The position numbers and the translations under genes are program-made. The notes beneath the pieces were generated by a model. The model saw only the letters and a program-made list of their open reading frames with translations, had not been told where the DNA came from and did no database searches. 64,000 nucleotides of DNA from Peristeroidobacter agariperforans (lineage in GTDB: Bacteria > Pseudomonadota > Gammaproteobacteria > Steroidobacterales > Steroidobacteraceae): NCBI RefSeq assembly GCF_004138335.1, contig NZ_RYFW01000002.1:1283501-1347500 (forward strand), written 5' to 3'. Positions within the stretch are counted from its first letter, which is position 1, and each line of letters starts with the position of its first letter. Positions 1 to 64,000 of the stretch are shown one piece after another.

Positions 1-976
1 ACCGCCGCCCGGTCTGCGTCAGGTGCCGCACCTGAACTTCCGTCGCTCGCAGCCGGTCGCCCACTTTGATCATGCTCAGCGGCACCACGCCGCCCGAGCC
101 GGAAATCGCCTCCTGCACCATCTCCGGATAGGAGAAACGAATGACCTCGAACAGCGGCCGACCGCTGGCGCTTTCTTGATCCTGGAAACGGGTGGCTCGA
201 GTACTGGCGCAAACGACCTGTAGCGTGTCGCTGTCGATCAACAGCGCCGGGAACGGCATCGCTTCGATCAGGGTGGTCCAGAATTCCTGGCCGCGCTCGG
301 CTTCGGCGCGGGCGACATCCACATGCGAGTGCAATCGTTCGAAGATGGTGCCGAGATATTCGGCCGCCACTGCGCACGCGAGCAGCAGGATCGCGAACAC
401 CTGCAGCAGCACGGCGTAGTAGGCCGAGGGTGCGTAAAACCCGGGAAATGTCGACGCCGATGTTTGCTGTCCGAGAATCGCCGCGAGCGATGCGCCAAGC
501 TCGTTGAGGCCGGGCACATACCAGCGCAGCTCCGGGGCTTGTGCGAGTGCCACGACGCCGGCGACGACGATGGCGAGCACCGCCATCAGATACGGTTGCC
601 AGCGCGACAGAAAGATCGCACCGACCACTGGCAGCGCGAACACGATCAGAAACGCGGGATTTTGCAGGCCGCCGGCATTCATCCAGATGAAGCCGACGAC
701 GACGATGCCCAGGATGTGCAACAGGGTGAGCACGGGGCGACGCTCGCCGACGCGGGCCGGTTTGCCGACCACCGTGAATGCAATGTGAATGCCGCCCAGC
801 GCGAGCAGCCCGAGGCAGGCGGCGACAAAGTTGATATCCAGCGAGCTGACCAGCCAGGGCACGACCGTACCGAGCAGGATGGCGAAGATCGTCAGCAGCC
901 AGGTGTCATCCAACAGATGGATGCGTGGATCGGTCCACGTCGGCGCCGGGATGATCTGCGTGTCGCCGATGTTCAT
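1..976 (-). CDS. Six-helix membrane protein with PAS-like domain, 3' end cut by window edge
   Basis: About 325 codons are visible before the frame leaves the window. Hydrophobic helices lie at about residues 26-44, 49-70, 82-100, 108-123, 127-147 and 185-207. A charged linker (from about 215) follows, then a PAS-like segment from about 232 (EFWTTLIEAMPFPALLID). This layout, a membrane sensor followed by a PAS domain, is typical of the input half of histidine kinases or diguanylate cyclases, but the output domain lies outside the window, so the activity is unknown. The ATG at 976 overlaps the stop of the upstream beta-helix gene (ATGA), which implies translational coupling as the last visible gene of the 1-6077 operon. 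Confidence 0.75.
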   Translation of the reverse strand, partial: MNIGDTQIIPAPTWTDPRIHLLDDTWLLTIFAILLGTVVPWLVSSLDINFVAACLGLLALGGIHIAFTVVGKPARVGERRPVLTLLHILGIVVVGFIWMNAGGLQNPAFLIVFALPVVGAIFLSRWQPYLMAVLAIVVAGVVALAQAPELRWYVPGLNELGASLAAILGQQTSASTFPGFYAPSAYYAVLLQVFAILLLACAVAAEYLGTIFERLHSHVDVARAEAERGQEFWTTLIEAMPFPALLIDSDTLQVVCASTRATRFQDQESASGRPLFEVIRFSYPEMVQEAISGSGGVVPLSMIKVGDRLRATEVQVRHLTQTGRR

Positions 977-2229
977 CGCTGCACGGTGCCGGGCTTCGGG
1001 GTGGCATCGCCGGCCGCGACGGTCGCGGCGCCGATGCTGAAGTTGTTGCCCTCGAGAAACGGTGCGGAGCGAATCCTCTCGCCGCCGCCCTCGGGTTGGT
1101 AGTCGGTAATTTTCAGTGCCAGCGCGCGTGGTCGCATGACTTGATTGCCCCGCAGGATGGGCGAGTCGCCGATCACGTCGATGCCGTTGAACTTCGGCTC
1201 GATGATGGTGTTCTCGATGGCGCTGCTGGGACTGCGCTGGTTACCCAGCACGAACGCGAGCCCATAGCCGCTGTTGTGAATCCGGTTCTTGCGGATCACG
1301 GTGTCGGCCGAGGTCTTCAGCATGACGCCATAGGCTTCGATGCCGTCGAACTCGTTGTCTTCGATCACGGCGGCCTGCCCATTCTCGACCACGATGCCCA
1401 TCGCTGCGCCCCGGCTGATGCGATTGCCGCGGACGACTGCGCCGGCGCCCATCAACTGCATCGCAGCTTCCTGTGAATCGAGCAGCTCGTTGCGCTCCAT
1501 GATCATGGAGACATTGGCAGTGAGAATGCCGATGCGCTCCTTGTTGAAGCGGTTGTCGCGGATGCTGATCGCTCCGCCGCGGCTGTCGGGCTCGCTGCGG
1601 ACGGCCCAGATGCCGGCGTCGCGATGCTCGGAGAACTCATTCTTCACGACCATCGCATTCTTGTTGGACGCGGCGAAGCGCACGCCGACGCGGTTCTTGG
1701 CGAAGCGGTTTCGCTCCAGCATCACCTGATCGGCGTTCTCGGCGACATCGATGCCCACGTCGCAATTTTCGATTGAAGCCGCCTGCAATCGAAAGCGGTC
1801 TGCGCGCAGCACGATGCCGGTCTCTTTGCAGTTGTGGATGCGCACGCCTTCGATGGCAATGTTGGCGCCGGAGACATCGAGCACGGCGCCGCCCGGCAGC
1901 TCGCTCGCGTCGATCTCGGTGCCATTCTCGGCAGCAGCAACGACTTTGATGCCACGGGCGTTTGCGAGTGGCGGCAGGGCAGAGGCGAGCGTGATCTTCG
2001 GCACTTGCAGCGAGATGGTCACCTCGGTGGTGGCGGCCGTCGCTTTGAAAATGGCCTCACGCAGCGAGCCGGGTCCGCGATCCTCGGCGCTGGTCACATC
2101 GATGGACTGAGCGTTCGCCGCTTGTCCGGGTGTGGCCTTGCGCGACTCGTACCAATAGCCCAGCCCGACGAAGACGCCGAGCAGGACGAACACGACGAGT
2201 GAAACCGCGGAACGACGGCTAAGCGGCAT
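973..2229 (-). CDS. Membrane-anchored right-handed parallel beta-helix protein
   Basis: About 418 residues. The N-terminus has a short basic stretch and one hydrophobic helix (VSLVVFVLLGVFVGLGYWY), so the protein is probably anchored in the inner membrane with its body in the periplasm. The body is a long series of about 22-residue turns rich in I/V/G/N (for example VIEDNEFDGIEAYGVML, VIRKNRIHNSGYGLAFV), the pattern of PbH1/NosD-like beta-helices. An early GPGSLREAI motif is common in such repeat proteins. This fold often binds or cleaves polysaccharide, but no catalytic signature is evident to me. The ATG at 2229 is preferred over one 27 bases upstream because hydrophobic-signal geometry is better. 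It overlaps the methyltransferase end by 11 bases. Confidence 0.8.
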   Translation of the reverse strand: MPLSRRSAVSLVVFVLLGVFVGLGYWYESRKATPGQAANAQSIDVTSAEDRGPGSLREAIFKATAATTEVTISLQVPKITLASALPPLANARGIKVVAAAENGTEIDASELPGGAVLDVSGANIAIEGVRIHNCKETGIVLRADRFRLQAASIENCDVGIDVAENADQVMLERNRFAKNRVGVRFAASNKNAMVVKNEFSEHRDAGIWAVRSEPDSRGGAISIRDNRFNKERIGILTANVSMIMERNELLDSQEAAMQLMGAGAVVRGNRISRGAAMGIVVENGQAAVIEDNEFDGIEAYGVMLKTSADTVIRKNRIHNSGYGLAFVLGNQRSPSSAIENTIIEPKFNGIDVIGDSPILRGNQVMRPRALALKITDYQPEGGGERIRSAPFLEGNNFSIGAATVAAGDATPKPGTVQR

Positions 2230-3040
2230 GGGCGCCTCCGTTACGCTGCAAAACAAACACTGTGTGCCACGAGCGCTGCACGGCGACTCGGCCGAAGAGG
2301 ACGTCGATCGGCGTGGAAACCAGTGTCACCGCGGCCAACGCCGACATGCCGAGCGGCCGTGGCAACCGTCGCAGATGGGGCAGCAGCCATGTCTTGAACG
2401 GCGCCGGATCGACGCCGCCGAGCGCACGCAGCTCCAATCCCTGCTCGGCAAACAAATCGAGATAGACGTTTCGCTGCCTGGCGCGAAACACCGTCGTGTC
2501 ACAATGTTTCGCGATATTGACCGGCGCGGCTTCCAGCAACACCATGCGTCCGCCGGGCGCAAGATGCTGCGTCATCCGTTGCACCGCCGACCGCAATGAC
2601 TCGGGATCCAGAATGTGCTGAAGCACCGTGACGCCCAGAATCAGGTCGAACGTTCCGCCTGCATCGAGGAGCGCCAGGTCTTGAACGATGAAGCGCGTGC
2701 GAGTCGACACATTCTGCAACTCGGCGCGGCGTCTCGCTTCGGCGACCATCGTCGGACTCAGGTCCGCACCGGTGACGATGGCGCCGCGTCCGGCTAGCAG
2801 CCTGCTCCATCGTCCCACGCCACAGCCGACATCGAGCACGCGCGTGCCGGGTTGGATGTTGAGCCAGGGCCGCAGCGCCAGGTACTGATTCCGGTGAATC
2901 ATCCGGTTATAGAACTCCGGCATGCCGTACGAACACACAGCCGCGAGCCCGGAGCCATCCGCCGCGAACCGGCGTGCACGGTCCTCCCAATAGTGAGAGG
3001 GCAGATATTGTTCGGGCGCCGGTGCGCCACGCGCGTTCAA
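2219..3040 (-). CDS. Class I SAM-dependent methyltransferase
   Basis: This 273-residue protein carries the SAM-binding motif I VLDVGCGVG at residues 68-76, an acidic strand 2 (VTGADLS), and the post-II region FDLILGVTVLQHI followed by LAPGGRMVLLE. This is a Methyltransf_11/25-type Rossmann fold. The start is a TTG that overlaps the glycosyltransferase stop (TTGA). No other start gives the full N-terminus, and the overlap supports it. Its place between a glycosyltransferase and a beta-helix protein suggests methylation of a glycan or lipid-linked product, but the substrate is not visible. The C-terminal 80 residues match no motif I recognise. Confidence 0.85.
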   Translation of the reverse strand: MNARGAPAPEQYLPSHYWEDRARRFAADGSGLAAVCSYGMPEFYNRMIHRNQYLALRPWLNIQPGTRVLDVGCGVGRWSRLLAGRGAIVTGADLSPTMVAEARRRAELQNVSTRTRFIVQDLALLDAGGTFDLILGVTVLQHILDPESLRSAVQRMTQHLAPGGRMVLLEAAPVNIAKHCDTTVFRARQRNVYLDLFAEQGLELRALGGVDPAPFKTWLLPHLRRLPRPLGMSALAAVTLVSTPIDVLFGRVAVQRSWHTVFVLQRNGGAHAA

Positions 3041-4479
3041 GAGGCTTTCCTCATGAGACTGGTTTTCTCCTCCAGCGGCAGCGTCGTGCTGGCGCTCGGC
3101 AGCGGCTCGTAGTGATCGCGATAGAGGCGGCGGCCCGACAGCTTCACTGCGATCCAGTTGGCGTAGCCGACCGTCATCGGTGCGATGTGAGTAATGGCGT
3201 AGAACAGATACAACGGCACGATGGGCGCGATGTAAGCGCGCTCCTGCTTCGGCACCACGGTGAACAACGCGAATACGCCGAGCGCGAGATAGCTGCCGAT
3301 GGCCGCCATGAAGTAGCCCGGATTGATCAGCGCATTGCGCGGGAAGATGTTCGCGAGGAACAAGTTGTCGAAGCCGCTGATGAAACTCAGCACCAGCAGC
3401 ACCGCGCTGATGATCTTCAGCGGATGCACGATCAGCGACAGGCCGCCCAGGTAGACCACGAAGTGATACATGGCGAACGGCGTGCGCCTGGCGATGCGCC
3501 AGACTTCGCTGAAGCGCTCGACGTACACCTTGAGCAACCCGTAGTACCAGCCGACCCGTTGCGAGAACCAGCGCCGCACGTTGCCGGGGCCTTCGGTGCT
3601 GACGACCAGCCGCCCGTCGTAGTAGATGCGCTCGCCGTGGCTGAGCAGGATCAGCGCGTTCTGCAGATCTTCGGCGTAGACCGAATGAGTGTGCTCTGCA
3701 AGCGCGCGTTCCAGAGCATCGCGCCGATAGCAGGAAACGCCGGAGGTGATGCTGTAGTCCGCCAGGCTCTCGCGGCCGATGCGGAACGCCAATGCATATT
3801 CGAATGCCTGGAAGCGGGCGAGGAATCCATCGGGCTCGATCATGACGCGCGGGCAGACGGCAGCGGCGCCGGACTGCTGAAAGTCACGGATGAAGCGCTC
3901 GAAGTCGATCCTGCTGCCGCCGTTCTTGTCACGGATACGAATGTCCGGATCGACGACCAGCAGAGTTTCGATGTGGGGCGGGACGCGCTCGAGCAGACGC
4001 TTGATCGCGCCCGGCTTGTGACGATTCACGCCATCGTCGAAACAGCGCCAGCCCGCGTGCCGCAGACGGAGCACCGTCGCATCCGTCGAACCGTCGCTGA
4101 TCAACCAGACCTTGTCGCGATAAGCGGCGAAGGCATCCATGAACTCATCGAGCAGCGGCTCCAGATTGTGAATGGACGCGATGATCGCGTAAGGCCGCAC
4201 CGGCACGAGCTGCCGCGAGCCGGCCGGGAACGCGGCCGACAGATCGATGGAAAGGTGACGATTCTCTTCGGTCGGCGCGGTGGCGATGTGACGGCGCCGC
4301 ACGTGCAGGCGCAGGATGAAATCCAGCGCATCGGTGTAGACGATCAGATTCGCGAGGCCGTAAACCAGCAACGAGAAGCTGGCGGTCTGCAGATTCGCCG
4401 CGGACAGTGCAATCCATCCCGCCAGCAATGCGCACACCGCGAGCGGCGCCAGCAGGCTCCAGGGCGTATTGAATTTCAC
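3037..4479 (-). CDS. Membrane glycosyltransferase family 2
   Basis: About 480 residues from a GTG that overlaps the radical SAM stop (GTGA). Two hydrophobic helices at about 8-28 and 33-56 precede a GT-A domain with SDGSTD (128-133), the metal-binding DPD at 177-179, an acceptor-side ED (VYAEDLQNAL) and a QRVGWYYG motif resembling the QxxRW of processive GT2 enzymes. Three or four further membrane helices follow. The architecture is that of a synthase-type GT2 that acts on the cytoplasmic face of the inner membrane and may move its product across. A longer open frame reaches 4755, but the extra N-terminus lies wholly inside the upstream gene and has no domain character. Confidence 0.88.
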   Translation of the reverse strand: MKFNTPWSLLAPLAVCALLAGWIALSAANLQTASFSLLVYGLANLIVYTDALDFILRLHVRRRHIATAPTEENRHLSIDLSAAFPAGSRQLVPVRPYAIIASIHNLEPLLDEFMDAFAAYRDKVWLISDGSTDATVLRLRHAGWRCFDDGVNRHKPGAIKRLLERVPPHIETLLVVDPDIRIRDKNGGSRIDFERFIRDFQQSGAAAVCPRVMIEPDGFLARFQAFEYALAFRIGRESLADYSITSGVSCYRRDALERALAEHTHSVYAEDLQNALILLSHGERIYYDGRLVVSTEGPGNVRRWFSQRVGWYYGLLKVYVERFSEVWRIARRTPFAMYHFVVYLGGLSLIVHPLKIISAVLLVLSFISGFDNLFLANIFPRNALINPGYFMAAIGSYLALGVFALFTVVPKQERAYIAPIVPLYLFYAITHIAPMTVGYANWIAVKLSGRRLYRDHYEPLPSASTTLPLEEKTSLMRKAS

Positions 4480-6077
4480 GCCATCGCGACGGCACGGGTA
4501 TGCGTCGCCCTCCGAGGCTGAGGCAAGCGAGATTCGAGCTCGGCACGCACCTCCTGCTCGGGGGCAACGACGATGCCGTGCTCGGCCAGAACCGGCACAC
4601 CGACCAATATCCAGACCAGCGAGCGCACCCGCGAAGGAAGGTGCGTCGCGCGCGTTTGCAGCTCCGCCAGTGCGATTTCGAACCTGCGCTCGATCTCGAG
4701 AATGACGGCGCGCACCGTCGGATCGATGGGCAGGATCTTGGCGGCCTGGTCCCACTCGATGTTCGTGCCTTCGACATGCCGGTGCACGAACTCAGTATGG
4801 GGAAGTAGTGCGGGATCGCGCGCGAACGCTGCGCCCGAGAACGGAATGACGTATGGGTACATGCCAATCTCACATCCTTGTCGCAGCCATCGGTACGCTT
4901 CACGCAAGGTTTCCGCCACGTCGTCGAGCGAGGCGCGTGGCGAGCTGAGGATCAGATCGAGAAAGGGCGTGATACCGAGCTCCAGCGTCGCGCTCAACAT
5001 CGGCTCGATGTGCCGATGGATCTGACCCTTGTTGAACTCGACCAGCACATTGCGCGAGAAGTTTTCGATGCCGAAGCCGAGCACACGGAAACCCGCGCTG
5101 CGCATGGCGTTCAGCCGTTCCTCATTCATCGCGTCGATGCGATTGGTGCTGATGAACTGCAGATCTTCGGGCAGCTCGCCCGCTTGCTTTGCGGCGACGA
5201 TGCCTTCGCACAACGGCACGACGCGCTTGTCTTTCGAGAACACGAAGATGTCGTCTTGAAAGATGATGGTGCGCACGCGTGGATGCGTCGCGACGATGCG
5301 CTTGATCATCAGCAAGCACTCGTCGGCATCCAGTCGTGCGATCGACGCCACGCTGCCTTGCGCTTCGTGCAGGAAATTCGTGGAAGAGCAGAACGTGCAG
5401 CCCATCGGGCAGTAGTTCAACGTGATCAAGCGAACCGAGCGGATCTCTGCCAACGCCGCTTCGCGCGCCGCCTTGGTGGGTAAGCTGCCGACGCGATAGG
5501 CGGCTTCGAGGCGGTCCCAATAGGCCTCGTACGGCATGTTTTCATAAGGCGTCGAGAGGATGGCGTCGCGCAGCTGGTCATGATTCAGCGCCAACTGCGG
5601 CATGCGAAGCAGACTGCCGTCCGCGCGACGCTCCACCGTGCCGACGATCCCGACCCGCGGTTGTCCCGAAGCGATCCGGGTCGCCAGCTCGACCAGCGGA
5701 CGTTCGCCTTCGCCGAGAATGACGCGGTCGAAGGGACCCAGCTCGAACATCAGCTCGGGCCGGAAGGTCGCTTCCATGCCGCCGGCCACCATCAGCGCGC
5801 TGGGCGCGAGGCGGCGGGCGAGATGCGCCAGCTCCAGATCGAACTTCAAGGTCATGCCCGTGGTGGAGACGCCGATGACATCCCACGTATCGCGCAATAT
5901 TTCTTTTTCGAGCGCGCGCTCGGGCGGCCCAACGCAGCAGTTGGGATCGAATACTTTTACTTCGACGCCGTGTGCCGCCAGCACGCCAGCTAATCGCCAT
6001 ACACCCAGTGGCGGAGCCAGGAAGGTGTATTCCCCGCAGTGTGGGTCATAAGGTCCCACTAATAGAAATTTGGGCAA
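4476..6077 (-). CDS. B12-binding-type radical SAM protein (BchE-like family)
   Basis: The N-terminal 140 residues resemble a cobalamin-binding Rossmann domain (PPLGVWRLAGVLAAHGVEVKVFDPN, VAGGMEATFRPE, ILGEGE). I do not see the classical DxHxxG, as in BchE-type members. The radical SAM cluster motif CPMGCTFC is at about 223-230, followed by a TIM-barrel region with FGIENFSRNVL. Enzymes of this class do methylations, cyclisations or C-C bond chemistry on lipids, tetrapyrroles and antibiotics; the substrate here is unknown. The start is uncertain. I chose TTG at 6077, just before the first conserved strand (LPKFLLVG). The frame stays open to a GTG at 6248, but those extra residues look non-coding. 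It heads the five-gene operon. Confidence 0.82.
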   Translation of the reverse strand: MPKFLLVGPYDPHCGEYTFLAPPLGVWRLAGVLAAHGVEVKVFDPNCCVGPPERALEKEILRDTWDVIGVSTTGMTLKFDLELAHLARRLAPSALMVAGGMEATFRPELMFELGPFDRVILGEGERPLVELATRIASGQPRVGIVGTVERRADGSLLRMPQLALNHDQLRDAILSTPYENMPYEAYWDRLEAAYRVGSLPTKAAREAALAEIRSVRLITLNYCPMGCTFCSSTNFLHEAQGSVASIARLDADECLLMIKRIVATHPRVRTIIFQDDIFVFSKDKRVVPLCEGIVAAKQAGELPEDLQFISTNRIDAMNEERLNAMRSAGFRVLGFGIENFSRNVLVEFNKGQIHRHIEPMLSATLELGITPFLDLILSSPRASLDDVAETLREAYRWLRQGCEIGMYPYVIPFSGAAFARDPALLPHTEFVHRHVEGTNIEWDQAAKILPIDPTVRAVILEIERRFEIALAELQTRATHLPSRVRSLVWILVGVPVLAEHGIVVAPEQEVRAELESRLPQPRRATHTRAVAMA

Positions 6078-6260
6078 GTTCGCACCCGAAACTTCTGACT
6101 TGTAAATTGTGCGGGATTGAACGCGCCAACCTGCCTGTGCGTTCCGCGTAGGTGCTATTTGGTTGTGCTGCGCGATGAACGAGGACGCGATGTGTCGCGT
6201 CGCGCAAGTTTTGTAGTGGAATTCTCCTCGTGCGCGCTTCCTGCGCACTCGAGCGACTAC

Positions 6261-7580
6261 TTAAAGGGTGGCTTCAATGCCGGCGGTGAATCGATTGCCG
6301 GTGTAGTCGTAGGTCGCGGCGTCGGCGTCGTTGTTGGTATAGGCGTAACGCAGGAATACTTGCCAGCGGGAACTGAGTGTCCGGGTCAAGCCAAGCGCCA
6401 GCTCGGTGCGCTGTTCATTGCCATTGGCATCGGAATCGTAGTCGCTGCGCCGTCGCGATGCTTCCGCCAGCAAGGTCCAATCGTTGGCGAAGCTATGTTC
6501 CGCGTCGACGCTCAGCTCATGACGAGTGGCGGAGAGCGAGTCGTCGTCGTAGTCGCCGATCTCGAACCGGTAGCCCAAACTGAAATCCCAATCGGCCCGG
6601 GTCCAGTCGAGGGACCCACCGAGCTCGTGGCGCCGGCCGGTCAGGCCGTCGAACTCGTTGAGACCGTCGATATTGCTGAATCGGTATCGGCCGCGTGCAT
6701 ATAAATCAGAGCGCAGCTCCCGACCGGTTTGTATGAAGAGGGCGCGCCGGCTTTCGAAGCCGGCGCCGTCGAGCGTGGTGTAGCCCAGCTGAACGCCGAC
6801 GTCACTGACCCAGTCGTCGAACAACCAGCGATAGCGGGCGCCGCCGTGCAGGCCGGCCTGGTCGAAGTCGTTCAGCTCTTGATAGTCGACCAGCACGGCG
6901 CCGGCATCGAGCCGCCAGGATTCGCCGAGCGGCGTGTTGAATGCGAGCTGCGCTTCGGCGAAGTTGTCCGCTTTGTCGCTGATGCCGAGCACGTCGGAGT
7001 TCGAGACCAACGCGACATTGTCATCGTGACCCACTCCGAACCCCGCGTAGCCCACCCATCTGTGTTCCGGAGCAGGAGTCTGCCCCTCGCCAAGTTGAGC
7101 GGCCGCCAGCTGCCGCAGGCGTGCATCTTCGGTCACGCCTTCAACGCGTGAGAACCAACGGTTGGCCGCAACGGGATCGTTGCGCCTCAGTTCGACCAGA
7201 CCGAGGTTGTAATAGGCCAGGCCCGCCATGGCCGTCGTGCTTGCCACTTCCTTGAATGCCGCTTCCGCCCGAGCGTAGTTGCCGATTCGATAGGCTGCCA
7301 CGCCGATGTTGAAGTGCAGGGCCGGGGTCGACATGCCGTGCGAGAGGGCGGACTCGAAAGCTTTCAGCGCTTCTTGATAGTCGCCGGCCTGGAACGCACT
7401 GGCGCCCGATCGGAACTGCTGGGTGGCCGCTTCGCTGTGCGCGAACGCGGGACCGGAAGAAACAAACAGGAGCGCGAGGATGGCCGGCGCAGCAGACAGC
7501 TGCGGGCGAACAGAGTCAGTTGCGAGGCGGGCGGCCCGGAGGATGCTTGGGCGGATCGTTGCGTTCCCGCTCTTCGGCAC
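6261..7580 (-). CDS. TPR-containing outer-membrane beta-barrel protein
   Basis: The protein has a hydrophobic signal stretch (LSAAPAILALLFVSSGPAFA), then about three TPR units (FRSGASAFQAGDYQEALKAFESAL and following). A C-terminal half of alternating amphipathic strands rich in Y/W/D/R follows (HRWVGYAGFGVGHDDNVAL to FTAGIEATL). TPR plus barrel is the plan of surface-assembly and polysaccharide-export porins such as PgaA/PelB or Slam-like proteins. The start is unclear: no ATG lies near the signal, so I use GTG at 7580, which overlaps the preceding gene by 65 bases. A true start nearer the signal is possible. It belongs to the ECF sigma operon and sits just upstream of the radical SAM/GT2 operon. 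Confidence 0.78.
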   Translation of the reverse strand: MPKSGNATIRPSILRAARLATDSVRPQLSAAPAILALLFVSSGPAFAHSEAATQQFRSGASAFQAGDYQEALKAFESALSHGMSTPALHFNIGVAAYRIGNYARAEAAFKEVASTTAMAGLAYYNLGLVELRRNDPVAANRWFSRVEGVTEDARLRQLAAAQLGEGQTPAPEHRWVGYAGFGVGHDDNVALVSNSDVLGISDKADNFAEAQLAFNTPLGESWRLDAGAVLVDYQELNDFDQAGLHGGARYRWLFDDWVSDVGVQLGYTTLDGAGFESRRALFIQTGRELRSDLYARGRYRFSNIDGLNEFDGLTGRRHELGGSLDWTRADWDFSLGYRFEIGDYDDDSLSATRHELSVDAEHSFANDWTLLAEASRRRSDYDSDANGNEQRTELALGLTRTLSSRWQVFLRYAYTNNDADAATYDYTGNRFTAGIEATL

Positions 7581-7968
7581 GGGCGCGCCGAGCCTGCTCG
7601 CGTTGCTCGGCAGCTTCCTGTTTAGCCACGTCCTTAGCTTCGCGAGCAGTCTCTCTGGCTTCGGCAGCAGCGTTGTCAGACTTTCTCTCCGCCGTGGGCT
7701 TGGTCGAGTCGGCTGGCTTGCGCTCGGGCAGTGGTATTCGGCGGACGACTTCGTCGGGGCGCTTGGCATCAGGATCCACGATGATCTGCATGGTCACGTC
7801 GAGATCGTCCTGCCCCTGCGCAGGTTTAGGCGTCGAATCGGACTGCTGTTGCGCCAGAGCGCCGTGCGCCAGCAAGCACAGGGCCATGATCGTTACGTGC
7901 TTCACTCGTGCCTGAATGATCGACGTCTGGCGCGAGCGAGGCAAGCACAAAGGTGTGATGCGCGTCAT
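7516..7968 (-). CDS. Small secreted charged/coiled-coil protein, unknown function
   Basis: 150 residues from an ATG overlapping the stop of the putative anti-sigma gene (ATGA). A positively charged N-terminus and hydrophobic stretch (VTIMALCLLAHGALAQQQ) suggest a signal peptide cleaved after ALA. A conserved-looking segment follows (VTMQIIVDPDAKRPDEVVRRIPLPE). The last 60 residues are a highly charged, Ala/Glu/Arg-rich helix (AEARETAREAKDVAKQEAAEQREQ) ending in a Pro-rich tail. I do not recognise the family. Its position between an anti-sigma candidate and an outer-membrane barrel suggests an envelope role controlled by the ECF sigma factor. Confidence 0.75.
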   Translation of the reverse strand: MTRITPLCLPRSRQTSIIQARVKHVTIMALCLLAHGALAQQQSDSTPKPAQGQDDLDVTMQIIVDPDAKRPDEVVRRIPLPERKPADSTKPTAERKSDNAAAEARETAREAKDVAKQEAAEQREQARRARAEERERNDPPKHPPGRPPRN

Positions 7969-8501
7969 GTTCGCGCCTCTCGGTCGCGCACTGTGAGGTT
8001 GACCGTCACCTGCCGCGTGCGGCCCTCGTGCTCGATGACCGCGACCAGCTGACCCGCACCGGTCGAACGGGCCAACACGGGTAGCGACAGTATGTTGCTG
8101 CCTTTGGCGAGGTGCGTCTGCCAATCGATCTGACGCTCGTTCTCGAAGCCGTCCAGCACCACGCTGCCGGTGGCCACGATGCGAATGGTCGCACCGTCCA
8201 GCGTCCGTTCCGAATCGATCAACACGTCGATATCCCGCATTTCATTGAGGGCCAGCGTGATGCCGGGGTCGCGCGTCGCCAGCGGCGACACGAGCATCAA
8301 CATCGCCAAGATGGCGACGGCGGCGCCTGCGGCCGCACCGACCCACGTCTCCCAGCGGCTCGCCAGGTGCGCCAAGCGGCTGCGGGCCGGCGAGACGCTC
8401 CCGGTGGCCTTGGCGAACGCGCGATCGATGAATTCCGGACGTGGCTCCGGCGCGGGAATGCGCTTGAGCGCTTGGCGCAGAATTTCAGCGTCTTTGTCCA
8501 C
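7965..8501 (-). CDS. Putative anti-sigma factor, single-pass membrane protein
   Basis: 178 residues. A cytoplasmic N-terminal region of about 50 residues (ILRQALKRIPAPEPRPEFIDRAF) is followed by one transmembrane helix (VGAAAGAAVAILAMLMLVSPL, about 54-74) and a periplasmic beta-rich domain of about 100 residues. It is encoded 44 bases after an ECF sigma factor and in the same direction. This size, topology and position are those of ECF anti-sigma factors. No zinc-binding HxxxCxxC motif is present, so it is not a ZAS-type protein. The periplasmic domain would be the sensor. The role is inferred mainly from context. Confidence 0.65.
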   Translation of the reverse strand: MDKDAEILRQALKRIPAPEPRPEFIDRAFAKATGSVSPARSRLAHLASRWETWVGAAAGAAVAILAMLMLVSPLATRDPGITLALNEMRDIDVLIDSERTLDGATIRIVATGSVVLDGFENERQIDWQTHLAKGSNILSLPVLARSTGAGQLVAVIEHEGRTRQVTVNLTVRDREART

Positions 8502-8545
8502 GATACATGACCAGCCTGTTCAGTTTGCCCCTCGGGGCGCGCACT

Positions 8546-9136
8546 TCATACACGATCTAAATGAGAGATTCGTTCCGTCGCGAGCAAGTCCTTCAGCTTC
8601 GCCCGCGCCCGGTGCAGTCGGGACTTCAGGGTGCCCAGCGGCACCTCCATGATCTGCGCCAGTTCCGGCAGGCTGTAGTCCTCGATATCGTGCATCGACA
8701 GCACCACGCGATGCTCTTCGCTCAATCGCTCCCAGGCTGCCAGCACCCGGTCCTGTGTGAGCTCCTGTTCAAACAGCTCGGCGGGTCCCGCCGAGCCGTC
8801 GATCAACTCCGGCGCTTCCTCTTCGTTGTCGTCGGGCGGATCGGAGCCGAACTGCACGGGCGAGCTGCGCTCACGGCGCACCTGGTCGACGAAGATCCGA
8901 TACATCACCCGCAGCGCCCAAGACCGGATGCGATCCAGGCCGCGCAACTCGTCGAGTTTGGGATACAGCCGAGTCAGCAGCTCCTGCACCAGGTCTTCGG
9001 CGCGATCCACCGCGCCGGTCCACCGATAGGCGGCGCGATACAGGGCCGGGACGTGCTCGCGCAGCAGATGGTCGAACTCGGCTGCCGCGTTGGCATGCGA
9101 CGGGCGGGTGCGCTTCTGCAAGACCATGACCTCCAT
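8546..9136 (-). CDS. ECF-type RNA polymerase sigma-70 factor
   Basis: 196 residues with a sigma-2 region (FDHLLREHVPALYRAAYRWTGAVDRAEDLVQELLTRLY, then IRSWALRVMYRIFVDQVRR) and a sigma-4 region (LSEEHRVVLSMHDIEDYSLPELAQIMEVPLGTLKSRLHRARAKLKDLL), separated by an acidic linker. No sigma-3 or sigma-1.1 is present, so it is an ECF factor. A promoter-like GGAACC-N16-CGTGTAA sits directly upstream on the same strand, which suggests autoregulation. Initiation may be at ATG 9136 or ATG 9127. If the promoter is correctly placed, the transcript begins within a few bases of 9136, so the message would be leaderless or use 9127. Confidence 0.93.
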   Translation of the reverse strand: MEVMVLQKRTRPSHANAAAEFDHLLREHVPALYRAAYRWTGAVDRAEDLVQELLTRLYPKLDELRGLDRIRSWALRVMYRIFVDQVRRERSSPVQFGSDPPDDNEEEAPELIDGSAGPAELFEQELTQDRVLAAWERLSEEHRVVLSMHDIEDYSLPELAQIMEVPLGTLKSRLHRARAKLKDLLATERISHLDRV

Positions 9137-9142
9137 TAAGCC

Positions 9143-9171
9143 TTACACGGCGCGGGCTGTCGAATGGTTCC
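9143..9171 (-). promoter_or_regulatory. Candidate ECF-sigma promoter for the sigma factor operon
   Basis: Read on the minus strand, GGAACC (9171-9166) is followed by 16 bases and CGTGTAA (9149-9143). This matches the GGAAC -35 and CGT-type -10 pattern of many ECF promoters. The same two boxes with the same spacing occur on the opposite strand 15 bases away. Assignment is by sequence pattern only. Confidence 0.65.
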
Positions 9172-9185
9172 ATTCATAAAGTCAC

Positions 9186-9214
9186 GGAACCGTTTCGGCA
9201 TGAGATCCGTGTCA
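9186..9214 (+). promoter_or_regulatory. Candidate ECF-sigma promoter for the DUF4382 lipoprotein gene
   Basis: GGAACC (9186-9191), 16 bases, then CGTGTCA (9208-9214). It differs from the divergent copy at one position of the -10 box. The lipoprotein start at 9267 is about 50 bases downstream, which leaves room for a normal leader. Confidence 0.65.
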
Positions 9215-9266
9215 GGGCGGGAGGGCGTCGGAAAAGGGCGGCGCCGATCCTGGGAGACGAGTACGA

Positions 9267-10232
9267 ATGGTCGATGAGAATCAAGTGCGGATGACGGGTT
9301 CGTTTATCGCGAGCCTGATCTGGACACTCTTGGTGAGCACCCTGTTGTTCGCCCTGACCGGTTGTGGCGGCGGCGGCGATTCGGGGGGCGAGGGCCGCAT
9401 CAAAGTATCCGTCACGGATGCGCCCATCGACGATGCAGCCAGTGTCGTCGTGCAGTTCAGTGGCGTAGCCTTCAAGCGCGAAGGCGAGGCGGCCGAGATC
9501 GTCCGCAACCTGTCCCCCTCGGCGCGGCAGCTCGACCTGCTCGAATATCAGGAAGGTCGCGCGGCCTTGCTGCTGGATAACGTCACGTTGCCGGCCGGCC
9601 GGTACGAATGGATCCGCCTGATCGTGGATAACGAGATCAACGTCCGCGATTCATACATCGTGCTGACGGGCGGTCAGGAGTGCGAGCTGCGGGTGCCCAG
9701 CGGCGCCGAATCCGGTTTGAAGCTCAATCGAGGGTTCGAATTGCCTGCGGATGGCAGTGCTGCGTTGACCATCGACTTCGATCTGCGCAAGTCGGTCCAT
9801 GCTCCCCCGGGCCAGCAAGGCTCGACGCCGGATTGCACCCAGGCCTATTTGCTCCGGCCGACGCTGCGCGTGGTCGACGATGCAAACGTCGGCGCCATCG
9901 CGGGTGTGATCGAAGGCGCGCTGGTGCCGGAAGATTGCTTGCCGAACGTCTATGTCTTCACCGGCAGCGACATCACCCCCGATGACCTGGAGGAAGCGGC
10001 AACTGCTGGCGACATCGATCCGCTGCTGGTCGCCGGTGTAGCGATCGAGAACGGCAGCACCAGCTATAGCTATCGCGCGGCGTTCCTGCCGCCGGGTCCG
10101 TATACCGTGGCGTTCACGTGCAGCGACGATGACCCGACCGAAGACGATGTGCTGACGTTCCTCGAGCCAAAGCTCGTAACGGTGCAGACGAACCTGATCG
10201 CAAGCGCGGACTTCGCGCCGCCAGCTCCCTGA
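9267..10232 (+). CDS. DUF4382 domain lipoprotein
   Basis: 321 residues. An N-terminal hydrophobic segment ends in a lipobox (LFALTGC) followed by Gly-rich residues, so the protein is predicted to be a lipoprotein. The body begins GRIKVSVTDAPIDDAASVVVQFSGVAF, the signature opening of DUF4382, which has a carbohydrate-binding-like beta-sandwich. A second beta-rich domain follows (VGAIAGVIEGALVPEDCLPNVYVF). A GGGAGA ribosome-binding sequence lies 9 bases before the ATG. It is divergent from, and shares promoter architecture with, the ECF sigma factor, so it is probably a target of that regulon. Molecular function is unknown. Confidence 0.85.
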   Translation: MVDENQVRMTGSFIASLIWTLLVSTLLFALTGCGGGGDSGGEGRIKVSVTDAPIDDAASVVVQFSGVAFKREGEAAEIVRNLSPSARQLDLLEYQEGRAALLLDNVTLPAGRYEWIRLIVDNEINVRDSYIVLTGGQECELRVPSGAESGLKLNRGFELPADGSAALTIDFDLRKSVHAPPGQQGSTPDCTQAYLLRPTLRVVDDANVGAIAGVIEGALVPEDCLPNVYVFTGSDITPDDLEEAATAGDIDPLLVAGVAIENGSTSYSYRAAFLPPGPYTVAFTCSDDDPTEDDVLTFLEPKLVTVQTNLIASADFAPPAP

Positions 10233-10285
10233 AGTCGGCGCGTGCGCTTTGCGATAACCGAGTAGAGAGGGCGAGCCGTGGGGAC

Positions 10286-10322
10286 GATGTCGTCGGGGCG
10301 AGGGAATCGCCCCGGCGACATC
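10286..10322. terminator. Bidirectional intrinsic terminator between convergent genes
   Basis: A 16-base stem (10286-10301 with 10307-10322, one G-T wobble) closes a 5-base loop GGGAA. A short T-rich tail follows on the plus side. It sits between the convergent lipoprotein and PfpI-like genes. Confidence 0.75.
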
Positions 10323-10337
10323 AATTTCCTTGGGCCG

Positions 10338-10940
10338 TCAATGGATGCCCGGACGCGGTTGGCTCTTCCCGGCGCGGCCAGTCTGACGCCGGCCGGCGTG
10401 ACTGCCTTCCTGGATCTCCTCGATGATCTTGGCCGAGAAGGCCTCCAGGTCGCCGGGGTTGCGGCTGGTGATGATGCCTTGATCGGTCACCACCTCGCGA
10501 TCGACCCATTTGCCGCCGGCATTGATCACATCGGTCTTGATCGAGTGATACGAAGTCACTTGCCGGCCGCGCACTGCATCCAGTTCGACGAGCAACCATG
10601 GCGCGTGGCAGATCGCCGCTACGATCTTGCCTGAGTCCAGGAACGACCGGATCAATTGCAACGCCTTCTGATTGACCCGCAGCAGGTCCGGATTGATCTG
10701 CCCGCCGGGCAGGACGATGGCGTCGTAGTCATCGGCCTTCGCGTCGTCCAGCGACTTGTCGACGCTGACGCTTTCGCCCCAATCCTTTAGTTTCCAGCCG
10801 CGGATCTTGCCTTTCTCGGGCGATACCACGTCGACCTGCGCGCCGGCTTCCTGCAACTTACGCTGCGGCACCAACAATTCATCCTGCTCGAAGCCGTTTG
10901 TGGCAAGGATGAGGACTTTGGCTTGGCTGATTTCGGGCAT
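10338..10940 (-). CDS. DJ-1/PfpI-family protein (class I glutamine amidotransferase-like)
   Basis: 200 residues. The PfpI fold is shown by KVLILATNGFEQDELLVPQRKLQEAGAQVDVVSP, the acidic/PGG strand AIVLPGGQINPD and the nucleophile elbow AICHAPWLLV, whose Cys is the catalytic residue in the family, followed by EAFSAKIIEEI. Members act as general stress proteins, deglycase-like or peptidase-like enzymes; the activity here cannot be assigned. The C-terminal 20 residues are Arg/Gly/Gln-rich and disordered. GGAGG lies 6 bases before the ATG. It appears monocistronic. Confidence 0.88.
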   Translation of the reverse strand: MPEISQAKVLILATNGFEQDELLVPQRKLQEAGAQVDVVSPEKGKIRGWKLKDWGESVSVDKSLDDAKADDYDAIVLPGGQINPDLLRVNQKALQLIRSFLDSGKIVAAICHAPWLLVELDAVRGRQVTSYHSIKTDVINAGGKWVDREVVTDQGIITSRNPGDLEAFSAKIIEEIQEGSHAGRRQTGRAGKSQPRPGIH

Positions 10941-11039
10941 GGCGCACCTCCTTAACGAGTAGAAGTTAATGAGGCAGCGCTGGCGGAGTTCCGAGATAAA
11001 ACTGTGGTCGAAATCAGCAGGGCATTGCTATGGTGTCGC

Positions 11040-12449
11040 ATGGCTCACCCTCTCTGGTTGCTCACCCTATTCGCGCTGTGCGGCTCGGTCGGCGTGCGTG
11101 CGGACGTGCTTTCCGCCTGCGAGCTGCCGAGACTGAAGGAGCCGGCAAAATGCGGTGTCGTGCAAGTGCCCGAAAATCCAGCAAAGCCCGACGGCCGCAA
11201 GCTCGACATCGCCGTGGCTGTGGTGCCAGCGAAGGGCGGCAAGGCGCTGTCGGATCCCATCCTCCTGCTGATGGGCGGCCCGGGCGAGGAGTCCATGAAT
11301 GAGGCCGCGTTCTATGTGGAATGGCTCGAGCCCTTGCGCCGGGAGCGCGACATTCTGTTGATCGACCAGCGCGGCACGGGCAAGTCTCATCGACTGGGTT
11401 GTGACATTTATAAGGACGTCGAACCGGCAGTGCTGTTGCGAGACGTCTTTCCTGTTGCGCCGATCGAGCGCTGCGCCCGTGAGCTGAGCAAAGACGCGGA
11501 TCTCACCCAATATAGCTACGAGCATTTCGGCAGAGATATCGAGCATATTCGCCGGTTGCTCGGCTACGGACCGCTCAATTTGTTTGCGGGCTCATACGGA
11601 ACGCGCGCCGCACAGGTGTTCATGAAGATGCACGGGCCGAGTGTGCGCACGGCGATGCTCGTCAGCGTGGTTCCCATCGATGAGCCCTTGCCGCTACCGA
11701 TGGCCAAAGGCGCGCAGGCAGCGATGGATCGAGTGCTCGAGGATTGCGAGGCTCAGCCGGCGTGCCGTGCCGCGTTCCCGAATGTGCGGAACGAACTGGG
11801 CCAGATGTTGCACCGGTTGGAGACGCAAGAGGTGAAGGTCAATGTGCCGGGTCAGGCGACGCCGGTGCGGCTGCACCGGGGGCGAGTAGCCGAGCGTCTG
11901 CGTTCGATGATGTATCGGGCGGAAGGAGCCGTGCACATTCCTCAGGTCATCCATAAGGCGTCTCTTGGCGACTACCAGCCGATCGTCGAAGACATCGTGT
12001 CGAATGCAAGCTTCATCGGTTCGGCGATCAGCTTCGGCTTGTTTTTCTCCATTGTCTGTAACGAAGACACGACCTTCATTGACGGCGCGGACATTCCGGC
12101 CGCCACCGCGGGTACCTATCTGGGTGACTATAGAGTGCGCCAACAGCAAGCGGCTTGTTCGCGGTGGCCAAAGGCTTCGCTCCCGCACGACTATCGCAGT
12201 CCGGTGCGGACGTCGGTGCCGACCGTGTTTGTCTCGGGCGATACCGATCCCGCCAGTCCGCTGTGGTTCACCGAGAGGACGAAGCAAGGATTCACGCAGC
12301 GGGCGGAAGTGGTGCTGGCGAATCGCGGCCACACCGAATATCTCGATTGCGTGGCAACGATCTACCAGAAATTCGTGGCTGCGGGTTCGGTCGAGAAGCT
12401 CGACACATCGGCCTGCAAACGGGAGCCCCGACTGCCGTTCCAAACCTGA
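11040..12449 (+). CDS. Secreted alpha/beta hydrolase, tripeptidyl-aminopeptidase (TAP-like) type
   Basis: About 469 residues with a signal peptide (MAHPLWLLTLFALCGSVGVRA). The fold is the proline iminopeptidase/TAP type: oxyanion region LLMGGPGEE, DQRGTGKS, nucleophile elbow AGSYGTR with Ser at about 185, acid SGDTDPASP and catalytic His in RGHTEY near the C-terminus. Such enzymes release N-terminal peptides or cleave small esters in the periplasm. The ATG at 11040 is chosen because it begins a standard signal peptide; an in-frame GTG exists 36 bases upstream. It converges with the next gene, three bases apart. Confidence 0.87.
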   Translation: MAHPLWLLTLFALCGSVGVRADVLSACELPRLKEPAKCGVVQVPENPAKPDGRKLDIAVAVVPAKGGKALSDPILLLMGGPGEESMNEAAFYVEWLEPLRRERDILLIDQRGTGKSHRLGCDIYKDVEPAVLLRDVFPVAPIERCARELSKDADLTQYSYEHFGRDIEHIRRLLGYGPLNLFAGSYGTRAAQVFMKMHGPSVRTAMLVSVVPIDEPLPLPMAKGAQAAMDRVLEDCEAQPACRAAFPNVRNELGQMLHRLETQEVKVNVPGQATPVRLHRGRVAERLRSMMYRAEGAVHIPQVIHKASLGDYQPIVEDIVSNASFIGSAISFGLFFSIVCNEDTTFIDGADIPAATAGTYLGDYRVRQQQAACSRWPKASLPHDYRSPVRTSVPTVFVSGDTDPASPLWFTERTKQGFTQRAEVVLANRGHTEYLDCVATIYQKFVAAGSVEKLDTSACKREPRLPFQT

Positions 12450-12452
12450 GTT

Positions 12453-12992
12453 TCAGAGCAGCTCGTAAAACTTGATGATCGCTGCCGCCGTCGTGCGCTG
12501 TGCGACCCCAATGAAAAGCGCGCGATTGAGCCACGCGTGCTTGCTGTCGAGCGGCGCTTCGAACTCGGCTGAAGTACGGAAGTAATACAGCGATGCATCC
12601 ACCGCCTCGCCCCGGGCGAGCTTCTCGATCACATCGGGCGGGCCATGGCGCAAGCCGCGATTGGTCACCATGATCAGTGTGCCGTCGGTGGCTTGCAGGG
12701 TGTATTTCGCTTCGATCTGCAGAACGCCGTCGGGGCGGACGAACTGCCAGTCGGCGCCGCCCGGCACGACCTTCCCCTGCAGTAGTGGGCCGGTGACTTC
12801 GCCGCCGCGGATCGGAACGATCCGCCGCAATCCGTGCGCGCTCGGGCCGATGACTTGAGGCGGGTCGACGGTGACGTGGGCTTCGAAAGCGAACCGGGTG
12901 CGAACCTCGCCGGCGGCGGCTGTGGCAGCAAGTGAGTCGCCGTGAACGGCAAGCAGGGCGGCGGCGCCCATCAGCTCTCTGCGGGTGGTCAT
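12453..12992 (-). CDS. DUF3237 (UPF0311) family protein with Tat-like signal
   Basis: 179 residues. The body shows the DUF3237 signature in order: RIVPIRGGEVTGPLLQGKVVPGGADWQ, VLQIEAKYTLQATDGTLIMVTNRG, ASLYYFRTSAEFEAP, HAWLNRALFIGVAQR and a final FYELL. The N-terminus TTRRELMGAAALLAVHG resembles a twin-arginine export signal. The domain is a small beta-barrel found alone in many bacteria; its biochemical role is unknown to me. There is no operon partner. Confidence 0.85.
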   Translation of the reverse strand: MTTRRELMGAAALLAVHGDSLAATAAAGEVRTRFAFEAHVTVDPPQVIGPSAHGLRRIVPIRGGEVTGPLLQGKVVPGGADWQFVRPDGVLQIEAKYTLQATDGTLIMVTNRGLRHGPPDVIEKLARGEAVDASLYYFRTSAEFEAPLDSKHAWLNRALFIGVAQRTTAAAIIKFYELL

Positions 12993-13126
12993 CGGTTGTT
13001 ACCCAACTCATGCGCGTCGGTGGTGATTTTTGGAAGATATCAACACGCGCGCGGCGTGTCAGATGACGCCTGCCCGGCGGAGGGCTACGATGCGGCACTT
13101 CCGTCCACTGTCTGCATGGAGTCGTC

Positions 13127-13714
13127 ATGAACATGAGCTCGAAGGGTTTGCTTTTGACCGGTCTGCTGGCATTTGGCACGGGGCTGCCGGCGCTCGCGGC
13201 GTTACAGGAAGGCGCGGCGGCGCCCGAGTTCACGGCGCAGGCGTCCATGAAGGGCAAGCCGTTTACCTATTCGCTCAAGGACGCGCTGAAGAAGGGGCCG
13301 GTCGTGGTGTATTTCTATCCGTCGGCCTATACCAACGGCTGCAACGTGCAAGCGCGCACATTCGCCGTCAACCAGGAGAAGTTCGCCGCGGCCGGCGCCA
13401 GCATCATCGGCGTCTCGCTCGACAGCATCGAGCGGCTCAACGATTTTTCCGCAGACCCGGAGTTCTGCGCCGGAAAATTCCCCACCGCCTCGGATGCGGA
13501 TGGGAAGATCGCGCGCTCTTACGAGTTACAGGTGCGTGAGGGCAAGGAAGGCATGAAAGACTCTCGCGGCAAGGACATCGGTCATGGCTTCGCCGAGCGC
13601 ACAACTTTCGTCGTGACACCCGACGGCAAGATTGCCGCCACCGTGGGCGGACTGAATCCGGTCGAGAACGTCAACAAGTCGCTGGAAGTCGTGCAGAAGT
13701 TGAAGGGCGGCTGA
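13127..13714 (+). CDS. Secreted peroxiredoxin (AhpC/TSA, BCP-like)
   Basis: 195 residues with a cleavable signal peptide (KGLLLTGLLAFGTGLPALA). A thioredoxin-fold peroxiredoxin domain follows: GAAAPEFTAQ, VVVYFYPSAYTNGCNVQARTF, FVVTPDGKIAATVGG. The peroxidatic site reads TNGC where the family usually has T-x-x-C, so T and C are retained although the flanks are unusual. A second Cys lies in DPEFCAGKFP. It probably reduces peroxides in the periplasm. GGAG lies upstream of the ATG with 5-base spacing. Confidence 0.88.
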   Translation: MNMSSKGLLLTGLLAFGTGLPALAALQEGAAAPEFTAQASMKGKPFTYSLKDALKKGPVVVYFYPSAYTNGCNVQARTFAVNQEKFAAAGASIIGVSLDSIERLNDFSADPEFCAGKFPTASDADGKIARSYELQVREGKEGMKDSRGKDIGHGFAERTTFVVTPDGKIAATVGGLNPVENVNKSLEVVQKLKGG

Positions 13715-13865
13715 GCGGAACAATCGCGGCGGAGGCGGTCGGCGTCGACGCGCCGCCTTCGCTCGAAAACCACCTCACCTGCGCTCGCCGTTGCTGACGG
13801 GCCAGGCGCGCCAAGCGATAGGGCGCCAGGGCGATTACGTTGCTGGGTCGATCTGTGGACATGAT

Positions 13866-13891
13866 GGCGAGCAGGGTAGGCCATGCTCGCC
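13866..13891. other. Hairpin in convergent intergenic region
   Basis: GGCGAGCA (13866-13873) pairs perfectly with TGCTCGCC (13884-13891) across a 10-base loop. The 242-base gap 13715-13956 between the peroxiredoxin and the small lipoprotein gene otherwise shows no convincing gene. No T-tract follows, so a terminator role is uncertain. Confidence 0.35.
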
Positions 13892-13956
13892 CGACGCAGA
13901 AGCAACGAATCCGCATGTCCCCATAACGGGCGACGCTATAACCAATCCATAACTCG

Positions 13957-14214
13957 CTACCGTCCGGCCGCCGAACCGCAACGAAATGTGGTCACTTGTT
14001 TTCCCGTGCCCGGCGGCAGCGAGGGATCCTTGTTCACGGTGGAGATGATCTCGGCGGCTTGACCGCCGGCGCGACGGCACGCTCGGTTGGCCAGGTTGCT
14101 GGCTTCCTCGGCGCCGCCGTCGTGTTGAATGGTGTTGGTATCGCCTTTGCCGATCTTCACGACCGTGCAGGCACTGAAGATCACGCAGACCGCGAGCAGT
14201 GCTGTGCGTACCAT
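13957..14214 (-). CDS. Small lipoprotein, unknown function
   Basis: 85 residues with a short signal ending in a lipobox-like FSAC (ALLAVCVIFSAC). The mature part is about 70 residues and has two Cys (NRACRR and TFRCG) that could form a disulfide. I do not recognise the family. The ATG overlaps the stop of the DUF2780 gene by one base (TGATG), so it is probably the last gene of the DUF3300-DUF2950-DUF2780 operon. Confidence 0.72.
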   Translation of the reverse strand: MVRTALLAVCVIFSACTVVKIGKGDTNTIQHDGGAEEASNLANRACRRAGGQAAEIISTVNKDPSLPPGTGKQVTTFRCGSAAGR

Positions 14215-14663
14215 CAGCGCAGTATCCCCGCCAGAATGGCCTGTTCTTCATCGAATCCGGAGTCGCCGAGAAACTGGACCACCGCCGGTGCGATCTGCGA
14301 AGCGAGCGGTTGTCCGATGCCGAGGCTGGCCAGCGATTCCTGGTAATCGCTCAGATCGTCGAGCGGTTTCGTGACCACACCCTGAAGTTTTACCGCCTGC
14401 ATGATGGTGTCAGCATTGGGAATGCGAGCGGCCAGCTGATTGAACTGCGGCTGCGGCAGTTGTTCTCGTGCAAATACCAACAGCGCGCCAATGGCGCCCC
14501 GTGCCTGAACGTCGGTGAGTCCGAACTGGTTCTGCAGGTAAGCAACGGCATTCTGTCCGGGCGTGGCCGCGAACACTGACTCGTGCGGCATCGAACTGGC
14601 GAGCAAGGCGAGGAGCATCACAAGCTGGGCTCCGCCGCTGTGTTTGGATGAAACGCGCCTCAT
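14214..14663 (-). CDS. DUF2780 (VcgC/VcgE-like) secreted protein
   Basis: 149 residues with a signal peptide (LVMLLALLASSMPHESVFA). The helical body AVAYLQNQFGLTDVQARGAIGALLVFAREQL, then IPNADTIMQAV and VVQFLGDSGFDEEQAILAGIL, has the DUF2780 pattern. The function of this domain is unknown. The start overlaps the DUF2950 stop (ATGA) and its stop overlaps the next start, so translation is coupled on both sides. Confidence 0.78.
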   Translation of the reverse strand: MRRVSSKHSGGAQLVMLLALLASSMPHESVFAATPGQNAVAYLQNQFGLTDVQARGAIGALLVFAREQLPQPQFNQLAARIPNADTIMQAVKLQGVVTKPLDDLSDYQESLASLGIGQPLASQIAPAVVQFLGDSGFDEEQAILAGILR

Positions 14664-15595
14664 GGATTCAACTCGGCGGCGGGTTCGCGTTTCCAGGTCG
14701 AGTCGGGATCGAACGACTGGATGTCGCGCGCCACGGTGTGCGTGTCCGGGCCAAGGTCTTTCGAGAACACTTCGCCATCGTGGTTGACCATGAAGGTCAT
14801 GATACCGCTGCGGCCGTACTCGGCCGGAACGGCGATCAGCGCAAAGCCGCCGATCATCTTGTCACCGACGAGATAGTTGTATGCGCCCCCTTCGGCGTGC
14901 GGACCCTGCGCGGTGAGCAGCCGATACATGTACCCGTGCAGCGGCTCGTTCTTGGACGCGCCGTTGTCAAAATAACCTTCGCCTTGCGCACGTGCGAATT
15001 GGTCGCCGAGCGGGCTGGGCGGCTCGGCGCCGCTGGTGGGCCAGTACAGACCATCCTTCTGACCCTTGCTGCTCACCAGCTTCTGTGAGAATTGGAGCAA
15101 CGCAGCTCGCTGCGGATTGCGCATGTAGTACTCGCGTTGGGCGTCGACGAAAGCCAGGCACGACTGGATCGTGGCGAGCTCGTTGGCGCCGATGCGACGG
15201 TTGACGATTTCGTCCGCGCCCGCCGCGCTGTCGAAACGCCAGCGGCCATCGCGCTGGATCAGAGGAAAAGGAAATGGCCACTTGTCGGTGCCGACCAGCA
15301 GCGTGGCCGCGTCCGGCGTCAAGCGGACTAATGAATGTTGAGTTGCGTAGGCGCGCACGAATCGGTCGCGAGCATTCTTGTCCTGTACCGGGTCGCCGGA
15401 GTCGATGGCCGGCTCGGCTTCGCTACCGAGGATCTTCACCAGTGCGCCTGTATCGTCGTCCTTGGCCGCGGCGACTAGCGCCGCGATCGCGTCATCGATC
15501 GATGCGAAGTCTCGTTGCGTTGTCTGGCGGCTGCAAGCAGCTGTGATCAACAGCAATAAAACTGCGAGGACGCGCAAGGCGAATTGATGTTTCAT
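14660..15595 (-). CDS. DUF2950 lipoprotein
   Basis: 311 residues. The N-terminus has a lipobox (LLLLITAAC). The body matches DUF2950 features: FASIDDAIAALVAAAKDDDTGALVKILGSEAE, a GRWRFDSAAGADEIVNRRIGANEL motif, EPLHGYMYRLLTAQG and GIMTFMVNHDGEVFSKDLGPDT. The family is typically encoded beside DUF3300 genes, as here. The protein is presumably anchored in the envelope; biochemical activity is unknown. Start and stop overlap both neighbours (ATGA each). Confidence 0.87.
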   Translation of the reverse strand: MKHQFALRVLAVLLLLITAACSRQTTQRDFASIDDAIAALVAAAKDDDTGALVKILGSEAEPAIDSGDPVQDKNARDRFVRAYATQHSLVRLTPDAATLLVGTDKWPFPFPLIQRDGRWRFDSAAGADEIVNRRIGANELATIQSCLAFVDAQREYYMRNPQRAALLQFSQKLVSSKGQKDGLYWPTSGAEPPSPLGDQFARAQGEGYFDNGASKNEPLHGYMYRLLTAQGPHAEGGAYNYLVGDKMIGGFALIAVPAEYGRSGIMTFMVNHDGEVFSKDLGPDTHTVARDIQSFDPDSTWKREPAAELNP

Positions 15596-16941
15596 CTGCG
15601 TCGTCCGCCGCCCCGTGACATGCCGCCCCGGCTGGCCATGCCACGACTGCTGTGTGCTCGGGTGCGAGCGCCGTTGTCGACGCCGCGAAAGGCGTCCGGA
15701 GATCGTCCGGACGAGGCCCCGCCGAGATCGCGGTTGCCCAGGTCGCGGTTTTCGCCTCCGCCGCCGAGGTCCCGATATTCATTGGTCCGATTGCCGAGAT
15801 CCCGCGATTCGGCGCCACCGCCAAGATCCCGATATTCATCGCCACGATTCGCGAGATCGCGAGATTCGGCGCCCGCGCCAAGATCCCGATTTTCGCTGGC
15901 GCGATTCGCCAGATCCCGCGATTCGCCGCCGCCGCCGAGATCGCGATACTCGTTGCCACTGCGGCCGCGATAGTTCTCTCGGGCCTGCAACGCTTCCTGG
16001 CTGCTGCCGCGGCCGTACCTTTGTTGAGTGGCCGAGTCGCGATAGCCCACGCCCTGGCGATGCGCGGAGTTGTGTTCCCAGCGATTGCTGACATTCGTCC
16101 TGTTGTTGACGTTGAGGTTGCTGTTGCGATTGAAATTGTTGTAGCGGTTGACGTTGATATCGATGTCGCTGTGTCCCCAGTTGAACCCGCCCCAGAGCGC
16201 GCCGCCGACGATCACGCCCGCACTGAAAGAGAAGAAGGCGGCGCCGGCTGCGTAGCCGGGCGGATAATAGTAGTAGGGTGGATACGCTGGGTAAGGCCAG
16301 GCCCCGTAAACAACTGTCGGGTTGTAGGTAGGAACGTAAACGACCTCGGGGCTCGGCGACTCGATGATGATGACCTGTTGAGCGCTGGAGCCCGCCGGCG
16401 CGGCTTCGGTTTTAACCGTTTGTTCCTTGCTGCTCTTCAAGTTGCCGGCGTCTTTCGCTTTGACGCGCAGACGCTGCACGGCGTCCATGACGTCCTTGCG
16501 TTGCGCGAGCACGGCGTCGCCGAGCTTCTGCGTCCAGTCGAGCTTCTCGTTCATCATGGTCAGCACGTCGGGAAAGGCGACCATGGATTTGACGCTGGCA
16601 TCCCAGGTCTCGTTTTCCACCGCCTTCGCGACGGCGTCGCCCTTGATATCGGGATGTTCCTTGGACCAGCGCGCCGCAAGCACGATCTCCAGCGGGTAGG
16701 TCGACGCCATCAGCACTTGCGCCAGCAGCGCGTCCGGATAGAGCGCGATCGGAGCCACGATCTGCTCCAGTTCCTCGGACTTGAAGGGCACGGCCTTGGC
16801 TTGATCCTCCGGCGACGGAGTCGCCGGCTGCTGCTGCTGTGGGGCCGGAGGCTCTTGCGAGTGGACCGGCTGGGTCAGGGGCAGCAGGATCGCGAGGGTC
16901 CAGGAGCAAAGGGATGACGAGCGGTTCATCCCGCTCATCAT
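15592..16941 (-). CDS. DUF3300 protein with C-terminal RDLGGG tandem repeats
   Basis: About 449 residues. A signal peptide (CSWTLAILLPLTQPVHS) precedes a Pro/Gln linker and the DUF3300 domain (LEQIVAPIALYPDALLAQVLMASTYPLEIVLAARW to VVYVPTYNPTVVYGAWPYPAYPPYYYYPPGY). A Gly-rich hydrophobic segment and an Asn/Arg-rich region follow, then four copies of a 19-residue repeat and an Arg/Gly/Ser tail. It is probably exported; the repeat tail is likely disordered and positively charged. Several ATGs compete for the start; 16941 is used, with a TTG at 16950. It is the first gene of a four-gene operon running to 13957. Confidence 0.86.
   Translation of the reverse strand: MMSGMNRSSSLCSWTLAILLPLTQPVHSQEPPAPQQQQPATPSPEDQAKAVPFKSEELEQIVAPIALYPDALLAQVLMASTYPLEIVLAARWSKEHPDIKGDAVAKAVENETWDASVKSMVAFPDVLTMMNEKLDWTQKLGDAVLAQRKDVMDAVQRLRVKAKDAGNLKSSKEQTVKTEAAPAGSSAQQVIIIESPSPEVVYVPTYNPTVVYGAWPYPAYPPYYYYPPGYAAGAAFFSFSAGVIVGGALWGGFNWGHSDIDINVNRYNNFNRNSNLNVNNRTNVSNRWEHNSAHRQGVGYRDSATQQRYGRGSSQEALQARENYRGRSGNEYRDLGGGGESRDLANRASENRDLGAGAESRDLANRGDEYRDLGGGAESRDLGNRTNEYRDLGGGGENRDLGNRDLGGASSGRSPDAFRGVDNGARTRAHSSRGMASRGGMSRGGGRRR
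15724..15951 (-). repeat. Four tandem 57-bp units encoding a 19-residue repeat
   Basis: Four consecutive units follow the pattern E-Y/N-RDLG-G/A-G-x-E-S/N-RDL-A/G-NR-x-x. Each contains two RDL motifs, so the unit may descend from a roughly 10-residue half-repeat. Copies differ at several bases, so the array is degenerate rather than newly expanded. Confidence 0.9.
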
Positions 16942-17011
16942 GCTCGGCAAGGTCAGCTCGATCAGTACGCGTCGAGGGATGGCTGTCGCTCCCTCTCACG
17001 CAGCGAAGCGC

Positions 17012-18145
17012 TCAGCGGTATTTCAAGCCTGTGCCGGTGTTGAATACGACCACACGGTCTCGATCTCGGATGGCTCCGGAGGCGCGCAATGTTTGTAACG
17101 CCGACCATGCCGCGCCGCCTTCGGGACAAACGTCGATGCCCGTGCGGCTTGCGAGTTGTCGCGTCGCTGCATCGGCGTCTTCGTCGGTGACCATGACGGC
17201 GGTGCCGTTCGACTCGCGCAGAACACGAACGCAGATGAATCCGCCGACCGGGCTCGGCACGCGCAAGCCATACGCGTGAGTGTGTGGATCGGGCCAGGGC
17301 TCGGTGCGATCCTTGCCTTCGAGGAACGCTTTGGCGACCGGCGCGCAACCGGCGGACTGCACCGACACGAATCGCGGCCGACGACCGCGGGGAATCCAGC
17401 CGAGGCGTTCCATTTCGTCGAATGCCTTCCACATGCCGACCAGGCCGGTGCCGCCGCCGGTCGGATAGATCACCACGTCGGGAATCTCGCCCTCGAATTG
17501 CTCGACCAGTTCGAATGCCATGGTCTTCTTGCCTTCGATTCGATAAGGCTCTTTCAAGGTCGAAACATCGAAGGCGCCTTTCGGGCCGTGCTCTCGCAGG
17601 AACTTGCCGGCATCGGCGATCGTGCCTTGGACGCGATGGATGGTCGCGCCGTACAGCTCGCATTCGTCGAAGAAGGCTTTCGGCGTGTCGACAGGCATCG
17701 CCACCGTGACCGGCAGGCCGGCTCGTGCGCCGTAGGCGGCGAGCGCGCCGGCGGCATTGCCGGCAGAGGGTGCCGCCAGCGCTTGCGCCCCGAGATGTTT
17801 GGCCATCGAAACGGCCAGCGCCATACCACGTGCTTTGAATGAGCCGGTCGGATTGCGCGACTCATCCTTGACCCATACGTTCGCTTCGACGGGGAGCAGC
17901 GGTGTCACCCCCTCGATCAGCGAGACTTCATCGCCGGGCAACAGCGGTAACAGCTCGCGATAACGCCACAGACTGGGCTCGCGCGATTCCAGATCCCGCA
18001 GCGACAGCTTCACTGAAGAGAGGTTGTAATCCACTCTTAGCGGCAAGCCACACTCGCGACAGACAGTCAGCAGCTGACGCGGGTCGTGTGCGGTCTCGCA
18101 GGCGAAGCAGTGAATGCCAGCGAGATTCGGCGAGAGTCGGGCCAT
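17012..18145 (-). CDS. thrC: Threonine synthase (PLP-dependent)
   Basis: 377 residues. The N-terminus has paired cysteines (IHCFACETAH and TVCRECGLPL) as in the short zinc-ribbon-like region of thrC group members. The PLP lysine lies in NPTGSFKARG, the phosphate-binding loop is PSAGNAAGALAAYGA, and a second Gly loop is PTGGGTGLVGMWKA. It would convert O-phosphohomoserine to threonine in the cytoplasm. The size fits the 350-420-residue branch. Other fold-type-II enzymes (threonine dehydratase, cysteate synthase) are less likely because of the Cys-rich N-terminus. It has no apparent operon partner. Confidence 0.88.
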   Translation of the reverse strand: MARLSPNLAGIHCFACETAHDPRQLLTVCRECGLPLRVDYNLSSVKLSLRDLESREPSLWRYRELLPLLPGDEVSLIEGVTPLLPVEANVWVKDESRNPTGSFKARGMALAVSMAKHLGAQALAAPSAGNAAGALAAYGARAGLPVTVAMPVDTPKAFFDECELYGATIHRVQGTIADAGKFLREHGPKGAFDVSTLKEPYRIEGKKTMAFELVEQFEGEIPDVVIYPTGGGTGLVGMWKAFDEMERLGWIPRGRRPRFVSVQSAGCAPVAKAFLEGKDRTEPWPDPHTHAYGLRVPSPVGGFICVRVLRESNGTAVMVTDEDADAATRQLASRTGIDVCPEGGAAWSALQTLRASGAIRDRDRVVVFNTGTGLKYR

Positions 18146-18176
18146 GGCCCATTCTAGCGTCCGCAGGAACAGAATG

Positions 18177-18809
18177 TCAGCGCTCGATCAACCCGGCACG
18201 GAGCGCGATCAGGGTCAGCTCCGCCTGGTTGCCGGCGTGCAGTTTTTGTTTGATGTTATAGAGATGAGTGCCGACGGTGGAGGTGGACAGGTTCAGCTCC
18301 GCGGCGATCTTCGGAACCGCGGCGCCGTTGGCCAGCCGCAGGAACACTTCGAACTCCCGTTCAGACAACGCATCGACCAAGGTCGTGGTGCCGAGCGTCT
18401 CGGCCAGAGCGAGTTCCTGCGCAAGCTTGGGGTCGATGTAACGTTGACCGGCCGCGACCATTCTTACCGCTTCGATGAGCGTCTCGGGCGCGGTGCGCTT
18501 GGATAAGAATCCGAGTGCGCCTTGCTTCAAGGCGCGACGCGCATGGATGGCGTCATCGTGGGCGGACAGCGCGAGCGTCTTCACATCCTTATCGCGGGCA
18601 CGCAGCCGGCGGATGGCCTCGAGGCCGCCCATGCCCGGCATGGACAGATCGAGCACGACGACATCGGGCTTGTCTTCATCGAAGCGTACACAGGCCGCTT
18701 CACCGCTATCTGCTTCGGCGATGACGCGTACGTCTGCGACGGTTTCCAGCAGCAGCCGGAAGCCGGTGCGCACCACGGTGTGATCGTCTACGAGCAGCAC
18801 CTTGATCAT
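18177..18809 (-). CDS. NarL/FixJ-family response regulator
   Basis: 210 residues. The receiver domain has acidic DD at 8-9, phospho-acceptor Asp54 (VVVLDLSMPGMGG) and a conserved Lys in GFLSKRT. The C-terminal LuxR-type HTH reads LSEREFEVFLRLANGAAVPKIAAELNLSTSTVGTHLYNIKQKL. Its ATG overlaps the stop of the histidine kinase gene (ATGA), so the two form a co-translated two-component system. It lies next to, and diverges from, the pqq operon, so control of PQQ synthesis is plausible but unproven. Confidence 0.93.
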   Translation of the reverse strand: MIKVLLVDDHTVVRTGFRLLLETVADVRVIAEADSGEAACVRFDEDKPDVVVLDLSMPGMGGLEAIRRLRARDKDVKTLALSAHDDAIHARRALKQGALGFLSKRTAPETLIEAVRMVAAGQRYIDPKLAQELALAETLGTTTLVDALSEREFEVFLRLANGAAVPKIAAELNLSTSTVGTHLYNIKQKLHAGNQAELTLIALRAGLIER

Positions 18810-20152
18810 TCGTGTGCTCCCAGGGGGATCTCTGCCGTCAGTTCCACGCCGTGCGGCGGATGATCGTTCAAAGTCAGTGTGCCACCGAGCATTGCCATTC
18901 GCTCTTGCAAGCCGCGCAGTCCGAAATGTCCCGGGCGCGACCAGTCCTCGGGCAGGCCAATGCCATTGTCGGCCACGTGCACGCGAACATGCGAGTCGGA
19001 ATGAACGACGCTCACGTCGACCTGCGTCGGACGGGCATGGCGCACGGCATTGATCACAGCCTCCTGCACCACGCGGTACACGGCGATGGTGGCGCTGGTG
19101 CCAAGCTCGGTAGGCAGCTCATGGTGAAGCGAGAATTGAATCGACGGATGACGGCCTTGCCATTGCCTGATGAAGCCCTCGAGCGTTTCCGCCAGTCCCA
19201 AGGTATCGAGATTCAGCGGCGCAAGGCGGGGAATCAAGCCGTGCATGGCGTCGTACAGTTGCGCGGCCTCGGTCGAGATGAGCCGCGCGACTTCGGCGGT
19301 GCGCGACTCGGGAGGATGTTGATTCGCGATCACGACGGCGAAGCTGCGGATCGCCGTCACGGACTGCGCAAACTCATCGTGCAGTTCGCGCGCGATCACA
19401 CGTCGCTCCTCGTCCAGGCGCTGCTCGATGAGTTGATCGAGCTCGCGACGCTGCTGCAGTCGTTGTTCCGCTTCGATGGCCTTGCGGTCGCTGAGCTGTT
19501 TCTCTTCGAGCGAGACCGCCATGCGGTTGAAGGTCGAGCCGATCATGTTGGCTTCGTAGCCTTTCAACTCGGGCAGCCGATGCTGCAGATCGCCTTGCTC
19601 GATGCGTCTGAGCCCCTCGACGATGACCGCCCAGGGCGCCACCGCACGGCCGACCAGCCAGAACACCGCTGCGTTGAGCACCGCGAAGGCGATGCCGCCG
19701 ACGATCAGCAATTGGACGAAATCATCCCAGCCATCGAGCGTGGCGCGCGTCGCATTCGCCTCGATCCGAACTTCCGAGCCATTCGCGAGCTGCACTATGT
19801 GCACCGGGGTCGTCGGCAGAATGAAAGAGGAATACCACGCCGGAGCTTCGCGTCCGGCCTTGTAGGGCGAGGGCGGCGACGCATAGATCGTTTGCCCATG
19901 GGCGTTGCGCACCGAGATCTCGTGGGCCCGCACCCGGCCGAGGTGCTGCAGGAAGGTCAGCAACGCATCGTTGTCGGATTGATCGTAGGTGACCAGGATC
20001 CGTGTCAGCAGCTGGGTGGCAATGACGTTCGCTCCGGCGATCTCCTCGCCGACGGCCCGGCGGGTGCCGTCGAACTGCAGCCACGCGGCCAGGATGACGA
20101 AGGCCGCGCTCAGGGCGGCGACGATCAGGTTGACGTGGGTGCGAAGTTTCAA
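18806..20152 (-). CDS. Membrane histidine kinase, HisKA_3 type with HAMP
   Basis: About 448 residues. TM1 (about 8-27) and TM2 (about 146-170) flank a periplasmic sensor of about 120 residues. HAMP (VAPWAVIVEGLRRIEQGDL) leads into a HisKA_3 dimerisation helix ERRVIARELHDEFAQSV, with the phospho-His at about 258. The ATPase domain carries VQEAVINAVRHA, DNGIGLPEDW and GHFGLRGLQERM. It would sense an unknown periplasmic signal and phosphorylate the adjacent NarL-type regulator. I prefer the TTG at 20152 (AAGGA 7 bases upstream) over the TTG at 20179. Confidence 0.92.
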   Translation of the reverse strand: MKLRTHVNLIVAALSAAFVILAAWLQFDGTRRAVGEEIAGANVIATQLLTRILVTYDQSDNDALLTFLQHLGRVRAHEISVRNAHGQTIYASPPSPYKAGREAPAWYSSFILPTTPVHIVQLANGSEVRIEANATRATLDGWDDFVQLLIVGGIAFAVLNAAVFWLVGRAVAPWAVIVEGLRRIEQGDLQHRLPELKGYEANMIGSTFNRMAVSLEEKQLSDRKAIEAEQRLQQRRELDQLIEQRLDEERRVIARELHDEFAQSVTAIRSFAVVIANQHPPESRTAEVARLISTEAAQLYDAMHGLIPRLAPLNLDTLGLAETLEGFIRQWQGRHPSIQFSLHHELPTELGTSATIAVYRVVQEAVINAVRHARPTQVDVSVVHSDSHVRVHVADNGIGLPEDWSRPGHFGLRGLQERMAMLGGTLTLNDHPPHGVELTAEIPLGAHE

Positions 20153-20197
20153 AGTCCATCCTTCGGGCCGGGACGGCAAATTATGGCCGACGCCGCG

Positions 20198-20227
20198 CTC
20201 ATGAAAATCATGAGTCGCGAATCATGA
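20198..20227. promoter_or_regulatory. TCATGA repeat cluster in the kinase/pqqA intergenic region
   Basis: CTCATGA-AAA-TCATGAG (20198-20214) is a perfect 7-3-7 inverted repeat. A third TCATGA occurs at 20222-20227, and AATCATGA is directly repeated at 20206 and 20220. It lies about 90 bases before pqqA and 45 bases before the kinase start. This is a candidate operator for the adjacent NarL-type regulator, by pattern and position only. Confidence 0.45.
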
Positions 20228-20271
20228 TTGTCGCGTGGCGGCGGAGGGCGGGATGGCGTCATGGTGCGGCT

Positions 20272-20288
20272 GGGACTCTTTTAGTCCC
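20272..20288 (+). other. Hairpin in pqqA leader
   Basis: GGGACT (20272-20277) pairs with AGTCCC (20283-20288) around CTTTT. It ends four bases before the AAGGAG ribosome-binding site of pqqA, so it could influence ribosome access or mRNA stability. Confidence 0.45.
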
Positions 20289-20302
20289 TACAAGGAGTCA
20301 CC

Positions 20303-20377
20303 ATGATTTGGGAAACCCCTGTGGCCATCGATCTGCGTCTGGGCATGGAAATCACCATGTATGCCGAGCATCGTTGA
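20303..20377 (+). CDS. pqqA: PQQ precursor peptide PqqA (24 residues)
   Basis: The 24-codon gene encodes the ribosomally made precursor whose Glu and Tyr side chains are fused to give the PQQ skeleton. Glu16 and Tyr20 have the required E-x-x-x-Y spacing (EITMY) at the positions usual for PqqA, and the N-terminus begins MIWETP. AAGGAG at 20292-20297 is an ideal ribosome-binding site 5 bases before the ATG. It is immediately followed by pqqB, C, D and E. PqqD would carry this peptide to PqqE. It is easily missed by gene callers because of its length. Confidence 0.97.
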   Translation: MIWETPVAIDLRLGMEITMYAEHR

Positions 20378-20393
20378 TCGTTGAATGAGGGCG

Positions 20394-20411
20394 GGGCTGC
20401 CGGGGCGGCCC
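20394..20411 (+). other. GC-rich hairpin between pqqA and pqqB
   Basis: GGGCTGCC (20394-20401) can pair with GGCGGCCC (20404-20411) with one wobble; the innermost pairs would open to form the loop. It lies in the 51-base gap between pqqA and pqqB. It may reduce downstream expression relative to pqqA, as is known for stem-loops at this position in other pqq operons. No T-tract follows. Confidence 0.45.
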
Positions 20412-20428
20412 GGAGCCTCGCCTTGCCG

Positions 20429-21337
20429 ATGCACATACGAATTCTAGGCGCTGCCGCGGGCGGTGGCTTTCCTCAATGGAATTGCAACTGCCCGAATTGT
20501 GGGGGTGTGCGTCGGGAGGAGCTGAACGCTCGCCCGCGCACCCAATCATCCATCGCAATCCGCGGCGCGGATGAAACCGCGTGGACGCTGGTCAATGCTT
20601 CGCCGGATATCCTGGCGCAACTGCACGCCAATCCTCAATTGCAGCCGGGCCGCGCCTATCGCGACACCGGCATCCGCAATATTGTCCTGACCGACTCGCA
20701 GATCGACCATACGACTGGCCTGTTGATGCTTCGCGAGGCGACGAAGCCGTGGCCGCTGTGGTGTACCGATAGCGCCTTCGACGATCTGACGACGGCCAAT
20801 CCCATCCTGCAGGTCTTGCAGCGCTACTGCGGCGTGGATCGGCGGCCCATCGATATGGCGGGCGAATGGTTCGCGGTCGAAGGTAGCGAGGACTTGCGTT
20901 GGCAGGCGATCGCATTGCCGGGCAAGCCGCCGCCGTATTCGTCGCGCACCCCGCAGCCGGGCGATGTCATTGGCTTGCTGGTCGAGGATCAGCGCACCGA
21001 GCGGCGGCTGTGTTACGCGCCAGGCGTCGCCAAGATCGATTCGTGGTTGTTCGAGCTGATGTGCAGCTCCCACTGCGTGCTGGTGGACGGCACATTCTGG
21101 ACGGAGGACGAGTTGGTTCGGCTGGGCGTGTCGCACAAGCACGCGGCCGACATGGGGCATCTGTCGCAGACCGGCGGGATGATCAAGTGGCTCGATCGGT
21201 TGCCTGCAACGACGCGCCGCGTCCTGATTCACATCAACAACACCAATCCGATTCTGGTCGAGGACTCGCCAGAGCGCGCGCTGTTGAGCTCGCACAGTAT
21301 CGAAGTGGCGTACGACGGTATGGAGATCGTGCTGTGA
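20429..21337 (+). CDS. pqqB: PqqB, metallo-beta-lactamase-fold PQQ biosynthesis protein
   Basis: About 302 residues starting [24 protein letters not shown], the standard PqqB N-terminus with its Cys cluster. [18 protein letters not shown]-like and [17 protein letters not shown] segments belong to the MBL fold. PqqB hydroxylates the Glu-Tyr derived intermediate late in PQQ formation. A longer frame begins at TTG 20381, but the ATG at 20429 matches family starts. The stop overlaps the pqqC start (GTGA). Confidence 0.96.
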
Positions 21338-22041
21338 GCAGCGAGGTTGCCGCCCCTTGGGACAAGACGCAGTTCGAGCAGCAGCTGCGCGAACAGGGGC
21401 GGGCGTATCACATCTATCACCCGTTCAATGTGATGTTGAACTCGGGCAAGGCGACGCGCGAGCAGATCCAGGGCTGGGTCGCCAATCGCTTCTACTATCA
21501 GATCAGCATCCCGCGCAAGGACGCCGCGATTGTTGCGAACTGTCCGGATAGGGAAGTGCGACGCCGCTGGGTCGAGCGCATTCTGGATCACGACGGGCAT
21601 GGCGACGATCTGGGCGGCATCGAGGCCTGGTTGCGCCTGGCCGAAGCCGTTGGCTTGGAGCGAGCCGAAGTCGAAGGGCTGACTCGCTTGATTCCTGGAG
21701 TGCGCTTCGCCGTCGACGCGTATGTGAATTTCGCCCGTCAGGCGCCGTGGCAGGAAGCGGTGTGCTCATCGCTCACGGAGTTGTTTGCACCGGCCATTCA
21801 CCGCCAACGATTGTCGTCGTGGCCTGAGCACTATCCGTGGATTGAACAGGACGGGCTGCAATACTTTCGCAGCCGCGTCTCGCTGGCACAGCGCGATGTG
21901 AACCATGGGCTCGCGGTGACGCTGGCATATTTCAAGACCCGCGAGCAGCAGCAGCGTGCGCTGCAGGTGTTGAAGTTCAAGCTCGACATCCTGTGGGCTA
22001 TGAACGATGCCATGGCCCAGCACTATGGAGTCCGGTCATGA
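21334..22041 (+). CDS. pqqC: PqqC, pyrroloquinoline-quinone synthase
   Basis: About 235 residues from a GTG overlapping the pqqB stop. The all-helical TENA/THI-4-like fold shows [63 protein letters not shown] and [31 protein letters not shown]. These include the His, Tyr and Arg residues that line the active site in PqqC. It catalyses the final cofactorless ring closure and eight-electron oxidation to PQQ. Family length is 230-255 residues. Confidence 0.96.
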
Positions 22042-22310
22042 GCCAAGCGGACCGCCCCAGCATTCGCCCGGGCATCCGGCTGCAATGGGAAGCCGTGCAG
22101 AACGCGTATGTGCTGCTCTATCCGGAAGGCATGGTGAAGTTGAACACCAGCGCCGCGGAGATCCTGCGCCGTTGCGACGGCATGCGCAGCGTCGACGAGA
22201 TCGTGGCGGACCTGGAGTCGGCGTTCAATCGCAACGGGCTGCAGGGCGAAATCGAACATTTCCTGCAGCTGGCGAGAGCGCAGGGGTGGCTCAGTGCGGC
22301 GGAGTCATGA
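22038..22310 (+). CDS. pqqD: PqqD, PqqA-binding chaperone
   Basis: 90 residues from an ATG overlapping the pqqC stop (ATGA). It has the PqqD winged-helix RiPP recognition fold: [51 protein letters not shown] and a C-terminal helix [11 protein letters not shown]. It binds PqqA and presents it to PqqE. An in-frame ATG 45 bases upstream gives a non-homologous extension inside pqqC and is rejected. Confidence 0.95.
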
Positions 22311-23434
22311 GCGCGGCAGTCACAACATCGCCTGCGATCGGGCCGCCGTTGTGGCTGCTGCTCGAGCTGACCTACCGTTGCCCGCTGCAATGTGTGTTCT
22401 GCTACAACCCGATCGACTTCGCGAAAGTCGAGGATGAACTGACGACCGAAGAATGGATTCGAGTGCTGCGCGAGGCGCGGGCGCTGGGATCCGTGCAGCT
22501 GGGTCTTTCGGGCGGCGAGCCGTTGATGCGTGACGATGTCGAGGCGATCGCGGATGAAGCGCACAGGCTCGGCTACTACACGAACTTGATCACCTCGGGC
22601 GTCGGATTGACGCGAGAGCGGTTGAGCGAGCTGAAGCGGGTGGGGTTGGATCACATCCAGCTGTCGTTTCAGGACTCGACGCGGGAGATGAACGACTTCC
22701 TGTCGCACACTCGAACCTTCGAGCTGAAGAAGCGCTGCGCGGAGTGGATCAAGGAGCGCGGCTATCCGATGGTCGTGAACTGCGTTATCCACCGGCTCAA
22801 TATCGATCATCTCGATACCATCATCGACATGGCCGTACGCATGGGCGCCGATTATCTGGAGCTGGCGAACACTCAATATTATTCGTGGGCGCACTTGAAT
22901 CGTGAGCACCTGTTGCCGTCGCGAGAACAGCTGCAGAACGCAGAGCGGACCATGCTCGCGTGGCGCGAACGGATGAAAGGCAAGATGAAGATCTTCTTCG
23001 TAGTGCCGGATTACTACGAGCAACGGCCGAAGAAATGCGTGAATGGCTGGGGCACGACGCTCGCGACCATTGCGCCGGATGGGACGGCCATGCCCTGCCA
23101 CACGGCGAGGATGCTGCCGGGGTTGAGCTTCCCGAATGTCCGAGAGCGAAGCATGAGGGACATCTGGTTCGATTCCGATGCGTTCAATCGGTTTCGCGGT
23201 TGGGGCTGGATGAAGGAGCCGTGCGCGAGTTGTGAGGAGCGGGAGAAGGATTTCGGCGGGTGTCGCTGCCAGGCATATCTGCTCGCGCACGATGCGGCCG
23301 CGGCGGATCCGGTCTGTTCGAAGAGTCCGCATCATCGGGTGGTCGTCTCGGCGGTCGAGCGCGCGCAAGAAACGAGAGTGCCGGAGGCACCATTGGTGTT
23401 TCGGCGGCCGGAGAACTCGCGCTCGTACTCCTAA
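22307..23434 (+). CDS. pqqE: PqqE, radical SAM PqqA Glu-Tyr cross-linking enzyme
   Basis: 375 residues. The radical SAM motif CPLQCVFC lies in LLLELTYRCPLQCVFCYNP; GLSGGEPLMRDD follows. The C-terminal SPASM domain has the auxiliary-cluster cysteines: KKCVNGWG, AMPCHTARMLPG, EPCASCEEREKDFGGCRCQAYLL and PVCSKSPHH. It forms the carbon-carbon bond between Glu and Tyr of PqqA. The ATG overlaps the pqqD stop (ATGA). The 3' end overlaps the convergent efflux gene by 4 bases, so there is no room for a terminator between them. Confidence 0.96.
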   Translation: MSAAVTTSPAIGPPLWLLLELTYRCPLQCVFCYNPIDFAKVEDELTTEEWIRVLREARALGSVQLGLSGGEPLMRDDVEAIADEAHRLGYYTNLITSGVGLTRERLSELKRVGLDHIQLSFQDSTREMNDFLSHTRTFELKKRCAEWIKERGYPMVVNCVIHRLNIDHLDTIIDMAVRMGADYLELANTQYYSWAHLNREHLLPSREQLQNAERTMLAWRERMKGKMKIFFVVPDYYEQRPKKCVNGWGTTLATIAPDGTAMPCHTARMLPGLSFPNVRERSMRDIWFDSDAFNRFRGWGWMKEPCASCEEREKDFGGCRCQAYLLAHDAAAADPVCSKSPHHRVVVSAVERAQETRVPEAPLVFRRPENSRSYS

Positions 23435-24870
23435 CGAGCTTCGATCTGGCCGCCGCCCAGCGCGATATATAACGTCACGAGATTGGCGACTTCGGCGCGT
23501 CGTACTTGCAGGAGCGCCTGCTCCGCCGAGAAGAGATTCCGCTCCGCATCCAGAACTTCGATATACGCGACCACGCCTTCGTTGTAGCGGCGACGCGCGA
23601 GTTCGGCGAGCTGCCGCTGGGCGCGCGTAGCCCGTTCCTGTGCGCCGACTTGTTCGGCCAGAAATTTGCGACCGGCCAGCGCATCCGACACTTCCTGAAA
23701 GCTCGTTTGAATGGTGCGCTCGTAATCGGCAACCGCGATATTCTCGCGCGCTTCGGCGACGGTCAGGTTGCCGCGGCGCGCGCCAAAGTCAAAGATCGGC
23801 AGCGAGATCGATGGACCGTATGACCATGTGCGCCGATCGTTGCCGACCAGTTCATCCAGTTGCGTCGACGCAAAGCCGTAGCTGCCGGTCAGTGTTATTG
23901 AAGGAAAGAACGCAGCTCGCGCCGCGCCGATGTTCGCGCGAGCGCCTCGTAGCCGATGTTCGGCGGCCAGGATGTCGGGTCGGCTCGCGAGCAGGTCGGA
24001 TGGGACGCCTGCGGCCAATGCTTCCAATCGTGCCTGCTCAGCCAGTGGCAACGGTTCGGGCAACTCGACTGCGACCGTACTGCCGATGAGCGTGGCGAGC
24101 AGGTTCTCGTTCTGTGCCTTCGAGAAGCGTAGCGCCGCGAGCTCGGTTTCCGCCTGCGTCAGCAGTGTTTCGGCCTGCCGGAAATCCAGGGCGGAGGTGA
24201 CGCCGGCGTCCAGGCGCTTCTTCGCGATGCGCAGGCCCTCGCGCCGACTGTCGACGGTCGCTTGTGCCAGATCCAGCCGCTCGCGCGCTTCCAGCGACGC
24301 GAAGTATGCGGAGGCGACATCCCGGATCAGCGAAAGCTGAAATGCCCGGGCCGCCTCGACAGTGGCGAGATAGTCGGCGCGCGCGGCGCGTGACAGATTG
24401 CGAACGCGGCCCCAGAAGTCCAGCTCGAACGACGCCACGCCGGCCCCCAGGAAGTATCGCTCGAAAGTTTCGCTCGTGCCAATCGGTCCCACGCCGGCCA
24501 CGCCGGCGGTCTCCGGGCCAGTGCCGTTGCGCGTGCCCTCGGCGCTGACCGCAATCGTCGGCAGAAGCTCGGATCGCTGAATGCGATACAGGCCTCGGGC
24601 TTCTTCGATCTGCGCGACCGCGATCACCAGGTCTCGATTGTTTTTAAGCGCCGTCCCGATCAACGCTTCCAGCCTGGGATCGGCAAAGAAATCACGCCAT
24701 CCAAGCGCAATGGCTCGCGTACCTGCGGCAGGATCGTCCACATAACTGTCCGCGTAGCGCTCAGCCGTAGGCAAGTCGGGCCGTACATGGCGAGGTGCGA
24801 GCGAGCACGCAGCGAGGAACATTCCAGCGACGGCGACGGGAGTAATAACGGCGTTGGAAAGCCTAGTCAT
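23431..24870 (-). CDS. RND efflux outer-membrane lipoprotein (NodT/OprM family)
   Basis: 479 residues. A lipobox (GMFLAACSLAP) anchors the protein. Two OEP repeats are visible (LGWRDFFADPRLEALIGTALKNNRDLVIAVAQIEEARGLYRIQRSELLP and AEHRLRGARANIGAARAAFFPSITLTGSYGF), as in TolC/OprM trimeric channels. It is the last gene of the adaptor-pump-channel operon and overlaps the pump gene by 8 bases. It would complete a tripartite exporter across the outer membrane. Confidence 0.94.
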   Translation of the reverse strand: MTRLSNAVITPVAVAGMFLAACSLAPRHVRPDLPTAERYADSYVDDPAAGTRAIALGWRDFFADPRLEALIGTALKNNRDLVIAVAQIEEARGLYRIQRSELLPTIAVSAEGTRNGTGPETAGVAGVGPIGTSETFERYFLGAGVASFELDFWGRVRNLSRAARADYLATVEAARAFQLSLIRDVASAYFASLEARERLDLAQATVDSRREGLRIAKKRLDAGVTSALDFRQAETLLTQAETELAALRFSKAQNENLLATLIGSTVAVELPEPLPLAEQARLEALAAGVPSDLLASRPDILAAEHRLRGARANIGAARAAFFPSITLTGSYGFASTQLDELVGNDRRTWSYGPSISLPIFDFGARRGNLTVAEARENIAVADYERTIQTSFQEVSDALAGRKFLAEQVGAQERATRAQRQLAELARRRYNEGVVAYIEVLDAERNLFSAEQALLQVRRAEVANLVTLYIALGGGQIEAR

Positions 24871-27800
24871 GGGCCGTCTCCAACTTTTTCCGTGACGACG
24901 CCGGAGGTCGGCGCGTCAACCAACGTCGCACGGACAAATAAAGGACTGGGATGAAGAAAACGCCCAGCACAGTGGCTGCGACCATGCCGCCCATGACGCC
25001 GGTGCCCACCGCGATACGGCTGGCTGCGCCCGCACCGGCCGACAGCACCAACGGCACCATGCCGAGGATGAACGCGAGCGACGTCATGATGATGGGGCGC
25101 AGGCGCAGCTTTACGGCATTCATGGTGGCGTCGAAAGTGGACTTGCCGGCCGCTTCCTCTTCCAGCGCGAATTCGATGATCAGGATGGCGTTCTTCGCGG
25201 CCAGACCGATGATGGCGATCAGTCCGACGTTGAAATAAACATCCGCGGGCAGTCCCCGCAGCATCGTGAACAGCACCGCGCCGAGCACGCCGAGTGGCAC
25301 GATCAACAGCACCGCGAGCGGCACCGTCCAACTTTCATACAAGGCGGCCAGCAACAGGAACACGACGATCAGAGACAGGCCGAGCAGGGCGGTCACCTGG
25401 CCGCCGGCTTGTTGCTCTTCGAAGGAAATGCCGGTCCATTCGAAATCGAAACCCTCCGGCAGCTGCCCGGCGAGCCGCGCCATTTCGTTCATCGCCTCGC
25501 CAGTGGAACGGCCGGGCGCCGGCGAGCCCGAAATCGTCATCGCCGGATAGCCGTTATATCGATCCAGTTGCGGCGGGCCCGCAGTCCATTCGGTGGTTGT
25601 GAACGCGCCGAACGGCACCATTTCGCCTTGTGTGTTTCTGACCCTGAGCGCGAGCACGTCTTCGGGGGTCATTCGATAGGGAGCATCGGCTTGCAGCAGC
25701 ACGCGCAGGATGCGTCCCTCGCGACTGAAGTCGTTGGCATAAGCGCTGCCGAAGGAGATGGCAAGTGTCGCGTTCACGTCGGCGATGGACAATCCCAACG
25801 CACGTGCTTTGACGCGATCGATGAGCACTCGCAACTGCGGCGAGTCCGCCTGGCCCTCCGGTCTGACTGCCGTGAGCAGCGCACTCTGATTCGCTGCCAT
25901 CAGTATTTGATTGCGCGCCTTGAGCAGCGCTTCCTGCCCAAGTCCGGAGCGGTCCTGGAGCTTGAACGTGAAGCCCGCGGCCACGCCGAGCGACGGAATC
26001 GACGGCGGATTGAGAGTGAAGATCAGCGCTTGTTTGACTTGCGAGAGCGCCGCGTTGGCCTTGCCCACGATGGTGAGGGCGTTGTTCTGCTCGCCCGGAC
26101 GCTCATCCCACGGGGTGAGCGAAACGAACGCCATGGCGTTCGACTGGCCCTGGCCGAAGAAACTGAAGCCTCGGATGAAGATGATGCTGCGGGTTTGCGG
26201 TTGGCCTCGATAAAAACCCTGGACCTGGTCGATGGCTTCGTTGGTGCGATCGACCGTCGCGCCCGGCGGCGCCTGCACGACGGTGATGATCGCGCCCTGA
26301 TCCTCGGCGGGCAGAAAGCTGCCGGGCAGGCGAGTGAACAACAGCAGAGTGAGCCCTACCAGCAATAGAAAGATCGCGAGAAAACGCAGCGGCCTGCCGA
26401 GAATGCCGCCGACCAGCCCTTGATAGCGATGAGTCACGCGACCGAACCAGTCGTTGAAGCCACCGAAGAAGCGCGTCGACCATTGGCTCAACCGGCCGGT
26501 GGCTTGTTCCGAATCAGCTTTGCTGTGGAGCCGCTCGGGTTTCAGCAGCGTCGCGCACAGCGCAGGCGTCAGCGTGAGCGCCAGCAGCGCCGAGAACGCG
26601 ATCGACAAGGTGAGTGTCAGTGAGAACTGCCGGTAGATGCCGCCGGTCGAGCCCGGAAAGAACGCCATCGGCACGAACACCGCGACCAGCACCAGCGTGA
26701 TGCCGATGATCGCGGAAGTAATCTGAGTCATCGCCTTGACCGTCGCCTCACGGGGCGGCAGGCCTTCCTCCGTCATGATGCGCTCGACGTTCTCGACGAC
26801 CACGATGGCATCGTCCACCAGAATGCCGATCGCAAGCACCATGCCGAACAACGTCAGCACGTTGATGGAAAAGCCGAGCACCCACAGGCCCAGGCAGGCG
26901 CCGGCCAATGCGATCGGGACCACGATGGTGGGAATGAGCGTCGCGCGCCAGTTCTGCAGGAACAGAAACATGACCAGGAACACCAGCACCATCGCTTCGA
27001 CGAGCGTTTTCACTACTTCATCGATCGAGATGCTGATAAACGGCGTCGTGTCGTAAGGCACGTCCCAGGTGATGTCCTCGGGGAAGTTGCGTTCTAGTTG
27101 CGCCAGTCGTGCCTTCACTCCGGCGGCGGTGGCGAGCGCGTTCGCGCCGGTCGAGAGCTGGATGCCCATGCCCGCGGCCGGCTTGCCGTTGAGCTCCATA
27201 TCAGAAAGATAGCTTTGCGCGCCCAGCTCCACGCGTCCCACGTCGCCCAGTCGCACAGTGGATCCATCCGGGTTCGCACGTAAGATGATCGATGCGAACT
27301 GTTCCGGCGTGGTGAAGCGGTTCTGAGTGAGGATCGGCGCGTTCAGCTCCGTGTGATTCGCGAGCGGACGGTCGCCGAGCTGGCCGCCGGGCGATTGAGT
27401 ATTTTGCTCCTGGACTGCCGCCAACACTTCGGCGGCCGACAGACTATAAGTAGTGAGGCGATCCGGATCGAGCCACACGCGCATCGCATACTCGGAAGAG
27501 AACGAGCGAATGTCGCCGACGCCAGGCACTCGGCGCAGCTCGTCGATCACGCGCGTCGCTGCGAAGTTGCCGAGCTCGAGCGACGGTGTCGCGCCGGTCT
27601 TCGACTGCAGCGCCACGATCATCAGAAAGCTCGACGACGCTTCGTTCACCAGCACGCCTTGGCGGCGAACTTCCTCGGGCAGCCGCTGTTCGATCGCGCG
27701 CAGCTTGTTCTGGACGTCCATCTGAGCGATGTCGATGTCCGTGCCGGAGTCGAAGGTCACCGTGATCGAAGCGCTGCCATTCGAGCGGCTCGTCGCGGAC

Positions 27801-28036
27801 ATATATAAGAAACCTTCGACGCCGTTCAGCTCCTGCTCGATGACCTGCGTGACATTGGTCTCCAGCGTCGCGGCGTCGGCGCCAGGATAAGTGACATTGA
27901 TCGTCAGGGAGGGCGGGGCGATCGCAGGATATTGTTCGATCGGCAGCGAGCGCAGCGCCAGCGCGCCGGCGAGCAGGATGCCAAGTGCGATCACCCAGGA
28001 GAAAATCGGGCGATCGATGAAGAAGCGGGGCGACAC
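24863..28036 (-). CDS. RND multidrug efflux pump, AcrB/MexB type (HAE1)
   Basis: 1057 residues, the usual length. It starts MSPRFFIDRPIFSWVIALGILLAG. The proton-relay pair is in GILVDDAIVVVENVERIM, and the periplasmic porter domains and C-terminal duplicated membrane half (NVGLIAIIGLAAKNAILIIEFA) are intact. It is a proton-driven exporter of hydrophobic compounds from the periplasm or inner membrane. It lies three bases after the adaptor gene. Its position between the pqq operon and the xox regulator may be coincidental; no local TetR-type regulator is present. Confidence 0.96.
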   Translation of the reverse strand: MSPRFFIDRPIFSWVIALGILLAGALALRSLPIEQYPAIAPPSLTINVTYPGADAATLETNVTQVIEQELNGVEGFLYMSATSRSNGSASITVTFDSGTDIDIAQMDVQNKLRAIEQRLPEEVRRQGVLVNEASSSFLMIVALQSKTGATPSLELGNFAATRVIDELRRVPGVGDIRSFSSEYAMRVWLDPDRLTTYSLSAAEVLAAVQEQNTQSPGGQLGDRPLANHTELNAPILTQNRFTTPEQFASIILRANPDGSTVRLGDVGRVELGAQSYLSDMELNGKPAAGMGIQLSTGANALATAAGVKARLAQLERNFPEDITWDVPYDTTPFISISIDEVVKTLVEAMVLVFLVMFLFLQNWRATLIPTIVVPIALAGACLGLWVLGFSINVLTLFGMVLAIGILVDDAIVVVENVERIMTEEGLPPREATVKAMTQITSAIIGITLVLVAVFVPMAFFPGSTGGIYRQFSLTLTLSIAFSALLALTLTPALCATLLKPERLHSKADSEQATGRLSQWSTRFFGGFNDWFGRVTHRYQGLVGGILGRPLRFLAIFLLLVGLTLLLFTRLPGSFLPAEDQGAIITVVQAPPGATVDRTNEAIDQVQGFYRGQPQTRSIIFIRGFSFFGQGQSNAMAFVSLTPWDERPGEQNNALTIVGKANAALSQVKQALIFTLNPPSIPSLGVAAGFTFKLQDRSGLGQEALLKARNQILMAANQSALLTAVRPEGQADSPQLRVLIDRVKARALGLSIADVNATLAISFGSAYANDFSREGRILRVLLQADAPYRMTPEDVLALRVRNTQGEMVPFGAFTTTEWTAGPPQLDRYNGYPAMTISGSPAPGRSTGEAMNEMARLAGQLPEGFDFEWTGISFEEQQAGGQVTALLGLSLIVVFLLLAALYESWTVPLAVLLIVPLGVLGAVLFTMLRGLPADVYFNVGLIAIIGLAAKNAILIIEFALEEEAAGKSTFDATMNAVKLRLRPIIMTSLAFILGMVPLVLSAGAGAASRIAVGTGVMGGMVAATVLGVFFIPVLYLSVRRWLTRRPPASSRKKLETAHD

Positions 28037-28039
28037 AGA

Positions 28040-29191
28040 TCATCGCTCCGCAGGTTTGGCGGCATCTGCGGCGGGCTCGTCGGCGCTGACCACACGCACG
28101 TGCGCGCCGGGCTGAACTTTCTGGATGCCGTCCACGACGATGCGATCGCCGTCCTGGAGCCCTTCGAGCACGATCCATTGGTCGCCGCGCTGGTCGCCCA
28201 GCTTCACCGGCCGGACTGCGGCGGTGTCACCTGCAGCGATCGTCATAACGGCTGCGCCGGCCTGGCTGAGTTGAACCGCGCGTTGTGGAATCCAGAAACC
28301 ATGCGGGCGAATGCCCACTTCGACGCGTGCGCGCACGAACTGCCCTGGCAGCAAGATGCGCTCTGGATTCGGAAACTCAGCACGTACCGCCGCGGTGCCC
28401 GTCGCTTGATCGATGGAGAGATCGAGAAAGTTCAGGTGCCCGGAATGCGGATAGGTGCTGCCGTCTTCCAGCAGCAGTGTCACCGCCACTTTGCCCAGCT
28501 CCGGCACTTTGAGCGTGCCGGCCGCCATCTCACGTCGTATCGCCATGAGATAAGCGCTCGACTGCGAGAAATTCACATAGATCGGCTCGAGCTGCTCGAT
28601 GGTGGTGAGCAAGGTCGCCGAGGCGGCGCTGACTAGAGCGCCTTCGGTGACCTGAGCGCGGCCTGCGCGACCGGCGATCGGTGCGGTTACCTTCGTATAA
28701 CTCAGATTGAGTTTTGCACTCTCCAGCTGTGCCTGTGTTTGCTCCACGTCCGCATCAGCGGTGCGCAAACGCGCCATGGCGGCGTCGAACTCCTGCTGGC
28801 TGATCGCCTGTTCTTTGACCAGACCTTTGTAGCGTTCGACGTCCTGCCGTGCATTTGCAGCCGTCGCTTGAGCGCGAGTGAGTGTGGCCGCCACTGCGCT
28901 CACATTCGCTCGATACTCGCGTGGATCGATGATGAAGAGCGTCTGGCCCGCTTTGACGTCGGTGCCTTCGTCATAGAGGCGGCGCTCGACGATGCCGTCC
29001 ACACGCGCTCGCACTTGCGATGTGCGGACCGCCTGCACGCGGCCAGGAACCTCAGTGATGTTCTCGATGGGTTGCGCTTTCGCCGTGACCACGCGCACTT
29101 CGGGCGGCGGCGGCGCCGGAGGCGCCTTGCTACTACAGGAACACAGCAACACCAGGCAAAGGGCGCTGCCACTTCTGGCCAGCTGCAGCAT
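28040..29191 (-). CDS. RND efflux periplasmic adaptor lipoprotein (AcrA/MexA family)
   Basis: 383 residues. Lipobox (LVLLCSC) then a Pro-rich linker, the lipoyl-like half motif VPGRVQAVRTSQVRARVDGIVERRLYDEGTDVKAGQTLFIIDP, a long alpha-hairpin (ATAANARQDVERYKGLVKEQAISQQEFDAAMARL), and beta-barrel and membrane-proximal domains. It bridges the pump and the outer-membrane channel. It is the first gene of the three-gene efflux operon. The 225 bases upstream (29192-29416) show no operator or promoter that I would defend. Confidence 0.94.
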   Translation of the reverse strand: MLQLARSGSALCLVLLCSCSSKAPPAPPPPEVRVVTAKAQPIENITEVPGRVQAVRTSQVRARVDGIVERRLYDEGTDVKAGQTLFIIDPREYRANVSAVAATLTRAQATAANARQDVERYKGLVKEQAISQQEFDAAMARLRTADADVEQTQAQLESAKLNLSYTKVTAPIAGRAGRAQVTEGALVSAASATLLTTIEQLEPIYVNFSQSSAYLMAIRREMAAGTLKVPELGKVAVTLLLEDGSTYPHSGHLNFLDLSIDQATGTAAVRAEFPNPERILLPGQFVRARVEVGIRPHGFWIPQRAVQLSQAGAAVMTIAAGDTAAVRPVKLGDQRGDQWIVLEGLQDGDRIVVDGIQKVQPGAHVRVVSADEPAADAAKPAER

Positions 29192-29416
29192 GGAGTTTGT
29201 TACTCACGGGACAAGGGGCCTCCATGCCGCGAGACTGTTCGTGACAGACACGTTCTCGTATAGCGCCGCAAATGTGGAAACGCAATATGGAGACGTAGTA
29301 TGTAACAACTGCGCAATTCTCGCGGTCTCGCACGCAAGCGTCACGATTCCGTTGGATATCGCAAGCCGTAGTTGGTACATCCTTCGTCGCGAACTGCCAC
29401 GATGCTTCGCCAGCTC

Positions 29417-31909
29417 TCAGCGCTTCGGTGCTCCGCTGAACGAGAACTTCGCGCCTAACCAATAAGTTCTCGGCGCGCCTGGCGCCAGAAATGTCGAGCC
29501 GAGCAGCGGACGTTCGTCATCGACGATGGGACCATCGAACGGCCGCGCGACGAATTCACCGCTGGCGTTGAAACCAGTCGATCCCAGCTGCGCCCCCGAG
29601 GAGTATTCACGATCGAGCAGGTTGTTGACCTGTGCAAACAACTGCAGCTCTTGCACCGGTCGATATTCCAGCCCCAGATTCAGCACCGTGTAACCGCCGA
29701 TCTCGCCCGGCCCGAGATAGAACGGCGCCTGCGCTTCATGCTCGTTGTTTTCATTGCCTCGCGCATAGGAGCTGCCGATGTTGATCACGTCGAGACTGAG
29801 GGAGACCTGTTCCGTTACATCCCAGCCCGCGAAGGCTTTGAGGATGTGTCGAGGCGTGAGCGGAATGCGGTCGCCCGATTCGACGTCGATGGTGCCTTCG
29901 AAACCCGGGCCTTCCTCGTTGGAGCTGTTGCCTTCGCCGAGCAGTTCTTCGCTGCTTCGATACGTCGCATCCAGATACGTGTAGTTGGCGCCAATGTACA
30001 TTGGGCCGAACTGACTGCTCGCGCCGAGCTCGACGCCTTGGCGGCGGGTCTTGCCGAAGTTCTTGAAGTAGCCGAAGCCCGAGGTGTCGTCGGCAACGAA
30101 AAGAATGTCATCGCGGTTGTCAGCCCGGAACACGCCGATGTTCCAGGCGAGGTGCTTGGCCACCATGCCGCGAGCGCCGACTTCCATGGTGCGTGTGACG
30201 ACTTGGTTGAGCGGTGGATCGCCCGCCATCGCATTCGGCAGTCGGCAGGGATTCTCGGGATCGGCGCAGCCCAGCTCGATGGACGACGGGGCGCGGCTGC
30301 CTTCGGTGTAACCAATGTAGCCTGACAATCCTTCGCTGGGATTGAAGGTCACGCCAATCGCAGGGTTGAAGCGGCTGAATCGATGTTTCGCGGTCAGCGA
30401 GCCCGGATCGCCGGCTGCGGTGATGTTGTCCTCGTTGTCGACGGTCGTGCGGTCATAGCGCCCCGACAAAGTGAGTTGCATCACCCGCGACAGCTCTACG
30501 GTGTCAGTGAAGTAGACGCTGCTCGTGGTCGTGTCGCCATCGAGGTCGACTCGTGAGTCGAAGGCGTCTTCGGATTCCTGGCTGCCGTCGGCGAAGGCGC
30601 CGGGGCCGTCGACTGCTGCGATACCGCGATCGGGCAGCACGTAACCGAACTGCGAGGACTGCTGGAACTTCGCGTCGCTCTTCAGGCCGGACACACCGAC
30701 GATCAGCTGATTGTTCAGCGACGCCAGGGGCGCCGTGAAGGTTGCTTGCAGCGAGACGCCGGCATCGTGCTGCCTGGTGTGAGTCCGGTTGATCAGGCCG
30801 TTGCACTTCTCGTTGGGCTCTTCGTTGGTCAGCGCGTTGGCGACACAGCGCCAGAACGGGAAGGGCGTGTTGGCCTGGGTTTCGCCGCTCGTGGGAAAGC
30901 CTGTGTAGCCCGCTGCCTCGAGCGCTTCGCGTTCGTCGGCGCCCGGCTGGTACAGCGATTCGCCGAGCGAGTCGTCGTTGAGATCGCCGTTGAGGGTGTG
31001 GGTCTGGATGTTCCGATAGTGCGCGTTGCCGGACAGGGCGATGGCGTCGCTCAGCTTGTGCATGACGACCAGGTTGACCAGGTACGATTCATTCTTTGTC
31101 TGGTCGGGCTTGGTGTAGATGCTCTGGTAATCCCGGCTCAGCAGCTGCACATCCTGCAGGCCGTTACCCGTGAGATCGGTGTCGGCATACGAGCCGGTGA
31201 TCGACACATCCGTGGCATCGCTGCGCCAGCCGAGCTTGCCGAAGAACTGACGTGCTCGGGTCGGTGAGTCATCGCGCCAGCCGTCGTCGCGCAACTCGTT
31301 GCCAGTTGCGAACCAGTGCAAGCCGTTCTCCGCGTAAGACGCGGCGCTCACCGCGGCTCGCCGCCGATTGTGCGAGCCGTAGTTCACCTCGACGCCGTAG
31401 CCTGGATAACTGAAGCCATCCTTCGTTTGCAGCGCCAGCGCGCCGCCGAGCGTGTTGGAGCCGAACACCGGATTCGATCCGGGAATCAGCGTCATGCTGG
31501 CCAGCGCCTCCTTGGGCAGCAGATCCCAGCTCACCACGTCGCCGAACGGTTGATTGAGCCGCATGCCGTCGAGGTAGACGGAGAGTCCCTGTGGTGTGCC
31601 GAGCAATGGCGACGCTGTGTAGCCGCGATAGCTCACATCGGGCTGGAGCGAGTTGTTCTGGATGTCGTTGACGTACACGCTGCCGACATGGCGATTCATG
31701 TAGGAGGTGAGATCCAGGGCGTGCGAGCGTTCGATTTGCTTCGAGCTCGCGGTCTGCACGGGAGCCGCGACCCGGTTGCGGTCGACCAGCGAGCCTGCCA
31801 ATGGCGTGACGCCGATGACGGTGACCGTATCGATGATTTCGTCTGCGGATGCCGTCGTGGCCAGCAAGGCGAGCGTGGACCAAGCGGCAGTCGTCGTTGC
31901 CAAACGCAT
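29417..31909 (-). CDS. TonB-dependent outer-membrane receptor
   Basis: 830 residues with a signal peptide (ATTTAAWSTLALLATTASA), a plug domain (SHALDLTSYMNRHVGSVYVNDIQNNSLQPDVSYRGYTASPLLGTPQGLSVYLDGMRLN) and a 22-strand-type barrel ending in YWLGAKFSFSG. No N-terminal signalling (STN) domain is present. It imports a chelate or large solute using TonB energy. It follows the sigma-54 activator by 36 bases with an AAGGGAG ribosome site, so they are probably co-transcribed. In this lanthanide-type xox locus it is a candidate for metal or lanthanophore uptake; the ligand is inference. Confidence 0.92.
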   Translation of the reverse strand: MRLATTTAAWSTLALLATTASADEIIDTVTVIGVTPLAGSLVDRNRVAAPVQTASSKQIERSHALDLTSYMNRHVGSVYVNDIQNNSLQPDVSYRGYTASPLLGTPQGLSVYLDGMRLNQPFGDVVSWDLLPKEALASMTLIPGSNPVFGSNTLGGALALQTKDGFSYPGYGVEVNYGSHNRRRAAVSAASYAENGLHWFATGNELRDDGWRDDSPTRARQFFGKLGWRSDATDVSITGSYADTDLTGNGLQDVQLLSRDYQSIYTKPDQTKNESYLVNLVVMHKLSDAIALSGNAHYRNIQTHTLNGDLNDDSLGESLYQPGADEREALEAAGYTGFPTSGETQANTPFPFWRCVANALTNEEPNEKCNGLINRTHTRQHDAGVSLQATFTAPLASLNNQLIVGVSGLKSDAKFQQSSQFGYVLPDRGIAAVDGPGAFADGSQESEDAFDSRVDLDGDTTTSSVYFTDTVELSRVMQLTLSGRYDRTTVDNEDNITAAGDPGSLTAKHRFSRFNPAIGVTFNPSEGLSGYIGYTEGSRAPSSIELGCADPENPCRLPNAMAGDPPLNQVVTRTMEVGARGMVAKHLAWNIGVFRADNRDDILFVADDTSGFGYFKNFGKTRRQGVELGASSQFGPMYIGANYTYLDATYRSSEELLGEGNSSNEEGPGFEGTIDVESGDRIPLTPRHILKAFAGWDVTEQVSLSLDVINIGSSYARGNENNEHEAQAPFYLGPGEIGGYTVLNLGLEYRPVQELQLFAQVNNLLDREYSSGAQLGSTGFNASGEFVARPFDGPIVDDERPLLGSTFLAPGAPRTYWLGAKFSFSGAPKR

Positions 31910-31945
31910 CCCCGGACTCCCTTCCCATCCTTGGGTGTTATCGGG

Positions 31946-33931
<1,986 letters not shown>

Positions 33932-33962
33932 GAATTCTCCTTGATTCATCCCGATGCGGCGA

Positions 33963-34012
33963 TGTGTCAACTGTGCCGTGACAGTGTCACGGTCTGTATC
34001 GCCCCTGACACA
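33963..34012. promoter_or_regulatory. Palindromic TGTCA/TGACA array, candidate activator binding site
   Basis: CCGTGACA-G-TGTCACGG (33976-33992) is a perfect 17-base palindrome. An outer inverted pair TGTGTCA (33963-33969) and TGACACA (34006-34012) brackets it. The palindrome centre is about 115 bases upstream of the -24 element at 34098, a normal distance for a sigma-54 enhancer. The left outer arm overlaps a TTGACA on the minus strand, so binding could also repress the activator gene itself. No experimental basis. Confidence 0.7.
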
Positions 34013-34097
34013 CTCGCCCGCGGATTGATCGTCCCACCGCATCCAATGCAGTGTCGTCGCTGCCAGCGGTGTTAAGTTTAACCAAGATAGATACCGC

Positions 34098-34113
34098 TGG
34101 CATACGGCGTGCT
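34098..34113 (+). promoter_or_regulatory. Sigma-54 (-24/-12) promoter
   Basis: TGGCATACGGCGTGCT matches the consensus TGGCAC-N5-TTGCW, with GG and GC at the exact 12-base register. Transcription would start near 34124, 25 bases before the beta-propeller start. An enhancer-binding protein gene diverges from the same region. Confidence 0.82.
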
Positions 34114-34148
34114 AACTCAGATGTTAATGAATCAACGGAGGCGAGGTC

Positions 34149-35219
34149 ATGAGGAATGTAGCGCGGCGGCCACTCCTGTTACTGCTAGCTTGCGGTGTAT
34201 GCGGATACATATTCGAGGTCGCCGCAGCGTCCAGCAACGCGGCCACGGCCCGCGCCTATGTTTCCAACGAAGATGGCCAGTCGGTGTCGGTGCTGAACGC
34301 CGAGAGCGGCGCCACGATCGCCACGATCGATGTTGGTAAGCGGCCGCGCGGCTTGAAATTATCGCGTGATGGCTCGCGATTGTTCGTGGCCGTGAGCGGC
34401 TTGCCGAAATGTCCGCCTACGGTGCCCGACGAGGAGTGCGCCAAGCTCGAGCGCGACCTGAAGGCCGACGGGATCGCGGTGGTCGACACCTCGGCGCGCA
34501 AGGTAATCAAAGTGCTGGCCGCCGGTTCCGACCCCGAGCAGTTCGCTATGAGCAACGATGGCAAGCGGCTCTATGTGGCGAATGAAGATGTCGGCCTGCT
34601 GTCGGTGGTCGACGTGGATGCGGGCAAAGTAATCGAGCGCATCAAGGTCGGATTGGAGCCGGAAGGCGTCGCGATGACGCCGAATGGCCGCTGGGTGCTG
34701 GTCACGAACGAGTCGGACAGCTCGGTCTCTGTCATCGATACGGCGACGCTGAAAGTTATCAAGACGGTGCCGGTGGGTAAGCGGCCGCGAGACATGGCAT
34801 TCGCACCCGATGGCAACACCGCTTATGTGTCGGGCGAAATGGACGCCTCCTTGTATAGCATGTCTGTGACCGGCAACGAGCCCGTGCAACGGCTGTTACA
34901 ACTTCGCGAGGCGGCGCGACCGATGGCGGTCGTTCAAGATTCTGCCCGTAAGCGTTTGTATTTGAGCACCGGGCGCGGCGGCACCGTTGCCGTCATCGAT
35001 ATCAAGGATGCGCCTCGAGCGGTGCAGCTGATCAAGGAAGTGCCGGTCGGCAAGCGTCCGTGGGGCATCGCGCTGTCGGCCGATGGGCGGCACTTGTACA
35101 CAGCGAATGGACCGTCGAACGATGTGAGTGTCGTCGATACAACGACGCTGACCGAAGTGAAACGGATTCCCGTGGGCAGCTCGCCCTGGGGCATCGTGCT
35201 CGGCCCCGCGCCGCCTTGA
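34149..35219 (+). CDS. PQQ-associated YVTN-type beta-propeller protein
   Basis: 356 residues with an exported N-terminus (RRPLLLLLACGVCGYIFEVAAA). About seven blades follow the pattern RAYVSNEDGQSVSVLNAESGATIATIDVGKRPRGLKLSRDG. The insert GLPKCPPTVPDEECAKLERDLKADGIAVVDT has two Cys and resembles the PQQ-dependent catabolism-associated propeller family. The function in alcohol oxidation is unknown; a periplasmic scaffold or accessory role is inferred. It is driven by the sigma-54 promoter at 34098. GGAGG precedes the ATG. Confidence 0.9.
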   Translation: MRNVARRPLLLLLACGVCGYIFEVAAASSNAATARAYVSNEDGQSVSVLNAESGATIATIDVGKRPRGLKLSRDGSRLFVAVSGLPKCPPTVPDEECAKLERDLKADGIAVVDTSARKVIKVLAAGSDPEQFAMSNDGKRLYVANEDVGLLSVVDVDAGKVIERIKVGLEPEGVAMTPNGRWVLVTNESDSSVSVIDTATLKVIKTVPVGKRPRDMAFAPDGNTAYVSGEMDASLYSMSVTGNEPVQRLLQLREAARPMAVVQDSARKRLYLSTGRGGTVAVIDIKDAPRAVQLIKEVPVGKRPWGIALSADGRHLYTANGPSNDVSVVDTTTLTEVKRIPVGSSPWGIVLGPAPP

Positions 35220-35228
35220 TCCCTCAGA

Positions 35229-35618
35229 TCATTTGACCTGCAAGCCGCACTCGCGCTGGACCTGCTTCTCCAGCTCGCGAAACCGTTTGGCGGTGGACTT
35301 GGCTTCGTCGGAATCCCGGAACACGGCGCCGCCTTCGCCCGGCAAGCCGGAGTAGCGCGCGAACGTGATCGCGTTGACGAACTCGTCGTAGGTCAGCACG
35401 TCGGCGATGCGATCGATGGTGCACGAGCACTGATAGACGTTCGCCAGGCTGTCGTCGTGTTTCGCGATGCACTCATTCACATACTCGACGCGCGCCTGCG
35501 TCGGGTAGCTGTGCACCGGCCCTTCATCTTCATCGCCGCTTGCCGGGCTGCCGAATATCACCAAAACAATCGCCATGACCCAGAGAGCGGATTGCTGGCA
35601 CAGGCGTTGCATCGTCAT
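35229..35618 (-). CDS. Small secreted Cys-containing protein inside the xox locus
   Basis: 129 residues with a signal peptide (SALWVMAIVLVIFGSPASG). The mature protein has four Cys (VNECIAKH, YQCSCTID, QRECGLQ) that could pair, and a helical region ADVLTYDEFVNAITFARYSG. It is encoded antisense to its neighbours, between the propeller (convergent, 9 bases apart) and xoxF (divergent, 105 bases). I cannot name the family. The location suggests a periplasmic accessory of the alcohol dehydrogenase system. Confidence 0.75.
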   Translation of the reverse strand: MTMQRLCQQSALWVMAIVLVIFGSPASGDEDEGPVHSYPTQARVEYVNECIAKHDDSLANVYQCSCTIDRIADVLTYDEFVNAITFARYSGLPGEGGAVFRDSDEAKSTAKRFRELEKQVQRECGLQVK

Positions 35619-35723
35619 GGTCGCCTCGCGGAGGTGGAATGAAGTTGGTGTCCGTCATGATTGTGCATGCGGCGCGCCAACGGCCGCCAACAAAAAATTT
35701 CGGTCAGTCTCGGGGGATTGAAC

Positions 35724-37550
35724 ATGAAACGTCAGCATCGCTGGGTCCTGCTGGTGGCTGCCTCGTCCACCGTCACCTTGGCTTCGGCCGCGGACCTCGA
35801 AACTCACATGAGCAAGTCATCCAACTGGGCCGCCCAGGCCGGTGACTATGCGAATCATCGCTACAGTGAACTGAAGCAGATCAACGCCAGCAACGTAGGG
35901 CGCATGCAAGTGGCCTGGACGATGTCCACCGGCGTGCTACGCGGCCACGAGGGCTCGCCGCTGGTGATCGGCGACACGATGTACATCCACACGCCGTTTC
36001 CGAACAACGTGTTCGCGGTCAATCTGAAGGACCAATCCTACAAATGGAAGTATGAGCCCAAGCAGGATGCGTCGGTTGTACCGGTCATGTGCTGTGACAC
36101 TGTCAACCGCGGCCTGGCGTATGGCGACGGCAAGATCCTGTTGCAACAGGCGGACACGACGCTGGTCGCGCTGGATGCAAATTCCGGCAAGGTGGTGTGG
36201 ACCGCGAAGAACGGCGATCCCAAGATCGGCGAGACCAACACCAATGCGCCGCACGTCTTCAAAGACACGGTGATCACCGGTATTTCCGGCGGTGAGTTCG
36301 GTGTGCGCGGGCGCTTGATTGCCTACGACCTGGCCACCGGCAAGAAGAAATGGACAGCCTGGAGCACCGGCCCGGATAAAGAAGTACTGATCGATCCGGC
36401 CAAGACCATGACCTGGACCAACGGCAAGATGGCTCCGGTCGGCGCCGACTCCTCGATCAAATCGTGGAAGGGCGATCAATGGAAGCTGGGCGGCGGCACC
36501 ACCTGGGGCTGGTATGCCTACGATCCGAAGTTGAATCTGGTCTATTACGGCACCGGCAATCCGGGCACGTGGAATCCGTCGCAGCGTCCCGGCGACAACA
36601 AATGGTCGATGACGCTGTTCGCTCGCGATCTGAACACGGGCATGGCGAAGTGGGCCTATCAGATGACGCCGCACGACGAATGGGACTATGACGGCATCAA
36701 CGAGAACCTGCTGGTCGACCTGAACATCAAGGGCAAGACGGTGCCGGCGGTGGTGCACTTCGATCGCAACGGTTTCGGCTACACGTTGAACCGCGAGACC
36801 GGCGAGCTGCTGGTTGCAGAAAAATACGATCCGACGGTGAACTGGGCGAGCAAGGTCGATATGAAGACCGGCCGTCCCGTGGTCGACAAGCGATTCTCGC
36901 CTGGGACCACCGGCCCCGACGTCAATGTGAAAGACATTTGCCCGGCCGCGCTCGGCACCAAGGACCAGCAGCCCGCCAGCTACGATCGCAAGAGCGGTCT
37001 GATCATGGTGCCGACCAATCACGTGTGCATGACGTATGAGCCCTTCCAGGTGGAATACACCGCAGGGCAGCCGTATGTGGGCGCGACGTTGACCATGTAT
37101 CCGACGCCGGGCAGTCACGGCGGCATGGGCAACTTCATCGCGTGGGATGCGGCCCAAGGCAAGATCGTCTGGTCGAAGCCGGAACGTTTCTCGGTCTGGT
37201 CGGGCGCGCTGACGACCGCCGGCGACGTGGTGTTCTACGGCACGCTGGAAGGTTATATCAAGGCGGTCTCGCCGAAGGACGGCAAGGAGCTTTGGAAGTT
37301 CAAGACTCCGTCCGGAATCATCGGCAACGTGTTCACGTATGAGTACGGCGGCAAGCAGTACGTCGGCGTGTATTCCGGCATCGGCGGCTGGGCCGGGATC
37401 GGCATGGCCGCGGGCCTGACCGAATCCACCGAAGGCCTGGGCGCGGTGGGCGGTTACAAGGATCTGGCGAAGTACACGACGCTCGGCGGCTCGCTGTTCA
37501 TCTTCGGGTTGCCAGACAGCACTGGCACGGCCACGACTGCACTGAAATGA
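35724..37550 (+). CDS. xoxF: XoxF-type lanthanide-dependent PQQ methanol dehydrogenase
   Basis: 608 residues with a signal peptide ([16 protein letters not shown]). Key residues: vicinal disulfide Cys123-Cys124 ([10 protein letters not shown]), metal ligands Glu191 ([10 protein letters not shown]) and Asn279 (GTGNP), catalytic Asp321 and the extra Asp323 in DEWDYDG. The extra Asp distinguishes lanthanide enzymes from calcium MxaF, which has Ala there. Tryptophan-docking propeller repeats are present throughout. It oxidises methanol or other short alcohols in the periplasm and passes electrons to cytochrome c. The ATG at 35724 is preferred because it starts the signal peptide; an in-frame ATG exists at 35661. 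The stop overlaps xoxG (ATGA). Confidence 0.96.
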
Positions 37551-37981
37551 GCTCACGGCAAATGGGCTCACTGAAAATGCGGGTAGCGAAGTGGTCGATC
37601 GGGTTTCTGGTTTTGAGTGTCGCCGCGGTGTGCACCAGTGCCAACGACGCACCCGCGGCCGATGCTCTCTACCAGGTGCAGGATGGCAACAAGGTCGATG
37701 AGAAAACATTGAAAGGCTGGAAGACGTGGCGGGCGCTCGCTTGCGAGCGCTGCCACGGGGCCGAACAGGAAGGAATGGTGGGCCCGTCGCTGGTGGAGTC
37801 GCTAAAGAAACTGAGCAAAGAGGACTTCCACACGCTGATCATGAATGGCCGCCCGGAGAAGGGCATGCCGCCGTTCAACACCAGCGCGATGGTGAACGAG
37901 AACTGGGAAGGCCTGTACGCCTACTTGAAAGGTCGCTCCGATGGCAAGATCCAGCCTGGCCGCCTGCAGCCGATGCAATAG
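37547..37981 (+). CDS. xoxG: XoxG-like c-type cytochrome, electron acceptor of XoxF
   Basis: 144 residues. A signal stretch ([17 protein letters not shown]) is followed by one heme-binding CERCH in [22 protein letters not shown] and a probable axial Met in EKGMPPFN. It is a small class I cytochrome c in the periplasm. Its ATG overlaps the xoxF stop, as expected for the dedicated electron acceptor. Later in-frame ATGs at 37562 and 37577 could also be used. Confidence 0.9.
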
Positions 37982-38843
37982 ATTGCGCGTGGGCGCGACC
38001 GGGCTGGCCTGTCTTCTGCTGTCATTCGCCGCAGCGGGCGTCGCTGCGGCGGATCAGTCCGAAACGACGCTCCGCGTCTGCGCCGATCCGGACAACCTGC
38101 CGTTGTCCAATCAGCGCGGCGAGGGCTATGAGAACAAGATCGCCGAAGCGCTGGCGCACGATCTGGGCCGTCAGGTCGAATACACCTTCTTTCCCCAGCG
38201 CATGGGCTTCGTTCGCAATACGTTGCGTTACCGAGACGAGGCCACGCAAAAGTTCAAATGCGATGTGATCATCGGCGTGCCCAAAGGCTACGAGCTCACG
38301 GCCACGACGCGGCCGTATATGCGCTCTACGTATGCGCTGTTAATCGCAGATCCTGGCAAGCAGGGCGAGGTGCAGACCGCCGACGATCTGTTGAAGCTGC
38401 CGCCTGACAAACTATCTTCACTGCGCATCGGCGTCTTCGGGCGCTCGCCGGGCGCGGATTGGTTGCTGCGTCATGGGCTGCTCGAACAAGCTGTCGTGTA
38501 CGCGCCGCAGAGCGGCGACGTGCACGAGAATCCCGCCCACATCATCGAGCGGGATCTGAACGAGAAAAAGATCGACGTCGCCATTCTGTGGGGGCCCATG
38601 GCGGGTTATCTGGTGCAGCGACACACGGCGTCGCCCCGGGCTTCGTCCCAGTGGCGCGCCGTGCCTTTTTTGCCCGACCCGCAGATCCGCTTCGATTTCG
38701 AGATCGCCATGGGCGTGCGCTTTGGCGAAAAACAATGGCAGGGCGTGCTCGACAACTGGATCGGCTCGCACCAGGCCCGGATCGACGAGATCCTGTTGAG
38801 TTATCGCGTGCCGCTGCTCGATGACAGCGGCAAGGTCAAGTAA
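37941..38843 (+). CDS. xoxJ: XoxJ-like periplasmic binding protein of quinoprotein dehydrogenase
   Basis: Up to 300 residues. A signal peptide (VGATGLACLLLSFAAAGVAAA) precedes a substrate-binding-protein fold: TLRVCADPDNLPLSNQRGEGYENKIAEALAHDLGRQVEYTFFPQRMGFVRNTLR, CDVIIGVPKGYELTATTRPYMRSTYAL and IDVAILWGPMAGYLVQ. XoxJ/MxaJ proteins are thought to help assemble or activate the dehydrogenase. The start is uncertain. ATG 37941 overlaps xoxG by 41 bases, and TTG 37983 or GTG 37989 would begin closer to the signal peptide. Confidence 0.9.
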   Translation: MARSSLAACSRCNRLRVGATGLACLLLSFAAAGVAAADQSETTLRVCADPDNLPLSNQRGEGYENKIAEALAHDLGRQVEYTFFPQRMGFVRNTLRYRDEATQKFKCDVIIGVPKGYELTATTRPYMRSTYALLIADPGKQGEVQTADDLLKLPPDKLSSLRIGVFGRSPGADWLLRHGLLEQAVVYAPQSGDVHENPAHIIERDLNEKKIDVAILWGPMAGYLVQRHTASPRASSQWRAVPFLPDPQIRFDFEIAMGVRFGEKQWQGVLDNWIGSHQARIDEILLSYRVPLLDDSGKVK

Positions 38844-38861
38844 GCCGCCCGGGGAGCATGT

Positions 38862-39971
<1,110 letters not shown>

Positions 39972-40003
39972 AGATCGATCAACAACGACTGAGGGTAAGA
40001 ACC

Positions 40004-40582
40004 ATGAGCGCTTTGAAAATTCATCCGTCGGTGGATGGCGGCGTCAAGGCCGGCAGGTCGGGCTTCTCGGGCGGCACTCTGACGTGCCGGTGCAAGGACA
40101 ACCAGGTGACGGTGCAGCTGGCGGGCGACGTCGCTTTCAATCACGTCTGCGGCTGCACCAAGTGCTGGAAGCCGGAGGGCTCGCTGTTCTCGATGGTCGC
40201 GGTCATTCCACGCGACAAGCTGCAAGTCACGGCCAACGCGCAGAAGCTCAAGATCGTCGACGAGTCGGCCGCGATTCAACGCTATGCGTGCACCGGCTGC
40301 GGCGTGCACATGTACGGACGCATCGAAAACAAGAACCATCCGTTCTATGGCTTCGACTTCGTGCACACCGAGCTGTCGAGCGATCAGGGCTGGGCGGCGC
40401 CGGAGTTCGCGGCGTTCGTGTCGTCCATCATCGAGTCAGGCGCGAATCCACAGAACATGGGTGCGGTGCGTGCGCGGCTGAGCGAGTTGGGCCTGGCGCC
40501 TTATGACTGCCTGTCGCCCCCGCTGATGGATCTGATCGCGACTCACACCGCGAAGGCGAAAGGAGTAGTGGCGGCGGCTTGA
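40004..40582 (+). CDS. gfa: Glutathione-dependent formaldehyde-activating enzyme (Gfa)
   Basis: 192 residues. Zinc ligands of the GFA fold are present: [29 protein letters not shown] and [14 protein letters not shown]. It promotes addition of formaldehyde to glutathione, giving the substrate of the preceding dehydrogenase, although the spontaneous reaction also occurs. The C-terminal part [28 protein letters not shown] is typical of Gfa rather than of small GFA-domain proteins. It ends the xox operon and meets a convergent gene two bases later. Confidence 0.93.
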
Positions 40583-40584
40583 TA

Positions 40585-41577
40585 TCACCATCGGTGGTGA
40601 ACGTGGCGGGCGATCTTCTGCTGGTAAATCGAGCGGATCGCCTGCATTGCTCCTGGGGACAATGACGCGAGCTCGCTTGCGGCCGCGTTCGCCAGCGCCT
40701 GTTGTGGGGACTTCGCACCGGGAATCACCACCGACACGGCGTCTTCCATGAGAATCCAGCGCAGGGCGAAAGCGGCCATCGAGACGCCTTGCGGCAGCAA
40801 CGGACGAATTGATTCCACGGCGTCCAGTGCAACGTCATAGGGCACGCCGGCGAATGTTTCGCCGACGTCGAACGCTTCGCCGTGACGGTTGAAATTCCGA
40901 TGATCGTCAGGCGCGAACTGCGAATCGCGCGTCAACTTGCCCGTCAATAGCCCGCTTGCCAGCGGCACTCGAGCGATGACCGCTACCTTGCGAGCCTTGG
41001 CTTCGCGAAACAACAACTCGGCGGGTCGTTGGCGGAAGATGTTGTAAATGATCTGCACCGATTCGACGCCGGGATACTCGATGGCCTTGAGTGCTTCTTC
41101 GACTTTCTCCACCGAAACGCCGTAGTGTCCGATCTTGCCGGCCGCGACCAGCGCATCGAGCGCTTCGAACACTTCGGGGCGGTAATACACCTCGGTGGGC
41201 GGACAGTGCAGCTGCACCAGGTCGAGTGTCTCGACGCCGAGGTTCTGCAGGCTGCGATCGATGAACGCTTCGAGGTTCTTGCGGTTGTAGCCATCGGCGA
41301 CATGGGGAGAGAGGCGCCGGCCGGCCTTGGTCGCGACGATGGGGCGCTGGCCGCGCCAGTCTTTCAACACATCGCGAATGATGCGCTCGGAACGGCCGTC
41401 GCCGTACACATCGGCGGTGTCGATGAAATTCGTTCCGGCGTCCAGCGCCGCACGAAGCGCGTCGCGCGCCTGCGCTTCATCGACATCGCCCCAGGAGCCG
41501 CCGATTGCCCACGCGCCAAAACCAATGTCAGCGATATTCCAGCCGGTGCGGCCGAACGGGCGGGTGTGCAAGCTCAT
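40585..41577 (-). CDS. Aldo/keto reductase
   Basis: 330 residues. TIM-barrel AKR with RPFGRTGWNIADIGFGAWAIGG, catalytic Asp and Tyr in NFIDTADVYGDGRSE, Lys in IVATKAGRR and His in LVQLHCPP. The NADPH-binding end SVVIPGAKSPQQALANAAA is present. It resembles the AKR11/12-like or general stress groups; the substrate is unknown. Its location at the end of the methanol cluster may be incidental because the gene is oppositely oriented. Confidence 0.92.
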   Translation of the reverse strand: MSLHTRPFGRTGWNIADIGFGAWAIGGSWGDVDEAQARDALRAALDAGTNFIDTADVYGDGRSERIIRDVLKDWRGQRPIVATKAGRRLSPHVADGYNRKNLEAFIDRSLQNLGVETLDLVQLHCPPTEVYYRPEVFEALDALVAAGKIGHYGVSVEKVEEALKAIEYPGVESVQIIYNIFRQRPAELLFREAKARKVAVIARVPLASGLLTGKLTRDSQFAPDDHRNFNRHGEAFDVGETFAGVPYDVALDAVESIRPLLPQGVSMAAFALRWILMEDAVSVVIPGAKSPQQALANAAASELASLSPGAMQAIRSIYQQKIARHVHHRW

Positions 41578-41638
41578 GGGTGACTCCCGGAACGAAATGA
41601 CCGGGAATTCTGGCAGCTCGGTGCGACGGCGGCGAGAG

Positions 41639-44455
41639 CTATATCGATCGCTTCGATCGACGGTTGGTAATCAACAGCAACAGTCCGCCCAGCAGCGTCA
41701 GCATATCCATCGCGCCACCACCGCCGCCGCCGCCGCGCCAGGGGGCTGGAGTCGTTGCGGTCACGGAGCTGGTCGCTTCGTTGTCGGCAGGATTGATGTC
41801 GGCCATGCTCGGGCCGAAGGCCACGTTGGCGGTGGCTTTGGCCGGGCCTGCACTGGTTGCCACTGCAGTGAAGGAAAATGCTTGGATCTCGCCCGGCGCA
41901 AGCCTGCCCAAGGTGCAAGAGGCGCCGCCTGCGGCCGAGCTGCAACCGCCAGGCACAAAACCGAGCGTGAAGCTCGAGCCCAGTTGGAATCCAACGGTGC
42001 CGTCGCTCGCCGAAGTAGTTCCGCGATTCGTCACGGTCACCGTGTAAGTGACATTGCGTCCCTGCGTTACGCTGGTGGTCGAGGGCGTGAGTGCGATGCC
42101 GAGATCGCCAGGATCGCCAGTGACGGCGGATGCCTGCGCGGAGTTGTTGCCTGCGGCCGAGTCGTTCTCATGCGCAGCGATGGTCGCTGTCACCGGAATG
42201 AAGAGCGCGGAAGCGGGCGTTGTGTATCTCACGACGGCATTCACTTCTTCACCGACGCGCAGCACCGGGATCGTACACGTCGTCGCCGCACAGGCGCCGA
42301 GGTCAGTCGTGATGCTCACGTTCGTCAGTTCCGCAGGCACCACGGCTGAGAGCTTCACAGCCGTCGCGTGATACGGGCCTTTGTTCACGGCTCGCACATT
42401 GAACGTCGATTCATAGCCTCTGGGACGAGTGCCGCCGTGATCGCCGATCTCCACCTGCAAGTCTGGCGACACTTCGAATGCGGCCGCGCCGCGCACGCCG
42501 GTGCCGGCATGAATCAACGATGGACGATTCGGGTCGAGCACCAGCTGACCGACGTACCACGGACCGCCGTCATCCGCTGCCGCGCGCAGCACTTCCCAGG
42601 TCGCACCGGCGTCCACCGAACGCAGGATCGAAGAAGAACGCTGGATGCCGAACGAATAACCCGGATCGAGGCTCGCCGCGTAAATCGTCGTCGGCACCGC
42701 CGGATCGATGACGATCGAGCTGGCTGCATCATTGGCAATGACGGCGAACGAGTTGTTTGCGATGAACGAGTCGCCGCCGTCGTCGCTGACCTGCAAGCCG
42801 TTCTCCGTCGCGACATAGACGCGCGAGCTGTTGGACGGATCGATGGCGATCTTGTACACGTCCTGGCGGGTGAAACTCTGGCTCCAGGTCAGGCCGCGAT
42901 CTAGCGAGCGATACAATCCTCCCGGCGTGTCGGGGAAGAAGCCCTGGTAGGCCGCAAGAAACATTCGCGACGGATCGGCGGGATCGACCTGCATGTCCAT
43001 GCCGAACAGATCCGTCGGCAGATGGGTGCTGTAGGGCAGCCACGTCACACCGCCGTCGCTGCTCCGATAAATGCCCGCGCTCGGCGTCGTCGACACCTTG
43101 TACACGTTCACATACATCGTGTTCGCATCCTGCGGATCGAACGCGAACACCTGCGGCGAAAAGCCGTTGAGGTCAGCGTTGGGCGCGAGCCATGACCGGC
43201 CGCCGTCGATCGAGCGGAACACGCCACGATTGAACACGCCAAAGAAAATCGAACTCGGCGAGCCGGGCTTGACGGCCAGGCTGGCCTGGCCGAACTCGAA
43301 GCCTGGGTGCAACGCTTGCGCCGCGGCCAGGTTCAAGCGTTGCCAGTCGGCAGCGCCGCTGGTGGCGAACAATCCGCCGCCGCCACCGACGGTGTATGTG
43401 TAGATCCTGGAATTGGCGGCCAGCGTGGTAGCGAACTGCGTCGGACTGGAGGCGACCGGGGAGAGTGCTGCTTCGGTCCACGTCTGCGCGTCGTTGTTCG
43501 AATAGAGTGCGCCTTGCTGTCCCAACACGACGATGCGCGTCGGCACGGTGGCATCGAAGCTTGCGCCCTCGTACCTGAGCGTCGGCAGATTACCTAGCGT
43601 CGACCAGGTGGCGCCGTAGTTGGTCGTCACCTGGAGCGGAGCAACGCCTCTGTTGGTGGCAACGGCGCGGCCGGGTGTGGACGGGTCAACCGCGATGGAA
43701 GCGAACGAACCGCTGCTCGTCCGGTGCCAGGTGACACCGCGATCGTTGGAGATCCACAGACCGTCATTGCACGCCACGATGAGCCGAGTGGCCGACAGCT
43801 GCGCAATGTCATAAACCCATGACTTGCTCTCGGGGTCGGGATTGACTCGCGGATCCGACCAGGTGATGCCGCCGTCCGTGCTGCGGATCACTGTGGCGCC
43901 GCTGAAGGAGTAGACGACGTCGCTATCTTGCGGATCGACGAGGATTCGCGTCAGCGTCTGCGGCGCGATGCCGGGCGCCGACCAGGATTGGCCGCGATCG
44001 TCGCTGCGATAGACTCGATTGCCCATCGCGTAATAGACCGTCGCGCCATTCGTGCCGACGCCCCACACGCCAGCGCCGGCGGGCGCCACTTGAATGAAAC
44101 TTTGTCCGCGGTCGTCGGAACGAAACAGACCGTGATCCAACGCGGTGACGTACAGGCGGTTGCCGTCGGTGGGATCGACCGCGAGGCCGTTCACCTGGCT
44201 CGCGAAGTTTTTCAGGATCGTCCAGGTGACGCCACCATCGGTGGAGCGATGCACGCTGCGGCTGTAAATGGCATAGAACACGCTCGAGTCGGTCGAGCTT
44301 GCCCGTACGCCCTGAAACATGCCACCGGGCGGGCCTTTGATAGTCCAACTGTTGACCCCGGCATCGCTGATGTTGGCCAGCAGCGCCAGCGCGGCGCCCA
44401 GCGACACCACGCCGAATCGACGATAGGAACTCACCCGCTTTCCCTTCTTCTGCAT
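41639..44455 (-). CDS. Large secreted BNR-repeat protein with DUF11-like domains and GlyGly-CTERM-like tail
   Basis: About 938 residues. After a signal peptide (YRRFGVVSLGAALALLANISDA) there are many sialidase/sortilin-like Asp-box repeats (STDGGVTWTIL, SDDRGQSF, SIDGGRSW, SSDGGVTWLPY, SVDAGATWEVL). Two DUF11-like beta domains follow, including NVTYTVTVTNRGTTSASDGTVGFQL. The tail is a Gly-rich stretch (APWRGGGGGGGAMDMLTL), a hydrophobic helix and basic RRSKR, the layout of rhombosortase GlyGly-CTERM signals. It is likely a surface protein exported by type II secretion. ATG 44455 is used; 44491 is possible. Confidence 0.85.
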   Translation of the reverse strand: MQKKGKRVSSYRRFGVVSLGAALALLANISDAGVNSWTIKGPPGGMFQGVRASSTDSSVFYAIYSRSVHRSTDGGVTWTILKNFASQVNGLAVDPTDGNRLYVTALDHGLFRSDDRGQSFIQVAPAGAGVWGVGTNGATVYYAMGNRVYRSDDRGQSWSAPGIAPQTLTRILVDPQDSDVVYSFSGATVIRSTDGGITWSDPRVNPDPESKSWVYDIAQLSATRLIVACNDGLWISNDRGVTWHRTSSGSFASIAVDPSTPGRAVATNRGVAPLQVTTNYGATWSTLGNLPTLRYEGASFDATVPTRIVVLGQQGALYSNNDAQTWTEAALSPVASSPTQFATTLAANSRIYTYTVGGGGGLFATSGAADWQRLNLAAAQALHPGFEFGQASLAVKPGSPSSIFFGVFNRGVFRSIDGGRSWLAPNADLNGFSPQVFAFDPQDANTMYVNVYKVSTTPSAGIYRSSDGGVTWLPYSTHLPTDLFGMDMQVDPADPSRMFLAAYQGFFPDTPGGLYRSLDRGLTWSQSFTRQDVYKIAIDPSNSSRVYVATENGLQVSDDGGDSFIANNSFAVIANDAASSIVIDPAVPTTIYAASLDPGYSFGIQRSSSILRSVDAGATWEVLRAAADDGGPWYVGQLVLDPNRPSLIHAGTGVRGAAAFEVSPDLQVEIGDHGGTRPRGYESTFNVRAVNKGPYHATAVKLSAVVPAELTNVSITTDLGACAATTCTIPVLRVGEEVNAVVRYTTPASALFIPVTATIAAHENDSAAGNNSAQASAVTGDPGDLGIALTPSTTSVTQGRNVTYTVTVTNRGTTSASDGTVGFQLGSSFTLGFVPGGCSSAAGGASCTLGRLAPGEIQAFSFTAVATSAGPAKATANVAFGPSMADINPADNEATSSVTATTPAPWRGGGGGGGAMDMLTLLGGLLLLITNRRSKRSI

Positions 44456-44567
44456 CGTTATGAAGCGGCGGAAGCATAACAGGTTGTACACGGCGGACGG
44501 GTGTCGGGGAACTCAGACGCCCGACGGCAGATTAGAGGGTTGCCACCGCCGTTCATGGAAAATTGCC

Positions 44568-45422
44568 GTGCCGAAGGGCCAGATCGCGCATCGTCACAAG
44601 GCTTTCTTTATAGGCATTGGCGCCGTTGCGCTGATCCTGGCGGGTGCGGGCGCCGGCGTGGTGCTGTTGTTGTCCGGGGCTTACAGCACCGCCGCCACCA
44701 AGCAGCATTTCGGTATTACATATCGCGTCCTGGAGCTGGGTCTGCGCTATTCCGTAGCCAGCAACGCCGAAGACATCGTGGTGCCCGATCTGCAGCGCGT
44801 GGCCAATGTGAATGTAGGTTATGCATGCTATCGCAAGTATTGCGTGCAGTGTCACGGCGCCCCGGGCGTCGCTCGCGACCCGCTCGGACGTGGACAACTT
44901 CCTTCGCCGAGCAGTTTGTCGGAATCCGCTCGGGATTGGCCGGCCTCGCATCTTTTCTATGTCACGCAGCAGGGCGTGCGCATGTCGGGCATGCCGGCGT
45001 GGGAGTATCGAATATCGAGCGAAGGATTGTGGTCGACGGTGGCGTACTTGAAGGCCATGCCGTTCATGACTGTCGCTCAGCACCGTGAGTTGGATGAGGC
45101 GAGTGCCGATGAAACGTGTCCCGCGCCGACCGCCGCTGCTGCTTACACGCGAGAGCGCACGCAGATCATGTTTCGACAGTACGCATGCGACAACTGTCAC
45201 ATCATTGGTGGCATGGTTGGGCCGAAGACGCACATCGGACCGTCGTTGGTAAACTGGCGAGAGCGCAAGTACATCGCAGGCATCCTGCCCAACACGCGCG
45301 AGAATCTGGTGCGTTGGATCGTTGCCCCGCAGGATCTCAGTCCGCACACCATGATGCCGGATCTCGATGTGATCGAGCCGCACGCCCGGCAGATGGCGCG
45401 CTATTTGATGACGGAAGAATAG
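44568..45422 (+). CDS. Membrane-anchored diheme cytochrome c
   Basis: About 284 residues from GTG 44568 (GGAAAA 8 bases upstream). One N-terminal transmembrane helix (AFFIGIGAVALILAGAGAGVVLLL) is followed by two cytochrome c domains with heme motifs CVQCH and CDNCH. Candidate axial Met residues lie in MSGMPAW and TMMPDL. It is the first gene of a respiratory operon leading to the cytochrome c oxidase subunits, and probably carries electrons to that oxidase. A longer frame begins at 44460 but its N-terminus has no signal character. Confidence 0.88.
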   Translation: MPKGQIAHRHKAFFIGIGAVALILAGAGAGVVLLLSGAYSTAATKQHFGITYRVLELGLRYSVASNAEDIVVPDLQRVANVNVGYACYRKYCVQCHGAPGVARDPLGRGQLPSPSSLSESARDWPASHLFYVTQQGVRMSGMPAWEYRISSEGLWSTVAYLKAMPFMTVAQHRELDEASADETCPAPTAAAAYTRERTQIMFRQYACDNCHIIGGMVGPKTHIGPSLVNWRERKYIAGILPNTRENLVRWIVAPQDLSPHTMMPDLDVIEPHARQMARYLMTEE

Positions 45423-45426
45423 TGAG

Positions 45427-45801
45427 ATGACGCGCACCGGTCGCCCACTCTCTCTGTTGTTGTTGCTACCGCTGCTGTTTGCTTGTGCTCCCGAGCGAGA
45501 CTATGTGCCGAAAGTTGTCGATGGCGACGCGGATCGAGGTCGCGAAGCGCTGGCGCGCTATGAGTGCGGCGTGTGCCATATGATTCCGGGTGTGGCGGAC
45601 GCGCTTGGGAAGGTCGGGCCGGCGCTGGGTGATTACTCACGTCGCTCGTATGTCGCGGGCAAGTTTCCTAACGAGCCGAACACGCTGGTGCGCTGGATCG
45701 TCGATGCTCCGGCGATGGCGCCACAGACCGCGATGCCCGCCATCTCGATGTCGGAGCAGGAAGCTCGTGACATGGCCGCCTATTTATATGAGTCCGACTG
45801 A
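45427..45801 (+). CDS. Small cytochrome c lipoprotein
   Basis: 124 residues. The signal peptide ends in a lipobox-like LLFAC; one heme motif CGVCH lies in ARYECGVCHMIPGVADALGKVGPAL. PAMAPQTAMPAI supplies a likely axial Met. The domain resembles the C-terminal heme domain of the preceding diheme protein (LVRWIV and MP motifs in both), which suggests duplication. It starts four bases after the preceding stop and is two bases before the oxidase subunit II gene. Confidence 0.9.
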   Translation: MTRTGRPLSLLLLLPLLFACAPERDYVPKVVDGDADRGREALARYECGVCHMIPGVADALGKVGPALGDYSRRSYVAGKFPNEPNTLVRWIVDAPAMAPQTAMPAISMSEQEARDMAAYLYESD

Positions 45802-45803
45802 TC

Positions 45804-46805
45804 ATGCGGCCGCCTCATCCTGCGTCGGCCTTGGATCCCGCATCGGGCAGCGGCGCCGAGTTGATCGATCAGCTCGGCACCGCGTTGTATGTGGGCGGCG
45901 GTCTGATCTTCCTGGTGGTGATGGTGCTCGTCACCTGTGCTGTGCTTACGAAGGGAAGGCCGGTCAACGCGCGTTACTGGATCCTTGGTGGCGGCCTCGC
46001 GTTTCCTGCGTTCACGCTGACCGTGCTGCTGATGTACTCGCTAGCCGTCGGCAATGGGTTGAATGCCATCGGATCGAGCGGCGCTCTGCAGTTGTTTCTC
46101 GATTGTTTTGGTCTCGGCGACGCCCGGGCGCGGGCGCCGGTGGACGATGTTCTCGAGATCCACGTGGTCGGCAAGCAATGGTGGTGGGAAGTTCGTTACG
46201 ATCGGCCAGGGAAGGGCGGGGCGGTCGTGCTGGCGAACGAGCTTCGCATGCCGACGAACCAGGCCGTGGAACTGGTGCTTTCGACGACGGATGTGATCCA
46301 CAGCTTCTGGGCGCCGTCGCTGGCAGGCAAGGTGGACATGATTCCTGGTCGCACGACGCGCTTGCGTCTGCAGACCAGCGAGGCAGGAACATTTCGTGCG
46401 CTCTGCGCCGAGTACTGCGGAGGGCAGCATGCGCTGATGGCGCTGTTCGTCGTTACCCAGCATGGGGATGACTTCGAGGCCTGGCTGGCGCATCAACAAA
46501 CATCTGTTGTCGAGCCCGTCGATCCCTTTCTGAAAGTTGGCTATGACGCCTTCTTTCGTGGCGAGTGCCACAGCTGTCACACGGTCAGAGGCACGCCTGC
46601 GAATGGCGTCGCCGGTCCGGATCTGACGCATGTCGGCGGCCGCAAGTCGCTCGCCGCAGGCACGCTCAATAATCACATCGGCACCATGGCCGGTTGGATC
46701 GCCGGCGCCCAGGACGTGAAACCGGGCAACAAGATGCCGTCGTCGCTCGCGTACTCGGGCGTCGAGCTGCGTGCCCTGTCGGCGTGGTTGGGGAGTCTCC
46801 AGTGA
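45804..46805 (+). CDS. ctaC: Cytochrome c oxidase subunit II with C-terminal heme c (caa3-type)
   Basis: 333 residues. Two membrane helices (ALYVGGGLIFLVVMVLVTCAVL and WILGGGLAFPAFTLTVLLMYSLAV) precede the CuA cupredoxin domain: aromatic GKQWWWEVRY, His in VIHSFWAPSLAGKVDMIPGR and the CuA loop CAEYCGGQHALM. A fused cytochrome c domain has CHSCH and a Met in GNKMPSSL. It accepts electrons from soluble or anchored cytochrome c. The ATG is two bases after the previous stop; the stop overlaps the next gene (GTGA). Confidence 0.95.
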   Translation: MRPPHPASALDPASGSGAELIDQLGTALYVGGGLIFLVVMVLVTCAVLTKGRPVNARYWILGGGLAFPAFTLTVLLMYSLAVGNGLNAIGSSGALQLFLDCFGLGDARARAPVDDVLEIHVVGKQWWWEVRYDRPGKGGAVVLANELRMPTNQAVELVLSTTDVIHSFWAPSLAGKVDMIPGRTTRLRLQTSEAGTFRALCAEYCGGQHALMALFVVTQHGDDFEAWLAHQQTSVVEPVDPFLKVGYDAFFRGECHSCHTVRGTPANGVAGPDLTHVGGRKSLAAGTLNNHIGTMAGWIAGAQDVKPGNKMPSSLAYSGVELRALSAWLGSLQ

Positions 46806-49324
46806 GTTTGGACGCGTCCCCTGAGTTGCCGAATTCGCTGCCGCGTCCCACGGGGGAGTTCGATCGACTGCGCGCCGTATGGGAGCGGCCCAAAGGCTGG
46901 CGCGTACTCACGCAAGTCAACAACACGGCGATCGGCCTCTGGTACATCGGCGCCGCGCTGTTGTTTCTCGTGCTCGGCGGCATTCTGGCGCTGATCATGC
47001 GCACTCAGCTGGCGGTGCCGGGGAACAATCTGGTCGATGCCGATCTGTACAACCAGCTGTTCACGATGCACGGCTCGGTGATGATGTTTCTGTTCGCCGT
47101 GCCGGTGGTCGAGGCAATCGGCATTCTGTTGTTGCCCGCGATGCAGGGGGCGCGCGACCTGCCGTTTCCCCGGCTGTCGGCATATGCGTTCTGGGCGTAT
47201 TTCGTCGGCGGGCTGGTGTTCTTCACCACCATCTTCTTCGACCTCGCGCCGGATGGTGGCTGGTTCATGTATCCGCCACTCACCAGCTACGAGTTCTCGC
47301 CCGGGCTGCGCACGGACTTCTGGCTGCTCGGCATCGGGTTCATCGAGATTTCGGCCATCGCCGGTGCGATAGAGATCGTGGTGGGTATCTTGAGAACCCG
47401 GCCGCCGGGCATGACGCTCGACAAGATGCCCATCTACCTGTGGGCGATGCTCATCGTCGGCGCAATGATCATCTTCGGCTTTCCGCCGGTGATTCTAGCC
47501 ACGGCGTTGCTCGAGCTGGAGCGCGCATTCCACTGGCCGTTCTTCCTGGCCGAGCGGGGCGGCGATCCGCTGCTCTGGCAGCACTTGTTCTGGCTGTTCG
47601 GCCATCCGGATGTTTACATCATTTTCCTGCCGGCGGCGGGCCTGGTTTCGATGATGGTCGCGACCATGGCGCAGGTGCCGTTGATTGGATATCGCTGGAT
47701 CGTTGTCGCGATGCTGGCGACGGGGACCATTTCTTTTGCATTGTGGGTGCACCACATGTTTGCGACCGGCATGCCGCACCTGTCGCTGAGTTTCTTTTCG
47801 GCGGCGAGCATGGCCGTGGCGATTCCGGCCGGGCTGCAAGTGTTTTCGTGGATCGCCACGCTGTGGCGAGGCGACGTGCAGCGCGCGACGCCAACTTACT
47901 TTCTGCTCGGTTTCTTCGGTGTGTTCGTGCTGGGTGGATTGACTGGCGTCATGCTCGCGGTCGTGCCTTACGACTGGCAGGCGCATGACACGTACTTCGT
48001 GGTGGCTCACCTGCACTACGTGCTGATCGGCGGCATGTTGTTTCCTGTGTTCGCGGGAATCTATTACTGGGCGCCGATGATCAGTGGCCGCCGTTTGTCG
48101 GAGCGCATGGGGAAGTGGGCCTGCGCCATCATGTTCATCGGCGTGAACCTGACTTTCTTTCCCATGCACATCGCCGGGCTGCTCGGCATGCCACGCCGTG
48201 TCTGGACGTACGCGGATGGCTATGGTCTGGAGCCTTACAACCTGCTCTCGACAGTTGGAGCATTCGTGTTTGCAGCAGGTATAAGCATCGTGCTGTTGGA
48301 TTTGATGTTGCACTTCAGGCCCGCCGGCAAAGTGGACACGAATCCGTGGAACGCGGGCACGCTCGAATGGCTGCCGCAGGATGAGTATGCCATTCGCAGC
48401 GTGCCTCTCGTCGGCAGCCGGGAGCCGCTGTGGGATCGAGCGTCGCTTCGCAAGGAAGTGGACGAAGGTCAGCACTATCTGCCCGGCACGATGACGGGCG
48501 GTCGAGAGACCATCGTCACCAGTGCGATCGATGCTCGACCGGAGTATCTGCTGCGTCTGCCGGGATCGAGTTGGTTGCCGGTGCTCGCTGGCGTCGGCAC
48601 CGCGGTCTTTTTTCTTGCGCTCACCGTCAAATGGATGATCGTCGCGATTACCGGAGCGCTGGTCGCACTGGGCAGCATTCTGATGTGGTTGTGGGACAGC
48701 GATCCTGCGCCGTCGGGACAGCTGTTCGATGTGGGCGGCGGGCTGAGCTTGCCGGATTACATGAGCGGCAGCCGCTCGCATTCGTGGTGGTCGATGGTCG
48801 TGCTGATGCTCGTGGATGGCAGCATCTTCGCCTGTTTGATCTTTTCATTCCTTTATTTATGGACGGTGACGTTGTCCGGCTTTCCCCCGGAGAGTCTCGA
48901 TATGCCGCTGGTGGGAAGCTCCGTGGCGGCGGTGGTCGCTTGGCTTGTCGTCGCTGGGGCGTTGTTTGCGGCGAATCGGGCGCTGGGTGGGAGTCGGTGC
49001 CGCGGCGTGAGCATCGCGCTGCTGGTTGCGCTGATGGGAACCTGGCTGGCATTTGCAGCGAGCCTGCATGCGCTGACGGGAACGAACCTTCGCCCGCAGT
49101 TGCACGGCTATGCATCGACTGCTTACACGATGGTTGCCTGGCAAGGACTTCACGCTGTGTTGCTGACGTTGATGATCGGCTTCACCGTGGCGCGACTGTC
49201 GCTCGGGATGATCGATTCTGTGCGTCGAAATGTTTTCGATAACACCCGCATCATGAGCTATTACTGCGCGGCGCAGGGCATTGTCGCGCTGGTGGTGATG
49301 CACTCGCCTCGGCTGGCCCTTTGA
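46802..49324 (+). CDS. ctaD: Cytochrome c oxidase subunit I fused to a subunit III-like domain
   Basis: About 840 residues from a GTG overlapping the subunit II stop. Subunit I features occupy about 1-560: heme a ligand region MHGSVMMFLFAVP, CuB His motif FGHPDVYI, HHMFATGM and HDTYFVVAHLHYV. After a linker and two hydrophobic helices, a shorter subunit III-like part begins near 655 (SRSHSWWSMVVLMLVDGSIFACLIFSFLYLWTV) and continues for five helices. The oxidase reduces oxygen to water and pumps protons in the inner membrane. The subunit III half is shorter than a free subunit III. Confidence 0.94.
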   Translation: MSLDASPELPNSLPRPTGEFDRLRAVWERPKGWRVLTQVNNTAIGLWYIGAALLFLVLGGILALIMRTQLAVPGNNLVDADLYNQLFTMHGSVMMFLFAVPVVEAIGILLLPAMQGARDLPFPRLSAYAFWAYFVGGLVFFTTIFFDLAPDGGWFMYPPLTSYEFSPGLRTDFWLLGIGFIEISAIAGAIEIVVGILRTRPPGMTLDKMPIYLWAMLIVGAMIIFGFPPVILATALLELERAFHWPFFLAERGGDPLLWQHLFWLFGHPDVYIIFLPAAGLVSMMVATMAQVPLIGYRWIVVAMLATGTISFALWVHHMFATGMPHLSLSFFSAASMAVAIPAGLQVFSWIATLWRGDVQRATPTYFLLGFFGVFVLGGLTGVMLAVVPYDWQAHDTYFVVAHLHYVLIGGMLFPVFAGIYYWAPMISGRRLSERMGKWACAIMFIGVNLTFFPMHIAGLLGMPRRVWTYADGYGLEPYNLLSTVGAFVFAAGISIVLLDLMLHFRPAGKVDTNPWNAGTLEWLPQDEYAIRSVPLVGSREPLWDRASLRKEVDEGQHYLPGTMTGGRETIVTSAIDARPEYLLRLPGSSWLPVLAGVGTAVFFLALTVKWMIVAITGALVALGSILMWLWDSDPAPSGQLFDVGGGLSLPDYMSGSRSHSWWSMVVLMLVDGSIFACLIFSFLYLWTVTLSGFPPESLDMPLVGSSVAAVVAWLVVAGALFAANRALGGSRCRGVSIALLVALMGTWLAFAASLHALTGTNLRPQLHGYASTAYTMVAWQGLHAVLLTLMIGFTVARLSLGMIDSVRRNVFDNTRIMSYYCAAQGIVALVVMHSPRLAL

Positions 49325-49686
49325 TGAGCATGCGACATTCATTCACGAGCACCACGTTTTTGATCCTGGGCGGGCTGCTCGTGTGGATCGCGGATTTCGT
49401 CTTTGTCTATGTGTTTGCGGCGGTTGCCTGTGCGCGAGGCTTTGCCGATGTGAGCTGGTTCGGTTTGCCCATTGTCACGCTGACGACGCTGCTCGCTTCG
49501 CTGATCGCCGGCGCAGCCACCGTGCTGGTCGTTCGTCGCGGTTATCGTTTGCAGCGAGACGAAGCGGTCGATGAGCATTCGCGCTTCATCGGTTTCGTGG
49601 CGTTGGCCAGCGGCGGGATCGCGCTGATCGCCTTGGTGTTGCTGGTCCTGCCAGCGCTGGTGGTTAGCGCTTGCCCGCGGCTGTGA
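49324..49686 (+). CDS. Small membrane protein of the oxidase operon
   Basis: 120 residues with three hydrophobic helices (TTFLILGGLLVWIADFVFVYVFAAVAC, IVTLTTLLASLIAGAATVLVV, FIGFVALASGGIALIALVLLVLPALVV). I do not recognise a named family. Position after the fused subunit I/III suggests a small structural or assembly subunit. ATG 49324 shares one base with the preceding stop (TGATG); the TTG at 49321 overlaps it further. Confidence 0.75.
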   Translation: MSMRHSFTSTTFLILGGLLVWIADFVFVYVFAAVACARGFADVSWFGLPIVTLTTLLASLIAGAATVLVVRRGYRLQRDEAVDEHSRFIGFVALASGGIALIALVLLVLPALVVSACPRL

Positions 49687-49707
49687 TCCAAAGAATCCCG
49701 CTGTGAC

Positions 49708-50718
49708 TCAGTGTTTAGCGGTCCGGCGCCATGCCCAACCTCGCGGGCCGACGGTGTCCGCCGAGAACGCGCCGCGCTCGCCGAGCGGCTTCACCGGTCC
49801 GATCGTCGTGTCATTCAGTGTCTGTCGCTCGAGCTCGGAATTGATCTCGGCGCCGAGGATCACGACGTAGGCGGACACATAGAACCACATCAACATCACG
49901 ACCACGCCGCCGATCGCCCCATACGCTTCGCCGAACGAACTGAAGTTGCGCACATAGATCGCGAACAGCACGCCGCCGAGCAACCACAGCGTCGCGGCGA
50001 TGACGGAGCCGGCATTCACCCATTCCCAGCGCGGGCGTGTGCGATGTGGCGCGAAGCGATACAACGCGGAGAGTGCGAAGACGGCCATGACCCAGAGCAG
50101 CGCCCAGCGAATCACGAGCAACACCCATTGCGTGGCGGTGCCCAGTGGGATGAATGCGAGCACGATGGGCACAGCGACACCGATCAGCACCATCACCACG
50201 AAGCCGACCACTCCGCACACCGTAAACGTGAACGAGAGCAGCAGTCGTCTCAGGAACGAGCGGCGGTCGTGCTCGTTGTACGCGACGTTCACCGCAGTGA
50301 TCAGCGCGACCATGCCTTTGCGTGCGCTCCACATAGCGACCAGGATGCCGATCACGACGCCAATGCTGAGCGTTTCGTTTCTCTGGCTCACCAGGTTTTG
50401 CAACTGGCTCTGCAGAATCTGCAGGGTCGCGGCCGGCAGCATTTCGCTGAAGGTCTGAAGCTGCGCGGCGATCGCTTCGGGCGAAGCCACCAAGCCGTAA
50501 ATGGCAACGGCGGCGGCGAGACTCGGGAACACGGCGAGCAGCGCGAACAAGGCGAGACCGCCGGCAACGATGGACACGTTGTCGGCATCGAGCTGAGTCT
50601 GGACCCGCCAGATCACATCCCACCAGCCGCGCCAGGTGATGTCTACTGGCCGGCCGGCGAGTCGTCCCCGATTCGTTTCGGTGTTTGCGATCTCGTTGGG
50701 ATCGACGGTCGGAGGCAT
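49708..50718 (-). CDS. YihY/BrkB family membrane protein
   Basis: About 336 residues. Family motifs are present: WWDVIWRVQTQLDADNVSIVAGGLALFALLAVFPSLAAAVAIYGL, AMWSARKGMVALITAVNVAYNE and FGEAYGAIGGVVVMLMWFYVSAYVVILGAEINSELER. About six membrane helices are seen. The family is widespread and its transport or enzymatic role is unresolved. The ATG at 50718 (AAGG 9 bases upstream) is preferred to one 48 bases upstream. It is convergent with the oxidase operon. Confidence 0.9.
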   Translation of the reverse strand: MPPTVDPNEIANTETNRGRLAGRPVDITWRGWWDVIWRVQTQLDADNVSIVAGGLALFALLAVFPSLAAAVAIYGLVASPEAIAAQLQTFSEMLPAATLQILQSQLQNLVSQRNETLSIGVVIGILVAMWSARKGMVALITAVNVAYNEHDRRSFLRRLLLSFTFTVCGVVGFVVMVLIGVAVPIVLAFIPLGTATQWVLLVIRWALLWVMAVFALSALYRFAPHRTRPRWEWVNAGSVIAATLWLLGGVLFAIYVRNFSSFGEAYGAIGGVVVMLMWFYVSAYVVILGAEINSELERQTLNDTTIGPVKPLGERGAFSADTVGPRGWAWRRTAKH

Positions 50719-50791
50719 TGCAACACCTTGCTCAGCGCGCTCGTGGACAGAGCAATGACGCAGCACGAGGCGGGATGTTCCGAGGACTCGA

Positions 50792-52216
50792 TCAGTTGAG
50801 GACGGCGTGCGGGCAGCGCTTCGAATCCACGCCGGGCAGCAGGCCCTTGCGCAGGAGGATCAGGTTGATGCGTGAGTAATAGTCGTCGCCGCTCAATGCG
50901 ACGGCGCGCTCGAAGGCGCTCTCAGCGTCACCGAAACGGCACTCGATCGCGTAGGCCATGCCAAGATTGTTCGCGGCCCGGGAGCTTGCGGGGTTGCGTG
51001 CGGCGGTGTCTTCCCAGAAAGCAATTTCGGTCTCATAGACGAGGTTGCGTTGATAGGTGGTCCAGCTCAGCGCCACCAGAATCAAAGCAACAGCAACTGG
51101 GCGCAGCATGGCTCGATCGGGCTGCCACGCGAAGAGGCGCACGGCCAGCCACCATGCGGGACCGATCAATGCCTGATACAACTGACGATCGTTGGCCACG
51201 TCGAGGCGTGGCAGGAGCGAATTCGTCGGCGCCAGCCACAGCATGAACCACAACACAGCAAACGAGGCCAGCGGCCGGCGTCGGCAGTTGAGCAATGCCC
51301 ACACGACTGTGGTGGCCAAGGCGAAGACGGATAGCGCCGCGTTCCAGTTCAACGCATCGACCACCGGTAGCTGCGGATCAGCATTGACGTTCGTTATGCG
51401 TACCAGCTGGCCCGCCAGGTAGAAGATTGCGTGGGATTGTGTCAGCAGGTTCTCGCCGATGGTGCGAGTGTCGAGACTCACGGCGAGCAAGCGCCTGTAG
51501 GTCGGCAGGCTGAGCGCGACCACCAGCATCGCCGCCATGAGCAGGAACAGCGGCGTCAGACGCTGCAACGTTTGCGACACAGGACGGTCAGAGGAGTAGA
51601 GCAGCAGCGCGAGCGGCAGGATCAATGCCGTTTCTTTGGTCGCGACCGCCAGTCCGAAACAAACGCAGCACGCCAGGAGCCACGCGGAGCTTCGCTCTCT
51701 GTCCTCGCTGCGAACCCAACAATAGAGGCTCAACAAACAGAAGCACGCCGCCAGCGAGCTGGAGCGACCGGAGATGTAGGTGACAGCTTCAGTTTGCACC
51801 GGATGAAGTGCGAACAGGAGAGCAGCGAACAAAGCTGCCTGGGAGGCGTTCGCTTCGGATAGCCCGGCGCGAAGGCCGCGGCCTCGAAGCAGCGACCCCA
51901 GCAGCGTCGCGCTGAGTGCATGAATCAGGATGTTTACAACACGAAAGCCCGCCGGGCGGGGATCGAGCGAGAAATTCAACGCGTAGCTGAGTTTCAACAG
52001 CGGTCGAATGCCCGGCATCGATTGCCACCAGGCGGCAAGCGAATGGACGCGGGGCTCGTTGACGATCACGTTCCAATCGTCGAATTGAAAGCTGCCGGAG
52101 ATCGAGGGCCACCACAGCACAATCACGGCAAGGGCTGGCAGCGCCGGCAGCCACGCTGTCAGCCAAGAAACTTCGGCCGCGGAAGTTTCAGTTTGCGAGG
52201 ATGGAGCCGAACGCAT
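50792..52216 (-). CDS. TMTC-like multi-pass protein with C-terminal TPR
   Basis: 474 residues. Ten or so hydrophobic helices follow the opening LPALAVIVLWWPSISGSFQFDDWNVIVNEP, whose FDD motif and loop resemble GT-C enzymes of the TMTC/ArnT group. LFALHPVQTEAVTYISGRSSSLAACFCLLSLY is also typical of TMTC-like proteins. The C-terminal 80 residues hold a TPR-like pair (SSRAANNLGMAYAIECRFGDAESAFERAVAL). It may transfer a sugar from a lipid carrier to periplasmic targets. The start overlaps the carboxypeptidase gene by 29 bases. Confidence 0.8.
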   Translation of the reverse strand: MRSAPSSQTETSAAEVSWLTAWLPALPALAVIVLWWPSISGSFQFDDWNVIVNEPRVHSLAAWWQSMPGIRPLLKLSYALNFSLDPRPAGFRVVNILIHALSATLLGSLLRGRGLRAGLSEANASQAALFAALLFALHPVQTEAVTYISGRSSSLAACFCLLSLYCWVRSEDRERSSAWLLACCVCFGLAVATKETALILPLALLLYSSDRPVSQTLQRLTPLFLLMAAMLVVALSLPTYRRLLAVSLDTRTIGENLLTQSHAIFYLAGQLVRITNVNADPQLPVVDALNWNAALSVFALATTVVWALLNCRRRPLASFAVLWFMLWLAPTNSLLPRLDVANDRQLYQALIGPAWWLAVRLFAWQPDRAMLRPVAVALILVALSWTTYQRNLVYETEIAFWEDTAARNPASSRAANNLGMAYAIECRFGDAESAFERAVALSGDDYYSRINLILLRKGLLPGVDSKRCPHAVLN

Positions 52217-52976
52217 CTTCGATCATCCCGTGCGCCAACCACCAGCGTTCGGTGCCACCCAACATGATGAGCCAGACGTCGTGATTCTGTCGTCGCACGT
52301 ACGCGATCAAACATTGGCCGGCCTGCGAGGTGTTGCCGGTCTTCAATCCTTCCGTGCCGTCCAGCCTTCCGAGCAGTGCATTGGTGCTCGTGAACTTGAT
52401 CGTGCGCCCAGCGCGAGTTGTGAGCTGGGCTTCGGGGAGAGCGGCCAAGTGTGAGATCAGTGGCGCCGTTCGGGCGGCGCGGGCGAGCTTCAGCAAATCC
52501 GTGGCAGTGGTGTACTGGCCGGCGGCATCGAAACCACAGGGATCCACGAAATTCGATTCGCTCATACCAAGCCGCACGGCGCGCTCGTTCATGCGTGCTC
52601 TGAATTCGGTGAGGTTGGGAGTGACACTTTCAACGAGCGCGCGACACGCATCGTTGGCGGAGCGGATCAGCATCGCGGCCAGTGCCGCGCCAGCCGTAAT
52701 CTGTTCGCCCGCTCTCAGTCCGAGACGAGAAGGGGGCACGCTCGCGGCGTATTCACTGACCGTGACCCAGCGCTCTGCACTCCAGTTGGAATCCAGGGCG
52801 ACGAGCGCTGTAAGTAACTTGGCGAGCGAGGCAGGCTGTAGACGGAGCGTCGGTGCTCGTTGCCAAAGCAGCTGATCGTCGAGGACGACCATGTAGCTGC
52901 GAGCCGCCGAAGGATAGAGATCCGGCGCCTCTGCGTGCAGAGGCGAAGTGAGCGCCAACAGCAACGCGCCGACCAT
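52188..52976 (-). CDS. D-alanyl-D-alanine carboxypeptidase (PBP5-type)
   Basis: About 262 residues with a signal peptide (SMVGALLLALTSPLHAEA). Active-site motifs in order: SLAK (SxxK nucleophile) in LQPASLAKLLTALVAL, SAN (SxN) in LIRSANDACRALVE and KTG in GLKTGNTSQAGQC. It trims pentapeptide stems of peptidoglycan in the periplasm. The protein lacks the extra C-terminal domain and amphipathic anchor of classical PBP5, so it is a short form. GGAGGCAGG precedes the ATG. It overlaps the next gene by 29 bases. Confidence 0.92.
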   Translation of the reverse strand: MVGALLLALTSPLHAEAPDLYPSAARSYMVVLDDQLLWQRAPTLRLQPASLAKLLTALVALDSNWSAERWVTVSEYAASVPPSRLGLRAGEQITAGAALAAMLIRSANDACRALVESVTPNLTEFRARMNERAVRLGMSESNFVDPCGFDAAGQYTTATDLLKLARAARTAPLISHLAALPEAQLTTRAGRTIKFTSTNALLGRLDGTEGLKTGNTSQAGQCLIAYVRRQNHDVWLIMLGGTERWWLAHGMIEDAFGSILAN

Positions 52977-53019
52977 GGAGGCAGTTGCCTGCCTCCACGA
53001 TCGGCGCGCGATGTGACGT

Positions 53020-54072
53020 TTAGTTCGAGAACAAGCCACCCAGCGCCTTCTTGCCTTTGTTGAACAGACCCTTGGCCTTTTCGCCGGAGGTCTGAGGCTG
53101 CTCCAGCGCGGGGTCCTGCTGTGGATCCTGCGGCTGATCCTGGCCGATGCTGCCATCGGTCGCCGACATTGCGCCTGCGCGCTGCCGGCGTTGTTCTTCG
53201 TCCTGGTTGCTGGCGTACTCGGAACAGAAGCTGCGATAACGCGGGTTGATCGCGGTGTAGCGACGGCCGGCGCACTGCTGGGCGGCGATGCCAGCGGCCA
53301 TCACCCCGCATTCCGTCGCGATAAAGTTCAGATCGTTCTTCTGCTCGGCAAGCTTGCACATCGCGTCGCGTTCCTGCTCGAGCGAGAAACCACAGATGCG
53401 TGCCGATTCGGCCAGCGGCTTGTTGCTCGGGTCGTTGGGAATGCTCGAAACGCGGGCTCTGCGGCGCTCCTCCTGGGCCAGACGACGGAAATTCTCGGGC
53501 TTGCGAACGGCTTCGCAATAGGTGCGCTTATCCGCCGGGTCTTTACACTGCATCAGGAACGAGGGGCCTTCCGCTTCGGCCGCCATTTCGTGGCAGCGTT
53601 GGATCTGCTGCCGCTCGATCTCCTTCTGCGTGCGCTCGGCATCGGCCATGATCTTCTTGGCTACGAAGTTCGCTTCGGTGCCATCGCACTGGCCGAGCTT
53701 CTGGCCTTCGTAGTTCATGACCATGGTTTCGCCGCCCGTGGTCATCTCCATCCGGCCCTTGTAGTGGTCGGGGCTGACGTAGGTGAGCTGCGCCGAGCCT
53801 TCCATCTTGTCCTCACCGTCGCAGCGCATTTTGAAGCTCTGGACATTGCCGGTGCGCTTCATGTCGTAGATCTGGCAGCTGTCGTCGGTCCGGATCGGCG
53901 GCTGCTCGGCGCCCGCCTCGGGCTGCTTGCAGATCTCCGAGGTCTGGCCCGGCATGGACATGCCGCCCATCTGCATGGTGTTGGTGACCTTCCACTTCTC
54001 GCCTTCGATGCCCTGGGCCGCCAGTGAAGTGCCGGCGCAGGTGAGCAGCAGCAACGCGCACACGTTTTTCAT
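53020..54072 (-). CDS. DUF3617 secreted protein
   Basis: About 350 residues. Signal peptide (KNVCALLLLTCAGTSLAA), then the DUF3617-like region GEKWKVTNTMQMGGMSMPGQTSEICKQPE, with CDGEDKMEGSAQLTYVSPDHYKGRMEM. A Cys-rich helical middle (CHEMAAEAEGPSFLMQCKDPADKRTYC and later CKLAEQ, ECGVMAAG, SFCSEYA) and a Gln/Pro-rich tail with GLFNKGKKALGGLF follow. It is periplasmic or surface-located and has unknown activity. ATG 54072 starts the signal; the longer frame to 54141 is rejected. Confidence 0.85.
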   Translation of the reverse strand: MKNVCALLLLTCAGTSLAAQGIEGEKWKVTNTMQMGGMSMPGQTSEICKQPEAGAEQPPIRTDDSCQIYDMKRTGNVQSFKMRCDGEDKMEGSAQLTYVSPDHYKGRMEMTTGGETMVMNYEGQKLGQCDGTEANFVAKKIMADAERTQKEIERQQIQRCHEMAAEAEGPSFLMQCKDPADKRTYCEAVRKPENFRRLAQEERRRARVSSIPNDPSNKPLAESARICGFSLEQERDAMCKLAEQKNDLNFIATECGVMAAGIAAQQCAGRRYTAINPRYRSFCSEYASNQDEEQRRQRAGAMSATDGSIGQDQPQDPQQDPALEQPQTSGEKAKGLFNKGKKALGGLFSN

Positions 54073-54256
54073 GGAGTTTCCCGCACTGTTAGGATTCCAG
54101 CAGGCTCGCACGCGGCTTGGTTGTGGTCTATGCCCCGTCATGGCAGTTGACTTTTAGCCGAAAAAAGCGTGCAGCAGAACGATTTGTCGAAGCCGTTGTC
54201 GGAATCGGTCGGGCAGGCGCGTCCTTGTGACGAGTTTCACGCAACAGGAGAGCGCA

Positions 54257-54610
54257 ATGGCTTATGTGGATGGTTTCGTCGTGCCGTTGGCGAAGGATAA
54301 GTTGCAGGTCTACAAGGAAAAGGCGCGCCTCTGCGGCGAGGTATGGAAGAGTCATGGCGCATTGAGTTACGTCGAATGCGTCGCTGACGATGTTCCCTAT
54401 GGCGAGCTCACGTCGTTCCCCCGCGCCGTGCAGGTCAAGCCCGATGAGATCGTCATCTTCGCCTGGATCACCTACGAATCGCGCCAGCAGCGCGACGCCA
54501 TCAATGCGAAAGTGATGGAAGATCCCCGCATGAAGGCGCTGTTCAACGAAATGCCCATCGACGGAAAACGCATGATTTTCGGCGGTTTCGAGATGCTGTT
54601 TAGTTTGTGA
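54257..54610 (+). CDS. DUF1428 family protein
   Basis: 117 residues. The DUF1428 pattern is near complete: AYVDGFVVPLAKDKLQVYKEKARLCGEVWKSHGALSYVECVADDVPYGELTSFPRAVQVKPDEIVIFAWITYESR and DPRMKALFNEMPIDGKRMIFGGFEML. It has a ferredoxin-like dimeric barrel of unknown function, cytoplasmic. AGGAGA lies 6 bases before the ATG; the in-frame ATG at 54227 is rejected. Confidence 0.9.
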   Translation: MAYVDGFVVPLAKDKLQVYKEKARLCGEVWKSHGALSYVECVADDVPYGELTSFPRAVQVKPDEIVIFAWITYESRQQRDAINAKVMEDPRMKALFNEMPIDGKRMIFGGFEMLFSL

Positions 54611-54642
54611 GCGGCGCCCGCGGCGTGCTGACGGAGTGAGTT

Positions 54643-54918
54643 ATGTGTCGGAACATCAAGACGTTGTTCAATTTCGAGCCGCCGGCGACGGACACCGAGA
54701 TACACGACGCCTCGTTGCAGTTCGTTCGCAAGCTCAGCGGGTTCACGATCCCATCGAAGGCCAATGAAGCGGCCTTCGAGCGCGCAGTGGAGGAGGTGGC
54801 TGCCGCCGCGCGTACCTTGATCCATTCGATGACGACCAACGCGGAGCCCAAGAATCGAGAAGTCGAGGCTGAGCGGGCGCGGGCGCGTAACGCCGTAAGA
54901 TTTGGCGCGAAGGCCTAG
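54643..54918 (+). CDS. DUF2277 family protein
   Basis: 91 residues starting MCRNIKTLFNFEPPATDTEIHDASLQFVRKLSGF, the DUF2277 signature, with a helical remainder (AAFERAVEEVAAAARTLIHSM). A small cytoplasmic protein of unknown function. GGAG lies before the ATG. It lies 32 bases after the DUF1428 gene in the same direction and is followed by a terminator. Confidence 0.9.
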   Translation: MCRNIKTLFNFEPPATDTEIHDASLQFVRKLSGFTIPSKANEAAFERAVEEVAAAARTLIHSMTTNAEPKNREVEAERARARNAVRFGAKA

Positions 54919-54937
54919 AAAAGGTGTGATGTAATAG

Positions 54938-54973
54938 CGGGCGCCTGGGTCGGCCAGGCGCCCGTTGTTGTTT
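54938..54973 (+). terminator. Intrinsic terminator after DUF2277 gene
   Basis: A perfect 11-base stem CGGGCGCCTGG (54938-54948) with CCAGGCGCCCG (54954-54964), loop GTCGG, then a T-rich tail (TTGTTGTTT). It ends about three bases before the start codon assigned to the following glycosidase gene. Confidence 0.85.
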
Positions 54974-54975
54974 AA

Positions 54976-56649
54976 ATGAGCAAACTGATCAGGAAGACAT
55001 ATCAGGTCGCGGCACTGTTGCTCGCTCCCTGGCTGCTCGCGCGGGCGGAGCCGATCGTTTCATTCGACTGGTTCGAATACACGGGCAAGGACGCGGTATT
55101 CGACGCGCCGCTGCCGAAAGGCAGCTATCGCAACCCGATTCTGGCCGGCTTTTATCCCGATCCCAGCGTCACTCGCGCCGGCGACAAGTTCTATCTGGTG
55201 AACTCGACGTTCGCCTATTTCCCTGGCATTCCGGTGTTCGAAAGCAGCGACCTGGTGCACTGGCGCCTGCTCGGGCACGTACTCGACCGACCGTCGCAGC
55301 TGCGCTTCGATGGCCTGGATATCTCGCGCGGCGTGTTTGCGCCCGCGATTCATCATCACAACGGCGTGTTCTATGTCCTGAACACGTTGGTGGACAGCGG
55401 CGGCAATTTCATCAGCACCGCGAAGAACCCGGCCGGCCCCTGGTCGGACCCGGTGTGGTTGCCGGAAATCGACGGCATCGATCCCTCGTTGTTCGTCGAC
55501 GCAGATGGCAAAGCGTACGTGTTGAACAACGGCGCCCCCGATGAGAAGCCGAGATACGAAGGTCATCGCGCCATCTGGATGCAGGAGCTCGACTTGCAGC
55601 GGATGAAACTGGTCGGTCCGCGGCGGGTGCTGTTGAACGGCGGCGTCGATATTTCCAAGCAGCCCATCTGGATCGAGGGGCCGCACGTGTTCAAGAGAGG
55701 CGGGTGGTATTACCTGCTGTGCGCGGAGGGCGGCACTGGGCCCAATCACTCCGAAGTGATCCTGCGCTCGAAGTCGGTGTGGGGGCCTTATCAGCCCTAC
55801 GAGAACAATCCGATACTGACGCAGCGGGAGCTGTCGAAGGATCGCGCGAATCCGATTACAAATGCGGGTCATGCCGACCTGGTGGAAGCACCGGATGGAA
55901 CGTGGTGGGCGACCTTTCTGGGCTCACGGCCCTACGACGGGGTGAACTATCACACCGGTCGTGAAACCTATTTGCTGCCCGTGACGTGGAAGAACGATTG
56001 GCCCGTGATCCTGGAAGCCGGCAAAGCCATTCCTTACGTCGCGCCGGCGCCAAAGTTGTCCAATGACAGTCGCGATGTCGTGCCGCTTACCGGTAACTTC
56101 ACCTGGCGCGATGAGTTCAATCGGCGTGAGCTGAATTCGGCATGGCTGCAGATCCGTGCGCCGAAGCAGCAATGGTTTGATCTCGCGGCCGCGCCTGGTC
56201 GGCTCAGCATCACGGCCACCGCCGAACGTCTGGATGGCGCCAGCAATCCCGCCTATCTGGGGCGGCGCCAGCAACATATCGCCTTTGATGCGAGCACCTC
56301 GCTGCAGCTGCCGAAGGAACCCGGTGTTGCGGCGGGTCTCGCGGCAATTCAAAACGGACAGCACTGGTACTTCTTCGGGGCGCGTCGCTCGGGCGAGACG
56401 GTGCAGGTCTTTCTGGAAAAGAAGAGCGGGGCGACAGTGAAACAAGTCGCGACCGCCACGCTGAAGCCGGCTGCCGACGCCCAGATCAAGTTGAAGATTT
56501 CGGGTAAAGGCCGCGACTATTCGTTTTACTACGACGCCGCCGGCTGGCAACCGCTGCTGGAGAACGACGATGGCTCCATCCTGAGCACCGAAGTTGCGGG
56601 AGGTTTCGTCGGCGCGACCGTCGGTCCGCACGCCCGCGTGGAGCACTAA
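54976..56649 (+). CDS. Secreted glycoside hydrolase family 43 (beta-xylosidase/arabinofuranosidase-like)
   Basis: 557 residues. Signal peptide (YQVAALLLAPWLLARA). The five-bladed GH43 propeller has its three acids in YPDPS (base), EIDGIDPSLFVDADG (pKa modulator) and WIEGPHVFKRGGWYYLLCAEGG (acid). A C-terminal beta-sandwich follows (LTGNFTWRDEFNRRELNSAWLQIRAP to GGFVGATVGP). It would release xylose or arabinose from plant polysaccharides in the periplasm or outside. The assigned ATG has no ribosome-binding site because a terminator hairpin precedes it. The real start could be slightly downstream. Confidence 0.92.
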   Translation: MSKLIRKTYQVAALLLAPWLLARAEPIVSFDWFEYTGKDAVFDAPLPKGSYRNPILAGFYPDPSVTRAGDKFYLVNSTFAYFPGIPVFESSDLVHWRLLGHVLDRPSQLRFDGLDISRGVFAPAIHHHNGVFYVLNTLVDSGGNFISTAKNPAGPWSDPVWLPEIDGIDPSLFVDADGKAYVLNNGAPDEKPRYEGHRAIWMQELDLQRMKLVGPRRVLLNGGVDISKQPIWIEGPHVFKRGGWYYLLCAEGGTGPNHSEVILRSKSVWGPYQPYENNPILTQRELSKDRANPITNAGHADLVEAPDGTWWATFLGSRPYDGVNYHTGRETYLLPVTWKNDWPVILEAGKAIPYVAPAPKLSNDSRDVVPLTGNFTWRDEFNRRELNSAWLQIRAPKQQWFDLAAAPGRLSITATAERLDGASNPAYLGRRQQHIAFDASTSLQLPKEPGVAAGLAAIQNGQHWYFFGARRSGETVQVFLEKKSGATVKQVATATLKPAADAQIKLKISGKGRDYSFYYDAAGWQPLLENDDGSILSTEVAGGFVGATVGPHARVEH

Positions 56650-56727
56650 GAGCGACACGCGCTGGTTGCGGCAGTCCGCAATGAGCGGTCCGGAACCTTG
56701 GCCTGCTCGATCGATTATTCAGGGGTC

Positions 56728-57534
56728 ATGCCTGAAGGTCCGTCGCTGATCATCCTGCGCGAGCAGACGCAGATATTCGCAGGCAAGCGAGTGCTCGCCG
56801 CCGAAGGCAACTCGAAAATCGACAAGTCGCGCGTCGTGGGCCAGCGCATCGTGGCGTTGCGCACCTGGGGCAAACATTTCCTGATCGAGTTCCCCGAGTT
56901 CACGGTCCGCATTCATCTATTGATGTTCGGCCGTTATTGCATCAACGAGCGCAAGCCGGACAAGCCCATTCGCTTCGGCCTGCGCTTCGCTCGCGGTCAG
57001 GAGCTGAATTTCTACGCGTGCTCGGTCCGCTATCTCGAAGGCAGTCTCGACGCCACCTACGACTGGAGCGGCGATGTGATGTCCGATGCATGGAACGCCG
57101 CGGCCGCTCGCAAGAAGCTGCGCGCCATGCCGGACACATTGGTCTGTGACGCGCTGCTGGATCAGAACGTGTTCGCCGGTGTCGGCAATATCATCAAGAA
57201 CGAAGTGCTCTATCGGATCCGCGTGCACCCGTGCTCGAAGGTCGGTGCGCTGCCGGCGGCCAAGCTGCGCCAGCTGGTGGAGGAGGCGAGGACCTACAGT
57301 TTTCAGTTCCTGGAGTGGAAACGCGCGTTCGTGCTGAGAAAGCACTGGCTGGTCCACAACAAAGGCGTCTGTCCGCGCTGTGAGATCAAGCTCCAGCGCG
57401 CCTACCTGGGCACGACCGACCGGCGCACTTTCTATTGCGAGCGATGTCAGATCCGCTATTCGCCGCCACCGGTGCGTCGTGCCCGGGTCGCCACCGGCAA
57501 ACGCGCCCGAGCCGCAAGTCCCGCCTATAAATAG
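56728..57534 (+). CDS. Fpg/Nei family DNA glycosylase
   Basis: About 268 residues starting MPEGPSLI, where Pro2 is the catalytic nucleophile after Met removal and Glu3 is conserved. The middle has DALLDQNVFAGVGNIIKNEVLYRIRVHPCS (H2TH region). A C-terminal zinc finger CPRC and CERCQIRYSP closes the domain. It excises oxidised bases from DNA. GNIIKNEVLYR favours the Nei-like branch. ATG 56728 is essential for the N-terminal Pro, so the upstream ATG at 56698 is rejected. Confidence 0.93.
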   Translation: MPEGPSLIILREQTQIFAGKRVLAAEGNSKIDKSRVVGQRIVALRTWGKHFLIEFPEFTVRIHLLMFGRYCINERKPDKPIRFGLRFARGQELNFYACSVRYLEGSLDATYDWSGDVMSDAWNAAAARKKLRAMPDTLVCDALLDQNVFAGVGNIIKNEVLYRIRVHPCSKVGALPAAKLRQLVEEARTYSFQFLEWKRAFVLRKHWLVHNKGVCPRCEIKLQRAYLGTTDRRTFYCERCQIRYSPPPVRRARVATGKRARAASPAYK

Positions 57535-57623
57535 GTACGTGTTACTATCGCGCCCCCCGGGCCGCATCGCGCGCCGGCAAGTCGTTCGGAATCAATCGTT
57601 TAGGGACATTTACTGCCCGTCAC

Positions 57624-59519
57624 ATGCTGCAAACCATCCGCGACAAGATCACCGGCTGGGTCGCCGGTCTGTTCCTCGGCGCCATTGGCGTGGTGTTCGT
57701 GTTCTGGGGTATCGATTTCCAGTCCTCGGCCGCCGCGTTCGCGGCCAAGGTGGATGGCGAGCGTATCCCGGTCGAGACGGTCCGCCAGGCCTGGCAGCGC
57801 CGCCAGTCTCAATTGCAGCAGATGCTGCGAAACGAGCTGCCGCCGGAAATGGCCAAGGCCCAGCAGCAGGCCATCCTCGACCAGTACATCCAGCAGACGC
57901 TGCTGACTCAGCGCGCCACCGAGCTTGGCTACAAGGTGAGCGACGAGGAGCTGGCCCGGCGCATCATGGAAATTCCCGACTTCCAGGTCGACGGCAAGTT
58001 CTCGGCGGATCGCTACAACGGCCTGCTCCGGCAGAACGGCCTCACCGAAGCTCGTTTCGAGTCGCAGATGCAGGGTGACTTGTTGCTCGAGCAGTTGCAG
58101 CGGGGCGTGGTCGACTCGGCGTTCGCGTTGCCTCATGAGCTGGAGCGCCGTTTCGAGCTGGAGAAGCAGCAGCGCGAGGTCGACTACGTGCTGATCGCGG
58201 CGAACGACTTCCTGCCCTCGGTGACAGTGACCGACGAGCAGATTCAGAAATACTACGAAGCCAACAGCAAAGATTTCCTGCTGCCCGAGACGGTGGATCT
58301 GCAGTACATCCAGCTCACCCGCGAGCAGGCGGAGGCCAAGGTCGATGTCAGCGAGCAGGCGTTGAAAGACTATTTCGAGCAGGTGAAGGAGCGCTTCACC
58401 TCTGCCGAGCAGCGCAAGGGCCGGCACATTCTGATCACTGCGACCGACGGTCTGGATGACGCGGCTGCCCAGAAGAAGGCGCAGGAGCTGACGGACAAAG
58501 CCAAGGCCGGCGCCGATTTCGCGCAGCTCGCCAAGGAAAACTCCAAGGATCCGGGCTCGGCCGTGCAGGGCGGCGATCTGGGCTGGGCGCAGCGGGGCAT
58601 GTTCGTCGGCCCGTTCGAAGACGCCTTGTTCAGCATGCAGTCCGGCGAGATCCGCGGTCCGGTGAAGACCCAGTTCGGCTATCACGTGCTGAAGCTGGAG
58701 GACATTCAAGCCGGCCACCAGAAGACGTTCGACGAGGCCCGCGCCGACATCGAAGCCGAGTACCGCAAGGACAAGGCGCAGACGGGCTTCTACGATGAAT
58801 CGCAAAAGATGGCCGACGCCGCGTTCGCCGCGCTGACCGAGCTCGACACGGTGGCGAAGTCGATGAACCTGCAGGTGCACGAGGTCAAGGGCTTCACGCG
58901 TGAAGGCGGCGGTGAGTTCGGCGCCGACCAGGGCGTGATCGATGCAGCGTTCAGCGAAGATGTGCTCGAGCGCCGGCAGAACAGCCCGCTGGTCGCCGTT
59001 GGCGATGACAAGGCGGTGATCTTGCGCGTCACCGGTCACACGCCGGCAGAACCGCGTCCGCTGGCGGAAGTCCGAGGGCAGATCGAATCGCGACTTCGTG
59101 CGCAGGCTGCTCGCGACGCCGCGGCGGCGAAGGGCGCGGATGCTGTGGCTCGTTTGCAGAAGGGCGAGAGCTGGGAGTCGCTCAACGCTTTGGGAATGAA
59201 GCCGGTGGGCCGGCGCTTCGTCACTCGCGACGACTCGATCGCGCCGCCCGCGGTGTTGCGCTCGGCGTTCCAGGCGTCGAAGTCCGAGATTTCCGAAGCG
59301 AAGCCGTACGTGGCCGGCGTAACGACGGACGATGGCAACTACGCAGTGCTGGCCGTCACGCAGATTCGCAGCGGCGAAGCGGGCAGCGAACCTGAGCAGC
59401 AACGTACTGCGCGTCGTCGTCAGGCCGAGGTGCGTAGTGGCAATGAGGAGCTGACGGCGTACGTCGAAGAAGCGCAGCGCAACGCCGATATCGTGCGCAA
59501 CGACAAGGTCTTCGAATAA
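57624..59519 (+). CDS. ppiD: PpiD-like periplasmic peptidyl-prolyl isomerase/chaperone
   Basis: 631 residues. An N-terminal membrane anchor (WVAGLFLGAIGVVFVFWGIDF) is followed by a SurA_N-like chaperone region (VDGERIPVETVRQAWQRRQSQLQQML) and a parvulin domain (GRHILITATDG, ELTDKAKAGADFAQLAKENSKDPGSAVQGGDLGWAQRGMFVGPFEDALFSMQSGEIRGPVKTQFGYHVLKLEDI). A C-terminal helical and second rotamase-like region completes it. It assists folding of outer-membrane proteins near the Sec translocon. A terminator follows. Confidence 0.94.
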   Translation: MLQTIRDKITGWVAGLFLGAIGVVFVFWGIDFQSSAAAFAAKVDGERIPVETVRQAWQRRQSQLQQMLRNELPPEMAKAQQQAILDQYIQQTLLTQRATELGYKVSDEELARRIMEIPDFQVDGKFSADRYNGLLRQNGLTEARFESQMQGDLLLEQLQRGVVDSAFALPHELERRFELEKQQREVDYVLIAANDFLPSVTVTDEQIQKYYEANSKDFLLPETVDLQYIQLTREQAEAKVDVSEQALKDYFEQVKERFTSAEQRKGRHILITATDGLDDAAAQKKAQELTDKAKAGADFAQLAKENSKDPGSAVQGGDLGWAQRGMFVGPFEDALFSMQSGEIRGPVKTQFGYHVLKLEDIQAGHQKTFDEARADIEAEYRKDKAQTGFYDESQKMADAAFAALTELDTVAKSMNLQVHEVKGFTREGGGEFGADQGVIDAAFSEDVLERRQNSPLVAVGDDKAVILRVTGHTPAEPRPLAEVRGQIESRLRAQAARDAAAAKGADAVARLQKGESWESLNALGMKPVGRRFVTRDDSIAPPAVLRSAFQASKSEISEAKPYVAGVTTDDGNYAVLAVTQIRSGEAGSEPEQQRTARRRQAEVRSGNEELTAYVEEAQRNADIVRNDKVFE

Positions 59520-59544
59520 CGCCAGTCGCGTTATTTCAAGGGGC

Positions 59545-59585
59545 AAAAAAACGCCGCGGTCTTCGTCAGAAGCCGCGGCGTTTTT
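59545..59585. terminator. Bidirectional terminator between ppiD and fabI
   Basis: A-tract, CGCCGCGG (59552-59559), a bulged inner stem CTTC/GAAG with loop GTCA, CCGCGGCG (59573-59580) and TTTTT. The A-tract and T-tract make it functional on both strands between two convergent genes. Confidence 0.9.
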
Positions 59586-59597
59586 CATTGGGATCGA

Positions 59598-60386
59598 TCA
59601 ATCGCCTTCGGGGAACGACATGCCGACGGTGTTGAAGCCCCCGTCGACATAGATGATCTCGCCGGTGATGCCGGCCGAGAGATCGGACGCGAGGAACGCA
59701 GCGGTGTTGCCGACGTCTTCAACCGTGACGTTACGGCGCAGCGGCGCGATCGACGCGACATGGCTCAGCATCTTGCGGAAGCCGCCGATGCCGGCGGCCG
59801 CCAGCGTCTTGATGGGTCCCGCAGAAATGCCGTTGACGCGAATGCCCTTGGGGCCGAGGTCCGCGGCGAGGAAACGCACGCCAGCTTCCAAGCTCGCCTT
59901 CGCCAGGCCCATCACGTTGTAGCTCGGCAGCGAACGCACTGCGCCAAGGTAGGTGAGGGTGAGGATGGAGCCCGCACGGCCCTCGAGCATCGGCTCGGCG
60001 GCTTTGATGACGGCGGTCAGGCTGTAGCTGGAGATGTCGTGCGCGATGCGGAAATTTTCGCGGGTCGTCGATTCGACGAAGCCGCCGCGAATCGCATCGG
60101 AAGGCGCGAACGCCACGGCGTGGACGATGATGTCGAGCTTGTCCCAGCTCTTCTTGAGCGTCTCGAAACCGGCGGCGATGCTGTCGTCGCTGGCCACGTC
60201 CATTTCGAACACGGCCGCCGCGCCGAACTCCTTGCCCATGCCTTCGACGCGATCCTTGAAGCGCTCCTGATAGCTGAACGCCAGTTCCGCGCCTTCACGC
60301 TTCATCGCCTGCGCGATGCCGTAGGCGATGGAACGCTCGGTCGCCAGTCCGATGATGAGGGCGCGCTTGCCTGCGAGAAATGCCAT
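59598..60386 (-). CDS. fabI: Enoyl-[acyl-carrier-protein] reductase FabI (NADH)
   Basis: 262 residues. FabI-specific Rossmann opening [23 protein letters not shown], active-site Tyr146 and Tyr156 with Lys163 ([19 protein letters not shown]), at the same positions as in E. coli Fab[21 protein letters not shown] and the C-terminal [11 protein letters not shown] are standard. It performs the last reduction in fatty acid elongation. It is monocistronic between a terminator and a repeat hairpin. Confidence 0.97.
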
Positions 60387-60427
60387 TTGGAGCTCCAGTG
60401 AACGAACTGGAGCGCAGTTTAACGGAT

Positions 60428-60499
60428 AGCGGTTGGCGGTTGGCGGTTGGTGAAGACGAGGAGCCGAGCCTCTTAACTAACCGCCAACCGCCAACCGCT
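60428..60499. repeat. Large inverted repeat made of GGTTGGC heptamers
   Basis: A 21-base arm beginning at 60428 (three tandem GGTTGGC-like units, starting AGCGGTTGGCGG) is matched perfectly by its reverse complement ending at 60499 across a loop of about 30 bases. It lies between the mltD stop and the fabI start, both on the minus strand. It could act as a terminator or mRNA 3' stabiliser for mltD, or be a copy of a dispersed intergenic repeat family. Confidence 0.85.
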
Positions 60500-60504
60500 T
60501 CTTC

Positions 60505-62187
60505 TCAGATTCCGGCGCGGCGACGGTCGTCGATGTACATCACCAGGCGTTGGCCGGGCTTGATCACGCTGCGCTTCGTCAGGTTGTTCCAGCCGAGCAG
60601 GTCGGCGAGTCGGACGCGGAACTTGGTCGCGATGGTCGACATGGTATCGCCGCGGCGGACCACGTAAGTGGTCGAGCGTGCGACGGTGCTGCTGTCGGTG
60701 GCGGCGAGCCGGGCGGTGCCCGGAATCGACAGCACCTGACCGATGGACAATGTGTCGTCGCTATCCAGACCGTTGCTGTTGGCCAGGCGGTTCATGCTCA
60801 CGCCGTGAGTCTTGGCGATGCTCCACAGCGTGTCGCCACGACGCACGACGTGCTTGTCCGAAGGCGCCCGGCTGCGGGCCGGCGTTTCTTCCTCGTACGC
60901 GGCGAGCTGAGCTTCGCTCGGCAACTGCACGCCCTTCGGCGCCGCCGCGATCAATAGTTCCTGACCCGGATGAATCATGCTGCCGCGAATCTTGTTCGCG
61001 TTCTTGATCGCCGCGACCGAGATGCCGTACTTGTCGGCGATCTCGCCAAGCGTGTCGCCGCGACGTACGCGGTGATACACGACGCGCACGCGCTCGGACG
61101 GCGGCAGGGCAGCGATGCCTTCCTTGAAGCGATCGTTACGATCGACGGGCACCAGGATGTGGTGCGGGCCATCCGGATCGGTGATCCAGTGGTTGAACGC
61201 CGGGTTCAGCGCCAGGATTTCTTCTTTCGACAGATCGGCAAGCTCGGCGGCGACGTGCAGATCGAGCTGGCCGCCAACGTCGACTTTGACGAAGTACGGC
61301 GCGTTTGCAATGGGCGCGAACGCCAGGCCGTGGCTGGTCGGGTCGCCAACGATGCGGCGCATGGCGAGCAGCTTCGGCACATAGGCCCGGGTCTCGCGCG
61401 GCAGCTTCAGGCTGAAATAGTCGGTGGGTTTGCCGGCGCGGGCATTCTTCGCCACTTCGCGAGCGACACGCGCTTCACCGCAGTTGTATGCAGCGACGGC
61501 GAGCAGCCAGTCGCCTTCGAACTCGTCGTGCAGGAACTGCAGGTAGTCCAGTGCCGCGTTGGTGGACGCGATCACGTCGCGGCGACCGTCGTAGTACCAG
61601 TTCTGTTTCAGGCCGTAGCGACGGCCGGTCTCGGCGATGAATTGCCACAGACCCGAAGCGCGAGCGCGCGAATAGGCAACGGGATTGAAGGCGCTCTCGA
61701 CCACCGGCAGCAAGGCCAGCTCGAGCGGCATGTTGCGGGCTTCCAGCTCGCCGACGATGTAGTGCAGGTAGCGCTCGCCGCGCTTGAAGGTGCGGTCCAG
61801 GTAATCGGGATGCTTGACGAACCAGCGCAGCTCCAGCTCGACGGACGGATGATCGATGTCGCTGAGCGTGTAGCCCTTGCGGATGCGCTCGAACAGGTCG
61901 CCGCCTTCGGGCAGCCCCGCGCCGTCCTGGCCCAGCTCGCGCACCAGGCGCGGACCGGTCTGGTCGAGCGCTTCGATGGCTTCCTCGATCTGCTCGGGGC
62001 CGGAGACGCCGATGGCCGCTTCATCGAGCTTGGTGATCGAGGGATCCAGCTCCACGAATTCGACGGCATCTTCGTCGTCTGCTTCGTTGTCGGCATTCGA
62101 GCCGAGGTGGCTGCAGCCAGCCGTCAGGACCACGAGGGTCGTCGCGAGAATTGCTGGCAGCGCGGTTGCTGGTCGCCACTGAAACAT
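60505..62187 (-). CDS. mltD: Membrane-bound lytic murein transglycosylase D with three LysM domains
   Basis: 560 residues. A lipobox (TTLVVLTAGC) anchors it. The SLT domain has catalytic Glu in LALLPVVESAFNPVAYSRARASGLWQFI, then TGRRYGL, YLQFLHDEFEGDWLLAVAAYNCGE. Three C-terminal LysM repeats begin YHRVRRGDTLGEIADKYGIS, HVVRRGDTLWSIAKTHGVS and YVVRRGDTMSTIATKFRVR. It cleaves peptidoglycan glycan strands. E. coli MltD has two LysM repeats, so this one carries an extra copy. gloB lies upstream on the same strand. Confidence 0.96.
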   Translation of the reverse strand: MFQWRPATALPAILATTLVVLTAGCSHLGSNADNEADDEDAVEFVELDPSITKLDEAAIGVSGPEQIEEAIEALDQTGPRLVRELGQDGAGLPEGGDLFERIRKGYTLSDIDHPSVELELRWFVKHPDYLDRTFKRGERYLHYIVGELEARNMPLELALLPVVESAFNPVAYSRARASGLWQFIAETGRRYGLKQNWYYDGRRDVIASTNAALDYLQFLHDEFEGDWLLAVAAYNCGEARVAREVAKNARAGKPTDYFSLKLPRETRAYVPKLLAMRRIVGDPTSHGLAFAPIANAPYFVKVDVGGQLDLHVAAELADLSKEEILALNPAFNHWITDPDGPHHILVPVDRNDRFKEGIAALPPSERVRVVYHRVRRGDTLGEIADKYGISVAAIKNANKIRGSMIHPGQELLIAAAPKGVQLPSEAQLAAYEEETPARSRAPSDKHVVRRGDTLWSIAKTHGVSMNRLANSNGLDSDDTLSIGQVLSIPGTARLAATDSSTVARSTTYVVRRGDTMSTIATKFRVRLADLLGWNNLTKRSVIKPGQRLVMYIDDRRRAGI

Positions 62188-62263
62188 CTGATCCCTCCAC
62201 CTGCCTTGCCCTTATCGAATTCGTGAAGGCAGGCGCAAAACAAAAAATGGTCGGCCCTTGAAA

Positions 62264-62279
62264 CTCGGCGTAGGCCGAG
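62264..62279 (-). terminator. Possible weak terminator between gloB and mltD
   Basis: CTCGGC (62264-62269) pairs with GCCGAG (62274-62279) around GTAG. On the minus strand a short TTT follows the stem and a longer T-rich stretch lies some 20 bases on. The hairpin is short; function is uncertain. Confidence 0.35.
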
Positions 62280-62352
62280 CCGGCGGGCGACTCCCATCAC
62301 ACTCCGGTGCCCGTGCACCTTGCTAGAAAACTGCCGTGCCCAGTCCGGGACA

Positions 62353-63132
62353 CTAGCGAAAACTGTCCTTCCACTGCCGGATGACAGCGAATACTTCAGG
62401 TTGACTAGGTAACCTGCGACCGGCATAGGCTTCAGCGGCCTGTTTCACAGTCTTATCGTCACATCGCAGAAAAGGGTTCACATTCCTCTCCTGCCTGATG
62501 TCCGATGGAATCGTCGCCTCATCCCGAGCCCGTAATTCCCGGCAACGCGCCAGGTAGCTGGCCGCGGTCTGGTTGTCCGGCTCCACCGCCTGACCGAATT
62601 TCAAGTTGCTGAGCGTGTACTCGTGGGCGCAGTACACCAAAGTTTCGGCAGGCAGGGCCGCAAGCTTGGACAGCGAATGGTGCATTTGTTCCGCCGTGCC
62701 CTCGAACAGCCGGCCGCAGCCAGCGCTGAACAGGGTGTCGCCGCAGAACACGGCGCCGTGACCCACGTACGCGATGTGACCTGCGGTATGCCCAGGGACG
62801 TCTAGCACTTCGAATGCCAGTCCGAGCTCAGGGAAGAGGGCGTGATCGCCTTCACGCAATCGCTGCGGATTGCCTGGAATGGTTTCGCTCGCCGGTCCGT
62901 AGATCGGAATGCCGCGGCGGTTTTGCAGCAGCTCGTCCACACCCCCGACGTGGTCGCCGTGGTGGTGCGTGATCAAGAGTCCTGCGAGCGTGAGATTGCG
63001 GGAGGCGAGGGCGCGTTCGACCGGCTTGGCGTCGCCCGGATCGACGGCAACGACGCGCGCGGCGTCGCGTGGCGAGTGAATCAGCCAGATGTAATTGTCA
63101 GCAAATGCCCGAACCGGGGTCACTTGTAGCAT
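62353..63132 (-). CDS. gloB: Hydroxyacylglutathione hydrolase (glyoxalase II)
   Basis: About 259 residues. The dinuclear metal motif THHHGDH at 55-61 is standard, with further ligands in VPGHTAGHIAYVG and FCGDTLFSAGCGRLFEGTAEQM. Glutathione-binding residues appear in CAHEYTLSNLKFG. It hydrolyses S-D-lactoylglutathione to lactate and glutathione, and so joins the glutathione-based aldehyde chemistry of the xox locus only in a general sense. ATG 63132 (MLQVTPVRAF) is preferred over the frame opening at 63210. Confidence 0.95.
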   Translation of the reverse strand: MLQVTPVRAFADNYIWLIHSPRDAARVVAVDPGDAKPVERALASRNLTLAGLLITHHHGDHVGGVDELLQNRRGIPIYGPASETIPGNPQRLREGDHALFPELGLAFEVLDVPGHTAGHIAYVGHGAVFCGDTLFSAGCGRLFEGTAEQMHHSLSKLAALPAETLVYCAHEYTLSNLKFGQAVEPDNQTAASYLARCRELRARDEATIPSDIRQERNVNPFLRCDDKTVKQAAEAYAGRRLPSQPEVFAVIRQWKDSFR

Positions 63133-63320
63133 CGTTGTGGACCGACCCCAGAAGCACCGAACCTGGGGGTATTTAACATCCCATGTCGCTGAGCGGCAAG
63201 CATTAATCAAGCGTAAAAGCGTCGCAATTCGGGATCGGTTCCATCGGCACTCCCTGTCGGCGCCGAACTGGCGGCTCGAGCGCCGAACCCGTAGCCACTC
63301 CGATCCGTTATCCTTGCGTT

Positions 63321-64000
63321 ATGCCCGAACCCACCGCCCTCGATTTGCACGCCTGGCTGCGCTCACCGCTTGGTCAGCGCGTCTATGCGCTCGAGCGCAA
63401 GCTCGCGGGCGAGGCGCTCGCGCAGGTGTTCGGTTGGCAACTGCTGCAGATCGGACAGTGGGGCGACGACGACGGTTTGATGTCCGAGGCGCGCACTCAG
63501 CGCAAATCGGTGCTGGCGTGGCATGGCGCACGCTCGCCGGGCGCATCGGCCATTCGCTCTCGCACTGACGCGCTCGCGATCCAATCCGATTCGGTCGATG
63601 CCGTTTTGTTGCCGCACACGCTGGAGTACGAGCCCGAGCCGCACGAGATCGTGCGCGAGGTCGGGCGCATCCTGTCTGCGGAAGGTCATTTGATCGTGTT
63701 CGGCTTCCGGCCGTTTTCCAGTTGGGGCCTGCGGCACTGGTTCGCGAAGAGCGGCTTCCCGCCCGGCACGGAGCGGCTGATCGGCGAAGGTCGGCTGCGT
63801 GACTGGCTCAAGCTGCTCGGCTTCGAGGTCGTCGATTCGCGGCGTTACCTTTTCAGTCTGCCGTTCAGCGCGAGCTCGCCTTCGTCGCAACGCTTTTTCG
63901 AGCGCAGCGGCAATTATCTCTGGCCGATGTTTGCCGGCGGCTATCTGATCAAGGCTCGCAAACGCGTGTACACCTTGACGCCGATTCGTCCGCGCTGGCG
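63321..64000 (+). CDS. SAM-dependent methyltransferase (YafS-like), truncated by window edge
   Basis: About 226 codons are present and the 3' end lies outside the window. It opens PEPTALDLHAWLRSPLGQRVYALERKLAGEALAQVFGWQLLQIGQWG, with a degenerate SAM-binding motif I (LQIGQWG). The core VDAVLLPHTLEYEPEPHEIVREVGRILSAEGHLIVFGF has the Methyltransf_11 post-I pattern. Location beside gloB, divergent, matches E. coli yafS. The substrate is unknown. Upstream bases 63133-63320 show no clear promoter. Confidence 0.85.
   Translation, partial: MPEPTALDLHAWLRSPLGQRVYALERKLAGEALAQVFGWQLLQIGQWGDDDGLMSEARTQRKSVLAWHGARSPGASAIRSRTDALAIQSDSVDAVLLPHTLEYEPEPHEIVREVGRILSAEGHLIVFGFRPFSSWGLRHWFAKSGFPPGTERLIGEGRLRDWLKLLGFEVVDSRRYLFSLPFSASSPSSQRFFERSGNYLWPMFAGGYLIKARKRVYTLTPIRPRW

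Follow-up and report, generated by a model that had tools for sequence, protein, structure and literature searches.

The window, i.e., the whole stretch of 64,000 nucleotides of DNA analysed here, from the soil bacterium Peristeroidobacter agariperforans, contains a gene for a σ54-dependent activator, a divergent gene for a PQQ-associated β-propeller protein and, behind the latter on the same strand, a group of genes for the oxidation of methanol and formaldehyde. Two candidate σ54 promoters and an enhancer-type block accompany them, the features of interest being the following:

31946..33931, minus strand: AcoR/DhaR-type σ54 activator
33963..33969, plus strand: TGTGTCA, left arm of the compound enhancer
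33976..33992, no strand: 17-base palindrome CCGTGACAGTGTCACGG, with the 15-base core CGTGACA-N-TGTCACG
33995..34012, no strand: 18-base dyad TGTATCG-CCCC-TGACACA, which includes the right arm TGACACA (34006-34012); best candidate activator site
34098..34113, plus strand: σ54 promoter (-24/-12) of the propeller gene, by pattern match and weighted consensus
34149..35219, plus strand: PQQ-associated β-propeller protein (248 bits for TIGR03866, whose cut-off is 287; TIGR02276 repeats above cut-off)
35596..35611, plus strand: σ54 promoter (-24/-12) of xoxF, TGGCACAGGCGTTGCA, a strict match with the full consensus
35724..37550, plus strand: xoxF, lanthanide-type methanol dehydrogenase
37547..37981, plus strand: xoxG-like cytochrome c (PF13442; TIGR03874 below cut-off)
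37941..38843, plus strand: xoxJ-like periplasmic binding protein (TIGR03871 above cut-off)
38862..39971, plus strand: flhA, S-(hydroxymethyl)glutathione dehydrogenase (TIGR02818 above cut-off)
40004..40582, plus strand: gfa, S-(hydroxymethyl)glutathione synthase (TIGR02820 above cut-off)

The original prediction had described the gene divergent from the propeller gene as a GAFTGA-containing activator, and its product indeed combines an AAA+ domain (PF00158, 217.5 bits), with GAFTGA present in the translation, a Fis-type HTH (PF02954, 50.8 bits) and, in the N-terminal sensing region, a GAF domain (PF01590, residues 77-216). A response-regulator domain is absent from its Pfam matches, and this architecture fits the one-component class of σ54 enhancer-binding proteins. 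The label “AcoR-type” refers here to domain architecture only and not to a subfamily assignment; the DhaR model aligns with residues 31-655 at 292.8 bits, short of the subfamily cut-off of 551, and the AcoR model is absent from the curated NCBIfam matches of the protein. AcoR itself senses acetoin. The longest ORF of the gene begins at 34042 and would span the palindrome, but the start at 33931 is favoured, since the stretch between start codon and enhancer differs in length among loci; this places the enhancer block (33963-34012) 32 to 81 bases before the start codon. The activator gene is adjoined by a gene for a TonB-dependent receptor (29417-31909, minus strand), possibly involved in the uptake of PQQ or lanthanides, and a relative with 33% identity likewise lies beside the activator gene in Dyella (L250). 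The genome gives one match for rpoN.

The product of 35724-37550 (queried from 35721, one codon early) has XoxF structures as its best matches, contains a WDYDG motif, which we take to provide the extra aspartate of the lanthanide site, and is encoded next to XoxJ-like and cytochrome genes, so that its assignment to XoxF appears warranted at the sequence level. Among the 4 candidates scored out of 26 in the genome, XoxF matches only itself at E ≤ 1e-150. Five PQQ dehydrogenases of the genome lie above the family cut-off, and the other four, together with the next-best candidate, share 28-33% identity with XoxF; no MxaF-like partner was thus seen among the dehydrogenases compared. A search of the genome for MxaI gave zero matches, as did its control. 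No σ54 promoter of its own was found for flhA in the window, which is in keeping with an operon. Elsewhere in the window, pqqA (20303-20377), pqqB, pqqC and pqqE lie within 18177-23434, beside a histidine kinase and a LuxR-type regulator (18177-20179), and none of the four best-scoring σ54 sites of the window is upstream of them. A few kb past the xox unit, 44460-49324 holds cytochrome c genes along with genes for subunits II and I of a cytochrome oxidase, which may form an electron acceptor route.

In front of the propeller gene, as had been proposed, TGGCATACGGCGTGCT (34098-34113) carries GG at -24, GC at -12 and the intact spacing of 10. The term “exact” initially given to this promoter is slightly generous, as its -12 box reads GTGC instead of TTGC. 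A weighted consensus ranks 35596 first in the window (24.2 of 24.2) and 34098 second (23.5), and both display the GG, the GC, the spacing of 10 and near-consensus boxes expected of a σ54 promoter. Regarding its conservation, 11 of the 16 positions of the 34098 site are invariant in five loci of the same genus (window included). The site is present in L112-L116, none was found before the propeller gene in L117, and in L118-L121 a divergent strict -24/-12 site beside the activator gene precedes another gene in place of the propeller gene.

Upstream of this promoter, the palindrome sits between TGTGTCA and TGACACA, with its centre 114 bases before 34098, in agreement with the prediction of a 17-base palindrome inside such arms at about 115 bases. 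The whole block (33963-34012) is invariant at 43 of 50 positions in the same five loci, where the corresponding numbers are 16 of 31 between activator start and enhancer, 44 of 85 between enhancer and promoter, and 5 of 35 between promoter and propeller ATG (the relaxed dyad score of this conservation analysis was defined once the site of the window was known). In the palindrome core, 14 of 15 positions are invariant, the exception being the centre base, and in the 33995-34012 dyad 17 of 18. The TGTGTCA arm, suggested beforehand as a feature to look for in orthologous loci, was found in L112-L116, and in L117-L121 the enhancer is reduced to a theme of TGTNNCA stretches plus a GACANTGTC-like core.

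Which part of this block would the activator recognize? The dyad at 33995-34012 starts 103 bases before 34098, and none of 200 shuffles was as good, a test whose dyad form was defined after an earlier result had been seen. The share of shuffles was 0 for the equivalent dyad in L113 and 0.005 in L114 and L115, and that of L116, with one extra spacer base, did not pass (0.355). Moreover, a matrix derived from eight dyads found in other activator clades ranked 33995-34012 third among 63,983 positions of the window. This argues against the 17-base palindrome as the sole enhancer and indicates that the block is probably compound: the prediction of an enhancer-type element stands, but what the dyads of other clades match is TGTATCG-CCCC-TGACACA and not the palindrome.

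A second σ54 site, at 35596, was absent from the original prediction and constitutes the stronger evidence. It lies 128 bases before the xoxF ATG (35724) and is kept in all nine loci of the activator clade to which the window belongs (clade A, one genus, window included), reading TGGCACAGGCGTTGCA in five of them and TGGCATA[AC]G[CG][AG]TTGCA in four, with surroundings that differ widely between both sets. The fact that xoxF has its own site, stronger and more conserved, ties σ54 directly to it. In L118 (6165-6175) and L121 (12054-12064), the σ54 site is followed, ahead of the start codon of xoxF, by a palindrome GATGTGTCATC that might be a downstream activator site.

The 35596 site is contained in the initial codons of a small gene on the opposite strand (35229-35618, minus strand). 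Its product looks secreted, has a CxC core and lacks Pfam and NCBIfam matches; relatives are encoded no more than 420 bases from xoxF in 22 loci, with another in Paraburkholderia (L034), and it represents an unnamed xox-associated family. In a rival reading, for which this overlap speaks, the -24/-12 matches and the palindrome would be products of chance or of coding sequence. The two strict matches in the window (0.35 expected) are indeed reached by 6 of 100 shuffles, and GTGACANTGTCAC occurs once in the 7.65-Mb genome, just as its reversed-pattern control does. However, in L183, L184 and L185, xoxF relatives with no activator in the compared stretch (as far as contig ends allow), the best score within 350 bases is only 16.5-18.2, and in L183 and L184, where the small gene begins with other residues, it amounts to 17.0 and 16.5, which argues against 35596 being mere coding sequence. 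Besides, the same type of promoter precedes xoxF in L127, L131, L133, L134, L142, L217, L218 and L250, where no small gene of this kind was found beside it; in L250 (Dyella ginsengisoli LA-4) the strict site is located about 107 bases ahead of xoxF. An origin by chance or from coding sequence is hence extremely improbable in our judgement. The retention in nine of nine clade-A loci within varied surroundings, together with the contrast to L183 and L184, points to selection on a σ54 promoter rather than on the start of the small gene.

If σ54 promoters and AcoR-type activators function together at xoxF, they would be expected to co-occur in other loci. The comparison comprised 65 xoxF-type genes, taken from 40 activator neighbourhoods, 46 xoxF neighbourhoods and the loci L079 and L250, after excluding L135 (upstream region lost at a contig end), L032 (same locus as L250) and those genes with less than 42% identity to the XoxF of the window, a start after residue 80, fewer than 230 aligned residues or less than 200 bases upstream. 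A strict site within 350 bases upstream was present in 18 of the 23 genes for which an AcoR-type activator lies at 10 kb or less versus 2 of the 42 “unlinked” genes, i.e., those with no activator in the compared stretch, and in none of the 19 unlinked ones covered for at least 5 kb on both sides. The 20 site-bearing genes score 23.5-24.2, and the remaining ones at most 20.7. Fisher's test gives p values of 1e-9 (all genes) and 1e-7 (restricted set), both treating related rows as independent. On the XoxF tree, a descent-aware test yielded 8 independent pairs, of which 4.3 agreed with the association, none contradicted it and 3.7 were undecided (median p 0.125), so that the association, allowing for descent, is not significant, with too few pairs. 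The linked genes devoid of a strict site are those of L136, L138, L144, L228 and L196 (in the latter, the activator is 8 kb off), and the unlinked ones with a site are those of L219 and L205. L219 may be a split linked locus, given that its sequence breaks off 2 kb from xoxF and that activator, gfa and flhA lie together on another contig of that genome (L143).

The same holds for flhA when it heads its own unit (no other query gene within 400 bases upstream on the same strand): a strict site precedes it in 7 of 10 linked loci (all except L136, L138 and L250) and in none of 3 unlinked ones. The remaining 14 flhA genes, most of them downstream of xoxJ or gfa, are devoid of one. Clades B and C of the activator tree, moreover, have TGTnnCA-N4-TGnnACA dyads that begin 100-148 bases upstream of the σ54 sites of xoxF (L127, L131, L133, L134, L142, L217, L218) and of flhA (L127, L130, L131, L142, L143, L217, L218), and 13 of these 14 dyads are reached by less than 5% of 200 shuffles, the exception being that of flhA in L143 (0.06). 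L079 has a strict xoxF site and no clear dyad (0.385). The proposed link of σ54 and an AcoR-like activator to the xox locus is therefore strengthened by a recurrent pairing of activators and promoters, although it was incomplete in missing the site of xoxF itself.

The activator's domains, the conserved enhancer and promoters and the recurrent pairing with xoxF or flhA and their σ54 sites, all read from the sequences, support a model in which the one-component activator probably drives both the propeller gene and xoxF-xoxG-xoxJ-flhA-gfa from two σ54 promoters by means of the enhancer at 33963-34012. The activator would sense a signal in the cytoplasm that stems from alcohol or C1 metabolism, most likely methanol or formaldehyde judging by the target genes, and would bind to the compound enhancer. 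The σ54 polymerase would then be opened at 34098 for the propeller gene and at 35596 for the putative xox operon, whose products would convert methanol to formaldehyde and the latter to formate. This implies that the enhancer acts on the xoxF promoter from 1.6 kb away, and its position before the activator start codon would allow the control of the activator's own gene, too.

That distance is a weak point of the model, since no activator-type dyad was detected near the xoxF promoter of the window, either by the shuffle test or with the other-clade matrix, and the other clade-A xoxF promoters have no convincing one nearby (shares of shuffles 0.055-0.96). Both promoters might then be real and the adjacent activator might be confined to its own gene and the propeller promoter, with a different σ54 activator opening xoxF. 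The genome offers candidates for the latter, as the activator has at least five additional matches there at E ≤ 1e-60 (six in all, with 8 of 30 candidates scored). Nonetheless, clades B and C place activator-type dyads before xoxF itself, and the strict xoxF site tracks the presence of an AcoR-type activator, which makes this division of labour unlikely and favours the adjacent activator as regulator of both units.

How old is the pairing? In a tree of 73 activators with more than 560 aligned residues (shorter or broken ones left out), 31 are linked, 23 near xoxF and 8 near flhA or gfa only. Of them, 29 fall into four clades with a support of 100 each and unlinked activators in between: clade A (the one of the window, 9 loci of one genus), clade B (Dyella L032 plus six others), clade C (Nevskia L079 plus seven others) and clade D (L136-L140). 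The “unlinked” label changes 6 times on this tree versus 23.8 in shuffles, and the XoxF partners of the activator clades fall in different parts of the XoxF tree. Given these interspersed clades, the pairing may have had several origins, and repeated recruitment of the activator to xoxF would be the simplest reading of the trees, although a single origin with later losses may also account for them. In clade D, neither of the two xoxF genes has a σ54 site. Beside the gene for the full-length activator, each of its five loci also carries a second one whose similarity (about 56-61% identity) is limited to the AAA+ and HTH part, the sensing half being absent.

Among 369 genomes sampled from the class, 25 have an activator match at E ≤ 1e-110. 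The 28 activator neighbourhoods outside the genus, several of them on short contigs, include no xoxF of at least 42% identity and one flhA-gfa (L261), so linkage seems confined to certain lineages. Another set of 80 loci contains such a xoxF in two cases (L032 and L079), and in L056, of the same set, there is an flhA of at least 60% identity plus a distant PQQ dehydrogenase. Some sister activators are likewise found near more distant PQQ dehydrogenases (30-40% identity), and alcohol oxidation may thus be the older theme.

The described control of lanthanide-type dehydrogenases is of another kind. According to PMC6115532, MxaF/XoxF and PedE/PedH are controlled by the two-component systems MxcQE, MxbDM, MxaY and PedS2/PedR2, in line with the earlier remark that XoxF systems are described with two-component or lanthanide-switch control. 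These systems share with the present one the transcriptional control of lanthanide-type alcohol dehydrogenases, but consist, as described there, of kinase/regulator pairs and an inverse partner enzyme, unlike the one-component activator and σ54 sites of the window, where no MxaF-like partner is seen. By analogy with that published control, xoxF could be mainly under a two-component system and another promoter, leaving the σ54 sites a minor role; the kinase/LuxR pair at 18177-20179 would be a candidate, as it adjoins pqqA and pqqB, though not xox. Yet a perfect and conserved -24/-12 site precedes xoxF, regulators of the LuxR type lack the AAA+ domain needed at σ54 promoters, and no MxaF-like partner for a lanthanide switch was seen, the PQQ dehydrogenases compared being at most 33% identical to XoxF. 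All this renders the two-component option very unlikely and leaves the one-component activator as the preferred regulator.

Other known systems come closer in one respect or another. AcoR/DhaR-type activators share the GAF, AAA+ and Fis HTH domains, the divergent target gene and the upstream dyad, and differ from the present one in its targets, genes for the oxidation of methanol and formaldehyde, and in its DhaR score, which stays below the cut-off. MmoR, a GAF-containing σ54 activator described for soluble methane monooxygenase (PMC5874634), also belongs to C1 metabolism, but targets that monooxygenase and not a methanol dehydrogenase. By the title of a paper cited in PMC6115532 (J Bacteriol 199:e00035-17), a quinoprotein alcohol dehydrogenase of Azospirillum brasilense is likewise a PQQ enzyme under σ54, although it is glycerol-induced and involves a LuxR-type regulator instead of xoxF and an AcoR-type activator. 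In Methylosinus sporium 5, according to PMC12403871, an RpoN motif is found at nitrogen genes, and RpoD promoters prevail before methane and central carbon genes. No report of σ54 or AcoR-type control of xoxF appeared among the literature matches listed (including PMC6540204), a set with subscription papers mostly outside its scope.

To our knowledge, little is known about the timing control of XoxF in bacteria without an evident MxaF, and the described cases are two-component switches. Here the positions of a single activator gene, a single enhancer and two promoters are known, which makes this question directly testable. That the arrangement recurs in Steroidobacteraceae, Dyella and Nevskia suggests that this route has been taken repeatedly, and we tentatively propose, as an idea with nearly even chances, that AcoR-type activators were recruited several times independently for xoxF and glutathione-dependent formaldehyde oxidation via σ54 promoters, as cytoplasmic methanol or formaldehyde sensors that would dispense with a lanthanide-sensing kinase. 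The activator of the window could itself serve as such a methanol or formaldehyde sensor.
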